In this document: piece after piece, positions 1 to 64,000 of the stretch
Numbering within the stretch: the stretch's first letter is position 1
Layout of the letters: each line of letters opens with the position of its first letter
Assembly (NCBI RefSeq): GCF_964019385.1
Contig: NC_088650.1
Location: 23,591,810-23,655,809, forward strand
Length of the DNA stretch: 64,000 nt
Source: Sycon ciliatum
Lineage: Eukaryota > Porifera > Calcarea > Leucosolenida > Sycettidae
Direction: 5' to 3'
Notes under the pieces: model-generated
The model's input: only the letters and a program-made list of their open reading frames with translations
Told to the model about the DNA's origin: nothing
Database searches by the model: none
Position numbers and translations under genes: made by a program

Positions 1-436
1 CAGGGAAGGCCATGTGTAACGTCATACTAACTAATGTACAAGAGCAGGTTGTACCTGCCGGGTATTGGACAACTTGCTCTGGAAAAAGGTGACGGCCATC
101 TTGGGTGGACACTTGCAATTGTCCTCTCTACCTCTTGTCACTTCTCGTTACATTGTATTTGTATTAGCATGGTCCTGTCCCTAGTATTCAAAGTAAGATA
201 ATAGTGATAGAATGGCATTTGCACTTTCAAATGAATCAGGGAGTGAATAGATAATCCTTCTCCCAGGCCAGCAACTTAAGTATAGTGTCGTAATATCATG
301 GTGCTAATCGGCAAGGCAAGGTGGAAGGTGTACTCAGTGCACATGCATTTGCTTCACAACAGCACAGGGTGATGGTTTCTGTTCTTTGCAATCGTATCTG
401 AAGTATTTGTCTTGCTGTTCCTATGCGTGCATTCAG
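1..436. other. No gene recognised (left edge)
   Basis: Nothing here could be assigned. It ends in a plausible 3' splice acceptor (pyrimidine-rich stretch then ATTCAG at 431-436) that opens the first catenin-like exon, so it is probably intron or 5' flank of that gene. Confidence 0.4.
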
Positions 437-1973
437 ACCTGAGACTCAGTGTGTTGACTGGAGGAAGCCAAACCAGGGGTCGGTACGGCAGCAATGACAG
501 CATGTGACGTGGCGGCGATGGGGAGAGCACACTGCCACGCCGTGCATCGTCCATTGACCCTATTCCCGAGTTGGAAGCCGACCCTCGCGGCTATGGTGCG
601 GCTGCAGCAGCCAATCCCAGTGTGGGAAAGGACAGCACGATATCACCACTGAGGTCACCGCCGTCCTGGTACAGTGACGAAGCTGCGCTACCTGCCAGTC
701 TCGCCAATCAACACCTCGGCCAGTACAATAGCCTGGCCCGGGGAAATCGGACAGACGATGGCAGCTATCAGAATATTTCAAGCATTCCGTCCCGGTACAA
801 TGAACAGCCAGATGGTGCATCAGCGCAACATCAATCGCGGGCCCGACACCCAGTTAAACGGCAGGAATCTCAGGAACAGGAGGTAGCACTGGCGATCAGG
901 GGAATGAACAGCCACTCACGACAGGCCATTGCTGCCCAGGCCATGGACCATTCGGAAACCCCATCAGGTGAGCTGACATGTATATCCAACCCCCCCCCCC
1001 CCTCCCCACCATTCCTGTAGGGAATCAACACGTAAACTTGCATTGTAGCGTGTTTGAAATGTTAATCAGAAAGCTGGAGGTCCAACACAGGTAGCCTGAA
1101 CACAGGGTGGACTAGTGAGGCAAGGAGGGGAAAACAATGTGGGAAGCTCTGCCTTTTACGGGCATTGTACGCCCTACTTGATTATGTTTTACTTTTGTGG
1201 GTAGTTTTCCATGCTGTAAAGCTTTCTGTTGCTTGAACAATGTGGGCCTAATCACCTCTTCATGCAAAGGTCTGTGCATTGCTTGTCAATGCAGAACTAC
1301 TGATGTGGACATTAAAATCCGATGGGATGACTGCGGCCGGCGCCCTTTTCTGCATTTACCTCATACATGCACTGTAGTTCATGTGTACACTGTGAAAAAG
1401 GACCAGCAGTGCTCACCGTTGCAAGGCCAGTGTCCCTGGCCGCACCAGGACAATCATGAACATTCATATGCATGATTTTATTCATTCTTGCTTTGTAGAG
1501 GACGGACATGACTATCAGACGGCAAGAAACGAGTCAGCGCAGAGTTCTCGGGCAGGTGCGCACTCCCAGTAATCTCAGCAGTCGCAGTCGCACTCATCTA
1601 GGCAGCAGCAGCAGCAGCCAGGCCGGTCGCCAGCGTATCAGCTATCACTGCACGACGTGGTGGGGTTCCTCAACAGCCGCGGTACGATGGTGGTTGCCAA
1701 CGCCGCTGGGTATCTTTAGCATGCATCGTGTACCAACGACCATGTCAAAACTCAACTGAGGTGAGGAGCAAAGCAGACAATCACAGCATAGAATGAAGGC
1801 TGACTCCCTCCCATTGGGAGAGCCTATATGGTAGCAATGCAAGTTTTTTTAATTTTGATGTTTACTTGAAACATCAGAGAAGTACCGTATCATTATCAAT
1901 TAGAGACTGTAAATCTACAAGTAAGCTGGAGGTTTGTTCCAACTTTCAGTTGGCCAAGTAACTATCTAGTCTT

Positions 1974-2007
<34 letters not shown>

Positions 2008-2013
2008 CCGTGC

Positions 2014-2086
<73 letters not shown>

Positions 2087-2788
2087 CTTGCTGCTGCTGC
2101 TACAATTTCTGCTGCGGCTGCTGTTCCTGCTGCTGCTGCCGCTATTTCTGCTGCTTCCCCTGTTACTGCTTTCGCTAATGCTGATTTTACTGTTACTTCT
2201 GCTGTTGCTCCTGTTGTTGCTGCTGCCTCTCCTGTTGCTGTTGCTGCTGCTGCTTCAAATTGAGAATTATCCACCAACGACATGCCAGCAATTGACCATT
2301 TTGTGAATGTGTGTGTCTTCTTCCTTGCAGGGATCTTGGTGCCACACCAGCCTTGGTCGGTCTCATTTTGCAGAGAGATGAAATGGTGCAGCACGCTGCC
2401 GTGGGTGTGCTAAGAAACATGTCATACCGTCCTCACAGCGTCCCTAATAAGGTATGAGTCACCTAGCTGTGGGGCCGTTCTTTTATAATGTGGTCAATGC
2501 TTGTTGAGCAAGTGCAGCGGTAACATGGAATTTAGAACCTTACTGTGGCGGCTAAATTTTGACTGCCATCAGGATCGAATGTCTAGAATATAGTTGGAGT
2601 TGTTTACGATTTCCCACAATAGGAATGCGTGTGGATTTGTAAAAGGAGGGGAGGGCATTTTTTACTTCAGGAAAATGTTTAGAGTGTAAATCTGTCTTCT
2701 GTCTCCTCTTTGCCCACAGTATGCTGTTTGTGAAGCAGGAGGCGTAGAGGTCCTTGTGCGGCTGTTGCGCAATGCAAGGTCTGAAGAT
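437..2788 (+). pseudogene. p120/delta-catenin-like armadillo gene with three in-frame stops
   Basis: Four exons can be read with matching splice phases: about 437-967 (donor CAG/GTGAGC), 1499-1760 (acceptor TTTGTAG), 2331-2451 (acceptor CTTGCAG) and 2720-2788 (acceptor CCACAG, donor GTGAGT). The first encodes a polar, Ser/Arg/Pro-rich N-terminal region. The second holds a polyglutamine patch and the start of armadillo repeat 1 (VVANAAGYL..HASC..NDHVKTQLR). The third and fourth continue with armadillo helices (LGATPALVGLIL, AAVGVLRNMSY, then EAGGVEVLVRLLRNA). This repeat pattern is characteristic of the p120/delta/ARVCF/plakophilin family, whose members bind the cadherin juxtamembrane tail. 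The frame is broken by TGA at 505, TAA at 1570 and TAG at 1717. The last sits exactly where family members have Gln. Each stop is one C-to-T change from a plausible Arg or Gln codon. Exons for the remaining armadillo repeats were not found downstream. A dead or truncated copy is the simplest reading. Confidence 0.72.
1976..2255. repeat. CTG/TTG trinucleotide repeat in intron
   Basis: Pure (CTG)n at about 1976-2005 and (TTG)n at about 2012-2085, grading into degenerate YTG triplets to about 2255. It lies in the intron between the second and third catenin-like exons. Long open frames across it are only artefacts of the triplet period. Confidence 0.9.
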
Positions 2789-3763
2789 GTGAGTACACCG
2801 GTAATACCTGTCACTGTATGTTTAGCAGCACAAGAGCTCTTCGGAAAATGGACACTTGCTATGCTGGCCCCTTGGTGGGGTACGTAAAAATCCACTCACA
2901 CGACAATCACATTGTACATGGCATATGCGTACGTGGTATACCATCACACTCCGCCCTAGTACACTGTATCCAACTTTCATGCTGAAAAAGAAGATAATGA
3001 GCTACTAGGGGACCAGGTGAGTTCTTGGCATTGTTGAATGTGTAGACATAATTTGATCATGTTTTATTTTTTGATCATGACCAAGGAAATCCGAATAACA
3101 CATACGCTCAACTACAAGATCACCTGATCGCGTGTACACACCAGATCATGACAATACCAACACGTGCCTGTAGTATTCTTTATTTCTTCACCCCAAAACA
3201 ACAAGAGTCCAGACTCAACTCAAGCACAACAACTAAAAGCCGCTACGTTCATTTCACACGCGCTCACTCGGGAAACGGCACATGCTGCATGCATAACATA
3301 ACACGATGCACTACTATCATGAATGTCTGAGTGGCCAAGGAATACCACAATGTGTATGTAGACGTAAACACTACAGTGCCTGACATCTACAACATAGGAA
3401 TGTATTAAATGGAATGCAAGTGTTCATGCTCATGTTATGTGGTAGTCTTCTTTGGTTGAAGTACGCTCGTGGCTGTTACACGTATTATTATGACCAGCTT
3501 GGCTCTCGCGCTACTTCACATGGTAAACATGTAGGTCAGAATAAACCAGGGCGTGTGGTCCGAGTCAGAGTAATGTTCAAAGCAGACGTCAGTATTCTAG
3601 GCTGACTTTTATGCAAGAAGAGACAGAATTATAAACTGGTTGTTTTCTAAACACAATTGTATAGCCCGTGGTAACGCGGACATGCGAACTTGACTTGTTT
3701 AAGGATCGAATTTCATTGGCGTGTTTATTTGCGTTTTGTGTTTGAACTGTGTATCTCCTTCAG
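2789..3763. other. Intron-like sequence, no exon recognised
   Basis: I looked here for the next armadillo-repeat exons (the family has about nine repeats) and found no matching translation in any frame. A perfect short palindrome-like stretch near 3055-3080 (TGATCATG motifs) is the only local feature noticed. Confidence 0.4.
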
Positions 3764-4314
3764 CAATTGACATGTATGGTAAATGGCATGGGTATACAGG
3801 GCTCCTCTTCACGGAGCAACCACTTGTCTGTGTCATCTGCAAACGGTCCGATGGCCGGTAATACCCAGTCATTGCCGAACAGTCATACTAGTGATACACC
3901 TGGCCCGACTCCAACCATCCCAGTCCATCCGGTCGCTACAGATTTCCTGCCCGCATCCACGTCCACTCCGCACCCCAATGTCCGGCAAGAGAACGGCCCA
4001 ATGCCAGGAGTTACGACGGGCCCACTGCCAGGAATTACGATAGGCTCACTGCCAGGAGTTACGATAGGCCTGCTGCGATATCCGCTGGGCTTGTCCGCGC
4101 CAATGTCGTGTCGCCCACTCATTTCGGCTTCAAAGGATCCACTACTCCGTCGCTTCAGGTAAACACCAGTGGATCAGTTTCATCTCTAGGTACGGATGTG
4201 TCGGCTAGTACGGCTTTGACTACAACCTCGGGTGCGAGGCAACCAGTGGCGGCTGCGGTGTCTTCTACAGCGCTATCTCAGCCACAGTCGCAGCAGGTTC
4301 TTGCTGATCTTTAG
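3764..4314 (+). CDS. Ser/Pro/Thr-rich exon-like segment, unassigned
   Basis: After a good acceptor (CTCCTTCAG ending at 3763) one frame stays open to about 4160. It encodes a low-complexity Ser/Pro/Thr/Gly-rich stretch with three copies of a LPG(V/I)T(I/T)G motif (nucleotides about 4000-4070). Downstream a second frame, ending at TAG 4312-4314, continues with the same composition (Ser/Thr/Ala/Gln-rich). Either a small frameshift or a short intron (possible donor GTAAAC at 4160) lies between them. It enters in phase 0, compatible with the preceding catenin-like exon, but nothing proves they belong to one transcript. No domain is recognised. It may be the disordered C-terminus of the relic or a chance open frame. 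Confidence 0.35.
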
Positions 4315-4387
4315 CGTGCTATGTGTTGTGCGTGTGTGCGAGCGCGGACACGCAAACACAATGCCATGTGATGTGCGGTGTGTGTTA

Positions 4388-4864
4388 GGCCTTGACAGAT
4401 TATGCTAATATTTTCGTGAAATTATGCTTTTCGCATTGCTGAAAAAATTGCAGTATTATGCTATTTTTATGCTAAAAGTCTAATCATATTATGCCGCATT
4501 TTGCTCACATATGCTGCTAATGTATAATAGTTCCGTGCAAAATAACAGGGGAATTTTTTTGTAGAGGGCGTTGTACTGTAGTAGCAAAAGTTCAACGGGG
4601 TCAACGCACCGTCCGACCTAGCTACGACCGTCACTGATTGTAGTGGACTGGACATGTTCTCGAGGGAGTCGTAAACCTACGACTTCCTGGTGCATCTACT
4701 TGTACTTGTATTTGTAGAACATGTACAACTGTATGGAATTTGATGCGAACAGGCGGACTATTCCAATTTTATGCGATTCGTATGCAATTTGCCTCGAATT
4801 ATGCCATTATTCGATTTTGGTAGGAATCATGCGAAAAATTATGCTAGCATAATCTGTCAAGGCC
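4388..4864. mobile_element. MITE with 19-bp inverted ends and TA duplication
   Basis: The ends are perfect inverted repeats beginning GGCCTTGACAGATTATGCT (4388-4406) and its complement at 4846-4864. TA dinucleotides flank the element at 4386-4387 and 4865-4866, the duplication made by Tc1/mariner-type transposases. The flanking GT-rich sequence is continuous on either side. The interior is AT-rich with many repeated ATTATGC motifs and no coding capacity. A small hairpin built on a GGGAGTCGTA motif lies inside at about 4663-4687. Confidence 0.8.
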
Positions 4865-4866
4865 TA

Positions 4867-5551
4867 GTGTGTGTGTGCGTGCGTGTGGGGTTTGTGTGTG
4901 CGCGCGCACGCGCACAATGCCATGTGTTGTCCGGTGTGTGCGCGCGCATGCGCACAATGCCATGATGAGGGTGAGGGCAGTTTTGACAGTGGATTGAACT
5001 GTAAGTCCGATTGTGAATCGGACAGTGAGTCTGAAAGCTAAGGCTGGTGGACCGTACTATTGAAGTTTTTGAATTAATTTTGAATTGATTTGAATTTGAA
5101 TTGTAATTTTAAACTCTGCAGCAAATGACAAAATAATCTACTTCGCTATTATTTACAACATCTTCCATATCGCTCGTTTGCCAAGATCGGCTTATGATCG
5201 CTATCACTCTGCCGTTTTTGGGTATCCTTTGCTTCGCTCGTGCTAGCTCTCTTCCGCTGGTGTTGTCGAGATAGTGTCCCAATAAATGAAATCCTCTCAT
5301 ACGAAAGATCCGTGTTTGGGGTAATGTTCATCAAATTTTACAACAAATCAATCTGTGACATCTCTAATCACCATCAATAGGAAATGAACACTCGGCAAAG
5401 GGCAACCATGATCTGCAAATCATCCAAACACAAGAACAAAATCACATCGACGGCACCAATTTTCAATAAAATAATCGTATCACATGCTGACAATTTCAAT
5501 CAATGAGTCGTAAAATAACGACTTACCTAACGAAATCTAAAATATTGGTTC
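4867..5551. other. GT/GCGC-rich then AT-rich intergenic sequence
   Basis: At 4867-4965 are alternating purine-pyrimidine runs (GTGTGTGCG, GCGCGCACGCGCAC), with a short sequence containing CGCACAATGCCATG twice. The same ACAATGCCATGTG block occurs left of the MITE at about 4360. The remainder to 5551 shows no recognisable gene. Confidence 0.5.
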
Positions 5552-5817
5552 TCCCCAACCAGGGAGTCGTAAAAGCCCGGGAGAGGACACGGGATGCGCG
5601 CACGCGGACGATGTTTGCCTCGGCCAGAAAGTGAAGCACGCTAGGCCGGCGCGGCCGGATCTGCTCGATCCACGGCGCTGTGCTTGTCTTCAGGGCAGGG
5701 AGTCCTAAAATACCAATATTTTACAACTCGTTGTTGACACCATTATCCGAAACTGGTGGCGAAGGAAGGATAAACATGATTGTATGTCTGTCAGACTCAG
5801 TACAGGGGTGGGGAGTT

Positions 5818-5819
<2 letters not shown>

Positions 5820-5850
<31 letters not shown>

Positions 5851-5857
5851 GAGGCGT
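5820..5857. repeat. GT microsatellite followed by a poly-G run
   Basis: (GT)n runs into a stretch of about 17 consecutive G, then further GT-rich sequence to about 5955. It lies inside the hAT-like element. Confidence 0.85.
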
Positions 5858-6280
5858 GTGTATGTGCACATGTGCTTGTACTTTTGTGTGTGTTTGTACA
5901 GTGTTTGTGTGTGTGCTTGTGTGTGTGCGCGCGAACGTGTGTGTGCATTTTTGTGCACAATTCCGTTATGAAGTACAAATGATAGGTTTACCTTTTGAAC
6001 ACTCGCCAAGACTTCCGTTTCCTAAACGGCTCAAGTCACCGCGTACTCAGTATACGAGTAGAAAAGTGTTGAAATTATCAAGATTTATAAATAACGACCT
6101 GCAACCATGTACAATGTAGATAGATAGGGAACACACATTGATTGTTTTTAAAAGAATCCAGGCATTATCATGAATCATGGAACGAGTGCGTAATAATGCT
6201 CTATGTTGCGTTTTGACGATGCTGAAGGAAGGGAGCCGTCGCGATTTACTCACAACACACGCACAGAAGTCCACTCGACT

Positions 6281-7722
6281 GCAATTTCTGACACAAATTC
6301 ATAAATCCACGAGTACGCCGAGGAAGCTCAGCGGATCTCCACAAGAACTTTCGCCCATCACCTGCAATGGAATATGGGCTGTATGATACGACCAGTGGTT
6401 AACACGGGAAGTGGCGTCATTTTCCACAAATCTCGTTTCATTCACAACCATTTGACTGCAATTCAGTGCAATTTCTGCCGCAAATTCAACTCCACGAGTA
6501 CGAGGAAGCTCAGCGGATCTCAACACGAACGTTCGCCCATCACCTGCAATGGAATATGGGCTGTATGCTACGACCAGCGGCTAACACGGGAAGTGGCGTC
6601 ATTTTCCACAAATCTCGTTTCATTCACAACCATTTGACTGCAATTCAGTGCAATTTCTGCCACAAATTCAACTCCACGAGTACGAGGAAACTCAGCGGAT
6701 CTCAACACGAACGTTGGCCCATCACCTGCAATGGAATATGGGCTGTATGCTACGACCAGCGGCTAACACGGGAAGTGGCGTCATTTTCCACAAATCTCGT
6801 TTCATTCACAACCATTTGACTGCAATTCAGTGCAATTTCTGCCACAAATTCAACTCCACGAGTACGAGGAAACTCAGCGGATCTCAACACGAACGTTGGC
6901 CCATCACCTGCAATGGAATATGGGCTGTATGCTACGACCAGCGGCTAACACGGGAAGTGGCGTCATTTTCCACAAATCTCGTTTCATTCACAACCATTTG
7001 ACTGCAATTCAGTGCAATTTCTGCCACAAATTCAACTCCACGAGTACGAGGAAACTCAGCGGATCTCAACACGAACGTTGGCCCATCACCTGCAATGGAA
7101 TATGGGCTGTATGCTACGACCAGCGGCTAACACGGGAAGTGGCGTCATTTTCCACAAATCTCGTTTCATTCACAACCATTTGACTGCAATTCAGTGCAAT
7201 TTCTGCCACAAATTCAACTCCACGAGTACGAGGAAACTCAGCGGATCTCAACACGAACGTTGGCCCATCACCTGCAATGGAATATGGGCTGTATGCTACG
7301 ACCAGCGGCTAACAAGGGAAGTGGCGTCATTTTCCACAAATCTCGTTTCATTCACAACCATTTGACTGCAATTCAGTGCAATTTCTGCCACAAATTCAAC
7401 TCCACGAGTACGAGGAAACTCAGCGGATCTCAACACGAACGTTGGCCCATCACCTGCAATGGAATATGGGCTGTATGCTACGACCAGCGGCTAACACGGG
7501 AAGTGGCGTCATTTTCCACAAATCTCGTTTCATTCACAACCATTTGACTGCAATTCAGTGCAATTTCTGCCACAAATTCAACTCCACGAGTACGAGGAAA
7601 CTCAGCGGATCTCAACACGAACGTTGGCCCATCACCTGCAATGGAATATGGGCTGTATGATACGACCAGCGGCTAACACGGGAAGTGGCGTCATTTTCCA
7701 CAAATCTCATTTCGTTCACCCC
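6281..7722. repeat. ~182-bp tandem satellite, about eight copies
   Basis: Units starting GCAATTTCTG(C/A)C recur every 182 bp (about 6467, 6649, 6831, 7013, 7195, 7377, 7559), with a slightly divergent first copy at 6281 and a truncated last copy. Inner copies differ by only a base or two, while the outermost copies are more diverged, as expected from unequal exchange. The whole array lies inside the hAT-like element. Confidence 0.95.
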
Positions 7723-8227
7723 AACTCAAATAAAAGTGAAGTACAATTAGGGATTTGTCTTGCATTGACATCGCCTCAGAATAAATTAACTTCGATAAAC
7801 TGAGAGAGAATGAGTGAGGCAGCTGGAAGATGAGGATGAAAATAGAGATCAGAAGACTCGACGGAGCAATCGTCTCCGTGCTCTAAGAGAAATCGGAGAA
7901 TGTCCCAATTAGTATTTCAAGAAGACATCACAATTTTCGAAAAATAATTTCCTTGCCTCGCAACACCGTTCCCTGGCAGCGTTCCCCGGCAGCGCGAGGC
8001 AAAGATGTTTTCTGGGAATGTGTGCCGTGTCCTCTCCCGGGCTTTTACGACTCCCTGTCCCCAACTAATGCCCTAGTTCTGGACATGCGCGACAAGCCGT
8101 TTCGACATCCCTAGGATCTAGGACATGGTCTTTCCACCCATGCAAAGCTCAGGTTGTCTGCTTGAGATTGAAACGGGACTTGCAAAACAGCGTCTTTTAC
8201 TAGTTTTAGATTTGGGCCGCAGGACTA

Positions 8228-8276
8228 TAGCATTGCTCATGACAAGCAAGGTCCCGGGTTAGAGTCCTGGTGGTTC
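8228..8276 (+). repeat. tRNA-like fragment (SINE-type)
   Basis: A 5-bp stem TTGCT/AGCAA with a 7-base loop is followed by a box-B-like GGTTAGAGTCC stretch. No matching acceptor stem or convincing D-arm is present, so this looks like a tRNA-derived repeat rather than a gene. Confidence 0.35.
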
Positions 8277-8530
8277 CGTTGTTTTTTTTCTCTTTTCAGG
8301 CAGGTCACTTCCCCGACTGATCCTTTGAATAAAGCATAATAATAATAACTAACTTAGAAGTTGCGACTTCGGCGGTAATGTCATGAAGTTGGTTGCTCCA
8401 ACGAGGAGCACACGCTTCTTGCCGAACTTGACACTTGACTGACTCACGACTGCCATCCGGAGCACACCAGGATCTAGGAGCACGTCGCACCTTCTGCTCC
8501 AACTTCATAATAATAATAATAATAATGATT

Positions 8531-9154
8531 ATGGCAGCACAAGACCAATCCCTCAAAACGAAAAATTACCAATACGCCATAATGAAGTCAATTGCTCGAA
8601 CTGATGCCAATTGCAGGCTTTGCAAGGGCAGCTTAGAAACAATTGACCACATTGTCAGTGCCTGCCCAGTTCTTGCTCGGACCAGTTACATCGAACGTCA
8701 TAACCGGATAGTAAAGTATGTGCACTTCGAAATGTGTAGAGCACGAGATCTACCTACTGGTGCTTCACGATTCGACCACCAGCTCAAGGCATTGGTCAAA
8801 AGTGATCGGTACCGGCTCTATTGGGAGTATTCGGTCCCAACTGACCTGAAACTATCAGCAAACAGGCCCGATCTGCTCCTTGTTGATGACAAGGAGCGCA
8901 TCGCCTACATTATAGACATCAGCGTTCCTGGTGAGAACAACATCAATAAGAAAATGGCTGAAAAGCGCTCGAAATATTATGATTTGAAGCGGGAGATTTC
9001 GAGGATTTGGTCCCTCACCCAGGTTGACGCACGTGGTCCCTGTGGTTGTCGGTGCCCTGGGAGGCTTGGTGAGGGAGACTCCTCAATGCCTTCGGACTGT
9101 GCAGGGAGGAGACCTGGCTATTGTACAACAGGAGGCTATACAAGGTTCGATTAA
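8531..9154 (+). pseudogene. C-terminal end of an R2/NeSL-type non-LTR retrotransposon
   Basis: A 5'-truncated ORF begins just after an (AAT)n run at 8505-8527. It carries a CCHC knuckle (CRLCKGSLETIDHIVSAC) about 30 residues in, and further on RPDLLLVDDKER and DISVPGENN. These resemble the PD-(D/E)XK restriction-like endonuclease of R2/R4/NeSL-class elements, followed by the usual K..EKRSKYYDLKREI stretch. The frame ends at TAA 9152-9154. The reverse transcriptase is missing, as expected from incomplete target-primed reverse transcription. The class assignment is from motif pattern only. Confidence 0.65.
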
Positions 9155-9233
9155 AATACTAAGAACTATCCTTAACATGTAGATGCACCTCTGCTGCGTT
9201 TGCATGTTCAATAGCTAAGAGACTTGAATAAGT

Positions 9234-9360
9234 ATCTATTATTGCACTATTAAAGAGGTCAATATATGAAATATAGAACGAGTAAAAGACCGAGGTCCCC
9301 CGAGGTCTTTTACGAGGTCTATATTTCATATATTGACCGATTATGAGGGCAATAATAGAT
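9234..9360. repeat. 127-bp AT-rich hairpin element
   Basis: Inverted repeat ATCTATTATTGC (9234) to GCAATAATAGAT (9360), with an inner arm GGTCAATATATGAAATATAG and its complement, closing over GAGGTC repeats. The same GGTCAATAT words recur at 13711-13745 and 15434-15497, so this is probably one family of small foldback elements. Confidence 0.7.
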
Positions 9361-9635
9361 TTATCACGACATAGCATACCTAAAACTGTTTTTGCTTCGC
9401 TATAGGAAGAAAGGAATACTATTGTAATAGTATAATAGTATGTACATATGCCGTTTACATTGGACATTACTTCTGTGTAAACCGAAGTTTTCAGTTGTCT
9501 CTTGTAGTATGTTCCCCAAGTTCTTTGACTGAGAATCTGACAGTTTGGGTTCAAATCCCAGCATTTGGCTTCAGATTTTTCTTCTTTCAGTTCAGATTTT
9601 TTTCTAAGTTGAGGAAAAAGTTCTAAGTCCTCGGG

Positions 9636-12600
9636 GGGAGGGAGTCGTAGTTTTTGGAGCTCTGCGTCGTCAAGTTTTCTGTACCTCTGCGGGCGACTCT
9701 ATCGCACAATGCTTTGACGGTATGGCGGACAGCATGGAGGGACCACCAGGGGGTCGTCATCTGGAAACCAAGGGCCAATGTTGCCGGTGCAACGGCAATG
9801 GCACCTGCAACAAATGCAAATGTGCTAAAGAGAATCGTAAGTGCACGAGCTGCGCGCCAGGACGGAAGTCGAACTGTAAGAACACCGTAACCGTACGAGA
9901 AGAGCCAGCCGTTAGTCCCGTACCCAAGCCAGGGGCAGCCCCACCTGAGCAACTCGGATTTGCGTCGCCCAACCGAAGATCAACAACCAACACAACCACC
10001 GCTCAGAGAACGCCTGTGTCCGGTGCAACCACAGCGGATGACATAGCCTCCGCCGCACTCGCCGCTGCTATGTCGAAAGTTTCAAGCTCTCAACAGCTAG
10101 CATGGAACTTACTGGAATCCGCGGAGTCTGCGGAGTCAAGCACCAGTTCAGAAGTGTCAACTGGCAAGCAGGCTGACGGTGTCAGACCTACACAGCGGGA
10201 CACGACAATGAGGCCGGCTACCACAGCTGAGACCCCAGAGTCACTCACTGCTGCTCTGCTTGCGGAGTGCCGACAAGAGGCTGCCTCCGAAAATTCGAAT
10301 GATTGTACAGTAGCAAACAGAGACATTGGAAACATGCAAGATAGCATCCCGGATATCCCTGCTTGTACCGGTAGTACCTCACGTGCCAGTTTGCCAGCAG
10401 ACTCAGGCACCCCGACCCAGCCACTCGCACAAACGCACTCATCACGTACGTCACCCACACACGTACACGTCTCTGACTCACAACAGCAAGCGTGGGACAT
10501 GCTGGACCAGCACCATGAGACCCCCACAGCGGAAGAGGCTGACCTGTTGGCAAACCTGGCCTCCTCGCAGCCACAACTAAGCGGTGACATGGGCACACAG
10601 GAGCAGGAGCCGGTTGCAGATCCACAGCCACAGCATCTTCCAGACTATGCCCCTGCCAACAATCAGTTCTCGATGGGTGAGCACGACTTCCAGTCCTCTG
10701 CTCAGATCATCAACGCCGCATATGAAGAGGCCGTTCACTTTCGACCCAATCTCTTCATGCCACCATCAGGAACTGTCGGATCCACATTTGTGAAGATCAT
10801 TGCTGGATTGTACAGGCGTTTTGCAGAAGCGTCCGCTGGGGAGGGCATTGCAATCAAAGCCGCAATGGTCGCCACCCAGCTCCTCCTCCAAAAGCCACAT
10901 CGCGCCGAAAGGAGACAGGAATTCCTAAACTGCCTGAACCGCAGACTCCCACTATGGACAGGTGGTGACGTCGACCAGCTGGTGAGGGAAGCGCGCACCA
11001 TCCAGCAGCAACTAGTATCCGCTGCCAAAGCCAAGCACACCGGTAGCAAGCACCCCGATGATGCCCGCCGCTTTGCCAACTTGATAGCAGAGGGCAAAAC
11101 CACCACAGTAGTCAGAATGCTGTCCGATACCAGCTCTAAGGGTGTCTTGTCCCTTGACGACAAGATCAACGGGCAAACAGTCAGGGACATTCTGACCGCC
11201 AAACATCCGCCGGCAGAAGACCTGCAAGATAGTGCAGCAATCACAGGTGTCCCACCCCCACCTCCCCATCCAATCATGTTCTCCGCCATCACCAGGGATG
11301 TCGTGAAGCAGGCAGTACTCAACACCACTGGAGCAGCGGGGCCTTCTGGTATGGATGCAGTGGGCTGGCGACAAATCTGCACGTCATTCGGCTCGTCCTC
11401 TGACGACCTGTGCGATGCCCTAGCACTATGTGCACGCCGATTAGCATCGTGCCCTGTTGATCCAGCGTCATTGGAGGCCTACAATGCCTGCCGGCTCATT
11501 CCCCTAGACAAACAACCAGGTGTGCGCCCTATTGGCGTTGGGGAAGTTGTGCGCCGCGTGCTAGGGAAAACCATCTTGACAGTGGTCGGTCCAGCCATCG
11601 AACAAGCAGTCGGCTCTCTCCAACTCTGTGCCGGCCAACAGTGTGGCATCGAAGCTGCAATTCAAGCCATCAAGACCACATTCGCAAATGACGACACGGA
11701 AGCCGTTCTACTTGCCGATGCCTCAAATGCCTTCAATTGCATTAACCGTGCTGCATGTCTCGCAAACATCCGCCACCTCTGCCCGGAGTTCTCAACTACC
11801 GTCATCAACTCCTACCGCTCCCCATCCAAGCTCTTCGTTGGAGGCGAAACACTTCTGTCTTGCGAAGGTACCACCCAAGGCGATCCTCTCGCCATGGCCA
11901 TGTATGCACTTGGAACGGTACCCCTCATACAAAGAGCCAAGTCCAGCGGTGCCCTTCAAGCCTGGTTCGCAGACGACTCAACAGCGGGTGGCAAGCTGCG
12001 GACGCTGCGCATGTGGTGGTCTATCCTGGAGGAAGAGGGGCAAGCTTTCGGCTACTTCATCAACGCCAAGAAGTCCATTCTTCTAACAAAACCAGACCAT
12101 GCTGACCTAGCAGCCGAGCTCTTTGGTGACACCAATGTGGACATCCGGGTTGACGGCTGTCGTCATCTGGGCGCAGTTCTGGGCACCCCACAGTACTGTG
12201 AGGGTTTTGTTCGATCGAAAGTCCAGGAGTGGTGCGCAGAGGTTGCAGTCTTAGCCCAGTATGCTGTCACCCAGCCCCAAGCAGCATTTGCGGCATTTGG
12301 ACAGGGCCTGCGGCACAAATGGGCCTTCATAGCCCGCACCGTGCCTGACACCGCGCACTTGCTAGCTCCGTTGGAGGACACGATCCGCATGAAGCTCATT
12401 CCCGCCATCACCCACCGACCTCCTCCAGGTGATCTTGAAAGGTCCATCCTAGCTCTACCCTGCAGAGACGGAGGTTTGGGGCTCATCATCCCGGCCTCCC
12501 TGTCAGTCCAGCATCGTGACTCCAAAGCTATCACGCGCGCCCTCGTAGAGCGTATCCTGCGTCAGGATGAATCCCTCGACGGCATCCCGCACGAGACAAG

Positions 12601-13692
12601 AAAAGCGAAGGCAGATGCTTCATCACAAGCCCGCCGTGCACGCATGGACCACGCCAAGTCCATCAAGGATAGCTGCCCACCCGCCACGCTCCGTGTGCTG
12701 GAGCTGGCATCAGAGAAGGGAGCCTCTAGTTGGCTTACCTGCCGCCCGCTCCATCGCTATGGTTTTGTCCTCAACAAACAAGCTTTCCGCGACTCGCTTC
12801 ATTTGCGCTATGGTTGGATCCCGTCTGGACTGCCCTCAACCTGTGCATGCGGGGCTTCTTTCACACCTGAACACGCTTTGTCCTGCCCCATTGGCGGCTA
12901 CCCCTCCATGCGTCACAACGACCTCCGTGATTTAACAGCATCCCTCCTGAAGGACGTGGCCCATGACGTGAGCACCGAACCTTCACTGCAACCGATCACC
13001 GGTGAGACCCTGCGTCATCGCACAGCGATCTCAGCCGACGGCGCTCGCCTGGACGTGGCAGCATCCGGCATATGGGGTGGGCGTTTCGAGAAGACGTTCC
13101 TAGACATCCGCGTCTTCAACCCCCATGCACGGTCCAACCGCCAGCAGTCACTTCCAGCTACTTACCGAAAACACGAAGCTGAGAAGAGGCGCTCGTATGA
13201 GGAGCGAATCCGTGAAATTGAGCACGCGTCATTTGTGCCGGTCGTCTTGAGTGCATCTGGAGGATTCGGGAAAGCGGCCACTGCGCTCTACAACAGAGTT
13301 GCCTGTATGCTTTCGGACAAGAGAAAAGAGCCCTATTCCACCGTACTGGCCTGGATCAGGTCAAGGGTCTCTTTCTCTCTTGTCCGCTCAGCAAATGCTA
13401 GCCTCCGTGGACATCGCGCCGCTCAACCGAAATCTAACCGAGCTTTGGCTGACATTCCCGCTGTGCTGGCCGCAGCAGAATGCCACTTCTGATTCTCTGT
13501 TCCATTTTTCTTCTTCTTTTACTTGTGTTGCGTGCACGATTGATCTTGGTTTTTCCATTATTATTTGCCATGGCGACCCCCGTAAGTCCAAATAACTGGC
13601 AGGGCAGGGTTGGGCCTTTTTCTTTTTTCACGAGTCTCATTATGTTCTGTTGCCCGTGCAGTGGCAGATTTCGCGCGGTAAAAAATAAATAA
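9636..13692 (+). mobile_element. Complete 4.06-kb retroelement with 11-bp target duplication
   Basis: AAGTCCTCGGG occurs at 9625-9635 and again at 13693-13703. The 3' end is A-rich (AAAAAATAAATAAA) directly before the second copy. There are no LTRs. A short leader of about 86 bp precedes one uninterrupted ORF (9722-13492), followed by a ~200-bp 3' UTR. A precise duplication, an intact ORF and an A-rich tail indicate a full-length, probably recent target-primed insertion. It landed directly beside CTAAGTGGTC, the start of the next inverted-repeat unit. Confidence 0.8.
9722..13492 (+). CDS. Reverse transcriptase polyprotein with Cys-rich N-terminus
   Basis: Intact ORF of 1,256 codons from ATG 9722 to TGA. 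Residues about 20-52 form a dense cysteine cluster (CCRCNGNGTC, CKCAKENRKCTSC), reminiscent of CXC-type metal-binding motifs. A Ser/Thr/Gln-rich linker follows to about residue 330. The reverse transcriptase core has RPIGVGEVVRRVLGK (about 607), LADASNAFNCIN (about 664), GTTQGDPLA (about 717) and the catalytic FADD (about 748). The C-terminal part has a Cys/His cluster (CACG..HALSC, about 1041) and then ARLDVAASG..FLDIRVFNP (about 1108-1135), which could be a PD-(D/E)XK-like nuclease core, followed by a conserved charged helix. The layout resembles early-branching non-LTR elements whose endonuclease lies after the reverse transcriptase. The exact clade is not certain. A truncated relative lies at 30422-31462. 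Confidence 0.8.
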   Translation: MADSMEGPPGGRHLETKGQCCRCNGNGTCNKCKCAKENRKCTSCAPGRKSNCKNTVTVREEPAVSPVPKPGAAPPEQLGFASPNRRSTTNTTTAQRTPVSGATTADDIASAALAAAMSKVSSSQQLAWNLLESAESAESSTSSEVSTGKQADGVRPTQRDTTMRPATTAETPESLTAALLAECRQEAASENSNDCTVANRDIGNMQDSIPDIPACTGSTSRASLPADSGTPTQPLAQTHSSRTSPTHVHVSDSQQQAWDMLDQHHETPTAEEADLLANLASSQPQLSGDMGTQEQEPVADPQPQHLPDYAPANNQFSMGEHDFQSSAQIINAAYEEAVHFRPNLFMPPSGTVGSTFVKIIAGLYRRFAEASAGEGIAIKAAMVATQLLLQKPHRAERRQEFLNCLNRRLPLWTGGDVDQLVREARTIQQQLVSAAKAKHTGSKHPDDARRFANLIAEGKTTTVVRMLSDTSSKGVLSLDDKINGQTVRDILTAKHPPAEDLQDSAAITGVPPPPPHPIMFSAITRDVVKQAVLNTTGAAGPSGMDAVGWRQICTSFGSSSDDLCDALALCARRLASCPVDPASLEAYNACRLIPLDKQPGVRPIGVGEVVRRVLGKTILTVVGPAIEQAVGSLQLCAGQQCGIEAAIQAIKTTFANDDTEAVLLADASNAFNCINRAACLANIRHLCPEFSTTVINSYRSPSKLFVGGETLLSCEGTTQGDPLAMAMYALGTVPLIQRAKSSGALQAWFADDSTAGGKLRTLRMWWSILEEEGQAFGYFINAKKSILLTKPDHADLAAELFGDTNVDIRVDGCRHLGAVLGTPQYCEGFVRSKVQEWCAEVAVLAQYAVTQPQAAFAAFGQGLRHKWAFIARTVPDTAHLLAPLEDTIRMKLIPAITHRPPPGDLERSILALPCRDGGLGLIIPASLSVQHRDSKAITRALVERILRQDESLDGIPHETRKAKADASSQARRARMDHAKSIKDSCPPATLRVLELASEKGASSWLTCRPLHRYGFVLNKQAFRDSLHLRYGWIPSGLPSTCACGASFTPEHALSCPIGGYPSMRHNDLRDLTASLLKDVAHDVSTEPSLQPITGETLRHRTAISADGARLDVAASGIWGGRFEKTFLDIRVFNPHARSNRQQSLPATYRKHEAEKRRSYEERIREIEHASFVPVVLSASGGFGKAATALYNRVACMLSDKRKEPYSTVLAWIRSRVSFSLVRSANASLRGHRAAQPKSNRALADIPAVLAAAECHF

Positions 13693-13811
13693 AAGTCCTC
13701 GGGCTAAGTGGTCAATAATAAGTGGTCAATATAAGCGGTCAATATATGCTGTTATCGCACCCCACGTGAGTGTTTCCATGGTTTGAGCCAATCAGCGGCC
13801 TTACTGAGCGT

Positions 13812-14082
13812 GCAATATTCCCCAGTACACCGCCAGCCAATGTGGATGCACTGCAGTGCGATATTGCACCCCGGCGAGTGAGCGTGCAAATAACCTATAT
13901 TTGCACGACACTTATATTTGCACGCTCACTTCGAAGCGAGCGTGCAAATATAGGTTATTTGCACGCTGGCTTCGAAGTGAGCGTGCAGATATAGGTTATT
14001 TGCACGCTCACTCGCCGGGGTGCAATATCGCACTGCAGTGCATCCACATAGTCATTGGCTGGCGGTGTGCTGGGAATATTGC
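13812..14082. repeat. 271-bp hairpin (foldback) element
   Basis: The ends GCAATATTCCC and GGGAATATTGC are followed inward by inverted arms including CACCGCCAGCCAATG and TGGATGCACTGCAGTGCGAT. Inner arms of alternating GAGCGTGCAAATATAGG words repeat the palindrome at a smaller scale. It is almost entirely self-complementary. The outer flanking word GAGCCAATCAGCG (about 13785) also occurs at 43530. Confidence 0.85.
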
Positions 14083-14130
14083 GAGTCGCTCCGCCAGGGA
14101 GTCGCTGCTGACTTGCTGCATGCAGCACAC

Positions 14131-14727
14131 CAAAATAATAATTGGTCGAGGACGCTGTCGATGTCGCGGAAGCGAATGTGGACCCGGCTTGCGTCCGCCA
14201 AGTCAACTTCACAAGCTCCGTGAGAGTCGAGACAGCGGACGCCCAAGTATTGGAGAAGACTGTCGACAGCCGATTTGAGAAACTGTCCGACGCCGCCATC
14301 GAACAGCCTCGTTTCTGAGCAGAAAAACAAAAACACAGAGCAGGCAACTGACAAATGGCTCCGCTTATTCGACGAGTATTGTAAAGACACAGGACGTCGC
14401 TGTGACCTGAGTACGGTTACGGCAAGCGACCTAGCTTACATTCTGCGACATGCATACGTCGAATTGCGTCCGAAGAAAGCTGGAGTGAAGTTCTACTCTG
14501 CATCAAGCTTGCTCGGTTTCCGTTCCGCAATACATCGCAAGCTAGTCGAGTTGAAGCGGCCCATAAACGTCCACAGTGACCCAGCGTTCAAGGACGCAAA
14601 CATTGCATTGAAGGCCTTCCTCATGAAGCCAAAGAAAGCGGGAGAAGTCAAAGCGGTGGAGCACAAACACCCCATCAACGACGACGACATGAGCAAGCTG
14701 TCCCGCTACTTCCAGGATCTCCCGTGA
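14131..14727 (+). pseudogene. Crypton-like tyrosine recombinase N-terminal fragment
   Basis: The main open frame (14275-14727) contains KNTEQATDKWLRLFDEYC, then LAYILRHAYVELR, YSASSLLGFRSAIHRKL, FKDANIALKAFLMKPKKAG and EHKHPINDDDMSKLSRYF. This order is typical of the N-terminal SAM-like domain of Crypton-derived recombinases (DUF3504/KIAA1958/ZMYM-type). A different frame just upstream ends RFEKLSDAAIEQ then stops. In family members that motif directly precedes the NKNT stretch, so a frameshift of about ten codons separates the two parts. The catalytic R-H-R-Y domain is absent: the frame ends at TGA 14725-14727. This is a fragment, not an active recombinase. Confidence 0.6.
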
Positions 14728-14888
14728 TAGACAGCAGCTACTCGAAAGAAGTGTTCCTCTAAAAATGAACGCGACTGGTTTTCTGTGTTGTATGACTGTG
14801 AAATGATAGCAGGGTTGCATGCAGCATGCTAGGGTTGCACCAGACTGTGTCAAGTGTGTGGTGACAGACTGTGTGGCGGCAGGGGTGC

Positions 14889-15013
14889 GATAAATGTATT
14901 ACTGCACTCGGACGCGTGCAATACCGGCGTCGATATCTGCACTTACGGCTTCGCCGTTCGTGCAGATATCGGCCGGTATTGCACTGGTCCTTGTGCAGTA
15001 ATACATACTTATC
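14889..15013. repeat. 125-bp hairpin element
   Basis: GATAAATGTATTACTGCAC at 14889 pairs with its imperfect complement ending at 15013. Inner arms GTGCAATACCGGC and CGATATCTGCAC pair with their complements over a TTACGGCTTCGCCG loop. Confidence 0.8.
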
Positions 15014-15204
15014 ACTCTTCTATATCGACCTCCACTAATTCTCGTGATCCTTGACTGGTCCTATATTACCCATATTGCCGCAATATCGATCGCTTATCGA
15101 CCGCTTGTATCGACCACTTAGGCATTGTAATCTTTCGACTTTGGAGGGACTTAGAATTTTTTCTCTCCACTTCAAAAAGAAAAATTGAAAGAAAGAAGAC
15201 AAAG

Positions 15205-15278
15205 GAAGAGAACAAGCAGGATTCGAACTCACAACAGTATGAATCTCAAGCAACCCCTTATACCACCCAGCCACTGTG
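15205..15278 (-). repeat. tRNA-like sequence (SINE-type)
   Basis: On the minus strand GGCTGGGTGGTATAAGG resembles a tRNA box A and GAGTTCGAATCCT resembles box B, about 45 bases apart. Acceptor and T stems do not pair well, so a tRNA-derived repeat is more likely than a gene. Confidence 0.4.
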
Positions 15279-15433
15279 CTGCAGATGCTGAACTCTGTTG
15301 TTGTTACAGTCTTGTACCTAAAATTGGCAACATCCTATGTACACTATAGTATAGTACAAATGCTATACTAAAAAGGTTAAAATAGCTACTAAAGGTTCAA
15401 ATTTTGGGGTTATGGCAAAGGAATCATGATAAA

Positions 15434-15497
15434 TAGGATATTGACCTCGACTTCGGTCTATATGGGAAATATAGGCCTCGTCTTGGTCAATATCCTA
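15434..15497. repeat. 64-bp hairpin with GGTCAATATCC ends
   Basis: TAGGATATTGACC at 15434 pairs with GGTCAATATCCTA ending at 15497 over a GAC/GGTCTATAT inner stem. It is related by its words to the hairpin at 9234-9360. Confidence 0.7.
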
Positions 15498-16057
15498 TAC
15501 ATATTTGACCGCTTAGAGATCACAAGTTTCTGTGGGGGTCAATAATAAGAGAGTGATAACGACTGATAAAGACTGATATTTCCTTTGTTACTCCCTTCAT
15601 TGGTTGATGTATTTTGCCTGTCAGTAGTAGTGACCGAGCCGGTCCTGGGCCAAGGTTGAACCCACTTGACCTTATGAATGGGTACTTGAACTTTGCGGTT
15701 ATTAATTAAGTGGCCACTTGAACTTTTAATTGGATAAGTGGTAATGAAGTGGCCACTTGAGATCTGAAGTGGTTTTGAAGTGGGCCAGGTGTCATATTTA
15801 ATTGGATTAATGATTAAGTGGTATTTGAAGTGTCTCTCGACGTCATAAGTGCTTTTAAAGTGGTGGGTGTGGTTGTTGACAAGAGTCACTGTCTGGGAAT
15901 GTGTTCTGGAACCTTCTAGGTATTCCCAGGCTAATATTATTAGAACTAGCTCTACGGTATGATGTCATAGGGGGGTATTTTAGGAGGTGTGACTCATTTA
16001 TAAATTGATATCGACAGACATGTAAGTTGATAGGGTTGAAAGCACTTTTAGCGGGGG

Positions 16058-16181
16058 TATTTGTATTACAAAGAAACATCTCGAACATCGATGCAAAAAG
16101 AACCTGTCAATAGCATGCGATATTTGTATTACAAAGAAACATCTCGAACATCGATGCAAAAAGAACCTGTCAATAGCATGC
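16058..16181. repeat. 63-bp tandem duplication upstream of polymerase
   Basis: The unit beginning TATTTGTATTACAAAGAAAC occurs twice in direct tandem (16058 and 16121), about 120-240 bp before the polymerase start. It is mirrored in the right arm at about 26640-26760, so it predates the arm duplication or was copied with it. Confidence 0.9.
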
Positions 16182-16226
16182 ACTCTGTACTGCATTCTAC
16201 CAACACTCATTGCTCACTCCACACAG

Positions 16227-16234
16227 TATATAAA
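16227..16234 (+). promoter_or_regulatory. TATA box of Polinton polymerase
   Basis: TATATAAA at 16227-16234 lies 67 bp before the ATG at 16301, in a typical position for a core promoter. The mirrored copy lies upstream of the right-arm gene. Confidence 0.55.
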
Positions 16235-16300
16235 CCGCAGCTCACACCCGCAACTGTATCACAGGTTGGTGAAACAGTGCTACCGCTACTCCTTTGAAAC

Positions 16301-17560
16301 ATGAAGCGGATGCATAGTTCAAGCGGCGGTGGCGGTGGTGATAGTGATGTGGGAGTTGGTGAGGATGACAGCTCTTCACCCCCAAAATTGAGAAAAGAAT
16401 CCGCACTTACTTTGACTCGTACAGCTCCTCGTGGATTCTTGAGAGAGTATAGAGCCAGTTTCCTAGACGAGCAGAAGGACGTTCTTGGCGTTCTCAACGA
16501 TCTATCGCCAGATCTGTATGAAACAATGGTGCACGAGCTAGGCATCCAGCAGTTCAAAGCTGTACTGGTTCTTTGTGTCACTGTTGAGAAGCCCAATGCC
16601 GCAGGTGCAATCGTCTACGCCTCTCCATTTTTCCGAAGCCGGCCTATGACTGTGTTGAACGTGAGCAACATTCCAGGTCTACTAACCGCCGCCTTCGACG
16701 GGATCACTGCAAAGGTGGACGCTTGGGTGCAAGGTGGTTCAGGCTGGGCTGTGAGTAATGTGAAAACTGCACATCTTGATATTTGCAAGTATCGTCCAAT
16801 GCGCATGTCGTCGTACCTTCCTCTACCTAAAAAGTTAGCTTCGTCAAAGGCCATCATCAATGTGAAGAATGACGACGAGCAGTGTCTGAAGTGGGCTCTT
16901 CTGTCTGCCCTGCATCCAGCTGTGCAACATGCAGAACGTGTGAGCAAGTATGCGCAGTATGCGCAGAGTCTCAACTTTGACGGTGTAGAGTTCCCTGCAA
17001 CCATAGATGATGTGTACAGGGTGGAGAAGGCCAACTCGCTGAACATCAACGTGTTTGCATTTGAAGAAAACTACATCATTCCCATAAAGTTATCAGGTAG
17101 TGACAATGCAATAAATCTCCTGATCCTGCAAGATGATCTCCTTAGCCATTACTGCTGGATAAAGGACTTTAGCGCTCTATGTGCCAGCCAGACAAAGTCC
17201 CAACACAAGAGGTTCTTCTGCATGCGATGCCTCTCCGCACATCGCAGCGATACCACTCTGAAGAAGCATCAACTATACTGCAGCGATGTGAAGGCAGCGA
17301 CAGTCCAGATGCCAAAAGCAGGCGAGCAGCTCAAGTTCACGGAGATACAGAGGAAGATGAAAATGCCGTATGTGATCTATGCCGATACTGAGTGTCTGCT
17401 GAAAGCAACGTCTCCAGAGCGCCATGGGAAGCAAACTGTTCGTGAAGCTGAACACGTACCATGTGCAGTATCGTATGTCGTCGTACGCTCTGATGGTGTA
17501 CTGAAGAACACTTTCACGTTCAGAGGTGAGTCCTTCAGCATAACTAATTAAATGTACTGC

Positions 17561-17611
<51 letters not shown>

Positions 17612-18349
17612 GTGAAATATCAGCGTTAATCGTATACCCAGTCGTTAAATCTTTATTCTCACAATATCCAGTGGTCAATAAGAGAGATAATATTTTATGA
17701 AAAAAAGGAGGAAAGAGTGATGAATAATTTGTTGTTGTTTCTACTTTTGTATATGTAGGAGATGATCCGATTGAAAAGCTTTTCGAAGAGCTCTCCAAGG
17801 AGGAAGAGCGCATAGAGGAAGACCTGAAGAACATACGTCCTATCATCATCACGGATGATGAAGAGGTGCAGTTCCGCAATGCCACAGAGTGCTGGATCTG
17901 TGGCAAGAAACTGAAGGGTGCTGATCGAGTGCGCGACCACGACCACCTCACCGGACTGTACAGAGGAGCTGCACACAACGCCTGCAATTTGAAGTTCCGC
18001 ATCGTGCCAGAGCACCATCCCATCCCCGTTGTATTTCACAACCTGAAAGGGTATGATGGACATCTCCTGATATCCAGCATCGGCCTCACGTCCATGAACA
18101 CTGAGGAGTACATTGACAGACAAGGACGGCGTCGACGCAAGGTGAAGGGGCGCGTTACTGTCATACCCAACAATATGGAGCGGTATGTGTCATTCTCGTG
18201 GGGGAGATTCCGATTTATTGACAGTCTTTCCTTTCTGAACGCATCGCTGGACAAGCTAGTGAGCAACACGCCTCGCGACTCGTTCTTTCATCTCAAGTCC
18301 CTGGCTTCGTCGTACAGCAACAACGCCCCGGGCAGCAGCAGCAGCAGCA

Positions 18350-18382
<33 letters not shown>

Positions 18383-20184
18383 GTGCACCGGGCTCGTCTA
18401 GCAATAACCTGCTGGATCTCCTGCATCGCAAAGGTGTCTATCCCTACGAATACATGAACAGCAGCGCTAGGTTTTCCGAGACTGGTCTTCCTGCAAAGGA
18501 AGACTTTTACTCACGCCTCTCAGAGTGCCACATCAGCGATGAGGACTACTGCCATGCCCAGCGTGTGTGGACTGCATTCGGCTGCAGCGACATGGGCGAC
18601 TACCATGATCTCTACCTGAAGACCGATGTGCACCTTCTTGCAGATGTGTTTGAGAAATTTAGATGCACTGCAATGGTCACGTACGATTTGGACCCGACAC
18701 ACTACTACACCCTGCCTGGATTCGCGTGGGACGCCCTTCTGAAACATACAGGAATTTCGCTCACTCTGCTGGACGACGTGGACATGCATCTGTTCGTCGA
18801 GCGCGGTCTTCGTGGCGGTGTTACAATGGCGTCACACCGCCACGCCAGGGCGAACAACAAGTACATGAGCTCACACGACCCTGAGCAGGCGTCAACATAT
18901 CTTCAATACCTCGACGCGAACAACCTGTACGGCTGGGCCATGTCGCAGCACTTGCCGACATCAAAATTCCAGTGGTGTGTCCCCAGTGACGAACTCCTGC
19001 AGAAGATCCTCACGCAGCCAGATGACGCAGACACTGGGTACATGGTGGAGTGTGATCTGTCAGTGCCCACAGAGTTCCACGATCGCCTGAACGACTACCC
19101 ACCCGCACCGGAGCGTGTAACCATCACCGAGAGTATGATGTCGCCATACCAGCGCGACTTGATTGCAGCAGATCCTGTCTCCGGACTGAGTGCTCCGAAA
19201 CTGGTCCCGAACCTCATGCCAAAGCAGCGCTACGTAGCACACTACCGTAACCTCAGGCTGTACAGTCGTCTAGGTCTGAGGATCGATGCTGTACACCGCG
19301 TGCTCAGTTTCCGCCAAGCTCCGTGGATGAAGCCCTACATCCAGCTGAACACGGAGCTTCGGAAGAAGGCGAAGAACGATTTCGAGAAGGACTTCTTTAA
19401 ACTCATGAATAACGCTGTGTTTGGGAAGACAATGGAGAATGTGAGGAGAAGAATCTCAATTAGACTGCTGCGTGTGGAAGACGAGGAAGATACCATTCTC
19501 ACAGCTGTGGCCAAGTCCACCTACGTCCGCCATGTCCTCTTCGACAACGGGCTTGTGGGCGTCGAGAACAGGAAGCTTGCGGTCCACCTGAACAAGCCGG
19601 TGTACGTTGGCATGAGCATCCTGGAGCTGAGCAAGGAGCTGATGTACAGATTTTACTATGACGAGCTCCAGCCACGCTACGGAGACCGCATGAGCCTGCT
19701 GTACACAGACACGGACTCGCTGGTGCTGCTGTTCCGCACGGAGAACCTCTATGCGGACATGAAGAGTATGGCCGATCAGTACGACACCAGCAACTTTAGC
19801 CCCGACAGTCCTCTGTACAGCGAGAGTAATAAGAAGGTTGTAGGTAAATTTAAGGACGAGCTCGGAGGGAAGCTCATGACAGAGTTCGTGGCGCTCAGAT
19901 CCAAAATGTACGCGTACGATGGCGAGGAGAGTGGTCAGCGTGCAAAGGGCGTCAAGAGAGCGGTGACGAGAAGATTCACGATCGCGGACTACCGTCAGTG
20001 TCTGGTCGACAGGACAAGGATGTCACACGCAATGACCACCCTGCGCAGCCATTCGCATCGTATCTTCACGGAGACGATGACCAAGTCGTCTTTGTCGCCG
20101 TTCGACAGCAAACGATACATCCGAACGGACGGTGTCAGCACACTTGCACATGGGCACCACCGCATCGCACTGCTGGATGACTGA
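16301..20184 (+). CDS. Protein-primed DNA polymerase B, Polinton type (spliced)
   Basis: Two exons, 16301-17525 and 17759-20184, are joined across a 233-bp GT-AG intron (GAG/GTGAGT to TATATGTAG) holding a (GT)n run. The exons join in phase 1 to give 1,216 codons. All expected motifs are visible. The 3'-5' exonuclease has YADTE, FHNLKGYDGHLL and YLKTDVHLLADVF. Palm motif A is YLDANNLYGW, motif B KLMNNAVFGKTMENVR and catalytic motif C YTDTDS. The C-terminus reads RYIRTDGVSTLAHGHHRI, usual for this family. A zinc-binding CWICGKK..VRDHDHLTGLYRGAAH stretch lies at the exon 2 start. A Ser-rich insert (about nucleotides 18330-18400) varies by one codon between the arms. The gene copies the linear element using a protein primer. 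It looks intact and TATA-driven. Confidence 0.9.
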
Positions 20185-20510
20185 ACAATGATGGTTGTGG
20201 TTGACAATCACAATTATTAGTCACACCCTGTACCATATCAATTCCATTTGTCTAATGAGTTACTGATCTTGATCTTGATGATGATGATGATGATGATGAT
20301 GTTGATGTTATTATTTTTCTACATACTACATAATTTTGTTTTCTCCATAACTTAACTAGACTTTTAATATAGCTTAACATAATTGCGTGAAATGCAATCG
20401 CACAGTTGATGATGTTTACGATGATGTCAATGTTTGATGTTGATGTTGATGATGATAATAAGAATAAGATTGCTCTTGTCGGCAGCTAGAGCTTGCTCAA
20501 TTGTCCGTTG

Positions 20511-21400
20511 TCAATCCAGGAGTTGAACTTGTCCGGGTAGCCTTTCCACTTGACCAGAGACTGTCCGGGGCGTTTGCGCAGGACTTTCTCCACGCGGAAC
20601 TTGGTTTTCCTTGGTTTTCTGCAGTTGATGTTCGTAGAAACTGCCCTGAATAGGCTCGTTCATGAGATCTCGAATGTTGTAGGTGGGTGGTTGGGTGGGT
20701 AGAACTCTATTCACGACGAACACCTCTTCAGTCCAATTGGGTGTGTAGCCCTTTTTCGAAATGAGCTTTGCTCACAGCAATTCTCACTTCATCGTTCACA
20801 GCATAGCGTCGCCGCGCTGTGCGTGCATCTGGACTTTTGCTGGGGTGATCCTGTACAAACGATGCATTACGCTCCTCGGACGCCTCGGCAGGTTTCATAC
20901 CAATACTGCGGTACGGTGCTTGCTGGTGTTGTAGTCATGTACAAGTTTGGACTTTGGGTAGCACTTTGATGTAGACATTTGTTGATTTTGCTGTAAAGTG
21001 TTTGAGCATTCTGTTGAATCGCTCTGCAACCACCGCCCCTTGCCGTCGTTATGAGTGCTGTACATGCTAATACCGTTGTCAGCAAGCCACTGCTTGACTG
21101 TTGCGTTGTAGAACTCTTTACCCTCATCGACCCACAGCTTTCGAGGTGAGCGCTTGCTGCTGGTCACGATGCTGCGAAACGCATCTCTGACAAGTGCGCC
21201 CGTCTTGTTCTGGAGCGGTACAACCCACCATGCATAGGGACCGAAAAGATCGATGACGGTCAGCAAATGTCGAGTGCCATTGTCATTTTTTTTTTTTTTT
21301 TTTTTGCAAACGCCTGCATGTCCACCAGATCTTCACTCCATTATGTCTATGATGTCATCCAACTCGTGCACTATCACACGTCTGCGGGGGAAGCGTACAC
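20511..21400 (-). pseudogene. Polinton integrase (retroviral-type DDE), decayed
   Basis: Reading from high to low coordinates, the minus strand shows DLVDMQAFAK, then an expanded A-run (the T-run near 21289-21306). Next come HLLTVIDLFGPYAWW, the second catalytic region (LWVDEGKEFYN..WLADNGISMYSTHNDGK), then, in another frame, AERFNRMLKHF. The C-terminal VFVVNRVLPTQPPTYNIRDL and GSFYEHQLQKT lie at 20723-20620. At least three frame changes and the expanded A-run break it. In an active Polinton this enzyme inserts the element and creates the 6-bp duplication. It cannot be functional as read. Confidence 0.8.
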
Positions 21401-21658
21401 GTCTTGGTCTGTGCATTTCACTGGCTTTAAACGCTCCATCCACACATCATCGTCATCCTCACTAGCACTGACACCACTGTCAGTGCCTGGGGCAGCAGCA
21501 GTTGCACCGCTGTCACTCCCAACACCGCCAGTCCCACCACCTGCGGTGGCGTTTGTGATTGAATCACTGTCAACGTCCAGGATCAGGGGATCCTTGTGCA
21601 ACCTATTGTCAGTGAAGTCACAGTTAGTGGCGTGCAAGTACTCGCACAGTACCTTCAA
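21374..21658 (-). other. Open frame upstream of the integrase relic
   Basis: A 94-codon minus-strand frame contains a Gly/Ala/Ser-rich, acidic stretch (SASEDDDDVW) and sits just before the integrase core. It could be the degraded integrase N-terminus or an unrelated open frame. No domain is recognised. Confidence 0.25.
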
Positions 21659-23406
21659 TAGTACCCAGCTCCAAGAACAGTCTCCCTACGAGAACTGCAT
21701 ACCGACCACACAGTGCATGATAAAATTAAAAATAATAATAATAAAAATATTGACTGGTTATAAAAATGTTATTGAATAAAGTCATGTATGTTGATGATGA
21801 TGATGGCCTGTGTGTGTGTGTGTGTGTGCTCTCTTGACGCCCTTTGCACGCTGACCACTCTCCTCGCCATCGTACGCGTACATTTTGGATCTGAGCGCCA
21901 CGAACTCTGTCATGAGCTTCCCTCCGAGCTCGTCCTTAAATTTACCTACAACCTTCTTATTACTCTCGCTGTACAGAGGACTGTCGGGGCTAAAGTTGCT
22001 GGTGTCGTACTGATCGGCCATACTCTTCATGTCCGCATAGAGGTCCTCCGTGCGGAACAGCAGCACCAGCGAGTCCGTGTCTGTGTACAGCAGGCTCATG
22101 CGGTCTCCGTAGCGTGGCTGGAGCTCGTCATAGTAAAATCTGTACATCAGCTCCTTGCTCAGCTCCAGGATGCTCATGCCAACGTACACCGGCTTGTTCA
22201 GGTGGACCGCAAGCTTCCTGTTCTCGATGCCCACAAGCCCGTTGTCGAAGAGGACATGGCGGACGTAGGTGGACTTGGCCACAGCTGTGAGAATGGTATC
22301 TTCCTCGTCTTCCACACGCAGCAGTCTAATTGAGATTCTTCTCCTCACATTCTCCATTGTCTTCCCAAACACAGCGTTATTCATGAGTTTAAAGAAGTCC
22401 TTCTCGAAATCGTTCTTCGCCTTCTTCCGAAGCTCCGTGTTCAGCTGGATGTAGGGCTTCATCCACGGAGCTTGGCGGAAACTGAGCACGCGGTGTACAG
22501 CATCGATCCTCAGACCTAGACGACTGTACAGCCTGAGGTTACGGTAGTGTGCTACGTAGCGCTGCTTTGGCATGAGGTTCGGGACCAGTTTCGGAGCACT
22601 CAGTCCGGAGACAGGATCTGCTGCAATCAAGTCGCGCTGGTATGGCGACATCATACTCTCGGTGATGGTTACACGCTCCGGTGCGGGTGGGTAGTCGTTC
22701 AGGCGATCGTGGAACTCTGTGGGCACTGACAGATCACACTCCACCATGTACCCAGTGTCTGCGTCATCTGGCTGCGTGAGGATCTTCTGCAGGAGTTCGT
22801 CACTGGGGACACACCACTGGAATTTTGATGTCGGCAAGTGCTGCGACATGGCCCAGCCGTACAGGTTGTTCGCGTCGAGGTATTGAAGATATGTTGACGC
22901 CTGCTCAGGGTCGTGTGAGCTCATGTACTTGTTGTTCGCCCTGGCGTGGCGGTGTGACGCCATTGTAACACCGCCACGAAGACCGCGCTCGACGAACAGA
23001 TGCATGTCCACGTCGTCCAGCAGAGTGAGCGAAATTCCTGTATGTTTCAGAAGGGCGTCCCACGCGAATCCAGGCAGGGTGTAGTAGTGTGTCGGGTCCA
23101 AATCGTACGTGACCATTGCAGTGCATCTAAATTTCTCAAACACATCTGCAAGAAGGTGCACATCGGTCTTCAGGTAGAGATCATGGTAGTCGCCCATGTC
23201 GCTGCAGCCGAATGCAGTCCACACACGCTGGGCATGGCAGTAGTCCTCATCGCTGATGTGGCACTCTGAGAGGCGTGAGTAAAAGTCTTCCTTTGCAGGA
23301 AGACCAGTCTCGGAAAACCTAGCGCTGCTGTTCATGTATTCGTAGGGATAGACACCTTTGCGATGCAGGAGATCCAGCAGGTTATTGCTAGACGAGCCCG
23401 GTGCAC

Positions 23407-23461
<55 letters not shown>

Positions 23462-24180
23462 CGGGGCGTTGTTGCTGTACGACGAAGCCAGGGACTTGAG
23501 ATGAAAGAACGAGTCGCGAGGCGTGTTGCTCACTAGCTTGTCCAGCGATGCGTTCAGAAAGGAAAGACTGTCAATAAATCGGAATCTCCCCCACGAGAAT
23601 GACACATACCGCTCCATATTGTTGGGTATGACAGTAACGCGCCCCTTCACCTTGCGTCGACGCCGTCCTTGTCTGTCAATGTACTCCTCAGTGTTCATGG
23701 ACGTGAGGCCGATGCTGGATATCAGGAGATGTCCATCATACCCTTTCAGGTTGTGAAATACAACGGGGATGGGATGGTGCTCTGGCACGATGCGGAACTT
23801 CAAATTGCAGGCGTTGTGTGCAGCTCCTCTGTACAGTCCGGTGAGGTGGTCGTGGTCGCGCACTCGATCAGCACCCTTCAGTTTCTTGCCACAGATCCAG
23901 CACTCTGTGGCATTGCGGAACTGCACCTCTTCATCATCCGTGATGATGATAGGACGTATGTTCTTCAGGTCTTCCTCTATGCGCTCTTCCTCCTTGGAGA
24001 GCTCTTCGAAAAGCTTTTCAATCGGATCATCTCCTACATATACAAAAGTAGAAACAACAACAAATTATTCATCACTCTTTCCTCCTTTTTTTCATAAAAT
24101 ATTATCTCTCTTATTGACCACTGGATATTGTGAGAATAAAGATTTAACGACTGGGTATACGATTAACGCTGATATTTCAC

Positions 24181-24235
<55 letters not shown>

Positions 24236-25269
24236 GCAGTACATTTAATTAGTTATGCTGAAGGACTCACCTCTGAACGTGAAAGTGTTCTTCAGTACAC
24301 CATCAGAGCGTACGACGACATACGATACTGCACATGGTACGTGTTCAGCTTCACGAACAGTTTGCTTCCCATGGCGCTCTGGAGACGTTGCTTTCAGCAG
24401 ACACTCAGTATCGGCATAGATCACATACGGCATTTTCATCTTCCTCTGTATCTCCGTGAACTTGAGCTGCTCGCCTGCTTTTGGCATCTGGACTGTCGCT
24501 GCCTTCACATCGCTGCAGTATAGTTGATGCTTCTTCAGAGTGGTATCGCTGCGATGTGCGGAGAGGCATCGCATGCAGAAGAACCTCTTGTGTTGGGACT
24601 TTGTCTGGCTGGCACATAGAGCGCTAAAGTCCTTTATCCAGCAGTAATGGCTAAGGAGATCATCTTGCAGGATCAGGAGATTTATTGCATTGTCACTACC
24701 TGATAACTTTATGGGAATGATGTAGTTTTCTTCAAATGCAAACACGTTGATGTTCAGCGAGTTGGCCTTCTCCACCCTGTACACATCATCTATGGTTGCA
24801 GGGAACTCTACACCGTCAAAGTTGAGACTCTGCGCATACTGCGCATACTTGCTCACACGTTCTGCATGTTGCACAGCTGGATGCAGGGCAGACAGAAGAG
24901 CCCACTTCAGACACTGCTCGTCGTCATTCTTCACATTGATGATGGCCTTTGACGAAGCTAACTTTTTAGGTAGAGGAAGGTACGACGACATGCGCATTGG
25001 ACGATACTTGCAAATATCAAGATGTGCAGTTTTCACATTACTCACAGCCCAGCCTGAACCACCTTGCACCCAAGCGTCCACCTTTGCAGTGATCCCGTCG
25101 AAGGCGGCGGTTAGTAGACCTGGAATGTTGCTCACGTTCAACACAGTCATAGGCCGGCTTCGGAAAAATGGAGAGGCGTAGACGATTGCACCTGCGGCAT
25201 TGGGCTTCTCAACAGTGACACAAAGAACCAGTACAGCTTTGAACTGCTGGATGCCTAGCTCGTGCACCA

Positions 25270-26288
25270 TCTTTACTTATAAAATAGAGGCACCTGTGAC
25301 GTGTGTCTGTGTGTGTGTCACGCTCCTTATAAAGAAGAGGCACCTGTGACGTGTGTTTTTGTGTCACGCTGAAGCGCTGCGGAGCAGCGCTGCCCTGAGC
25401 ACGCGAAGCGTGCGAACAGTGTAGCACAGTGTAGCTAGCGGCCGCAGAAGCACTGAGCACGCGAAGCGTGCGAATCGTGTAGCTAGCGGAAGCAGCCACA
25501 GCACTAGCACTGAGCACGCGAAGCGTTCGAATCGTGTAGCCACCGCCACGTGCTGAGCACGCGAAGCGTGCCAACAGTGTAGGTACGTAGACCCGGGTGC
25601 ACGTGCTCGAATCAGAAACGATTTGACAGGTGTGCAATTTCTCATCTGTAAATCTCAGAGGCGATGGAACAGGGAAGAGAGTCTGGCTTGACCCACCCAG
25701 CAGGAATTCAGAACATAGGTGCGCTACAACACAAGCTACAGACGCAGTAAAATTGTCGTATTTCCTTCGGATTTTTTATTTCTACGGTGGTAGCGCTTAT
25801 ACTTATACTATAGCAGACACGATCAGTACGAGTAGCAGTAGCAGCCGCGCGCAGAAGCACTGAGCACGCGAAGCGTGGGAATCATGTAGCCACCTAGCCT
25901 AGGCCATAGGTAGCACTAGCAGCCGCACAAGCGCTGCGGACCACGTGAACCGTTCTCTGCAAATAGAAACATCTCCAACAAAAGGATACAAAAGATCTGC
26001 ACTGACTGCACTCTGCATCTGATCTGCAGTGAAGAGCGCATCGCACTTTTGTTCGTAAGTTTTTGAATTTTTTGAGCCGCTTCATCCGCCACCAGGTGAT
26101 GGACAACCCTGACCAGCCTCCCGAAGGCGTAACAGACGTCCCTCCTTCTCCTTCCAACGATGAAGAACCTCCCTCACCAGGACTTCAGCGGTCTGGCCAC
26201 CACCACGTGCTGAGCACGTGTGCTGTTCATGTACTTGCTTCACCCGCATGCACATTCGGCCAGGCAACGCTGGCGGGGGTGCTGCTAG
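25270..26288 (+). mobile_element. Non-autonomous Helitron, 1,019 bp
   Basis: The element starts TC (25270) and ends CTAG (25285-26288 region; CTAG at 26285-26288). It is inserted between host A and T with no target duplication. A short hairpin CCAG-GCAACG-CTGG lies 12 bp before the CTAG. These are the diagnostic Helitron features. The empty site is preserved in the mirrored arm between 16526 and 16527. The 5' end has two copies of TATAAA..AGAGGCACCTGTGACG. The body has several degenerate copies of a GAGCACGCGAAGCGTGCGAA word. No Rep/helicase is encoded. A shorter relative lies at 57161-57479. Confidence 0.9.
26099..26197 (+). other. Exon-like insert carried by the Helitron
   Basis: The segment from about 25620 to 26195 is absent from the other Helitron copy. 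Near its end an ATG (26099) opens a Pro/Glu/Ser-rich frame (MDNPDQPPEGVTDVPPSPS..) preceded by a leader-like stretch. It looks like a captured 5' exon of a host gene, but no protein family is recognised and the frame simply runs on into Helitron sequence. Confidence 0.3.
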
Positions 26289-27193
26289 TTGTTTCATACA
26301 GATCTGGCGATAGATCGTTGAGAACGCCAAGAACGTCCTTCTGCTCGTCTAGGAAACTGGCTCTATACTCTCTCAAGAATCCACGAGGAGCTGTACGAGT
26401 CAAAGTAAGTGCGGATTCTTTTCTCAATTTTGGGGGTGAAGAGCTGTCATCCTCACCAACTCCCACATCACTATCACCACCGCCACCGCCGCTTGAACTA
26501 TGCATCCGCTTCATGTTTCAAAGGAGTAGCGGTAGCACTGTTTCACCAACCTGTGATACAGTTGCGGGTGTGAGCTGCGGTTTATATACTGTGTGGAGTG
26601 TGCAATGAGTGTTGGTAGAATGCAGTACAGAGTGCATGCTATTGACAGGTTCTTTTTGCATCGATGTTCGAGATGTTTCTTTGTAATACAAATATCGCAT
26701 GCTATTGACAGGTTCTTTTTGCATCGATGTTCGAGATGTTTCTTTGTAATACAAATACCCCCGCTAAAAGTGCTTTCAACCCTATCAACTTACATGTCTG
26801 TCGATATCAATTTATAAATGAGTCACACCTCCTAAAATACCCCCCTATGACATCATACCGTAGAGCTAGTTCTAATTAGCCTGGGAATACCTAGAAGGTT
26901 CCAGAACACATTCCCAGACAGTGACTCTTGTCAACAACCACACCCACCACTTTAAAAGCACTTATGACGTCGAGAGACACTTCAAATACCACTTAATCAT
27001 TAATCCAATTAAATATGACACCTGGCCCACTTCAAAACCACTTCAGATCTCAAGTGGCCACTTCATTACCACTTATCCAATTAAAAGTTCAAGTGGCCAC
27101 TTAATTAATAACCGCAAAGTTCAAGTACCCATTCATAAGGTCAAGTGGGTTCAACCTTGGCCCAGGACCGGCTCGGTCACTACTACTCCTGTC

Positions 27194-27675
27194 GCTGCAA
27201 ATTCTTTATTATTGTTTTGATGTTGGAGTTCGGATTGAGTTTCTTTCCTTTCTTCCTCTTCCTTCAACTATTTCTTGTCCCTTTGGTTTTTAGGTTTTAT
27301 TTATTTATTTATTTTTGTTTGTTTTTTCACTTTCTTTTTGCTGTCCCACCCATGGAAATATTTCCCGGTGGGTCTGGCTTATCGCCTTCGAAAGAAGTGA
27401 ATAAAGGAGAGATAATAATAATAATATTCACTGGTTTGAGGGAAAGACACAAACGGGAAAAGTCTGAAGAAAACATTGACTGTCACCACCAGGACTCGAA
27501 CAAGGGACCCTCGCTAGTAGCCAGCGATGCTCTACATGTAAGTAAAGAGCAAGTACAATACCATGCAGACTGCGAATAAGCAGCAGAGAATTTCAAACAT
27601 AAATCATGCAATTGAACATCAAAACGGAGTGTTTCCGTTTCAATTGGTTGCTAGCGGATATACATTGTACATATG
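27194..27675. other. Flank with tRNA-like minus-strand fragment
   Basis: T-rich sequence follows the Polinton. At about 27487-27535 the minus strand reads GTAGAGCATCGC then GGTCCCTTGTTCGAGTCC, resembling tRNA boxes A and B. A 5-bp stem TCGCT/AGCGA closes a 7-base loop. Base 33 is G instead of the universal T and the T stem is mispaired, so this is a tRNA-derived repeat, not a gene. Nothing else is recognised. Confidence 0.4.
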
Positions 27676-28105
27676 CATGTACTGTCCCCGGGGAAAATTG
27701 CGATTCCGCGGCCGCGTTTTTTGCGATTTTTAAAAGACCGCGTTTTCCGCGATTTTTGAACTTTTTTTGTTGCACAACACGTACACACAGTGCACTGTTC
27801 GGTCAGCAACGTCTCACCGTGGCGGCTTTTTACTCAAATATGATGAGTGCTTACACCAGAGACTTGTAACTGATTGATTTCACTACATACTCACAGAAAA
27901 TTGCCGCACAATATTATTCACCGCATATTTACCGCAAACGAGAGAGCTTGGAAGCTCAGGGCCCTGCGCTATGCTTTGTTGCCTAGCTCATCGTGCATGT
28001 TGTTAGAACTGATGGAAATGCTTTTTCCTTTGATCAGCTACATCATTGTATTGCAAAAACGTTTCAATGAGATACTTAAGTAACGTCTTCTGCATAGCTA
28101 TGGGA

Positions 28106-29000
28106 CCGGCGCTGACTCTGCCGATCACGGGCGTTCTGGAGTCGACGGGATGTCTGTCCTGACGTTTCCTGGGACCGGCGCTGACTCTGCCGATCACGGG
28201 CGTTCTTCTTCTTCTTATTATTATAGTGACGGCAACTAACATCCATTCTGATTGCATTTACTCGTCTCCCTACTTCGTATTTTTTTCCAGAAAATCTCCC
28301 CATACAGCAGGGAGTCGTTTACATATTATGACTCCCTGCTATACATCTACATGACTGTATAATATACAGTCATGTAGATGTATAGCAGGGAGTTATACCT
28401 TATAATTATTATGCTATTGGCCTACATGTGATTCCCGGGCTGGTCGACAGGCGGCCCAGCTAGCCTGCTAGTGGGATCTCGGCCTCGCACACAAATTCAC
28501 ACAAAATGTTACTGCACTGAATGCATTCCCCCGATACACTTCGCATACGAGAGAGCTTGGAAGCTCAGGGCCCTACGCTATGCTTTTTTGCTTGCTTATC
28601 ATGCATGTAACGTGTCAAAGCTGTGATGGCCCTGGCTAGCGTTCTGGAGTCGAAGTTATTATCTGTCCTGACGTTTCCTGTGACCGGTAGGCATATGCGG
28701 ATAATTCCGGCAGAAAAATTGGCAGAATTCGGTACTTTTTCGTGTAAGTTTCATGCATGTTTGGTATGTGGATAAAGAAATGGAGCAGAATTCGAGGAAT
28801 TGCCCGCCATAAGGTTTGTATGGTTCTGCCAATTTCACTGCTTTTCGAGCAGAATCTGCCACCTTTTCGAGCATTATCCGCACACCCCTAGTGACCGGCG
28901 CTGACTCTGCCGATCACGGACGTTCTGGAGTCGACGGGATCTCTCTTCCGACGTTTTCCGTGACCGGCGCTGACTCGCCCGTTCAGGATTATTTTGGAGA
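28106..29000. repeat. Dispersed ~70-bp GACCGGCGCTGACTC units
   Basis: GACCGGCGCTGACTCTGCCG followed by ATCACGG(G/A)CGTTCTGGAGTCGACGGGAT recurs in direct orientation at about 28106, 28171, 28890 and, truncated, 28962. Between them a ~240-bp block (about 28251-28590) is also duplicated at about 29076-29340. Confidence 0.75.
28308..28394. repeat. Nested hairpins with CAGGGAGTCG ends
   Basis: CAGGGAGTCGTTTACATATT pairs with ATGACTCCCTG (28308-28339). Immediately afterwards TATACATCTACATGACTGTAT pairs with its complement ending about 28393, followed by another AGCAGGGAGT. A related, less perfect copy is at 29133-29170. Confidence 0.75.
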
Positions 29001-29493
29001 TGACGGGATCTCTCTTACAAAGTATGTTTTTGCTGACGCATCCTGTCTTTTATTCGGCAACTAAAGTCCATTCTAATAGCATTTCCTCGTCTCCCTACTT
29101 CGTATTTCTTTCCAGAAAATCTCCCTATACAGCAGGGAGTCGTTTACATAGTACGAATCCCTGCTATACATCTATACGTTATAATTATTATTATGCTATC
29201 GGCCTACATGCGAATCCCGGGCTGGTCGACAGGCGGCCCAGCCAGCCTGCCAGTGGGATCTCGGCCTCGCACACAAATCCACACAAGATGCTACTGCACT
29301 ATCGGCCTGAATGCATTCCCCCATACACTTCGTATACTCATTCTCTTGATGGTACCGTACTCTTGATGGTACGGGACAGGTATGGGATAGCGCCGGGCAT
29401 GCTGATGGCACAAACAAACAAATAATATTGTGGCCAGCTTTCTGTGCTGGTACGGTACGGTACGGGACAGATACGGGATAGCGCCAAGTGTGA

Positions 29494-29548
29494 CACAAAC
29501 AAACAAACAAACAAACAAACAAACAAACAAACAAACAAACAAACAAAC
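29494..29548. repeat. (CAAA)n microsatellite
   Basis: About thirteen CAAA units. Shorter runs of the same repeat follow related sequence at about 29740, 31670 and 38278, so it belongs to the dispersed repeat family of this nest. Confidence 0.9.
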
Positions 29549-29996
29549 ACCAAATTAAAGCTGTGTGGACCCTGGCTAGCGCCAGACGTTACTGAAGTAA
29601 CATCTTCTGCATAGCTACGGGAATAATACTCATTCTCTTGATGGTACGGGACAGGTACGGGATAGCGCCAAACAAACAAAAATATTGTGGCCAGCTATCT
29701 TTGCTGGTACAGTACGGGACAGATACGGGATAGCGCCAGGCGTGACACAAACAAACAAACGAACACCAAACGAGAGAGCTTGGAAGCTCAGGGCCCTACG
29801 CTATGCTTTTTTGCCTTGATGACCTAGACAAAAAAAGCATAGGGCTAGGGATGTTATAAATTCATTTTTTCTCCTCTTTTTTTTTAAGACATTACCTGGG
29901 ATTCGAACCCGCACTATCGCGCACCCTGCATGCATCCCCCGATACACTTCGCATACATACTAATTCTTCCAAGTTGTTTCACATTGTGATCTGATG

Positions 29997-31640
29997 GCAA
30001 AAAAGCATAGGATGTTATAAAATTTTCAATTCTCCTATTTTCTTTTCAGGCATATCCTGGGATTCGAACCCGCACTATCGCCCTTCATGCATTCCCCCAT
30101 ACACTTCGCATTCATACCCATTCTTCCAAGTTGTTTCACATTGTGATCTTGCATTTGAAAGCCCTATTTGAATATGCATTGTGGCCAGCCGTCTTTGATG
30201 GCACAGTACGGTAGGGGATAGGTACGGGATAGGTACGATCGAGGGTAATACGACACATGATAAATAAATACAGTATACTAGTAATCAATCAGTAAAATCC
30301 AAAGAAACCGCTAGAAGCAGTATGCGTAGTAGTCTACGGCCAAGATACCAGAAACCGTATCAAACTCAGCACTGGGTTCGAGGTACTAAAACGATTACCA
30401 AATTAAGTCAAGGATTGACCATTACATGCTGCATTCTGCCACTGCTAACGTGATCGAAGGGCAGCCGTTGATTCTTGACGCTTTGTGCCGATGACCTCTC
30501 AGGGCTGTGACTGCGGCATTGACCAGTGCAAAAGACAGTTGAGTGCGGATGTATGCCATGACGATAGAGAAAGGCTCGGACCTCTTATCGGCCAACATGG
30601 ATGCAATCCGAGCGTAGAGATTGCCAGCTGCCTTGCCATGACCACCTGTAGTGCTGAGCACGACCGGGATGAATGATCCATGCTCTACCTCAACGACTCT
30701 TCTCTCATAACTTCTTCTCTTTTCCTTTTCGTGCTTGCGGTACACTGCCGGGATTGATGACTTCTGGTTTGAGGGGGCAAATGGGTTGAAAACCCGGACA
30801 TCAAGGAATGTCCTCTCAAACCGTCCACCATACAATCCACTGACTGCGATATCAAGGCGCGCGTTGTCGTCGGTGATGGTAGATCTCAAGGGGAAGTGTT
30901 CCCCCGAGAGAGGCTGGAGATGGGGTTCGACGGCTACATCATGGGCAACTTCCCGGAGAAGGTGGGCCGTGATGTCCCGAATCTCGTTGTGGCGGAGAGA
31001 GGGATAGCCGCCCAGCGAGCAGGACAGGGCATGGGTGGTCGTGAACGACTTTCCACATGCACACGTTGTCGGGAGATGATCCGGCGTCCATCCATATCGG
31101 AGGCATAAGGAGTCTCGAAACGCCCCCTTGTGCAACTTGAAGCCGAAAACTGCAAGTGGCTTGGATGTTAGCCAGCTTGAGGCACCCTTCTCTGACGCGA
31201 GGTTCACGGCATACTGGATGTCTGGGTCCAGTTGCTGAAGCAGTGCAGCCATCTGCTCATTGGCCAGTTGCGTTGACTCCTTTCGGACTTCTGACTTCAA
31301 GAGCTGCATAGCCACTCGAACTCCGCCGTTGTTGGACTCCTGTCTGAGGATCTTGTCGACAAGAGGTTGGGTGATGATGCTGGACTGACGGGGTAATACG
31401 ACACCGTCTCCCGTACCGTACCGTACCATCAAACACAGCTGGCCACATACAGCTGCCCGCAATATTCAAATAGGGCTTTCAAACGCAAGATAATAACGTG
31501 AAGCAACTTGGAAGAATGGGTATGAATGCGAAGTGTATGGGGGAATGCATGTAGGGCGATAGTGCGGGTTCGAATCCCAGGATATGCCTGAAAAAATAGG
31601 AGAATTGAAAAATTTATAACATCCTATGCTTTTTTGCCGC
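29997..31640. repeat. Foldback pair with tRNA-like T-arms and a retroelement insert
   Basis: The left arm (about 29997-30250) and inverted right arm (about 31390-31640) share GCATAGGATGTTATAAA, a tRNA-like T-arm (GGGTTCGAATCCCAGG on one strand), GAATGCGAAGTGTATGGGGG and a terminal run of GGTACGGTACGG words. The 30250-31390 spacer is filled by the retroelement fragment on the minus strand. A second foldback pair of the same type is at 37580-38250. Confidence 0.7.
30422..31462 (-). pseudogene. 3' fragment of the Cys-rich reverse transcriptase family
   Basis: The minus-strand frame matches the C-terminal ~330 residues of the ORF at 9722-13492: both have LASEKGASSWLT, FRDSL.LRYGW, CACG.SFT..HALSC, GGYPS.RHN, ARLD.A.SG..GGRFE.TFLD and YRKHE.EKRRSYE. 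The first ~20 codons come from neighbouring repeat sequence. The reverse transcriptase is missing, and the frame ends at TAA (30422). It is a diverged 5'-truncated copy, not a recent duplicate of the intact one. The strongest conservation falls on the Cys/His cluster and the putative nuclease core, which supports these being functional domains. Confidence 0.8.
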
Positions 31641-31775
31641 CAGATACAGATAGCGCCAGGCGTGACACAAACAAACAAACAAACACACAAATACCAAACG
31701 AGAGAGCTTGGAAGCTCAGGGCCCTACGCTATGCTTTTTTGCCTTGATGACCTAGACAAAAAAAAGCATAGGAAT

Positions 31776-32115
31776 TGTTGCAAACCACCAGTTCTCAATT
31801 GGGAAAGGCCTTCGCGCTTATGGCGTTGTATTCGTCGCAATGTTGTCTTTCGACTCCGCCGTACCGCTGATGTTGCTGCATGGCATACGCTATATGCGCT
31901 GTGTGTGTTTTTGCTGTATACGCTGTTATGTCCAGTTTTATATGCTTATGTTTTGCATGTACGCTGTTTTGCATGCTATAAATAGCTGGTGTTATTAGTG
32001 TTCATTGTTAATTATCAGATGAAGTGAAATATACTGTGTAAAGGAAAAGAGTTGTCCTCGTGCCGTGTGGTCGTACGATCCTGACAATTTAGAGAATCTT
32101 GCAGGGTTCACAACA
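31776..32115 (+). repeat. 5' LTR of the BEL/Pao element
   Basis: 340 bp, starting TGTTGC and ending CACAACA. It contains a TATA-like GCTATAAATAG at about 31975-31985, which is probably the core promoter. A short tandem GTGTTTTTGCTGTATACGCTG region lies upstream of it. Confidence 0.95.
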
Positions 32116-32116
32116 T

Positions 32117-32129
32117 TTGGCGACCACGC
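32117..32129 (+). promoter_or_regulatory. Primer-binding site
   Basis: TGGCGACCACGCC lies two bases after the 5' LTR. Its complement ends in CCA, as a tRNA 3' end would. The identity of the tRNA is not certain. Confidence 0.6.
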
Positions 32130-32145
32130 CAGGATAGGAGCGAGC

Positions 32146-35100
32146 ATGGCGGAGGAACTATGGAACAATTTGGAAGCCAGCTTTATCGACAATGGAGAGC
32201 GGTTAGGATTAGAAGTCGAGTTGTTGAAGGTACATGTGGAGCAGAGGCTCCAACAGCACGCGGAGCGTGAGGAGCGCAGTGCCAGACGGCGAGAGGAGGC
32301 GCTCCGCACCGAGTTTGCCAAAACACTAAAGGAGATTAACGAGCGCATCGCCAATGCGCAGGAGGGTGAGGGTAAAGCCACGATGGGAGGTACAGAGGAG
32401 TCTCCCAGTCACAGCGGTGGGCGTCAACCGGTGATGAAAATCCCCTCATATGATGGAACGCAGCCATTGGAGCGTTATCTTGACCTGTTCGAGGACATCT
32501 GTTCCAAGAACGAGTTCGAAGAAAGCGAATGGCTGCTGCGACTGCGCATTGCGCTAGCGGGTAGCAAAGCGGAGAGGATATGTATTGGATGCAATAATTA
32601 CGAGGAAGCAAAACGAGAGTTGCTTGCCTCGCTCGGAAAGACTCCGGATAAAGCGTGGAAGACATTGCTGACAGGCAAGCAGCGGTCAGATGAGTCGTTT
32701 CATCAATACGTTGTCCGTGTTTGCCGAGAGGTAGAGGTGTGGGCCACACTCGCTATGACAGAAGATGGCGAGGTGGACACCAAGTATAGCGCCGATATAG
32801 GGAAAATGTCCCCGGTGCTGCAAGCAATGGCAAAGCAGGTAATCTTGGAGCAATGCGGACCTGAGATGAAGACGTACCTGGTCGAACGGCAGTGCTACGG
32901 GATGTCACTGCGCCAGGTACAGGAGCACGGCGCGTCTTACCAGGTCGCGCACGGACGACAGGGTGATACTGCCAGGAAGCCAGTAGAACGATCCGTGCCA
33001 AGGCCCACGGCGTCGGCACAGTGCATGGCGATATCGGTCGCAGATGCAGAGAAGCAGCTAAAGTCGCTGCCACAGGAAGGGAGAAAGGGTTTTCTGCAGC
33101 GAGAGAGACTCTGCTGGAACTGCCTTAAGTATGGCCATATGGCCAGAGAATGTCGGTCAGGCTCGAGATGCACGAAATGCCAGAGGAAACACCACCTGCT
33201 AATACATGATGTGTTGGATAGAGCAGGTTACAGCCGGGAGAAACCGACTGAGATAGTTACGGAGAAGAATGTTGGGTCGTGCTGTCTACACTCGCCAAGT
33301 GTGCGGCTGATGACCGGAGTGGCACGAGTTGAGGGAAGAACTCGAAACGCGAAGGTTCGCGTGTTCCTGGACTCGGGTGCTGAGGCGTCATTCGTGACTG
33401 CAGCGTTGGTGTCAGCAATCGATGCAGAACACGTTGGGGTTGAAAATGTAGAGGTGAAGCCGTTCGGCGCGGAACCAACCCAACAGCGCATGGATAAGTA
33501 CGCCATCACGATCCAGGGTAGCTCCGCTAGCATTCGGGTACGCGCGTTCGTGAAACCAACGCTTGAGCTGGACCTGAAGTGCGCAAGTCCGCAGACCATT
33601 GCGCAGTGGCACAGTTGGGGAGTAGAGCTGAGTGACAAGCCTCAACAAGGGACATCAGACGAAATACATATGCTGATTGGTGCAGACTATATCAACGCGG
33701 TACTGCACAGCAAGAAGGAAGTTAATGGTGAGACGGTGTGGAACACAGAGATAGGTAATGTATTATCTGGTCCAGCGTCTGCACCAAGTCGAAACAGTCA
33801 GCCGGTGACCGTGTCATGTGTCACAGCCCACATCGACAAACTATGGCAGTTGGATGAACCTCCAGAACAACATCAGCACCTGCCATCTTTCCCGTTATGT
33901 CGCCAGGGCAGCGGGTACCAAGTGGGTCTCTTGTGGCGAAATGAGCGTCGGCCAACGGATAACTTTGCCCAAGCTAGAGTCATCGCAACGCGGCTTCTTG
34001 AAAAGCTGAAGAGGAATGGGAAGCGTGCGCTCTATGATGATGTGCTGATCAGGGAGTACCGCGAGCTTGGAGCAATTGAGCTGGAGCCATGTGAGAGCGA
34101 TGCCGGGTACTATGTACCGCATCATGGTGTGTTCCGCGAGCACGCTGCAACCACGAAGTTAAGAGTGGTGTTCAATGCCTCGGCGACGGCGCCAGATGGC
34201 AAGTCGTTGAACGACATGGTTGACCCTGGACCGTCGCTATTGCCGAGTCTCGCAGGTATGCTATTACGGTTCCGTGAATATAAGAGCGCGCTGCAAGCGG
34301 ACATCCGCAAGGCTTTCTTCATGGTCGCGGTTAATCCCGAAGACCGTCCGTACCTGCGTTTCTTGTGGCCCGGTCGAAGCGACAGCGATGAACTGTTAAC
34401 CTGGAGGCTAACGAAACTGCCATTTGGCGTAAACTGCTCGCCATACATGCTTACTGCGGTGATTCAGCATCACTTGAAGGAGCTACGGGCGTTGTCTGCA
34501 CCCAAAGAGCGAGATCGTATTGATCTCTTGCTCACGAGTTTCTACGTTGACGATTTGGTCTCTAGTGTCTCAAATGCCTCGGAAGCCAAGGAGATGCAAG
34601 AGTTCAGCGTGCGTGTGCTTACGGATGCTGGCATGGAGTTACGCAAGTGGCGAGGCAACGAAATCCCGTGCGATCCAGAGGCCGGAGATAAAGTCCTCGG
34701 TCTGAAATGGAAAACCAGTGATGACTTGCTCAGCATAGCAGCGCTAGGCGAGTCCAATAGGCCGTCTGTTTGGACCCGGCGATCCCTCCTCAAGTGTGTT
34801 GCATCAGTGTTTGATCCGCTAGGTCTAGCAGCACCGGCAGTTGTGCCGGGAAAGATACTGCTACAGCAAGCCTGGAAAGTCGGAGGCGACTGGGATGATA
34901 TGTTGCCTGATGGCATCGCAGCCGCATGTGCGCAATGGTGGGGAGAGTTGGCCGAAGTGGTGAGCATTGACATACCACGTTGGATTTGCTGCAATCTTGA
35001 CACGCCGATTGCGCTTCATGCCTTCGCCGATGCCAGTGAGAAAGCGTTTGGATGTTGTTTGTATGCAGTCGTCAATGGACAGTCGCACTTGGTATTTGCC

Positions 35101-37062
35101 AAGGCCAAAGTGTCACCTGTGTCTCCGCCCACGTTAGCCCGCCTTGAGTTACAAGCAGTATGTTTAGCGGCTCGCTACGCTGAGTTTGTGGTGAAGGAGC
35201 TGCGTGTTACCGTCACGCAAGTCTATGGCTGGACTGACAGTCTCACTACCGTTCATTGGATCAGTAATCCATCGTACAAATGGAAAACATTTGTGGCTAA
35301 CCGCGTCAGTCAAGTCCAAGAGATATCGAAGAAGGTCGGCATTGTGTGGAACCATTGCCCGGGCCTTCACAACCCAGCAGATTTACCGTCGCGTGGGAGT
35401 AGTGCACAGCAGATCCGTAGTCCGTTCTGGAGGGGCGGACCAACCTGGATCACGGAGCCCAATGGCTGGCCCACCGCATCCTCAACCGCAGCTACAGATG
35501 AGTCCAGTGTAGAAGTACGAGTGTCAGCCACCACCTGTAGTCGAGAATCTGATAAGGAATGGTGGCTCCGTTTCAGTAAATGGTCGAGGGCACAGGGCAT
35601 GGTGACTCGGATGTTGCAGTGGAAGCACACTGAGCCTCGTGCTGAACTCTATTTTGCAGCAGACAACGTATTGTACCGCATCGTTCAAGCCGCATGTTTC
35701 GCTGAGGATCTTGAGCTGATCAAGCAAGGTCAACCAGTGAAGCCCGGGTCGAAGGTGTATCAGCTTGCACCGTTTCTGGATGAGCATGGAGTGCTCAGAG
35801 CCGGGGGACGACTTCAGCACAGCGAGTTGGCGTATGGAGCCAAGCACCCAGTCCTGTTAGGCAAACATCATCTGACCGATTTGCTGTTGGAGAAAATGCA
35901 TGTTGAAAGGATGCACCAAGGTGTAGAAGGAGTCTTGTCGTTTATCCGTCAGAAATTCTGGATTATCGGTGGTCGACGAGCGCTACGCAACATTACTCAG
36001 CGATGTGTTACATGCCGCCGCTACAAGGCTAAGGCTGCCTCAGAAGTCTGCCCGCCGCTGCCAGAAGACCGAGTTGTTCACGAGAGGCCGTTCGCAACTA
36101 CCGGCATCGACTATGCTGGTCCGTTGTACGTGCGCCGTGGTGAGTCATCTCCGAAGGTATGGATAGCATTGTTTGTGTGTGCCACCACCAGGGCAGTTCA
36201 CTTGGAGGTGGTCGATAGTTTAAGTACCGAGTCATTTTTGATGGCATTTCGGAAGTTTGTCGCGAGACGTAGTTTGCCGTCTCGGATCAGGTCTGACAAC
36301 GCTACAACGTTCAAGGCGGCATCTGACAAACTGAGTGTGCCATGGATGTTCAATCCTCCAGCTGCACCATGGCATGGAGGCTTCTATGAGCGAATGGTTG
36401 GTACAGTGAAGAGTGCCTTGAAAAAGGTAATGGGAACAGCGTTTCTGAAGGTCCAGGAGCTTGAGACCCTCTTGTATGAGGTTGAAGCAGTGGTGAATAG
36501 TCGTCCGCTAACTTATGTGTCTGATAGCCTGGATGAGCCACCAGTAACCCCTGCAATGATGATGGGTGACATCTGGATGTCGTCAGAGAAGCCAGCAGGT
36601 ACCCTGGACGCTGCGCAGATGTCATCGAGATTGCGTTACCTCAGTCGGACACTGGAGCATGTCAAGAATCGTTGGGAGGTGGAGTACCTAAGTCAGCTGA
36701 ACAAACACCAACAGACCATGTCGCGCCCTTTAGCTGTGGGTGATGTTGTCTTTGTTCTCGATGATACCAAGCGCAAACAGTTCTGGCGTTTGGGACGGAT
36801 CATCGAGTTATTCCCTGGTCGAGATGGTAAGCGTCGTGTTGCCAAGGTTAAGTTGAGTACCAGTACCCTGTTGAGGCCGATCCAAAGGTTAGTGCCGTTA
36901 GAAGTATCGTCACAGGACGTGGCTCCTGGGCTTGCAGATACCGCTCAACCTGCTATCGTCCCTCAGCAGCCAGCGTATGAACCGTCAGCACCGTTACCAC
37001 CACCACGGCAGCAGGAGATAACGCGTTCTGGGCGCGTAGTCAGAGCCCCGGATCGTTTTTGA
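32146..37062 (+). CDS. BEL/Pao Gag-Pol polyprotein
   Basis: Intact 1,638-codon ORF from ATG 32146 (upstream codons in this frame lie in the LTR leader). Order of domains: a coiled-coil-like charged Gag region; zinc knuckle CWNCLKYGHMARECR with a second CxxC..HH (about residue 323); aspartic protease VFLDSGAEASFV (about 406); reverse transcriptase RVVFNASA (about 673), LQADIRKAFF and the catalytic FYVDD (about 800); RNase H HAFADASEKAFG (about 956) and WTDSLTTVHW (about 1028). Integrase follows, with an HHCC zinc domain (RMHQGVEG..CVTCRRY, about 1255-1288), then DYAGPL, RSDNATTF and PWHGGFYERMV, the D,D,E core (1318-1420). LPFGVNCSPYML and YVDD place it in BEL/Pao rather than Gypsy. A C-terminal Pro-rich tail follows. 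Confidence 0.95.
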   Translation: MAEELWNNLEASFIDNGERLGLEVELLKVHVEQRLQQHAEREERSARRREEALRTEFAKTLKEINERIANAQEGEGKATMGGTEESPSHSGGRQPVMKIPSYDGTQPLERYLDLFEDICSKNEFEESEWLLRLRIALAGSKAERICIGCNNYEEAKRELLASLGKTPDKAWKTLLTGKQRSDESFHQYVVRVCREVEVWATLAMTEDGEVDTKYSADIGKMSPVLQAMAKQVILEQCGPEMKTYLVERQCYGMSLRQVQEHGASYQVAHGRQGDTARKPVERSVPRPTASAQCMAISVADAEKQLKSLPQEGRKGFLQRERLCWNCLKYGHMARECRSGSRCTKCQRKHHLLIHDVLDRAGYSREKPTEIVTEKNVGSCCLHSPSVRLMTGVARVEGRTRNAKVRVFLDSGAEASFVTAALVSAIDAEHVGVENVEVKPFGAEPTQQRMDKYAITIQGSSASIRVRAFVKPTLELDLKCASPQTIAQWHSWGVELSDKPQQGTSDEIHMLIGADYINAVLHSKKEVNGETVWNTEIGNVLSGPASAPSRNSQPVTVSCVTAHIDKLWQLDEPPEQHQHLPSFPLCRQGSGYQVGLLWRNERRPTDNFAQARVIATRLLEKLKRNGKRALYDDVLIREYRELGAIELEPCESDAGYYVPHHGVFREHAATTKLRVVFNASATAPDGKSLNDMVDPGPSLLPSLAGMLLRFREYKSALQADIRKAFFMVAVNPEDRPYLRFLWPGRSDSDELLTWRLTKLPFGVNCSPYMLTAVIQHHLKELRALSAPKERDRIDLLLTSFYVDDLVSSVSNASEAKEMQEFSVRVLTDAGMELRKWRGNEIPCDPEAGDKVLGLKWKTSDDLLSIAALGESNRPSVWTRRSLLKCVASVFDPLGLAAPAVVPGKILLQQAWKVGGDWDDMLPDGIAAACAQWWGELAEVVSIDIPRWICCNLDTPIALHAFADASEKAFGCCLYAVVNGQSHLVFAKAKVSPVSPPTLARLELQAVCLAARYAEFVVKELRVTVTQVYGWTDSLTTVHWISNPSYKWKTFVANRVSQVQEISKKVGIVWNHCPGLHNPADLPSRGSSAQQIRSPFWRGGPTWITEPNGWPTASSTAATDESSVEVRVSATTCSRESDKEWWLRFSKWSRAQGMVTRMLQWKHTEPRAELYFAADNVLYRIVQAACFAEDLELIKQGQPVKPGSKVYQLAPFLDEHGVLRAGGRLQHSELAYGAKHPVLLGKHHLTDLLLEKMHVERMHQGVEGVLSFIRQKFWIIGGRRALRNITQRCVTCRRYKAKAASEVCPPLPEDRVVHERPFATTGIDYAGPLYVRRGESSPKVWIALFVCATTRAVHLEVVDSLSTESFLMAFRKFVARRSLPSRIRSDNATTFKAASDKLSVPWMFNPPAAPWHGGFYERMVGTVKSALKKVMGTAFLKVQELETLLYEVEAVVNSRPLTYVSDSLDEPPVTPAMMMGDIWMSSEKPAGTLDAAQMSSRLRYLSRTLEHVKNRWEVEYLSQLNKHQQTMSRPLAVGDVVFVLDDTKRKQFWRLGRIIELFPGRDGKRRVAKVKLSTSTLLRPIQRLVPLEVSSQDVAPGLADTAQPAIVPQQPAYEPSAPLPPPRQQEITRSGRVVRAPDRF

Positions 37063-37098
37063 CTTGTGTGCACTGTTGTACGGCGGTGAGAAGCCCTT

Positions 37099-37110
37099 TG
37101 GTGGGGAGAA
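37099..37110 (+). promoter_or_regulatory. Polypurine tract
   Basis: A purine-rich run (TGGTGGGGAGAA) lies directly before the 3' LTR, where plus-strand priming is expected. Confidence 0.6.
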
Positions 37111-37450
37111 TGTTGCAAACCACCAGTTCTCAATTGGGAAAGGCCTTCGCGCTTATGGCGTTGTATTCGTCGCAATGTTGTCTTTCGACTCCGCCGTACC
37201 GCTGATGTTGCTGCATGGCATACGCTATATGCGCTGTGTGTGTTTTTGCTGTATACGCTGTTATGTCCAGTTTTATATGCTTATGTTTTGCATGTACGCT
37301 GTTTTGCATGCTATAAATAGCTGGTGTTATTAGTGTTCATTGTTAATTATCAGATGAAGTGAAATATACTGTGTAAAGGAAAAGAGTTGTCCTCGTGCCG
37401 TGTGGTCGTACGATCCTGACAATTTAGAGAATCTTGCAGGGTTCACAACA
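37111..37450 (+). repeat. 3' LTR of the BEL/Pao element
   Basis: 340 bp, with no difference from the 5' LTR that I could find by eye, followed by the GGAAT duplication. Confidence 0.95.
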
Positions 37451-37579
37451 GGAATGTTATGTCTTAAAAAAAAGACATAACCTGGGATTCGAACCCGCAC
37501 TATCGCGCGCCCTGCAGGCATCCCCCGATACACTTCGCATACATACTAATTCTTCCAAATTGTTTCACATTGTGATCTG

Positions 37580-38250
37580 ACGGCAAAAAAGCATAGGATG
37601 TTAAAAAATTTCAATTCTCCTATTTTTTTTTAAGGCATATCCTGGGATTCGAACCCGCACTATCGCCCTACATGCATTCCCCCATACACTTCGCATTCAT
37701 ACCCACTCTTCCAAGTTGCTTCACATTGTGATCTTGCATTTGAAAGCCCTATTTGAATATGCATTGTGGCCAGCCGTCTTTGATGGCACGGTACGGTAGG
37801 GGATAGGTACGGGACAGGTACGATCGAGGGTAATACGTTTTTCTTTTTCTTTTTACCAGGCGTGGGCCATCCCCTGAATTCATAGGTCCCAAACATTCTT
37901 TTTTCTTTAGTTTTCTTTGTTTAAATATGATTTCTTTTTCCAGGCGTGGGCCATGCCCTGAATTCATAGGTGCCAAACATTCTTTTAAAAAAAATTAAAA
38001 AAATACGACACCGTCTCCCGTACCGTACCGTACCATCAAACGCAGCTGGCCACATACAGCTGCCCGCAATATTCAAATAGGGCTTTCAAACGCAAGATAA
38101 TAACGTGAAGCAACTTGGAAGAATGGGTATGAATGCGAAGTGTATGGGGGAATGCATGTAGGGCGATAGTGCGGGTTCGAATCCCAGGATATGCCTGAAA
38201 AAAAAATAGGAGAATTGAAAATTTATAACATCCTATGCTTTTTTGCCGTC
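37580..38250. repeat. Foldback pair of tRNA-like repeat units
   Basis: Left unit about 37580-37840 and inverted unit about 38005-38250, of the same family as 29997-31640. The spacer has a tandem duplication of CCAGGCGTGGGCCAT(C/G)CCCTG..AATTCATAGGT (about 37857 and 37941) in T-rich sequence. Junctions carry the palindrome CTATGCTTTTTTGCC..GACAAAAAAAGCATAG. Confidence 0.7.
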
Positions 38251-38717
38251 AGATGCGCATAGCGCCAGGCGTGACACAAACAAACAAACAAACACACACA
38301 CAAATACCAAACGAGAGAGCTTGGATGCTCAGGGCCCTACGCTATGCTTTTTTGCCTTGATGACCTAGACAAAAAAAGCATACGGATGTTATAAAATATA
38401 AATTCATATAAAATTTTCCTTTTTTTTAAGACATAACCTGGGATTCGAACCCGCACTATCGCCGTGCATGCATCCCCCGATACACTTCGCACACAAAGTA
38501 ATTCTTCCAAGTTGCTTCACGTTATCATCTTGCATTTGAAAGCCCTATTTGAATATGCATTGTGGCCAGCCGTCTTTGATAGCACGGTACGGTACGGGAC
38601 AGGTACGGGACAGATACGGTCGAGGGTAATACGACACCGTCTACCGCCTTGATGACCTAGGCAAAAAAAAGCATAGAGATGTTATACATTTTTCAATTTT
38701 CCTATTTTTTTAGCATA

Positions 38718-39295
38718 AGGCCACACCAGTTAATTCTATGTTTCGCGTCGGATATTTTCTGGAAAAGGCACGCGGGCGGGCGGAAAAAAACAAAAACAGA
38801 AGAAAAAACAAAACTCCATTCTATGTGTACTGAGCCATGTTGCACACAGAATACCACTACTAAACTGTCACTTCTATCCAAAACGACAAGTCGTCACAGG
38901 ACAGCTGGCAGACTGGGCTGGAGCCATACAGAGATTTCATGGATGGCTCCTCCTGCATTTTGACATGAGTCGAGTGGGATCCCGCTCCATCACAAACGTG
39001 GAAAATCTCGAAGTCCTTGACACCTGGAATCTCTGCTCGCTTGGTGAGCAGGCCCTTGGCCTACCGCACGGCTTGGAAAAATAGAAATTTTCATCTCTGG
39101 CACCTTCTACGTACCATCGCCTGGAATGCAAGATTATCGAGAAGCTGATAACCTCTGATCTGCCATACTGGCTAGAGAATGTTCGCCAGAACAGCCATCG
39201 ATTGGCTCGTCTAGGTTCTTTTTTTTTCTTGTCAAGGATTCGAAAAGGTACGCAGGCGGGTGACGCGAAACATAGAAAATAGCTTGGTGTGGCCT
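38718..39295. mobile_element. 578-bp inverted-repeat element
   Basis: AGGCCACACCA then, seven bases on, TCTATGTTTCGCGTC, starting at 38718, pair with GACGCGAAACATAGA and TGGTGTGGCCT ending at 39295. No coding sequence or clear target duplication is visible. It interrupts the tRNA-like repeat nest. Confidence 0.65.
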
Positions 39296-39520
39296 AACCT
39301 GGGATTAGAACCCGCACTATCGCCCTACATGCATTCCCCTATACACTTCGCATTCATACTCATTCTACCAAGTTGCTTCACGTTATGATCTTGCGTTTGA
39401 AAGCCCTATTTGAATATTGCGCCCAGCTGTATGTGGCCAGCTGTGTTTGATGGTACGGTACGGTACGGGACAGATACGGGATAGCGCCGGGCGTGACACA
39501 AACACACACACAAAAACACC

Positions 39521-39672
39521 AAATTAAAGCTGTGTGGACCCTGGCTAGCGCCAGACGTTACTGAAGTAACGTCTTCTGCATACATGTAGCTACGGGAATT
39601 AAAGCTGTGTGGACCCTGGCTAGCGCCAGACGTTACTGAAGTAACGTCTTCTGCATACATGTAGCTACGGGA
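39521..39672. repeat. 76-bp tandem duplication
   Basis: AATTAAAGCTGTGTGGACCC through AGCTACGGG occurs twice in tandem and contains the hairpin AGACGTTACTGAAGTAACGTCT. Related sequence appears at 28077-28100 and 29560-29620, and in degenerate inverted form at about 62830-62900. Confidence 0.85.
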
Positions 39673-39741
39673 ATAATGCCATAATTATTATGCCGCGTTT
39701 TTCGCGATTTTTTCCGCAATTTTCCCCGGGGACAGCATGTA

Positions 39742-40275
39742 GAACTAATTGAACAGCAAGTGGAGAAGTAAGATGCAGAGAGCAAAGAGTTTGTGCCAAT
39801 TTTGACAAAAACTCGTTTTAAAAGAGACAGACAGTCAGTGCAAACTGCAGGTACATGTATGCCTAGTATAGTACTCTGCCCACACTAACTATATCAGTAC
39901 AATCATGTACAATAATGTACTTGTACATGTACACGACTTGGGCTCCAGTACATGCATATGATCTGTATTACACTGGCATGCATTATTACTGCATTCAGGC
40001 ATGAATAATATGCATGAATAATCATGATAATGCATTAATACATTTTCATCCAGATTGCGAAATGCATCCATAGGCGCCACTTACGCTAGCACAAATCCAA
40101 CGTTTCTACACTGCGGAGTACAGCACACAGCTTCAACGTCATAAAACTGAATGCAAATGCCAATGGAGCAGCAGCAGCTTCAGTAGGTCGTGGTAGGATA
40201 CAGTCAAGGTCCGAGGACTGATTAGTATCGCTGATACTCAGCTGGGTCTATGACCGCACTTGTCCGACATCTGCA
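39742..40275. other. Intergenic / 3' flank of the minus-strand gene
   Basis: AT-rich sequence with many GTACATGTAC and GCATGAATAAT words. No ORF is recognised. It probably includes the 3' UTR of the gene at 40276-41339. Confidence 0.4.
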
Positions 40276-41339
40276 TCACTCAGTGGTGCGGTAGGAGTCA
40301 GCAACCGCCATGAAACTCTCCAGCTTCTCCATCACATGGCTGATGTCATAGTCATCGTTTTCCACACTCCTCTTCAATACCCGCAGTTTGCTCTTAATCT
40401 CAATCACAAACCTTTCCAGTGAAGAAAGGTTGCATCCGACTATGCCTTTTTGGAGATCTTTTCCGCGCTGCTGCTCAAGTTCGACTTCTTTCCGACGTTC
40501 ATCGCACTCCTGTTTAGTGCGTCTGCAGCTGTACCTGTACGAGGCTTCCCACATAGCTCCCAAAGCCGATGTGCCAGACACCAGAGCTGCGATGAATTGC
40601 ATGGTTTCCAGGCGGATGTTCAGAGTTTGCCCTATGTTTGTCAGTGCCACCGCGACAGCAGGGAATGCGGCCGGTGCAGCCACGAATGCTAGGCCAACAA
40701 AAAGAGCTACTAGTCCCAGCCCTGCGGGCCACCTCCATTCTTCATATTCCGCATTAGCAGCCATGTTCCTGTCTAGCTCCTGTATGACCACCCGCTCTCC
40801 CAAGCCCTTCTTTGCTTCTCTGTTGGCCTTCTTCGACTCGGTAAGAGCTTCTTGGACGTCGTCCACGCAAACCTCGATGAGTCTGCAGTACTTCAGAAGC
40901 GGGTGGTCTCTTTCAAGCGACTGCCTTCCACTCGTCGGCAAATCGTTGACGAGTTCTCTAAGTTTCTCGGGAGTGAGTCTGGATATCTCCGCCAACAATT
41001 CCTTTCCATCAGCCTGAGCAGCGGATGATTCGGCCATGGCTCGTTTCGACAAGTCTTCGGCTACAGCCTGTAGTTTTCCACACTGCTCGTTCGCACTGGA
41101 AAAGGACTTGATTTGCTCACGAATGACGGTCTCTAATAGTTTTTTTTCTGTTCTCGCTCGCTCCAGCCCACTTTCCCGAGTTCATTGAGAACGATGGGAA
41201 TAAGGTGCTCAAATAACTTCTTGCCCAGACACTCTACTAAATTCTTTTCATTGACTCCGTTGACGTTGTCCTTGTACGAAACACGCGCCAAGTTTGTGAG
41301 CCAATGAACGCAGTGGATTCCGTTCCTGCCCGTAGTCAA
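40276..41339 (-). CDS. Unrecognised protein with central hydrophobic hairpin
   Basis: The minus-strand frame from ATG 41037 (strong context, GAGCCATGG) to TGA at 40276 encodes 253 residues. It has a charged helical N-terminal half and a central hydrophobic pair (LGLVALFVGLAFVAAPAAF, then IAALVSGTSALGAMW) separated by about 27 residues. A charged coiled-coil-like C-terminal part (EQQRGKDLQKGI..EIKSKLRVLKRSVEN) follows. Coding-like sequence continues upstream to 41339 in two frames that join only if one base is dropped from the eight-T run at 41140-41147. So either the N-terminus is extended and broken there, or the upstream part is 5' leader. No ATG opens the upstream part, so an upstream exon is possible. 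The two hydrophobic segments could insert in a membrane. I do not recognise the family. It lies beside a promoter-like repeat also found at 56878-57140. Confidence 0.55.
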
Positions 41340-41340
41340 G

Positions 41341-41560
41341 TGACGACGGCCAGTAGAACGCGAAGGACTAAATATAAAGCCAAGGGACCGTCACTTAATT
41401 TTTGCCGACTACCCGCTAAAAAAATCTTTTCGTTTCACGTGTCGACATGTCAGACACGTCCGCGAGCGCGTACGACTCGCTACCTTTCACGTCAAGCAAT
41501 CTAGATTCTGTTCACGCCACATGGCTGGATAGCGCGTACATGCAAACATGATTGAAGACT
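41341..41560. repeat. Promoter-proximal sequence duplicated at 56878-57140
   Basis: On the minus strand this reads GCGCGTA..TCCAGCCATGTGGCGTGAACAG, TGACGTGAAA, GACGTGTCTGACA, GAAACGAAAAGATTTTTT, AAAAATTAAGTGACGGTCCC, a TATA-like CTTTATATTTAG, then AGTCCTTCGCG. A copy in opposite window orientation is at 56878-57140. It lies immediately upstream of the minus-strand gene, so it may contain that gene's promoter (TGACGTGAAA is CRE-like). Confidence 0.55.
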
Positions 41561-43718
41561 TGCAAAATCAATTTTTACAAGTCCAGGCGCTAGGCCAAGG
41601 CAGTACTATTACTACGGTAATGCCTAATGCAGTAATGCCTACTAATGGCAGCTTACTTTATTTTCGGAGAAACACTACTCATTGAGTAAAAAGTAACAAT
41701 GAATAGCGATATCATCTAGGAAGGATCGCTACCCTAACGCGAAGGAAAGGGCCTTGCGCGGCTGCTCTACGAAGTGTTGAAGAAAGACTCAAAGTTAATT
41801 GGTGGACGAACAACTCGCTGGTGCCGGAAAACTTGGCCCCCAACGATGGTGTTTGGTGAATCATCAAGCATAATGTCTTGTAGCAGTGCTCACCGAGGAA
41901 GGAGAACGCTCTAGCCGCTGCTGTTGTCCGTTTCATCCACGTTGGGCGTTAGCTGCACCGCGCCTATTGTGTTTTAGTATTCCATGGACACACATTAGCA
42001 TTCAGAGCGATTGTGGAGCCACAATTTACTTCACACAGCGTTGTATTGTCCACTGTGACGAGCGCAAACTTCATTATCAGCAGTAACTGTTACCCTTCAT
42101 CCTACGTGTAGATATGGAGTATACACGGCCTTGTCATGACAGCGACAGCTCTACAGAGTGTTCAAGTGAGAAACATTAATTTCAGTTGTTGGTGCACGAA
42201 CAAATCGCTGGTTCCGAAAACGCGGCCTGCACCGATGGTGTTCGGTGGATCATCAAACAGGATGAGCAGCAGTGTTCACCGAGGAAGGAGAATGCACTCG
42301 CCACCACTGTCGTCCGATTCATCCAAGTGGGCATTAGCAGCGCCGCGCCTATTGTGTTTTAGTATTCCATGGACGCACATTAGCGTTCTCAGCGATTGTG
42401 GAGCCACAACATATCTTCATGCGGCGTTGCACTGTCCAAGAGCAGAAACGTCAGCAGTGACCCATCATCATACATGTAGATTTGGAGTATACACACCATG
42501 CGCCAATGGGCCTTGGCGCAACAGCGGCAGCTCTACGGGTGGTGCAAGTGAGAAACATTTGTCTCGACTGTTGGTGGACGAACAAATCGTCGGTGCCAAA
42601 AACGCGGCCTGCGCCGATGGTGTTTGAAACATTGTGTTTTTGGTATTCCATGGACACACACTGGCGTTCTCAGCGATTGTGGAGCCACAACTTATCTTCA
42701 CGCAGCGTTGCACTGTCGCACTGTCCAAGAGCACAAACGTCAGCAGTGACCCATCATCATACATGTAGTCTTGGAGTATACACACCATGCGCCAATGGGC
42801 CTTGGCACAACAGCGGCAGCTCTACGGAATGTTCAAGTGAGAAACATTTGTTTCGACTGTTGGTGGACGAACAAATCGTCGGTGCCGAAAAACGTGGCCT
42901 GCGCCGATGGTGTTTGAAACATCAAGCATGGTATATGGTGGCTGCCAGTGTTCATCGAGGAAGGAGAACACTCAGGCCGTTGTCCGTTCATCCATTTCGT
43001 TTGCTGCACTAAGTCTATTGTGTCCTTGTATTCCATGGACACACAATCATGAAGCATGGCGTCTGAGCTGTGTTCACAGAGCGGGGAGATGCTCTCGCCG
43101 CTATCTTATCTCTCCTGTGTATTCCCAAGTGTCGACGGCTCACAACAATGGCGTTGGACAAGTCAGATGAAATGGAGTCAACGTAAGTACGCATGTGTAC
43201 TCTTACTGACTGAAACATAAGTGGGGTGTAAGAGCTAATTCATATGGTGTCGTGACATTCACATGTACGAGTTTAGTGTGTAGTACTGTCTTGTTACGTA
43301 CTGAGTTCTGCGACTTTGTTTTGTCTCCACATACTGCATGCATTCACGTTACACACTTATCAGTTAGACCCTGAGTTCATGTCTGCTATCCCGTGTCTCC
43401 TCTACTTCTTTTTGTTTCCACATGGTTCACGGTGTAGCGCTGCACGTGTTCCGTCAGTTTGAACTTTAGCATAAATCGCAACTACTTGTAATTTCAGACA
43501 TGCCACGTGATTGTTGCCAGGGTTTGAGCCAATCAGCGCACTTACAGGCAGGGCCTGAACCCCTGATCATGCCCTGTCTGCCAGCTCTACTATGATATTA
43601 TATGGTTCTCCTGCGCTTGGGCTTGCTTTCCCTTGGTAGTTGGAAGTCAGTGGCTGTTTTAGGACTCTTAGATTATGTACAGAAAGTGGTGGACATCACG
43701 CAACTGCATTGTAAATAT

Positions 43719-43818
43719 AAGGGGGGTTGTCAACTGACAACCGCATAATAAAAGAATTTTCATCTAAACAGTGAATAGCAACTAAGTAGAGTGGTTGTCA
43801 GTTGACAAACCCCCGTTT
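43719..43818. repeat. 100-bp hairpin element
   Basis: GGGGGGTTGTCAACTGACAA at about 43719 pairs with TTGTCAGTTGACAAACCCCC ending about 43817. The inner arm GTTGTCAACTGACAAC is itself palindromic. Confidence 0.8.
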
Positions 43819-43919
43819 ATTTAGATTATGTATCTGAAGTAAACACAACGTAGAAATATCACAATTATCTGTTGTGTATTATATCCGTCCGATGTCACCA
43901 GGTCGTCACCTGGTGCTGT

Positions 43920-45090
43920 GACCAGGATACGGATCATGGCGAACGCGGATTCAACTGGACGAATCGCAACCTGACGACGAAGAATCGCGAGGCTTTTCAG
44001 ATGCTGGGATACAATGGAAACCGAACGACTTTGAACAGCACTGTCTGAAGCGTTATGTTATCATGCAAGACGCCTTTCTGCGCCGCTCAAACACAGGTGG
44101 TACTGCAGCAGAATATGTCACTCACTATTCTGCAGGTGCATTGGTGACAGGCGCATGCAAGTTCATGAGAAGGAGGCGGTCTGATGGTAACTGGAATGCC
44201 AGCAGTATGAAAGGATGTGCATTCTGCGGTGGATCTCACCTGGACAAGAGCTGCACGAAATACACAACAGTAGCACAGCGGAAAGAATAACTGATTGAAC
44301 AGAAGCGTTGCTTTGTGTGTTTGCGCACAGGGCACCGGTCAACTCAGTGCAAGGCCACCCGCAAGTGTAATGTGTGTTCTCGCATGGGTCACCAATCAGA
44401 GTCACCATCATGTCACGATCTGCCCTGAATCTCAACAGAAATCTGACAGCAGTACCAACATAGTAGCTGATCAGCCTGTGGCTGACGAGATACCAGCATC
44501 TAGCACAACAGCAGCTAGTGCATCATCAACCAGTATCGCCATCGACCGTAAGATAGTCAGTCGTCTTGATCGGTGCAGATTTCCTCTGGGAGTTTATGAC
44601 GGGGAGCACCAGAGGATTTCCATCAGGACTACAGTTTCTGCCTACCACAGTCGGTTTTGCGGTGACTGGCCGAACACGTCACTCCAAGCACTCAGCTACG
44701 CCGATGAGCAGCCATGCCAGCCATCGTTTCTCTAACTGATGCGACTTCCGACTCCTGCACCATCCAAGATCTGTGGGACTTAGACTGCATTGGCATCCAG
44801 GATTCAGCCAATCTTACAAACAACGACCTAGCCATTAGGCAATTCATCTCAACTGTCACTCAACTCGATCGTTTCCAGTCTCTATCCAAGCGCCTAGAAG
44901 TCGAGCCGGAACTCAAGGTCAAATGCGATAACGTGATCCAGCAGCAGCTACGACAAGGCATCCGCCGAACAAGTGAGCCCTTCTACACTTGTGGGTGCCA
45001 GAGTGCACGATCTGCCTCATCAACCAGTCATAATACCACAGAAGACTATCACGAAAGTCAAGATGACAAACATCTAGCAGTGGCTATTGG
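43920..45090 (+). pseudogene. Dead BEL/Pao Gag-Pol fragment inside the foldback element
   Basis: Frames around 44063-44440 contain paired zinc knuckles (CAFCGGSHLDKSC, CFVCLRTGHRSTQC, CNVCSRMGH) as in BEL/Pao Gag. They are interrupted by TAA at about 44288 and a frameshift near 44400. A Ser/Thr/Ala-rich stretch and a second frame (44714-45080) follow, with LWDLDCIGIQD, RFQSLSKRLE and ELKVKCDNVIQQQLRQGI. In BEL/Pao elements this block leads into the reverse transcriptase. Protease is largely missing, and the reverse transcriptase core, RNase H and integrase are absent. It is not a copy of the intact BEL/Pao at 31776-37450. Confidence 0.7.
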
Positions 45091-47394
45091 TGAGAACATT
45101 TTCTGCGGTGCCATTGGAGTGTGCACTATACACGTACCATGTTCTTTTGTTGGCACCGCCTGTGTAACTTACTGCATAGGGTGCAAGGTGACCGTTGTCG
45201 GTTTACATGTACTCCATTTATTACGCCGTGCATGCACTGAGTCTGTGCTGTACTGTGCATCCATAGGTGTCCGTTTGCGGTAGCGCAAGGTGACACGCAA
45301 GGTTGATGTATTGTTTTGTCCGCTGCTATTCGAAGCTCTCGGAGTCGGAAGCATTACCTCTGTTTCCCCTGTTCCTCCCTGCGCGGAGTCTGTAGTTCTG
45401 GCTTGCAGTCGCTGTTACATGCATGTTGGCAGTTGCATGTGTTTTAGTTTTCAGTTGTCTTTATTTGTTTTGTGTGGACGACAGTTCAATATTCTAGCAG
45501 TTGTTACACTTCCTATGTTCCGTAGTTATCTGCTGTTGGTGTTCGAGAGAGCAAACTGTGTTCTTCTCCAGAGTGGAGTAAACCATTCGCTTGTGTCTGA
45601 GGAAAACCCTGTGTGTTGACGAAGTGGGTTGGCTTGGCTGTAGAGTGAAAGTACCACATGGTCGCATGGTCCATAGTATCTTAGACCTAACTTAGGGTCT
45701 TCTGGCGTATGGTATACGAGTATATGAGCAGCATGAGAGTGAAGTAAAAGCCTGTGACTATTAGCTGAAACATTCAGTCTTTCAAGAGTAGGTGTTCCAT
45801 CACGGAATAGGTACTGCAGTTCACTTACACATTACAACAATGGACCAGCAGTGTGCAGCATGCAATATAGTCATGTGAATTTGTACCGTATGCATACTCA
45901 CAGCTGCAAGGCCAGCGCCCCGTGGCTGCTTGACTTCTCACTCGATTTTAATATTCACAACAGTATGACTCTGTGATCAATCAGGGCTCTGTGAGCAGTT
46001 ATGCTTGGAAGCAGTCACAAATGCCCCATGATCAGTCACAAAACTAAACTTGGCAACCAGTCACAGCTTCCACGGTGCCCCAGACCAGTCACCAGAGATA
46101 ACTAAATCTGCAGGGAGTTTCATAATCTGTTCATTGCAGAGTCCACTATTATGATTCTAGAGGGTGGTAGCGTTCCTGCGGATGTGGAAAACTCGGCTTT
46201 AAGTCGAGTGTCACGTAAACTCTGATTTTTAAGACTTTTATTTTTATTTTGTTTTACTATGAGCCTGTTATCCGCGATATAGGCTCAGAACACACTTTTC
46301 GTCTAGTTGGCATATCAGGTATTGGGCGGAGCAGCTGGAGCAGCCCATATCCCCAATTATGACACACGAGTAATAGTGAAATACGATTGGTGTATTGTGC
46401 TGGACTGACTGCGGTAATGTAAAGCTAAAATCAAGCAGTCAGTTTGCCCTTAGCAAGGCTTTGTCATGAGGGTGCCACATACAGTCAGTATCGCCTATAG
46501 CGTTGGTGTTTGATTTTGAGTATTTTATCCTTATAAGCGATATATTACTATTTCCGATACTGCATGCAATGTGTGCGAGTGGGGCGTCAAACGACTCAGC
46601 GCGCCGTGCACATACGCACTGCATACATGTACATGATTGTACAATGTGATGTAGCTGGCTGTAGCTCCTGACACACGAAATCAGGATTTCCTCATGATGG
46701 AGGCATATTTTGGCAACTTGTACAAGCAAAACTCACCAAACAACACTCATTGGACAAGCTCTTCACGAAGAAGTAACACCCTGTTCTCCTCTGACATCGC
46801 TTGATTTTACATCAAACACTTTCACCGATGCAAAAATAGTGTAATAGAGGTCTTTTGAAATATGAATTTGATCACTATTGGCGGTATACTACTATAGACG
46901 ATTATTACTATACGCGATAATTGTGTATACTTAGTTATGGCAAATGAAAATGAAGTTGAGAAATTGATCACTATATCCGGTATATTACTATAGCCGCCAA
47001 CCTTATAGGCGATACGGACTGTACGTGGAAAGGCAATATGCCGGCTAATCTCCCTGAGAAGTTGAGTGGTTATCAGCAGGCGATGACGCTGTGTCGATGA
47101 TGACCTATCGATGCACGACAGGAGCCTTGCGAGGAGAGTCGTTGGGCCCGGCGGGTAGGTAACGCCAACTTCCACATGAAGTTTGCGGATGGCCGACAAA
47201 TGTAGACATGGACAGATCGGGGCTGACAAGTTCTGAACAACTCGGTAGCAAAATAAAACAAAGTAAAAAGTCATCACCTGGCAATGGATTGCAGGCATGC
47301 ACTTGACAGAAGTGGAAGTAAAGGGTATCGGCGGAAAAATATTTCCGGCTGGTGCCATTGCTGCTAGCTGCAGCACGGAGACCGTCAACTGAGA
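45091..47394. other. Foldback interior, no gene recognised
   Basis: No supported coding sequence. Around 46850-47010 are repeated words such as TATACTACTATAG and CACTATATCCGGTATATTACT with CGATAA runs, suggesting degraded small repeats. AGTCACAA words cluster near 45980-46100. Confidence 0.4.
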
Positions 47395-48552
47395 GTTGGC
47401 AAGACTGGCTGATCTGGATCAGCTGCTTCTTCCGGAGCCCTTGATGTTTCAAACACCATCGGCGCAGGCCATGTTTTTCGGCACCGGCGATTTGTTCGTC
47501 CACCAACAGTCGAAACAAATGTTTCTCACTTGAACATTCCGTAGAGCTGCCGCTGTTGTGCCAAGGCCCATTGGCGCATTGTGTATATACTCCAAGTCTA
47601 CATGTATGATGATGGGTCATTGCTGACGTTTGTGCTCTTGGACAGTGCGACAGTGCAACGCTGCGTGAAGATAAGTTGTGGCTCCACAATCGCTGAGAAC
47701 GCTAGTGTGCGTCCATGGAATACTAAAACACAATAGGCGCGGCGCTGCTAATGCCCACTTGGATGAATCGGACGACAGTGGTGGCGAGTGCATTCTCCTT
47801 CCTCGGTGAAAACTGCTGGTCACCCTGTTTGACGATCCACCAAACACCATCGGTGCTGGCCGCGTTTTTGGGAACCAGCGATTTGTTCGTCCACCAACAA
47901 TTGAAATTAATGTTTCTCACTTGAACACTCTGTAGAGCTGTCGCTGTCGTGACAAGGCCGTGTATACTCCAAATCTACATGTAGGATGAAGACTAAAGAA
48001 GAGTAACAGTTAATACTGCTGATAATGAAGTTTGCGCTCGTGGACAATACAACGCTGTGTGAAGTAAATTGTGGCTCCACAATCGCTCAGAATGCTAATG
48101 TGTGTCCATGGAGTACTAAAACGCCCAACGTGGATGAAACGGACAACAGCAGCGGCTAGAGCGTTCTCCTTCCTCGGTGAACACTGCTACAAGATATTAT
48201 GCTTGATGATTCGCCAAACACCAAGTCACCATCGTTGGGGGCCAATTCAGTAGTTTTCCGGCACCAGCGAGTTGTTCGTCCAGCAACTAACTTTGAGTCT
48301 TTCTTCAACACTTCGTAGAGCAGCCGCGCAAGGCTTTTCCTTCACGTTAGGGTAGCGATCCTTCCTAGATGCTATCGCCATTCATTGTTACTTTTTACTA
48401 CAATGACACTCCAGTAGTGTTTCTCCGAAAATAAAGTCAGCTGCCATTTCTGAGTAAAGAGTCAGTACTCTCACAACAGTCAGTAGCAGCTCGCGCCTAG
48501 CTGGACTTGTAAAAATAATTTTGCAAGTCTTCAATAGTATAGTATTTATTCC

Positions 48553-48580
48553 GGGGAGTCGTATAGACCCGGTCTCCCTG
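48553..48580. repeat. Short GGGAGTCGTA hairpin
   Basis: GGGGAGTCGTATAGACC followed by GGTCTCCCTG forms a minimal hairpin carrying the same terminal word as the hAT-like element at 5560-8057. Confidence 0.45.
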
Positions 48581-48742
48581 ATTTATTCATATTTCTCTAG
48601 GGCAGTCCCCACAGACCTATGGTCTCCTTACGGGGTAGACCCAGGTGCTCGAAGTCCGTACATGGTATCCTAAGTTCGTACGCCCATAATTTCATGTTCT
48701 GTTATTGTATTCGACTCAAATCAAAAAAAACCTGCATTGGAA

Positions 48743-49282
48743 ATGGAGGCCATCCAGGATGATTCTTGGCAGTTGGTGGCTCAAGAGCCTCACCGCAAGA
48801 AGCGAGTAGTTGTCTTTATCGGCAATCTTAGTGCCCAGTGCAATGACCAACGGCTAAGCGACTTCATCACAACACGCTCCACCGCAGTACACCAGACAGT
48901 TGCAGTTCATGATTGCAGTGTCCGTGAAAACAAGAAGGGAATGATGACAGGAAGAGTAACTGTTGATGCTGATGCCCTCCCCACAGTCACCTCTGTAAAC
49001 TTTTGGCCTAGACCACTGTATGCGAGGGAGTGGACATTCCATGAAAAACGTCATGGGCCAGTGCCAGGAAAGGGAAATGGACAGTCTGTGCTGTCGAAGA
49101 AGTCAGGCAAGGACTCGGCCACTCACAGCTCCGACCTGACACCATTGCCTCCCGACCGCAAGCGGCGGCATGGGGATTCACCTGACTCCGGCAGCCCACT
49201 GCTCAAGAAACTGGACGAAGACCACCAGCAGCAAGAGTCTGCCGAGCAACAACAACTGAATGCAGACAGCCAGCAATCATGA
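48743..49282 (+). CDS. LINE ORF1 protein
   Basis: 179-codon ORF ending TGA at 49280-49282. Residues about 15-80 (KKRVVVFIGNLSAQCND..LSDFIT, then GRVTVDADALPTV..WPRPLYAREW) look like a small alpha/beta nucleic-acid-binding fold of the RRM type. The C-terminal half is basic, then acidic and Gln-rich (PPDRKRRHGDSPDSGSPLLK). The stop overlaps the ORF2 start as ATGA (49279-49282), suggesting coupled termination-reinitiation. ORF1 appears intact. Confidence 0.6.
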   Translation: MEAIQDDSWQLVAQEPHRKKRVVVFIGNLSAQCNDQRLSDFITTRSTAVHQTVAVHDCSVRENKKGMMTGRVTVDADALPTVTSVNFWPRPLYAREWTFHEKRHGPVPGKGNGQSVLSKKSGKDSATHSSDLTPLPPDRKRRHGDSPDSGSPLLKKLDEDHQQQESAEQQQLNADSQQS

Positions 49283-49349
49283 AGCTCCTCCTGACCAATG
49301 CAGGCGGGCTGCTGTCCAAATTCGGAGAGTTTCAGCACACCCTGTTGCT

Positions 49350-50898
49350 AGGGTGTTCGGTGCCTCGAACCCAGGCGCATTTTGAGTGGAAACAGTTTTG
49401 TACGGGGTCCGTGGCACAATCGTACACCACTGTGCTTCTTGCCTTGGCAAGGTAAAATTTTAGCAGCTCAGGACGAGTTTGTTTCTTTGTTGGAAAGAGG
49501 AGATGTCTCTGCTGTTGAGACCGTAAGTCCCGTTTCCACACGACGAATTTTAGCAATGTTACGCCCTGCGCAACTTCAGGCTATCGATTTCGGCCTGTTC
49601 TGGGCCGGTCGCAACGCCGGCGACCATTCCATCGTCTTCAGCGTCGAAAAACTACGCAGTGTGTGAAATTTGGAAGCTGTACGATGCTGTCTTCTAGTTC
49701 TATGAGCGATCGATTTGCGCCAGGATACCAAATGTATGGAGTACAATCATGTACATGTACATGGAGTTGATGGACTTGGCTGTAGTGCTGTTTATTTGTA
49801 GCTTCGCTGAGCTACCACATCAGATAAACCTCTGGTCGCTGTATCTGGAGAGTGGAGAAAGCCATTGTGCAGACAAATTGGTCAAGAACAGATTTCCTGC
49901 CAATACTGCGTTCAATATGCAGCTGAAAATCTGCCGCTGCAGAATTGACACTCTGAGGATTTGCAAAATTGCAGCGCGCTAACGCAGTGCAGCTACGCAA
50001 TGCCGTATGCACCGTGTCTGGAGTACATTGTCATCCACATAGCATGGGCAATGTAGGGCCAGTGTATTTGTCGACTTTATAATTTACATCCAAATTACGC
50101 TTGCACAATCATCCGATAAATGAACTGTCTGTTGATTGTGCAAATCGTACGAATGAATTACATGTGACGTGCGACACCAATTGCCCCGAAGTGCTGCACG
50201 CGCCGTATATGACTGGGAACAAGTTGTCCTTCTAAAGCTGATGATTAGCAGGACTGCTGCTGCCTTGGCCTGGCTGAAGCTTACATCGTGTTGCAATGGT
50301 GCAGCATACCTGTTAATTGGCTGCATGCATCCGGTCCCGCGGCACAACATGCTCGGGTGCGCGTGCGGGTGCCGTCTCGGTTGAGTGTGAATGTTATTTT
50401 CTTGGATGCTTCATCTACATGGGGTAGATAACTGAAATCTCCTCCTGGTGATGCGTCTTTGTAGTACCCGTATTCCAATTAGCTTCAGCCTGTGAAGGGT
50501 TACATCTTTCGCATCTATTTCCACTTATTTGTATGCGTTGCTATGGTGGTTGCTATGGGCGTAATTTGAATTTGGCTAGATGGAATACCAAAAAAATTGG
50601 TCAAGTGATGGAAGCTCTCTATTGGCTATTATCTGTAAAAATTTGAAAGACCCTGAACGAAATTGATTTTCACCTTGTTCTAGTTGGTTTTGAATTTCCC
50701 GGTTTTGTGCCACTGGCCTGCATCAAAACTGTTCCAGCAAAAGTGCCAACAAGCGCACTTCAAACGATCATAACTCTTGAACGTCTGGTCGGATTTAGAC
50801 AAACCTTATATATTTCCCGGCTAGTTTACCCTACTCTTTCCAATGAGACTAAAATCGAGGAGATCGGAGCAACTTTCAAAATCGTCCGAACACCCTAA
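49350..50898. mobile_element. 1,549-bp DNA transposon nested in LINE ORF2
   Basis: AGGGTGTTCGG opens the element and CCGAACACCCT(AA) closes it. An exact 8-bp target duplication CTGTTGCT lies at 49342-49349 and 50899-50906. Removing the element and one duplication copy restores the ORF2 frame without any other change. An 8-bp duplication fits hAT- or P-type transposases. No recognisable transposase is inside, so it is probably non-autonomous. Confidence 0.85.
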
Positions 50899-51699
50899 CT
50901 GTTGCTCTCAGGTGCGGATGTTGCCATAGTGACTGAGACGAAACTAACAGTGGATAAATGCTCTCACAGTGCATCTATGATCCCGGGATACTGTGGCCCG
51001 ATTCGCCGAGACCGAACAGAACACGGAGGTGGCATTGGAGTCTAGATCAAAGCCGGCATCGCGTACCAGCATCTGGCCAGTGCAACAGCAAAACTGTCAT
51101 AGGTGCAGCCTATCGCCCTGGTTCCTGCGCTGACAATGATCTGGCTCTACTCGAGCACTTAGACCAAAACATAGATACCATGCGGCAGCATGGTATTAAA
51201 GCACATGATTCTGGCTGGAGATTTTAATGTTCACAGCACGTCCTGGCTTGGCAGCTCTCGAACGACAATCGCAGGGGAGTTCTTGGAAGAAATCAGTGCA
51301 ACACACTGTCTTGTCCAGCACGTGACCCAGCCAACCCGTGGACCAAACACATTGGATCTCGTCTTGTCCGACTTTCCTGGCACTGTCCACACAGCAGTAT
51401 CATCTCCCATCGGGCGCTCTGACCACTGTGAAGTATTGTCCAACTTTCAGGAAATCACTCCTGTACTGGAGCGGCCAACAAGCAGGAAAGTATGGCGTTA
51501 TGGCCAAGCAGACTGGGGCAGACTGAGGGCACATTTCCGCAGCTTTGACTGGGCTGCTGTCGTCTGCGATGTCCCCGAACTTGCATGTGAACAACTCACA
51601 ACTGTAATTCTGGATGGAATGGACACGTTTATACCATCTAAGACCCTGACAGTACGGACGACAGACCCTTGTTGGTGGACACCTGAGTGCAGCACTGTA

Positions 51700-51793
51700 A
51701 AGTAAAAAGTAAATTATCGTATCCGTTCCCGAAGGGAACTCACGACGGCCGCTAACACCCGATAAACCCTAGCGGCAGATGCAGCGCCTAACG
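51700..51793 (-). mobile_element. 94-bp retro-insert with 13-bp target duplication
   Basis: GTGCAGCACTGTA occurs at 51687-51699 and 51794-51806, bracketing 94 bp. On the minus strand the insert ends AATTTACTTTTTACTT after a small stem TTCCCTTCGGGAA, like the 3' end of a LINE or SINE. Without it the endonuclease/RT frame continues. It is the shortest insertion in the window with a clean duplication. Confidence 0.75.
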
Positions 51794-53777
51794 GTGCAGC
51801 ACTGTAGTTCAAGCAAAGACTCGTGCATGGAAACGGTGGCGTCAGCACCCCGATGATGGAGATTTGCGAGCTTCATTCATCGACCTAGTGGCCCGAACAG
51901 CTGCTATTTTGCTGCGCGCCCAATCATCACATGATGCTCGTGTTAAAGCTAAGCTCAGCTCAGGCTCACTTAACGACAAGCAATGGTGGTCTAACATGAA
52001 GAGAGCTGCTGGTATGGAGCGTGCCTCTGAGATACCTCTGCTGAAGGACACCGACGGCACAGAGTATCCAACTCGCCAAGCCAAGGCCAATTGCCTCGCC
52101 AGGTACTACTCCCAGAAGTGTAGCCTTGCAGATGATGACATCTCTCCAGACGATCTGCCAGAAATGCAGCATTTGGACCGCCATGGTCTTGACCGCATCC
52201 ATTTCCGGCTTGCTGATGTACGACGCCGTCTAGCCAAGCTGAATACATCGAAGGCAACAGGACCTGACAATATTCCAGCAAGAGTCCTAGCTCAGTGCTC
52301 CAGTGAGCTTGCAGAACCAGTCACCAAACTGTTCTCACTCTGCTTTCGCCACGGTGTTCAACCTACCAAATGGAAGCTGGCCCATGTGGTTCCAGTCTTC
52401 AAGAAGAGCCCCCGCTCGGATCCCAAGAATTACCGGCCAGTCTCACTACTATCCATCCTGTCAAAAGTAATGGAGAGTATAGTAAACAAGCAGCTCGTGA
52501 ATTATCTGGAGCGTTTCAATATTCTGCCCGACAGTCAATATGGCTTTCGGCAAGGAAGAGGCACGTGCGACATCCTCACTGCTTTGCACACTGAGTGGGT
52601 CAAGACTGTCAGCAATGGAGGGTACGCTCACATGGTGGCGGTGGACATAGCAGGAGCATTTGATCGGGTATCACACTCTGGACTGATTTTCAAAGCCAAG
52701 AACGTTGGCATTGGTGGCTGCCTGCTGCACTGGCTGCAGGATTACCTCCTGAATCGCAAACTATCAGTCCTGGTCCACGGCGACTCATCCTCTCCGGCGC
52801 CCATAACAGCAGGTGTGCCCCAAGGCAGTATCCTTGGCCCGACACTTTTCCTCTTGTATGTGTCTGACCTGGATCAGTGCCTGTCTCCCGAGACGCGACT
52901 AAGTTCCTTTGCAGACGACACAACCCTCTACAGCCTCATCCGCACGCAGGACAATATGCATGACATGACTGCCGCCTTGCAATCCAGCCTCAAGCGTCTT
53001 GAAGAGTGGGGAGAACGCTGGCGCATCAGATTCGAGCCCTCTAAATCGCAACAGCTGCTGATGACTACGAAAGCCACACACCCTGCTGTCCCTGACATCA
53101 AGTTTGGAGGTATCGCGGTTCCGGAAGCCAACACCATCAAGCTTCTTGGAGTGACATTTGACGCCAAGCTGTCATTCCGGGATCACTTGCACTCAATTGC
53201 GACACGTGGCTGCCAGAGACTGGGTGTTCTCCGTCGGGCTTGCCGGGTGTTAGATTACCATGGCCGGCTTTGTGCGTACAAGGGATTTGTGCGACCCATC
53301 CTCGAGTATGCTCCCCTTGTGTGGATGGGAGCTGCATCCAGCCACCTCGCCCGACTCGACCGTGTACAGAAACGTGCAATGGCCATTATTGGCCCTGGTG
53401 CCCTTCTCCAAAGCCTGTGCCACCGCCGGATTGTATCTGGGCTGGTATACCTGTACAAGCTCCAGTGCATCCCAGGACCACCCCAGCTCACCGCCATGAT
53501 CCCCCCTCCAGCCAACCATGTAGAAGCTTGGCGCACCCGGAGTCAACCCCCTCCTGGCCAGCAGCACCATGTGCAGCTGCAGCAAGTCCTGGACAGGAGA
53601 GCACCTGCCTATGCTTCTCGCTCCTTCCCGTTTTCTATAGTGTCAGTATGGAACAGCTTGCCGAGCGAAATTGTAAGGGCTCCACTCAGCTTGAAGCGGC
53701 TCCACACGTTCAAAGAAGATGTCCATAAGTACCTCACGCACCAACACTGGCTGATGGCTACCGACTTCTACGGATGA

Positions 53778-54290
53778 ACTCTTGACTGTGGCACGGGTCA
53801 TGTTCCTTGGTTCGGCTATGCTGATGATATTGGGCTTCATTAATTTTACCTTATTATTTAATTTTTTATCATTAATTTATTATTTAGTTTGTCTTGTTTG
53901 TTATGATTTCTTGGTTTTCCACCCGGTTTAGTTATAATTTAAATTATTATTTGGTGCAGCTTTAGCGCTATGTGGTTTATTATTTTCCTTTTCTTAATTT
54001 CGTACTTAGCGCTTTTGGGCGTCATTATTTTCTTCTCATTATTTCGCACCAAGTTATTATTTTGTGGTATTCTCTAGCTTCTGTTTGTTTGCAGTTGTTC
54101 TTGTGCAGCCCCCCCCCCCAAACACACATTTTTCGATGCCTAGTTGCAACGCTGACGCCGAGACCTCTGGTCGGTTGAGTTGCTCCCAGCACATCAGCAC
54201 GTCGTCCCTACATCCCCTATTATATGTTTTGTCCTTTTCCTCGTTTCTTTTTGTTCTCCACCTGTATTCCAGTAGGGCTGTGTCAATAGT
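53778..54290. other. 3' region of the LINE
   Basis: T/A-rich sequence follows ORF2, including TTATTATTTAATTTTTTATC, a poly-C run at about 54110-54119 and an (AT)n run at 54298-54310. The exact LINE 3' end and its target duplication could not be fixed. Confidence 0.4.
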
Positions 54291-54596
54291 AAAAAAAATA
54301 TATATATATAATTATACAGCTTGCTGTCTACAGCATTGGGTATCACGCTCCTCGGCTTTCGCCTTGTTGAGCACTCTCAGTAGGCTGCTCTAGTGCTGCT
54401 GCATCGCGCAATGCCCGCTACTTTTTTGTAGTTTGAGCACTCTGGCGCTAGAGCGACGAGCTGCCTTAATGTCTGTGGTGCCTCCTTTGCACCATGGCTG
54501 GTAACTCAGCCTATTTAGCTCGTAGCTGTACTGATGAGGCCTTTATCATGTTTATGGCCGAAACAGCTTGCTGTCTACAGCATTGGGTATATATAT

Positions 54597-54930
54597 ATAC
54601 TCAATCTGCGGACAGAACTGTTTCGTCCTTTGTGGACTCGTCAGCGCAGCACAGAGGAAATGAGGCCGAACCTGATAGCAATGGAAATAAAAAATTCCAA
54701 TCAGGTCCGAACGTACCTTGCCAGAGTGCTCAAACTGACAAGTCAGTGAGCTCTGCATAACGCAAACAGCAAAGGCACTACCCCATGCAAGAGTGCTCAA
54801 CTGCCACAAGAGCAGGAGCGAAATACTCAATCTGCGGACAGAACTGTTTCGTCCTTTGTGGACTCGTCAGCGCAGCACGGAGGAAATGAGGCCGAACCTG
54901 ATAGCAATGGAAATAAAATTTTCCAATCAG
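54597..54930. repeat. Two 108-bp direct repeats
   Basis: ATACTCAATCTGCGGACAGA to TTCCAATCAG occurs at 54597-54704 and 54823-54930, nearly identical. A related CAGCTTGCTGTCTACAGCAT block occurs at 54318 and 54566, each followed by AT-rich runs. Confidence 0.85.
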
Positions 54931-55804
54931 ATATATATATATAATTATATATTTTATGGAGGGGACAGTGTGGTATGTTCTCCTCGCGTAGCAATTTTCA
55001 GAGATCTACGATAAGCAGAAGTCCCATACCACGCGAGTGGGTTTTCGAGTGTCCATACGAAATACAAATTGGGTTACATTTCATGCAAAAATCAACTTTG
55101 CCAAGACCGATTTCGAACGGACACAGCGTCAAACAGACCTTCACTCAATCATCAAGAGCCAGCTTAGAGCTGACAATGGCCAGAGGAGAAGAATTTACAG
55201 AGAACCACCAATCCTTGCAGAAAGGTTGACACTCCTGGCATCTCCACCACTGTTTTCCCGCGGTTTTCACAGCGCAGCTGCTTCTTCTCTGAGCCGACTA
55301 AAAACAGCTTGCATTTCGGCAACAAACTACGCTTTTGCAAGAAATACTGGTGGAGGCACATGCCAAACCTATCCCTTCGGTGCTTTCGTCGTAACCGAGG
55401 GATTGCAAGTTAGCAATTAGCAGAAATATGTGTGTATTTCGAGTCACCTCTGATCAGTACGGACTTAGAGTACCCTCTGCGACACCAAAATTTGATATGA
55501 AAAATCAGCGAACTCCAGAGAAACAGATCGGATCGAAAGATGGCCTGGTTCAATCGAGCCTGGCCTCAGAACAAACTTGGACAATATACCTTCCATCCAC
55601 GAGCAGGATTCTGGCAAGTGATCATCGCTAGTGTGAATTTCAGCTCGGCAAACACACACTGTAAAAGTGTACGGACTTCGAGCACCTGGGTCTACCCTAG
55701 CCACATAGTCATAGGATCGCGATACGGACTTGGTGAAGCAGCATGCAAGGCGGACCGATGCCGGAACTGAGTTCCAGCGGTCTTCAATCATGTATTGTTT
55801 GCTT
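54931..55804. other. Unassigned sequence
   Basis: A 127-codon open frame (about 55037-55420) and shorter ones exist, but no domain, splice signal or codon pattern supports a gene. The end (about 55781-55803, GTCTTCAATCATG..TATTGTTTGCTT) is repeated with a small difference at about 56881-56911. Confidence 0.35.
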
Positions 55805-56785
55805 AGGGCTTGAAAGTGATGACGTCAAAACGGCCAGGGAGTAGTAAGTTGACATCAGATTTCTATTTTTGGATCCACTAAGGTGTGACTTTATTATTAT
55901 TATTATTATAGACAACACCTCATGGCATGAGAAGAAAATCAGCCAGTACGGGAGATGTGGGTGTTAACCAACCATGGTGAATAAAAGAAGAAAAGTAATG
56001 GTCAAGACGGAGAAGCATGGGAGGGACAGGTGATGGTGAATCTAGTGAGCAGATTTAAATGCGTCCAGGGTACTGGCATTGCGCGTAGTAGCGGGCAGCG
56101 CAAGCCAAGCAGAGTAAGCAACAAAGAGTGGAGAGCGTGCAAGGGAGGACGTTTTAGCCAAGGGGAGGGCAACAGAGCATCTTGTCTGGTTTTGCTATTG
56201 CCTAAGTATGTGGGTGCATAGCAACCCACTCATGTCGCATGCAGGTGTGACTTTTATTTCGCCACCAGTTGTAACCCCGCCCCCAGTAGCCAAATCAGTC
56301 AGTTTCACTGGTTACATCACCTTGCTGAGAGTAAGACGGCTTGAAATGTGCTTGGATCCATACAAAAACTGGATCCAAGTGGATCCAATTTTTGAATTTT
56401 TGAAATTGTTGCTATGCTGTGACGTAGCACTTTCAAGCTCTATTATATTAGGGCTTGAAAGTGCTACGTCACAGCATAGCAACAATTTCAAAAATTCAAA
56501 AATTGGATCCACTTGGATCCAGTTTTTGTATGGATCCAAGCACATTTCAAGCCGTCTTACTCACAGCAAGGTGATGTAACAAGTGAAACTGACTGATTTG
56601 GCTAGTGGGGGCGGGGTGACAACTGGTGGCGAAATAAAAGTCACACCTGCATGCGACATGAGTGGGTTGCTATGCACCCACATACTGAGGCAATAGCAAA
56701 GTCACACCTTAGTGGATCCAAAATAGAAATCTGATGTCAACTTACTACTCCCTGGCCGTTTTTGACGTCATCACTTTCAAGCCCT
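55805..56785. mobile_element. Inverted-repeat element with a ~510-bp internal palindrome
   Basis: AGGGCTTGAAAGTGATGACG opens at 55805 and its complement ends at 56785, with inverted arms of about 80 bp reaching GGATCCACTAAGGTGTGAC. A second partial right arm follows (about 56799-56874). Inside, 56191-56700 is a near-perfect palindrome centred about 56447. The words CACTTTCAAGC and GCTTGAAAGTGCTACGTCAC meet at the centre. The same ends flank a GTCTTCAATCATG..GTTTGCTT sequence on both sides. Confidence 0.75.
56191..56700. repeat. Near-perfect 510-bp palindrome
   Basis: TTTGCTATTGCC(T/C)..AGTATGTGGGTGCA on the left mirrors the right limb ending CAATAGCAAA. The limbs include TTTTTGAATTTTTGAAATTG and several GGATCC sites. 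Identical open frames appear on both strands because of this symmetry and are not genes. Confidence 0.85.
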
Positions 56786-56877
56786 AGGCTATAGCAAAGT
56801 CACACCTTAGTGGATCCAAAAATAGAAATCTGATGTCAACTTACTACTCCCTGGCCGTTTTGACGTCATCACTTTTG

Positions 56878-57140
56878 CAAGTCTTCAATCATGACATTGT
56901 ATTGTTTGCTTGTACGCGCTATCCAGCCATGTGGCGTGAACAGATTGCTTGACGTGAAATGTACTAGGTACCGGTAGCGAGTCGACTAGTCGTGATCGTA
57001 CGCGCACGCGGACGTGTCTGACACTTGAAACGAAAAGATTTTTTGGCGGGTAGCCGGCAAAAATTAAGTGACGGTCGACCACCGGTCCCTTTACAGTTTA
57101 CTGCCTTTACTGCTTTAGTCCTTCGCACGCGCAGAGCTAG
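56878..57140. repeat. Copy of the promoter-like sequence from 41341-41560
   Basis: Contains GCGCTATCCAGCCATGTGGC, TTGACGTGAAATGTAC, GACGTGTCTGACAC, GAAACGAAAAGATTTTTT, AAAAATTAAGTGACGGTC and TAGTCCTTCGCACGCG. It lies directly before the second Helitron copy. The downstream gene seen at 40276-41339 is not present here. Confidence 0.6.
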
Positions 57141-57160
57141 GGAGAGCGAGTGAGCCACTA

Positions 57161-57479
57161 TCTTTACTATAAAGAAGAGGCACCTGTGACGTGTGTCTGT
57201 GTGTTACGCTCAGGCCATCCTGCGGAGCAGCGCTGCCCTGAGCACGCGAAGCGTACGCGCGTGCGAACAGTGTAGCTAGCGGCCGCAGAAGCACTGAGCA
57301 TGCGAAGCGTGCGAATCGTGTAGCTAGCGGAAGCAGCCACAGAAGCACTGAGCACGCGAAGCGTGCGAATCGTGTAGCCACCACCACGTGCTGAGCACGT
57401 GTGCTGTTCATGTACTTGCTTTACCCGCATGCCACGTTCGCCAGGCAACGCTGGCATGGCCGGGTGCTGCTACATGTAG
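57161..57479 (+). mobile_element. Second Helitron copy, 319 bp
   Basis: Starts TCTTTACTATAAAGAAGAGG after host A. It carries the same AGCACGCGAAGCGTGCGAA units and the same terminal hairpin CCAGGCAACGCTGG, ending GTGCTGCTACATGTAG before T. Its 3' end differs from the canonical CTAG of the other copy by an extra ACATGT-like segment. It lacks the ~580-bp exon-like insert. Confidence 0.7.
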
Positions 57480-58309
57480 TATTATTATAAAACGTGACTT
57501 AGTGAAGTAACATAGTTTAGTTAGTCTTTGCCGTGACGCATGGTGACGTGACCCAGTCTTGACCTACACAGGCTAGAGCATGATAGCGCTGCATAATAAT
57601 AATGCTTGTGGCTCAATGTAGCTGAACCATCGGACCTTATTTGTCAGCTTGGATCACGTGATCCATCCAGCTGCCGCGTGCGGCAAACAGCCCAAATAGC
57701 GCTAACTCTGGCCCGCGACTAGCGCGCTAGCGCTCTTGACATACACAAACGCGCTAGCCAGAATGCTTTGACTTTGATGGCTTTCAAGTTTCAGCTTCTA
57801 TTTTTTGAAAAGTAGCGCGCTCAGACCAGCTCGCTCACTCTTTTCCTCTTCCATTTTTTAGGGCAATTGTTTTGTTTGATAGACGAAGCTTAGGGTCTCT
57901 TTGGGTTTGCAACCCTTACCCTCCTGGAAAAATCATAGTTGTGCTAGACTGCGACACTTCAGACCAGGTACTAATAGAGCCGCTAATGGACGACGAGCTA
58001 TTTTCCGCTATCCGGAGCTCAAGCATTTGAGCCGCTAAATGGACGAGACTCCTGGGGTAAAGGATGCAGAGAATGAGGAGAAAACACTCGTATGGAACAG
58101 GGAGTAGGTATTGTACTACTTCCTGATATGGAGCACTGAGAAGCGGTAAGTCTTAGGGCAATTCTTAGCCAGTAATTACTTTCTCGCCATAATTATGTTC
58201 TCGTTTTTCGTGTCTTCTGTAATGCCAGTACACTAGCAGTACGACTACACTGTAGGCGAGAGTCCATAAGCCAGAGTGTGCAGCTCTCCATCTATGCAGC
58301 ATAAACAAA
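57480..58309. other. No gene recognised
   Basis: Moderately GC-rich sequence with GCTAGCGC words near 57690-57760. No supported ORF, splice pair or repeat was identified. Confidence 0.4.
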
Positions 58310-58476
58310 TTAAAGGGAAACTGAACGCCAAAAATAAGTATGGCTTATCCGAAGGAGAATTGGGCACTGATTCCGATGAGCTATGTCTCGAGCCGATCAG
58401 AGAAGAGGAACTGTGTCAAATTTCATAAATAACACCTCCCATATTTGGAAATTGGCCTTGATGACGTGCGTACTGC

Positions 58477-58785
58477 TTAGCTGTCACCATGCTGTGCATG
58501 TTCAGCAGTGTAATTGAATGGAAGAAAACAATTACTTTGGTGTTTTGCAGCTCTGTTTCGTTCCCTGACGGTAACCAAATCTAGATGTAGGAATCTGTTG
58601 AGCAGGAGAGTGACACATGTCTTCCCGAAGGCTGTCCAGGCTGCAGTGGTGATGAAGAAGACACGATCATCACCCCGAGATCGATCGTAGCGAATTGGAA
58701 AACTCATGGTGAATTTGCTTCCACTCCAATGTCGAGGTATGAAGGGTGCTTGTACTGCCTTCCAAAGTGAAGAGGAGATGAACAT
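58477..58785 (-). CDS. 102-codon frame in left arm (mirrored at 60417-60725)
   Basis: The frame reads FISSSLWKAVQAPF, GSKFTMSFPIRYDRSRGDDR, VFFITTAAWTAFGK and LNRFLHLDLVTVRERNRAAK. The arms are so similar that the frame is identical in both. It could be an exon of a lost transposase or a chance frame. No family is recognised. Confidence 0.25.
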   Translation of the reverse strand: MFISSSLWKAVQAPFIPRHWSGSKFTMSFPIRYDRSRGDDRVFFITTAAWTAFGKTCVTLLLNRFLHLDLVTVRERNRAAKHQSNCFLPFNYTAEHAQHGDS

Positions 58786-59195
58786 GGCTTTGCATAGCTG
58801 TTGTTCTATGCCAACTTACCTACTCTTGCTGGTACCGTAGTGGCATATTGCAAATTTCGTGGACGAACAACTCTAGTCACTAGTGGCTAGTGAGCAACAC
58901 TAACAGGTGAGATTTTTCAATTCGACAAAAATTGTTTTTGTTTGAGAACTGACAGTGGCAGTCATTAGACTCAGTAGGTGTCTCTCTGCTGCTTCTTTCC
59001 CTTCATTCGTAGGGTTGTGCTTGAATAGTACAAGTGCTTGAAGTAAAATAAAATAAATAGAACATGTGGAACATAAATCTCATCAAGCATCAGTACATGT
59101 ATTGCGAAGTTCAACTTCAAAGCACATGAAATCACAATGATCACGAAGTTTATGTAATCAGGAGTACACCCTGTGTTCAACGAACACATAAACAC

Positions 59196-59425
59196 ATGCT
59201 GTATTGCGCACGCACATGTACACATGTGCGTGCAGCCCCACCCCATCCCACAGACACACGCATGCAGCGCGCACATCCATACACATGTGCGTGTACCCCC
59301 CCCCCCCACACACACACATTCCTACCCATACACATGTGCGTCCCCCCCCCCACACACACACGTGTGCACATACAGATACACAAACACACACGCACGAACA
59401 CACACACACACACAAGATACGTGTA
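59196..59425. repeat. CA-rich low-complexity minisatellite
   Basis: CACATGTGCGTG words alternate with poly-C runs and (CA)n, in at least three imperfect ~60-bp units (CCCATACACATGTGCGT..CCCCCC). It lies in the centre of the TTAA element. Confidence 0.85.
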
Positions 59426-60416
59426 AGTGTACATGGTCTTCCTGGTGCAGATGCTGAGCCAGCACAATGGAAAATACCTCCATCAAGATGCTTGATCAAG
59501 TGTTGTGATAATGGCACTGTTTGTTTGTTTTTACAAAGAAGTGTGGGAAAGATTACAATGCATTATACTTGTAATTCATAATTGTTCTTTGCCTTGTACT
59601 GTGCAGACCAGAATGCTTCGCTATCAACTCCTGGCTTTCCATCGGCATGGTGTTCAGCTGCAGCGGCATCTGGTCCGGGGAGTTCAAGTTGCTGGATGGC
59701 TGCACTGACACAGGATGGGTTTGCGTTGGCAATGCGATACGGCAGTCATCCCACATCACGAGCTACATGTTTATGTAATTTATATTGTCGCTCGTCCAGC
59801 AACGTCAAGGCTCTGCATGTAAACACAGGAGAACACCATAATACTACTCAGGGGATAATAATTTTGGATATCAATTTCGTGACAATTATTAGATTCACAC
59901 AATATTCACAACGTATGCAACACGATGCTGTCTATTGACACTACTTCAAACTGAAGTGCTCACTACTCCTCTCCCGTTTTCATCTCCCTCTACCTTATGA
60001 ATACTCTGCATTACTGGTTTTGTTTCTACCCTTTCCATTGCTGCCAGCTCCCAGTCTTTTTCAATGCACAGCACCACCTTGACAGTCATTTTTGTGATTT
60101 GATGTACACATACGCTGAAGTTCAAATTCGAATTGCATGATCAGATTTTTGTTCCACATTTTCTATTTATTTTTACTTCAAGCACAACCCTACCGATGAA
60201 GGGAAAGAAGCAGCAGAGAGACACCTACTGAGTCTAATGACTGCCACTGTCAGTTCTCAAACAAAAACAATTTTTGTCGAATTGAAAAATCTCACCTGTC
60301 AGTGTTGCTCACTAGCCACTAGTGACTAGAGTTGTTCGTCCACGAAATTTGCAATATGCCACTACGGTACCAGCAAGAGTAGGTAAGTTGGCATAGAACA
60401 ACAGCTATGCAAAGCC

Positions 60417-60725
60417 ATGTTCATCTCCTCTTCACTTTGGAAGGCAGTACAAGCACCCTTCATACCTCGACATTGGAGTGGAAGCAAATTCACCATGAGT
60501 TTTCCAATTCGCTACGATCGATCTCGGGGTGATGATCGTGTCTTCTTCATCACCACTGCAGCCTGGACAGCCTTCGGGAAGACATGTGTCACTCTCCTGC
60601 TCAACAGATTCCTACATCTAGATTTGGTTACCGTCAGGGAACGAAACAGAGCTGCAAAACACCAAAGTAATTGTTTTCTTCCATTCAATTACACTGCTGA
60701 ACATGCACAGCATGGTGACAGCTAA
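60417..60725 (+). CDS. 102-codon frame in right arm
   Basis: Mirror copy of the frame at 58477-58785, identical in translation. Its equal preservation in both arms shows recent arm homogenisation rather than selection. Confidence 0.25.
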   Translation: MFISSSLWKAVQAPFIPRHWSGSKFTMSFPIRYDRSRGDDRVFFITTAAWTAFGKTCVTLLLNRFLHLDLVTVRERNRAAKHQSNCFLPFNYTAEHAQHGDS

Positions 60726-60913
60726 GCAGTACGCACGTCATCAAGGCCAATTTCCAAATATGGGAGGTGTTATTTATGAAATTTGACACAGTTCCTCTTC
60801 TCTGATCGGCTCGAGACATAGCTCATCGGAATCAGTGCCCAATTCTCCTTCGGATAAGCCATACTTATTTTTGGCGTTCAGTTTCCCTTTAATGACAAAT
60901 TTCCTTTGCCTAA

Positions 60914-61296
60914 GGGCTGGGTTCCACTGCCGCTCCGCCGCACATCATCCACGGCATGAAACGTCATCATTATGAGCTGGTCCAGCGAGGCCGCGGCTCA
61001 TCACCAGCTTTCGCTTCGCTGCTTGATACAAAAAAATGCAAGCCACGGTCACGGCTTGCATTGTTTCCCGCACTTAATTGTTTTATTCGGGGGAATTTTA
61101 ATTCGTTGCACAGGCCAGAACACGAGGATTTTTTTGGATTTCACGCGCGCGCAGGCAGGCTAAATGTCATAAAAAAAACGTCGAGCACGATCGCGGTACC
61201 GTGAATGGCGAGTGTCACTGGAACCGCGCCGCTCTGCTGCATGCAGCCAAGTACCGTGGAGCAGCGGAGCTGCGGAGCCGCAGTGGAACCCGGCCC
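60914..61296. mobile_element. 383-bp MITE with TAA duplication
   Basis: GGGCTGGGTTCCACTGCCGC begins at 60914 and GCGGAGCCGCAGTGGAACCC then GGCCC ends at 61296. TAA lies on each side (60911-60913 and 61297-61299). Three-base TWA duplications are typical of PIF/Harbinger-type elements. No coding sequence is recognised. Confidence 0.75.
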
Positions 61297-61299
61297 TAA

Positions 61300-63289
61300 C
61301 CAAACTTATAGCAATTTGAAAATGTTTGACAATTTTTCATAAAAAACTTGACAACATTGTTCTTCTGTAGAGTGCCGCTGGCAACTCCATCGATGAACTC
61401 CATCAATGAGCGCAGGGATAAAGTTTAGAAACCCTTCGAGCGAGAACGTGTTTTCAAAAAGGAAGCACAAATATGCCGCGTAACTTCCCCTCTAGTACTG
61501 TATGGCCCCATCAAAGCCACTCGCTGACTACTTACCAGTAAAATGGGGTTGGACGGTTGTCAGATTAGCTGACATGTTTTCTGCCAACACAACCATAAGC
61601 AGTTGTCAACTCTCAAGACTAAAAGAGCTTGCGAAGAAAGTGAGAAACCTTGGCTATGAAAGCACATGAAGCGTCAGAACATAATCGAGCAAACTTGGAC
61701 CTAGATTACCAGTGTCTGCTCCAGAGCCGGGTCAGTGGCCCTGTTTGTGAGTACTTGGACCTTTTGGAAAAAGAACACTGGGTTACCTGCGACCCGGTCG
61801 GGAGTCCTGTCGAGTACTATACTTTTTTATACCGTTCGAGGGTATACCGCCACTGACAGGCTGCATACGCGTGCAGATGCGTGCGGCCAGAGTGCCCAGT
61901 GCGAGTACGTTCATACATGTACATGTACAATCATGTACATCAGGAAGTCGAAAGTAAGTTTACGACTCCCTGACACACAGTAGCCGCACTTGAATGCATC
62001 TGGCTCTGGCCCAGTGTTGCAGGAATTGTGCCAGGTAGACGTGTACCCGGTTTGTGTTAAATCTTAGAGCAGGTACTGCATACCCTATCATATCTGTGTA
62101 CATGGGTAGACAGAGTCAGTGTTGTTGCGTCCCACTCAGTACCCTTCTGGTTCATTTCGGCACCAGCACTCTTTGCGTATGCAGAGTTGAGTAGAGTGCA
62201 AGTTGGGACCACAAGTACACTGCAGCGGCTAGTAGCAAACCTAACCTGTGCCGTGATGCCCGGCACGTGTGTGCATCTACTTCATCCCTGAGTAACACAC
62301 CTGGTATATTGTGCACAATAGGGCACAGTAAATAATCAGCATGCATCGCAGTTTTCTGCAACATATTCCTGAAGTCACTTTACACCTCAGAAGGATTGCG
62401 TCGCTGACTGGAATTCGATACCGGTTTAGTTTCTCTCTGGGTCATTATCAATCATAGAAAACCCGTCATACAATAGGTTCAAGCTAAAGTACCGTATCAC
62501 CATGGTAATTACCTGGAAATTCGGTGTGTTTTCTACGTTTTTGTTAAACAAGCAGCAATGTGCAACAGAAATTACCATGGTGATAGAGTAGATGACCGTG
62601 TGAAGCGGTGTGAGATGCAGCAAAGGTGAGCCTGTTACTGCGAGTCTATGCCCTAAACAATAAACTTTGCCGTGGGATGATTCTCTTTGGGCTGCACACT
62701 CTGGTTAATGTACTCTTGGTGGCAGCATTCTGGTGCCAAAGATGATATTTTTTCAGAAAAATAAGCACTAGAGAAATGGAGTGGGAGTAACCTGAATTAT
62801 TCTATTAGCAGAGCTGCAATACTTGGGATATGAGATTATTCCCGTAGCTATGCAAAAGACGCTATTCAGTTGTACTTTAGTAGCATCTGGCGCTAGCCAG
62901 TATCCACACCGCTGTAATTCGGTGCGTGTCACGGTGTCTGGTAGGGTGGTTCACGTGGCATGCCATGGTTGGTGCAGTATCCCGTATGTGTCCCGTACCG
63001 TAATTCGAGTATGCGGTGCGCACCGTAGCATAGATGTATCTGGAGCGCTGTACGAGCTAAGATGTCGGGGCAAATATGGGGACATTCACAACATGCAATG
63101 TGAATATGCACGTCAGTTTCGTTTTAAGAAGTGGGTTTGACGGAGTAAGAAAAGGCCCCAGCTTTGGCTGCTGCATGCTAGCCCAGTGGGTACCAATCTC
63201 CTGCCATCGGCCGAGTGCTGATGGAACGGAGTAGAAGAAAGAGAAAGAAGAATATTGCGTTCAAGAATACAATTTCGGTAAGGGATATA
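61300..63289. other. No gene recognised; small hairpin at 61941-61972
   Basis: Short open frames only. CAGGAAGTCG..CGACTCCCTG at 61941-61972 is a minimal hairpin of the same end-word family as the hAT-like element. GTATCACCATGGTAATTACC (about 62496) is inverted at about 62570-62585. At about 62830-62900 is a degenerate inverted copy of the 76-bp unit of 39521-39672. Confidence 0.45.
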
Positions 63290-64000
63290 CAGTAAAACCT
63301 GTAACTAAAGACCACTGTCACTAGCGACCAGCCTGGTACTACCAACCACTTCGCCAGGCACGGAAGGTCTCACATTCAAAATGCACTGTGACTAGCGACT
63401 ACCTTCTGAACGCGACCAGCGACCGCCTTTTCCTGTCCCAAACACAATTTTTGACCCGTAACTAGCGACCGCGATGTAGGAAATCAAATGTTGCTCGAAG
63501 CTCCTTCTTGAAATTTTACTGATTTTCCATGGTCCTGAAAAGAATCTTTCGATACTACAGCTGAACAAATGAATGCAGGTAATTTTGGCTGTGGAGTCGG
63601 TGTGGACTGCACTACACCTGTCAAAATTTCAAGCGCTGTCAAGAAAAAAGATGATAGGAAACGTCTTGGAGAGCGCATCGAAAGCGCTCTCTGATCGATG
63701 TTACTACTCGGAGCAGAAACGAAGACTGGGTGGCTCTGTCACACCAGTCATACAGACGGATTGACGATGGCATCAAGGAATCCAGAAACAAAGCAGCACC
63801 ACAAGGTCCTGATGCTGAAGGATCGCGTTCAAGCAATCCAGAAGTCACAACAAGGACAGTCGGTATGATTGATCGCATGAACAAATTTGAAGCCCAGCGC
63901 GAAACGAAACTTCCCCAGGGAACGTTTGACTCCTGGCTTCAGAAGTAGCAGCTGAATTTGAAGTCTGCAAAAAATTAATCTTCTCTCTCTCTCTCTCTCT
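63290..64000 (+). mobile_element. Start of a pogo/Tigger-like element (runs off the window)
   Basis: CAGTAAAACCTGTAACTAAA begins at 63290, preceded by TA (63288-63289). CAGT ends and TA targets fit pogo/Tigger elements of the Tc1/mariner group. The following ~170 bp has repeated ACTAGCGACC words. A transposase N-terminus follows. The window ends in (CT)n at 63982-64000 before the 3' end. Confidence 0.6.
63767..63868 (+). pseudogene. pogo-like transposase N-terminus (CENP-B-type HTH)
   Basis: From ATG 63767 a short frame reads KVLMLKDRVQAIQKSQQGQS, the first helices of the CENP-B/pogo DNA-binding domain. It then meets a stop (TGA about 63867). The next expected block (VAAEFEVCK) appears in another frame at 63942-63970, about 80 bp further on. 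The domain is interrupted, so this copy is probably dead. Confidence 0.5.

What the first reader, a model, noticed from the sequence alone, without database searches (positions are those of the whole stretch)
15623..27187. A Polinton converted into one giant inverted repeat with two polymerase genes
Seen: AGTAGTAGTG/CACTACTACT ends, exact 6-bp CCTGTC duplication, 4,338-bp and 4,340-bp arms (Helitron removed) each holding the polymerase B gene, and a short centre with a dead integrase. Known: Polintons have short terminal repeats and one polymerase. Inference: the element is either a transposing palindromic derivative, like defective interfering forms of protein-primed viruses, or arose in place by foldback replication. 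A self-priming linear genome copied by its own polymerase could generate such palindromes, and the left polymerase looks intact.
Basis: partly seen in the sequence, partly recalled or inferred. Interest (0 to 1): 0.92.

Follow-up and report, generated by a model that had tools for sequence, protein, structure and literature searches.

The report
Palindromic Polinton clan in a sponge
The sequence is one copy of a family of virus-like jumping elements in a calcareous sponge whose members are giant mirror-image DNAs, which suggests that they copy themselves by running out along one arm and back along the other.

Summary
At 15623-27187 lies a Polinton with an exact 6-bp CCTGTC duplication and two 4.34-kb inverted arms (3 substitutions apart), each with a polymerase B gene, around a 1.9-kb centre with a broken integrase. 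Contig lengths place the window in the Sycon ciliatum assembly.

The new point: it is not alone. In the same genome 16 elements carry the integrase remnant twice, as inverted pairs, and 5, this one included, carry the polymerase gene's 5' half twice. Four fetched whole are palindromes from end to end. Of 19 elements of this clan whose ends I read, 18 have exact 6-bp duplications. Sixteen share one palindrome centre and 6 keep part of it. Arms inside 7 elements differ by 0-2 bases in 1.3-3.2 kb, most elements by more. Conventional Polintons with a 294-bp repeat and an open integrase also exist.

Best reading: a non-autonomous snapback Polinton lineage that moves as palindromes. The window copy most likely lost its palindrome centre by deletion; it is not a Polinton newly converted in place.

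The parts
15617..15622 (.). left target-site duplication CCTGTC
   Evidence: read directly
15623..19961 (+). left arm of the palindrome (4,339 bp)
   Evidence: self-comparison
15623..16011 (+). 389-bp terminal repeat of the type shared with the other palindromic elements
   Evidence: 94.7-96.9% over 385-395 bp to six other ends; 90-97% for further ends
16298..17525 (+). left polymerase B, exon 1 (ORF 16298-17551)
   Evidence: aligns to the N-terminal part of other Polinton PolB proteins
17526..17758 (+). presumed intron with GT-AG ends, holding a TG microsatellite
   Evidence: no transcript checked
17759..20184 (+). left polymerase B, exon 2 (ORF 17728-20184), DNA_pol_B_2, TDTDS motif, C-terminus inside the centre
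19962..21827 (.). unique centre
20489..21716 (-). integrase remnant: residues 118-538 of the conventional protease-integrase, in four pieces in different frames
21805..21828 (.). inner junction: a TG run joined to the inverted polymerase gene, 1 bp shared
21828..27187 (-). right arm of the palindrome, 4,341 bp plus Helitron
21782..24064 (-). right polymerase B exon 2, C-terminus lost at the junction
   Evidence: matches residues 1-766 of 833
24245..25276 (-). right polymerase B, rest of exon 1, cut by the Helitron
25270..26288 (+). non-autonomous Helitron in the right arm only
26804..27187 (-). right terminal repeat (lacks the 5-bp insertion found on the left)
27188..27193 (.). right target-site duplication CCTGTC

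Best explanation
The element is a member of a non-autonomous, palindromic (snapback) Polinton lineage of Sycon ciliatum that has lost its palindrome centre by deletion. SHOWN: many elements of this family are inverted dimers with good terminal repeats at both outer ends; the four read whole are palindromic to within about 30 bp of the middle, apart from small indels; in C2, C4 and C11 the middle is a degenerate terminal repeat that lacks its outer 73 bp and ends in a short hairpin; the integrase is broken in 6 of 6 palindromic or derived elements checked; conventional Polintons with an open integrase frame exist in the same genome. INFERRED: an ancestor lost one protein-primed end, and the broken end was sealed as a hairpin. 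The polymerase, started at the one good end, then copies up the arm, round the hairpin and back down, giving a palindrome with two good ends. An integrase supplied by a conventional Polinton inserts it with a 6-bp duplication. Because each cycle passes through a hairpin (or copies one arm from the other), the arms stay alike inside an element while elements diverge. In the window copy a deletion later removed the middle, as partly happened in six other copies.
For: (1) 16 elements with the centre/integrase block as inverted pairs: 32 of 40 scored places, 343 candidates. In 10 of the 14 whose ends I compared, the block lies equally far from both ends to within 90 bp. (2) Four elements fetched whole align with their own reverse complement from end to end. 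(3) Exact 6-bp duplications of different sequence in 18 of 19 clan members whose ends I read. (4) One shared centre: full or nearly full in 16 elements, part of it in 6 more (40 of 96 candidates scored). (5) The polymerase 5' half as an inverted pair in 5 elements including the window (40 of 678 scored). Two of them, C14c and C10, also have the intact centre, so the undeleted form of the window type seems to exist; two 750-base pieces of the C14c arms match at 745 of 745 aligned bases. (6) Inside 7 elements the arms differ by 0-2 of 1,342-3,221 bases; different elements differ mostly by 5-45. Private substitutions carried by both arms: 14; by one arm only: 7. (7) Element C11 has a segment of about 2.5-3 kb unlike that of C2, alike in both its arms. 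(8) The last part of the window's centre (21713-21827) is shared with the palindromic elements at about 98% and lies outside the match to the conventional integrase region. (9) Precedent: hairpin-capped linear DNA replicates in yeast into an inverted dimer, and such palindromes can then lose part of one arm (PMC4689423).
Against: No other scored copy has the window's own junction. Central deletion and direct asymmetric snapback give the same structure, and the 1-bp overlap fits both. C14 and C1a differ from each other by only 0-1 bases over 3,220, and C2 and C4 by as few as 2, so within-element likeness is not always tighter than between elements. In 4 of 14 elements the block is 0.5-3.5 kb off symmetry (C11b, C9b, C3, C13); only C9b was examined for the cause (inserts). 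In-chromosome gene conversion could also homogenise arms. No extrachromosomal hairpin or dimer has been seen; movement is inferred from duplications. C1a has no exact duplication. Part of the window's 21713-21827 stretch (from 21758) has an 80% match just inside the terminal repeat of the conventional copies, so that sequence is not wholly private to the palindromes.
Confidence: 0.7

Rival explanations
1. Direct asymmetric snapback: the window copy never was a full palindrome. During replication of a one-armed element the new strand switched at the TG run onto its own complement in the polymerase gene and copied back to the end; the product then integrated.
For: The junction lies in a TG run with 1 bp of overlap. 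AAV defective genomes include such asymmetric snapbacks (PMC8235507, passages). No other scored copy shares the junction.
Against: Elements with two polymerase 5' halves and an intact centre exist (C14c, C10), and six other elements show partial loss of the centre, so deletion from a palindrome needs no extra kind of event.
Confidence: 0.2
2. In-place rearrangement: a conventional Polinton at this site became palindromic through fork switching or gene conversion in the chromosome.
For: Terminal repeats at both ends would let a switched strand return to the right flank and keep the duplication.
Against: The window's terminal repeat is the 389-bp type of the palindromic elements, not the about 294-313-bp type of the conventional ones, and its centre ends in sequence of the palindromic lineage. 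It would have to be repeated at many other sites.
Confidence: 0.06
3. Assembly artefact: the arms were joined wrongly.
For: Long inverted repeats are a known weak point of assembly (recalled); no reads were available here.
Against: Matching 6-bp duplications at 18 of 19 elements, unlike flanks, private mutations and one-arm inserts (Helitron in the window; about 5 kb in C9b).
Confidence: 0.03

Closest known systems
Polinton/Maverick (polintovirus, adintovirus) transposons
   Same: AGT-repeat ends, 6-bp duplication, type B polymerase and retroviral-type integrase; the conventional copies here also have a collagen-like gene and candidate ATPase, capsid and protease genes.
   Different: Vertebrate Mavericks have terminal repeats of 46-1,447 bp (mean 402) and one polymerase gene in the described layout (PMC8097293, section 7). 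The palindromic copies have repeats that run to the middle of the element, two polymerase genes or parts of them, a broken integrase (6 of 6 checked) and no match to the capsid, ATPase or protease candidates.
Snapback defective genomes of AAV (PMC8235507, abstract and passages)
   Same: Self-complementary molecules keeping one end of the parent, in symmetric and asymmetric forms.
   Different: AAV primes from a self-folding end (recalled), not by the protein priming inferred for Polintons; its snapbacks are by-products in a virus stock, not a lineage fixed at many genomic sites.
Inverted dimers from hairpin-capped DNA (ODIRA model, PMC4689423, abstract and section 9)
   Same: A closed end is copied through, giving an inverted dimer that integrates; palindromes can then lose part of one arm.
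   Different: Yeast chromosomal origins and homologous integration, not a transposon with its own ends.
Adenovirus incomplete-particle genomes with long inverted ends (recalled, no call)
   Same: Protein-primed linear DNA giving palindromic defective forms.
   Different: Not tested here; not integrated, not inherited.

Membership tests
Polinton/Maverick | protein-primed type B polymerase gene | tested here: met
   DNA_pol_B_2 above cut-off; relatives include an adintovirus PolB (P0115). Protein priming itself was not tested.
Polinton/Maverick | retroviral-type integrase | tested here: inconclusive
   rve remnant present, below Pfam's cut-off, in four pieces; open over the full 538 residues in the two conventional copies
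Polinton/Maverick | 6-bp target duplication and AGT/ACT ends | tested here: met
   CCTGTC; AGTAGTAGTG ends; motif as in PMC8097293
Polinton/Maverick | capsid, ATPase and protease genes | tested here: not met
   tblastn of the conventional copy's candidate capsid, ATPase and protease part and two further ORFs: no hit at E 1e-3 in the window element or in the pieces held of C2, C4, C11, C14, C11d, C9b, C2b; hits in the second conventional copy, and a polymerase control hit throughout. The names are recalled from sequence; Pfam gave no capsid or protease hit.
Polinton/Maverick | short terminal inverted repeats around a one-copy interior | tested here: not met
   arms of 4.34 kb here and 7.5-7.9 kb in four whole palindromes; 294 bp in a conventional copy
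Snapback (self-complementary defective) genome | inverted copies of one genome end joined at the other side | tested here: met
Snapback (self-complementary defective) genome | replicates and moves with help of the full element | not testable with these tools
   inferred from broken integrase and exact duplications

The most novel reading that the evidence does not exclude
Sycon ciliatum carries a self-perpetuating lineage of palindromic Polintons whose replicating form is a hairpin with a single protein-primed origin. Every cycle copies one arm into both, so mutations and rearrangements enter both arms together, and the lineage has split into several palindromic subfamilies, one with two polymerase genes and one with a TFIIB-like gene, all parasitic on conventional Polintons for the integrase.
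Probability: 0.5. Interest if true: 0.88.

Novelty: new variant of a known kind. Interest (0 to 1): 0.8.

Why it matters
Palindromic defective genomes are known as by-products in virus stocks (for AAV, PMC8235507). Here such forms appear as an inherited lineage with many copies, several subfamilies and arms that evolve together. If copy-back is the replication mode, Polintons have a second genome form. It would also link transposon biology with the hairpin-capped inverted dimers proposed for yeast and human amplifications, and the many copies make the model testable from sequence alone. I found no report of palindromic Polintons in searches of open-access full text (I saw listings, 20 of 44 papers and all those found in the others, and passages or single sections of five papers); subscription papers and preprints are not held.

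Tried and rejected
Assembly artefact was rejected on duplications, unlike flanks and arm-specific changes. A fresh conversion of a conventional Polinton was rejected because the terminal repeat and the end of the centre are of the palindromic type. A flip of the loop between copies was considered and dropped: in a palindrome the orientation of the middle is only the orientation of insertion. The TFIIB-like gene of the palindromes gave weak Pfam hits only (12 of 12 members of alignment A2, the query included, hit PF08271, best E 0.0025; the query's score is below the cut-off) and no convincing solved-structure match, so its name is tentative. Search of viral contigs gave 0 loci from one protein and 2 loci from an alignment of 14; the parts held of these two contigs (14,601 of 17,398 and 12,607 of 15,128 bases) have no long inverted repeat. 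In one search, 38 apparent differences between the C14 arms remain after masking; the profile puts 46 of 48 unmasked ones in one block beside the 66-bp indel, and one search shows 1 mismatch in 5,463 and 0 in about 1,964 aligned bases, so I read them as misalignment. In one search the arm split was wrong for C11 (its middle was not found), so I use. The search with the left flank for an empty site did not complete.
Full report
OBSERVATION. Self-comparison of the region finds two inverted arms, 15623-19961 and 27187-21828, alike at 99.3-99.7%. Base by base they differ by 3 substitutions, indels of 5, 4 and 3 bp, and a 1,019-bp insert in the right arm. CCTGTC stands on both sides and the flanks are otherwise unlike.

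GENES. The left polymerase reads as one gene with an intron: exon 1 ends at a GTGAGT donor (17526) and exon 2 starts after an AG at 17758 (no transcript checked). The two exons line up with successive parts of other Polinton polymerases. Exon 2 has DNA_pol_B_2 and its last 223 bases lie in the centre, so the left copy is the complete one. The right copy is broken by the Helitron and by the junction. The centre holds an integrase remnant that matches the conventional 538-residue protein in four pieces in different frames.

HOST. Several of the best protein relatives are annotated in Sycon ciliatum. Four contig lengths quoted there (50,554,555; 28,965,150; 46,714,003; 28,390,300) equal those of contigs C2, C13, C3 and C14 of the window's genome; a fifth (97,974,678 against 97,973,678 for C1) differs by 1,000. 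I take the window to be from that assembly.

CONVENTIONAL POLINTONS. C9:25319126-25335968 is 16,843 bp with an exact TAAGTT duplication and only a 294-bp terminal repeat. It has a collagen-like gene, candidate capsid, penton and ATPase genes, a protease-integrase fusion, and a polymerase in the same place relative to the integrase as in the window. Only rve passes Pfam's cut-off; collagen, chromodomain and AAA hits are below it, and capsid, penton and protease are names recalled from sequence. A second copy at C9:33.08-33.10 Mb is 99.2-99.9% alike over the parts compared, and its integrase is open from end to end.

A CLAN OF PALINDROMES. Searching the genome with the window's centre plus 300 bases of the right arm scored 40 of 343 candidates: 32 places form 16 inverted pairs and 8 are single, the window and both conventional copies among these. 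For 14 of the 16 I compared distances to the ends: 10 are symmetric to within 90 bp, and C11b, C9b, C3 and C13 are 0.5-3.5 kb off. C9b has inserts; the others were not examined. Four elements fetched whole (C2, C4, C11, C14) align with their own reverse complement from end to end, C14 with a short unaligned stretch at an indel. An arm of C2 is: terminal repeat, a gene with a TFIIB-like zinc ribbon, a short piece of the conventional left end, a 5'-truncated polymerase, the broken integrase, a second, inverted and diverged copy of the TFIIB-like region, and an inverted terminal repeat that lacks its outer 73 bases. The short piece carries the C-terminal part of the collagen-like gene; no match to the candidate capsid, ATPase or protease was found in the window element or in the pieces held of C2, C4, C11, C14, C11d, C9b and C2b. 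At the very middle about 30 bases form a short hairpin; three pieces of 81-91 bases fold with z-scores of -6.7 to -14.6. The integrase is in three or four pieces in 6 of 6 elements checked: the window, C2, C4, C14, C11, C9b. The TFIIB-like gene is 98-100% identical over about 780 bases in most of 40 scored places (103 candidates; the lowest rows are 93-95%), in 15 elements as an inverted pair.

TWO-POLYMERASE MEMBERS. A query from the 5' half of the polymerase gene (40 of 678 candidates scored) finds inverted pairs in five elements: the window, C11d, C14c, C10 and C4c. Three more elements have one full-length match, and the other rows are partial. The two outer 5.7-kb pieces of C11d match at 99.75% with 4 substitutions and each holds the whole of exon 2, though its exon 1 is split between frames. 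Two 750-base pieces of C14c match at 745 of 745 aligned bases, and one is 99.3% like the window. The ends of C4c were not seen.

INSERTION. Exact 6-bp duplications, different at each site, are read at the window, C2, C4, C11, C14, eleven of eleven pairs in one table, and C9b and C2b: 18 of 19. C1a has none. C11b's is a run of G.

ONE CENTRE, OFTEN DAMAGED. A 221-base query from the C2 middle (40 of 96 candidates scored) finds the whole or nearly whole centre in 16 elements: 14 at full length, C13 over 215 bases at 85%, C9b over 188. Another 6 (C11d, C5a, C3, C2b, C14b, C11b) have only a part, stopping at query position 151, 151, 135, 126, 123 and 123. Further rows at 85-89% over 83-116 bases match ordinary terminal repeats or places I did not look into, and are not counted. 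The window has no copy of the 24-base core and no row. So the palindrome most likely arose before these copies spread, and loss of the middle is common.

ARMS EVOLVE TOGETHER. Over the shared polymerase-integrase region the arms differ by 0-2 bases in 7 elements: C2 1, C4 1, C14 0, C1a 1, C5b 0, C9b 2 in 1,649, window 2 in 1,342. Different elements differ mostly by 5-45; the exceptions are C14 and C1a (0-1) and C2 and C4 (2-4). Private substitutions found in both arms number 14 (6 in the window), in one arm 7 (2 in the window). On full arms, C2 and C4 differ at 25 sites where each element's arms agree, and within an element at 7. C11 has a segment unlike that of C2, alike in both its arms. A tree pairs the arms of all four elements, with support 0.82 for C4 and 0.999 or more for the other three. 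Inserts present in one arm remain there (window Helitron; C9b), which speaks against strong conversion in the chromosome.

HOW THE WINDOW COPY AROSE. Its terminal repeat is the 389-bp type of the palindromes. Its centre runs on, past the part shared with the conventional integrase region, into sequence shared with the palindromes, and stops in the TG run that in other palindromes leads towards the TFIIB-like copy. From 21758 that stretch also has an 80% match just inside the conventional terminal repeat. There it jumps to the inverted polymerase gene with 1 bp of overlap. Compared with C2 this equals removal of about 5.7 kb around the middle (48691820 to 48697508). Two elements with the polymerase 5' half twice, C14c and C10, have the centre, so the undeleted form of this type seems to exist. 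Of the two polymerase differences that can be polarised with P0001 and P0006, one is new in the left arm and one in the right, so both arms have aged since they were identical. Direct asymmetric snapback cannot be excluded.

MECHANISM. Shown: anatomy, inverted pairs, shared centre, duplications, joint evolution of arms, broken integrase. Inferred: loss of one protein-primed end, hairpin sealing, copy-through to an inverted dimer, integration in trans. Hairpin-capped DNA does become an inverted dimer in yeast and such dimers can lose part of an arm (PMC4689423, abstract and section 9). AAV makes symmetric and asymmetric snapback genomes (PMC8235507, abstract and passages).

LIMITS.

Noticed in passing
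window 32023-37062 +: 1,679-codon open frame with Pao peptidase, reverse transcriptase, integrase zinc-binding and DUF5641: a BEL/Pao retrotransposon with a long open frame.
   Followed up: no
window 6280-7719: Array of 7.9 copies of a 182-bp unit at 98%, open in overlapping 138-codon frames.
   Followed up: no
window 51175-53777 +: Endonuclease and reverse transcriptase frames of a non-LTR retrotransposon.
   Followed up: no
L021:1097-1891: TFIIB-like zinc-ribbon gene carried in both arms of many palindromic Polintons, nearly identical between copies; 16 protein relatives found, one from a transcript set whose prefix I recall as Sycon.
   Followed up: partly
L012:4976-6874 and L010:1931-6494: Long frames that look like reverse transcriptases (read by eye, no family search) inserted between polymerase and integrase in two one-polymerase Polintons.
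   Followed up: no
L023, L024 (C5:23.98-24.04 Mb): Cluster of broken Polinton ends lying close together or inside one another.
   Followed up: no
C11:3736370 and C5:20222986 in the window's genome: Two elements of different subfamilies lose the shared palindrome centre at the same query position, 151: one shared deletion or a hot spot.
   Followed up: no
L021, L022, L017, L018, L040, L041, L015, L016, L019, L025: The palindromes with the TFIIB-like gene keep the C-terminal part (from residue 92, 164 or 196 to 275) of the conventional collagen-like gene at 98-100% identity, on both sides where both were held.
   Followed up: no
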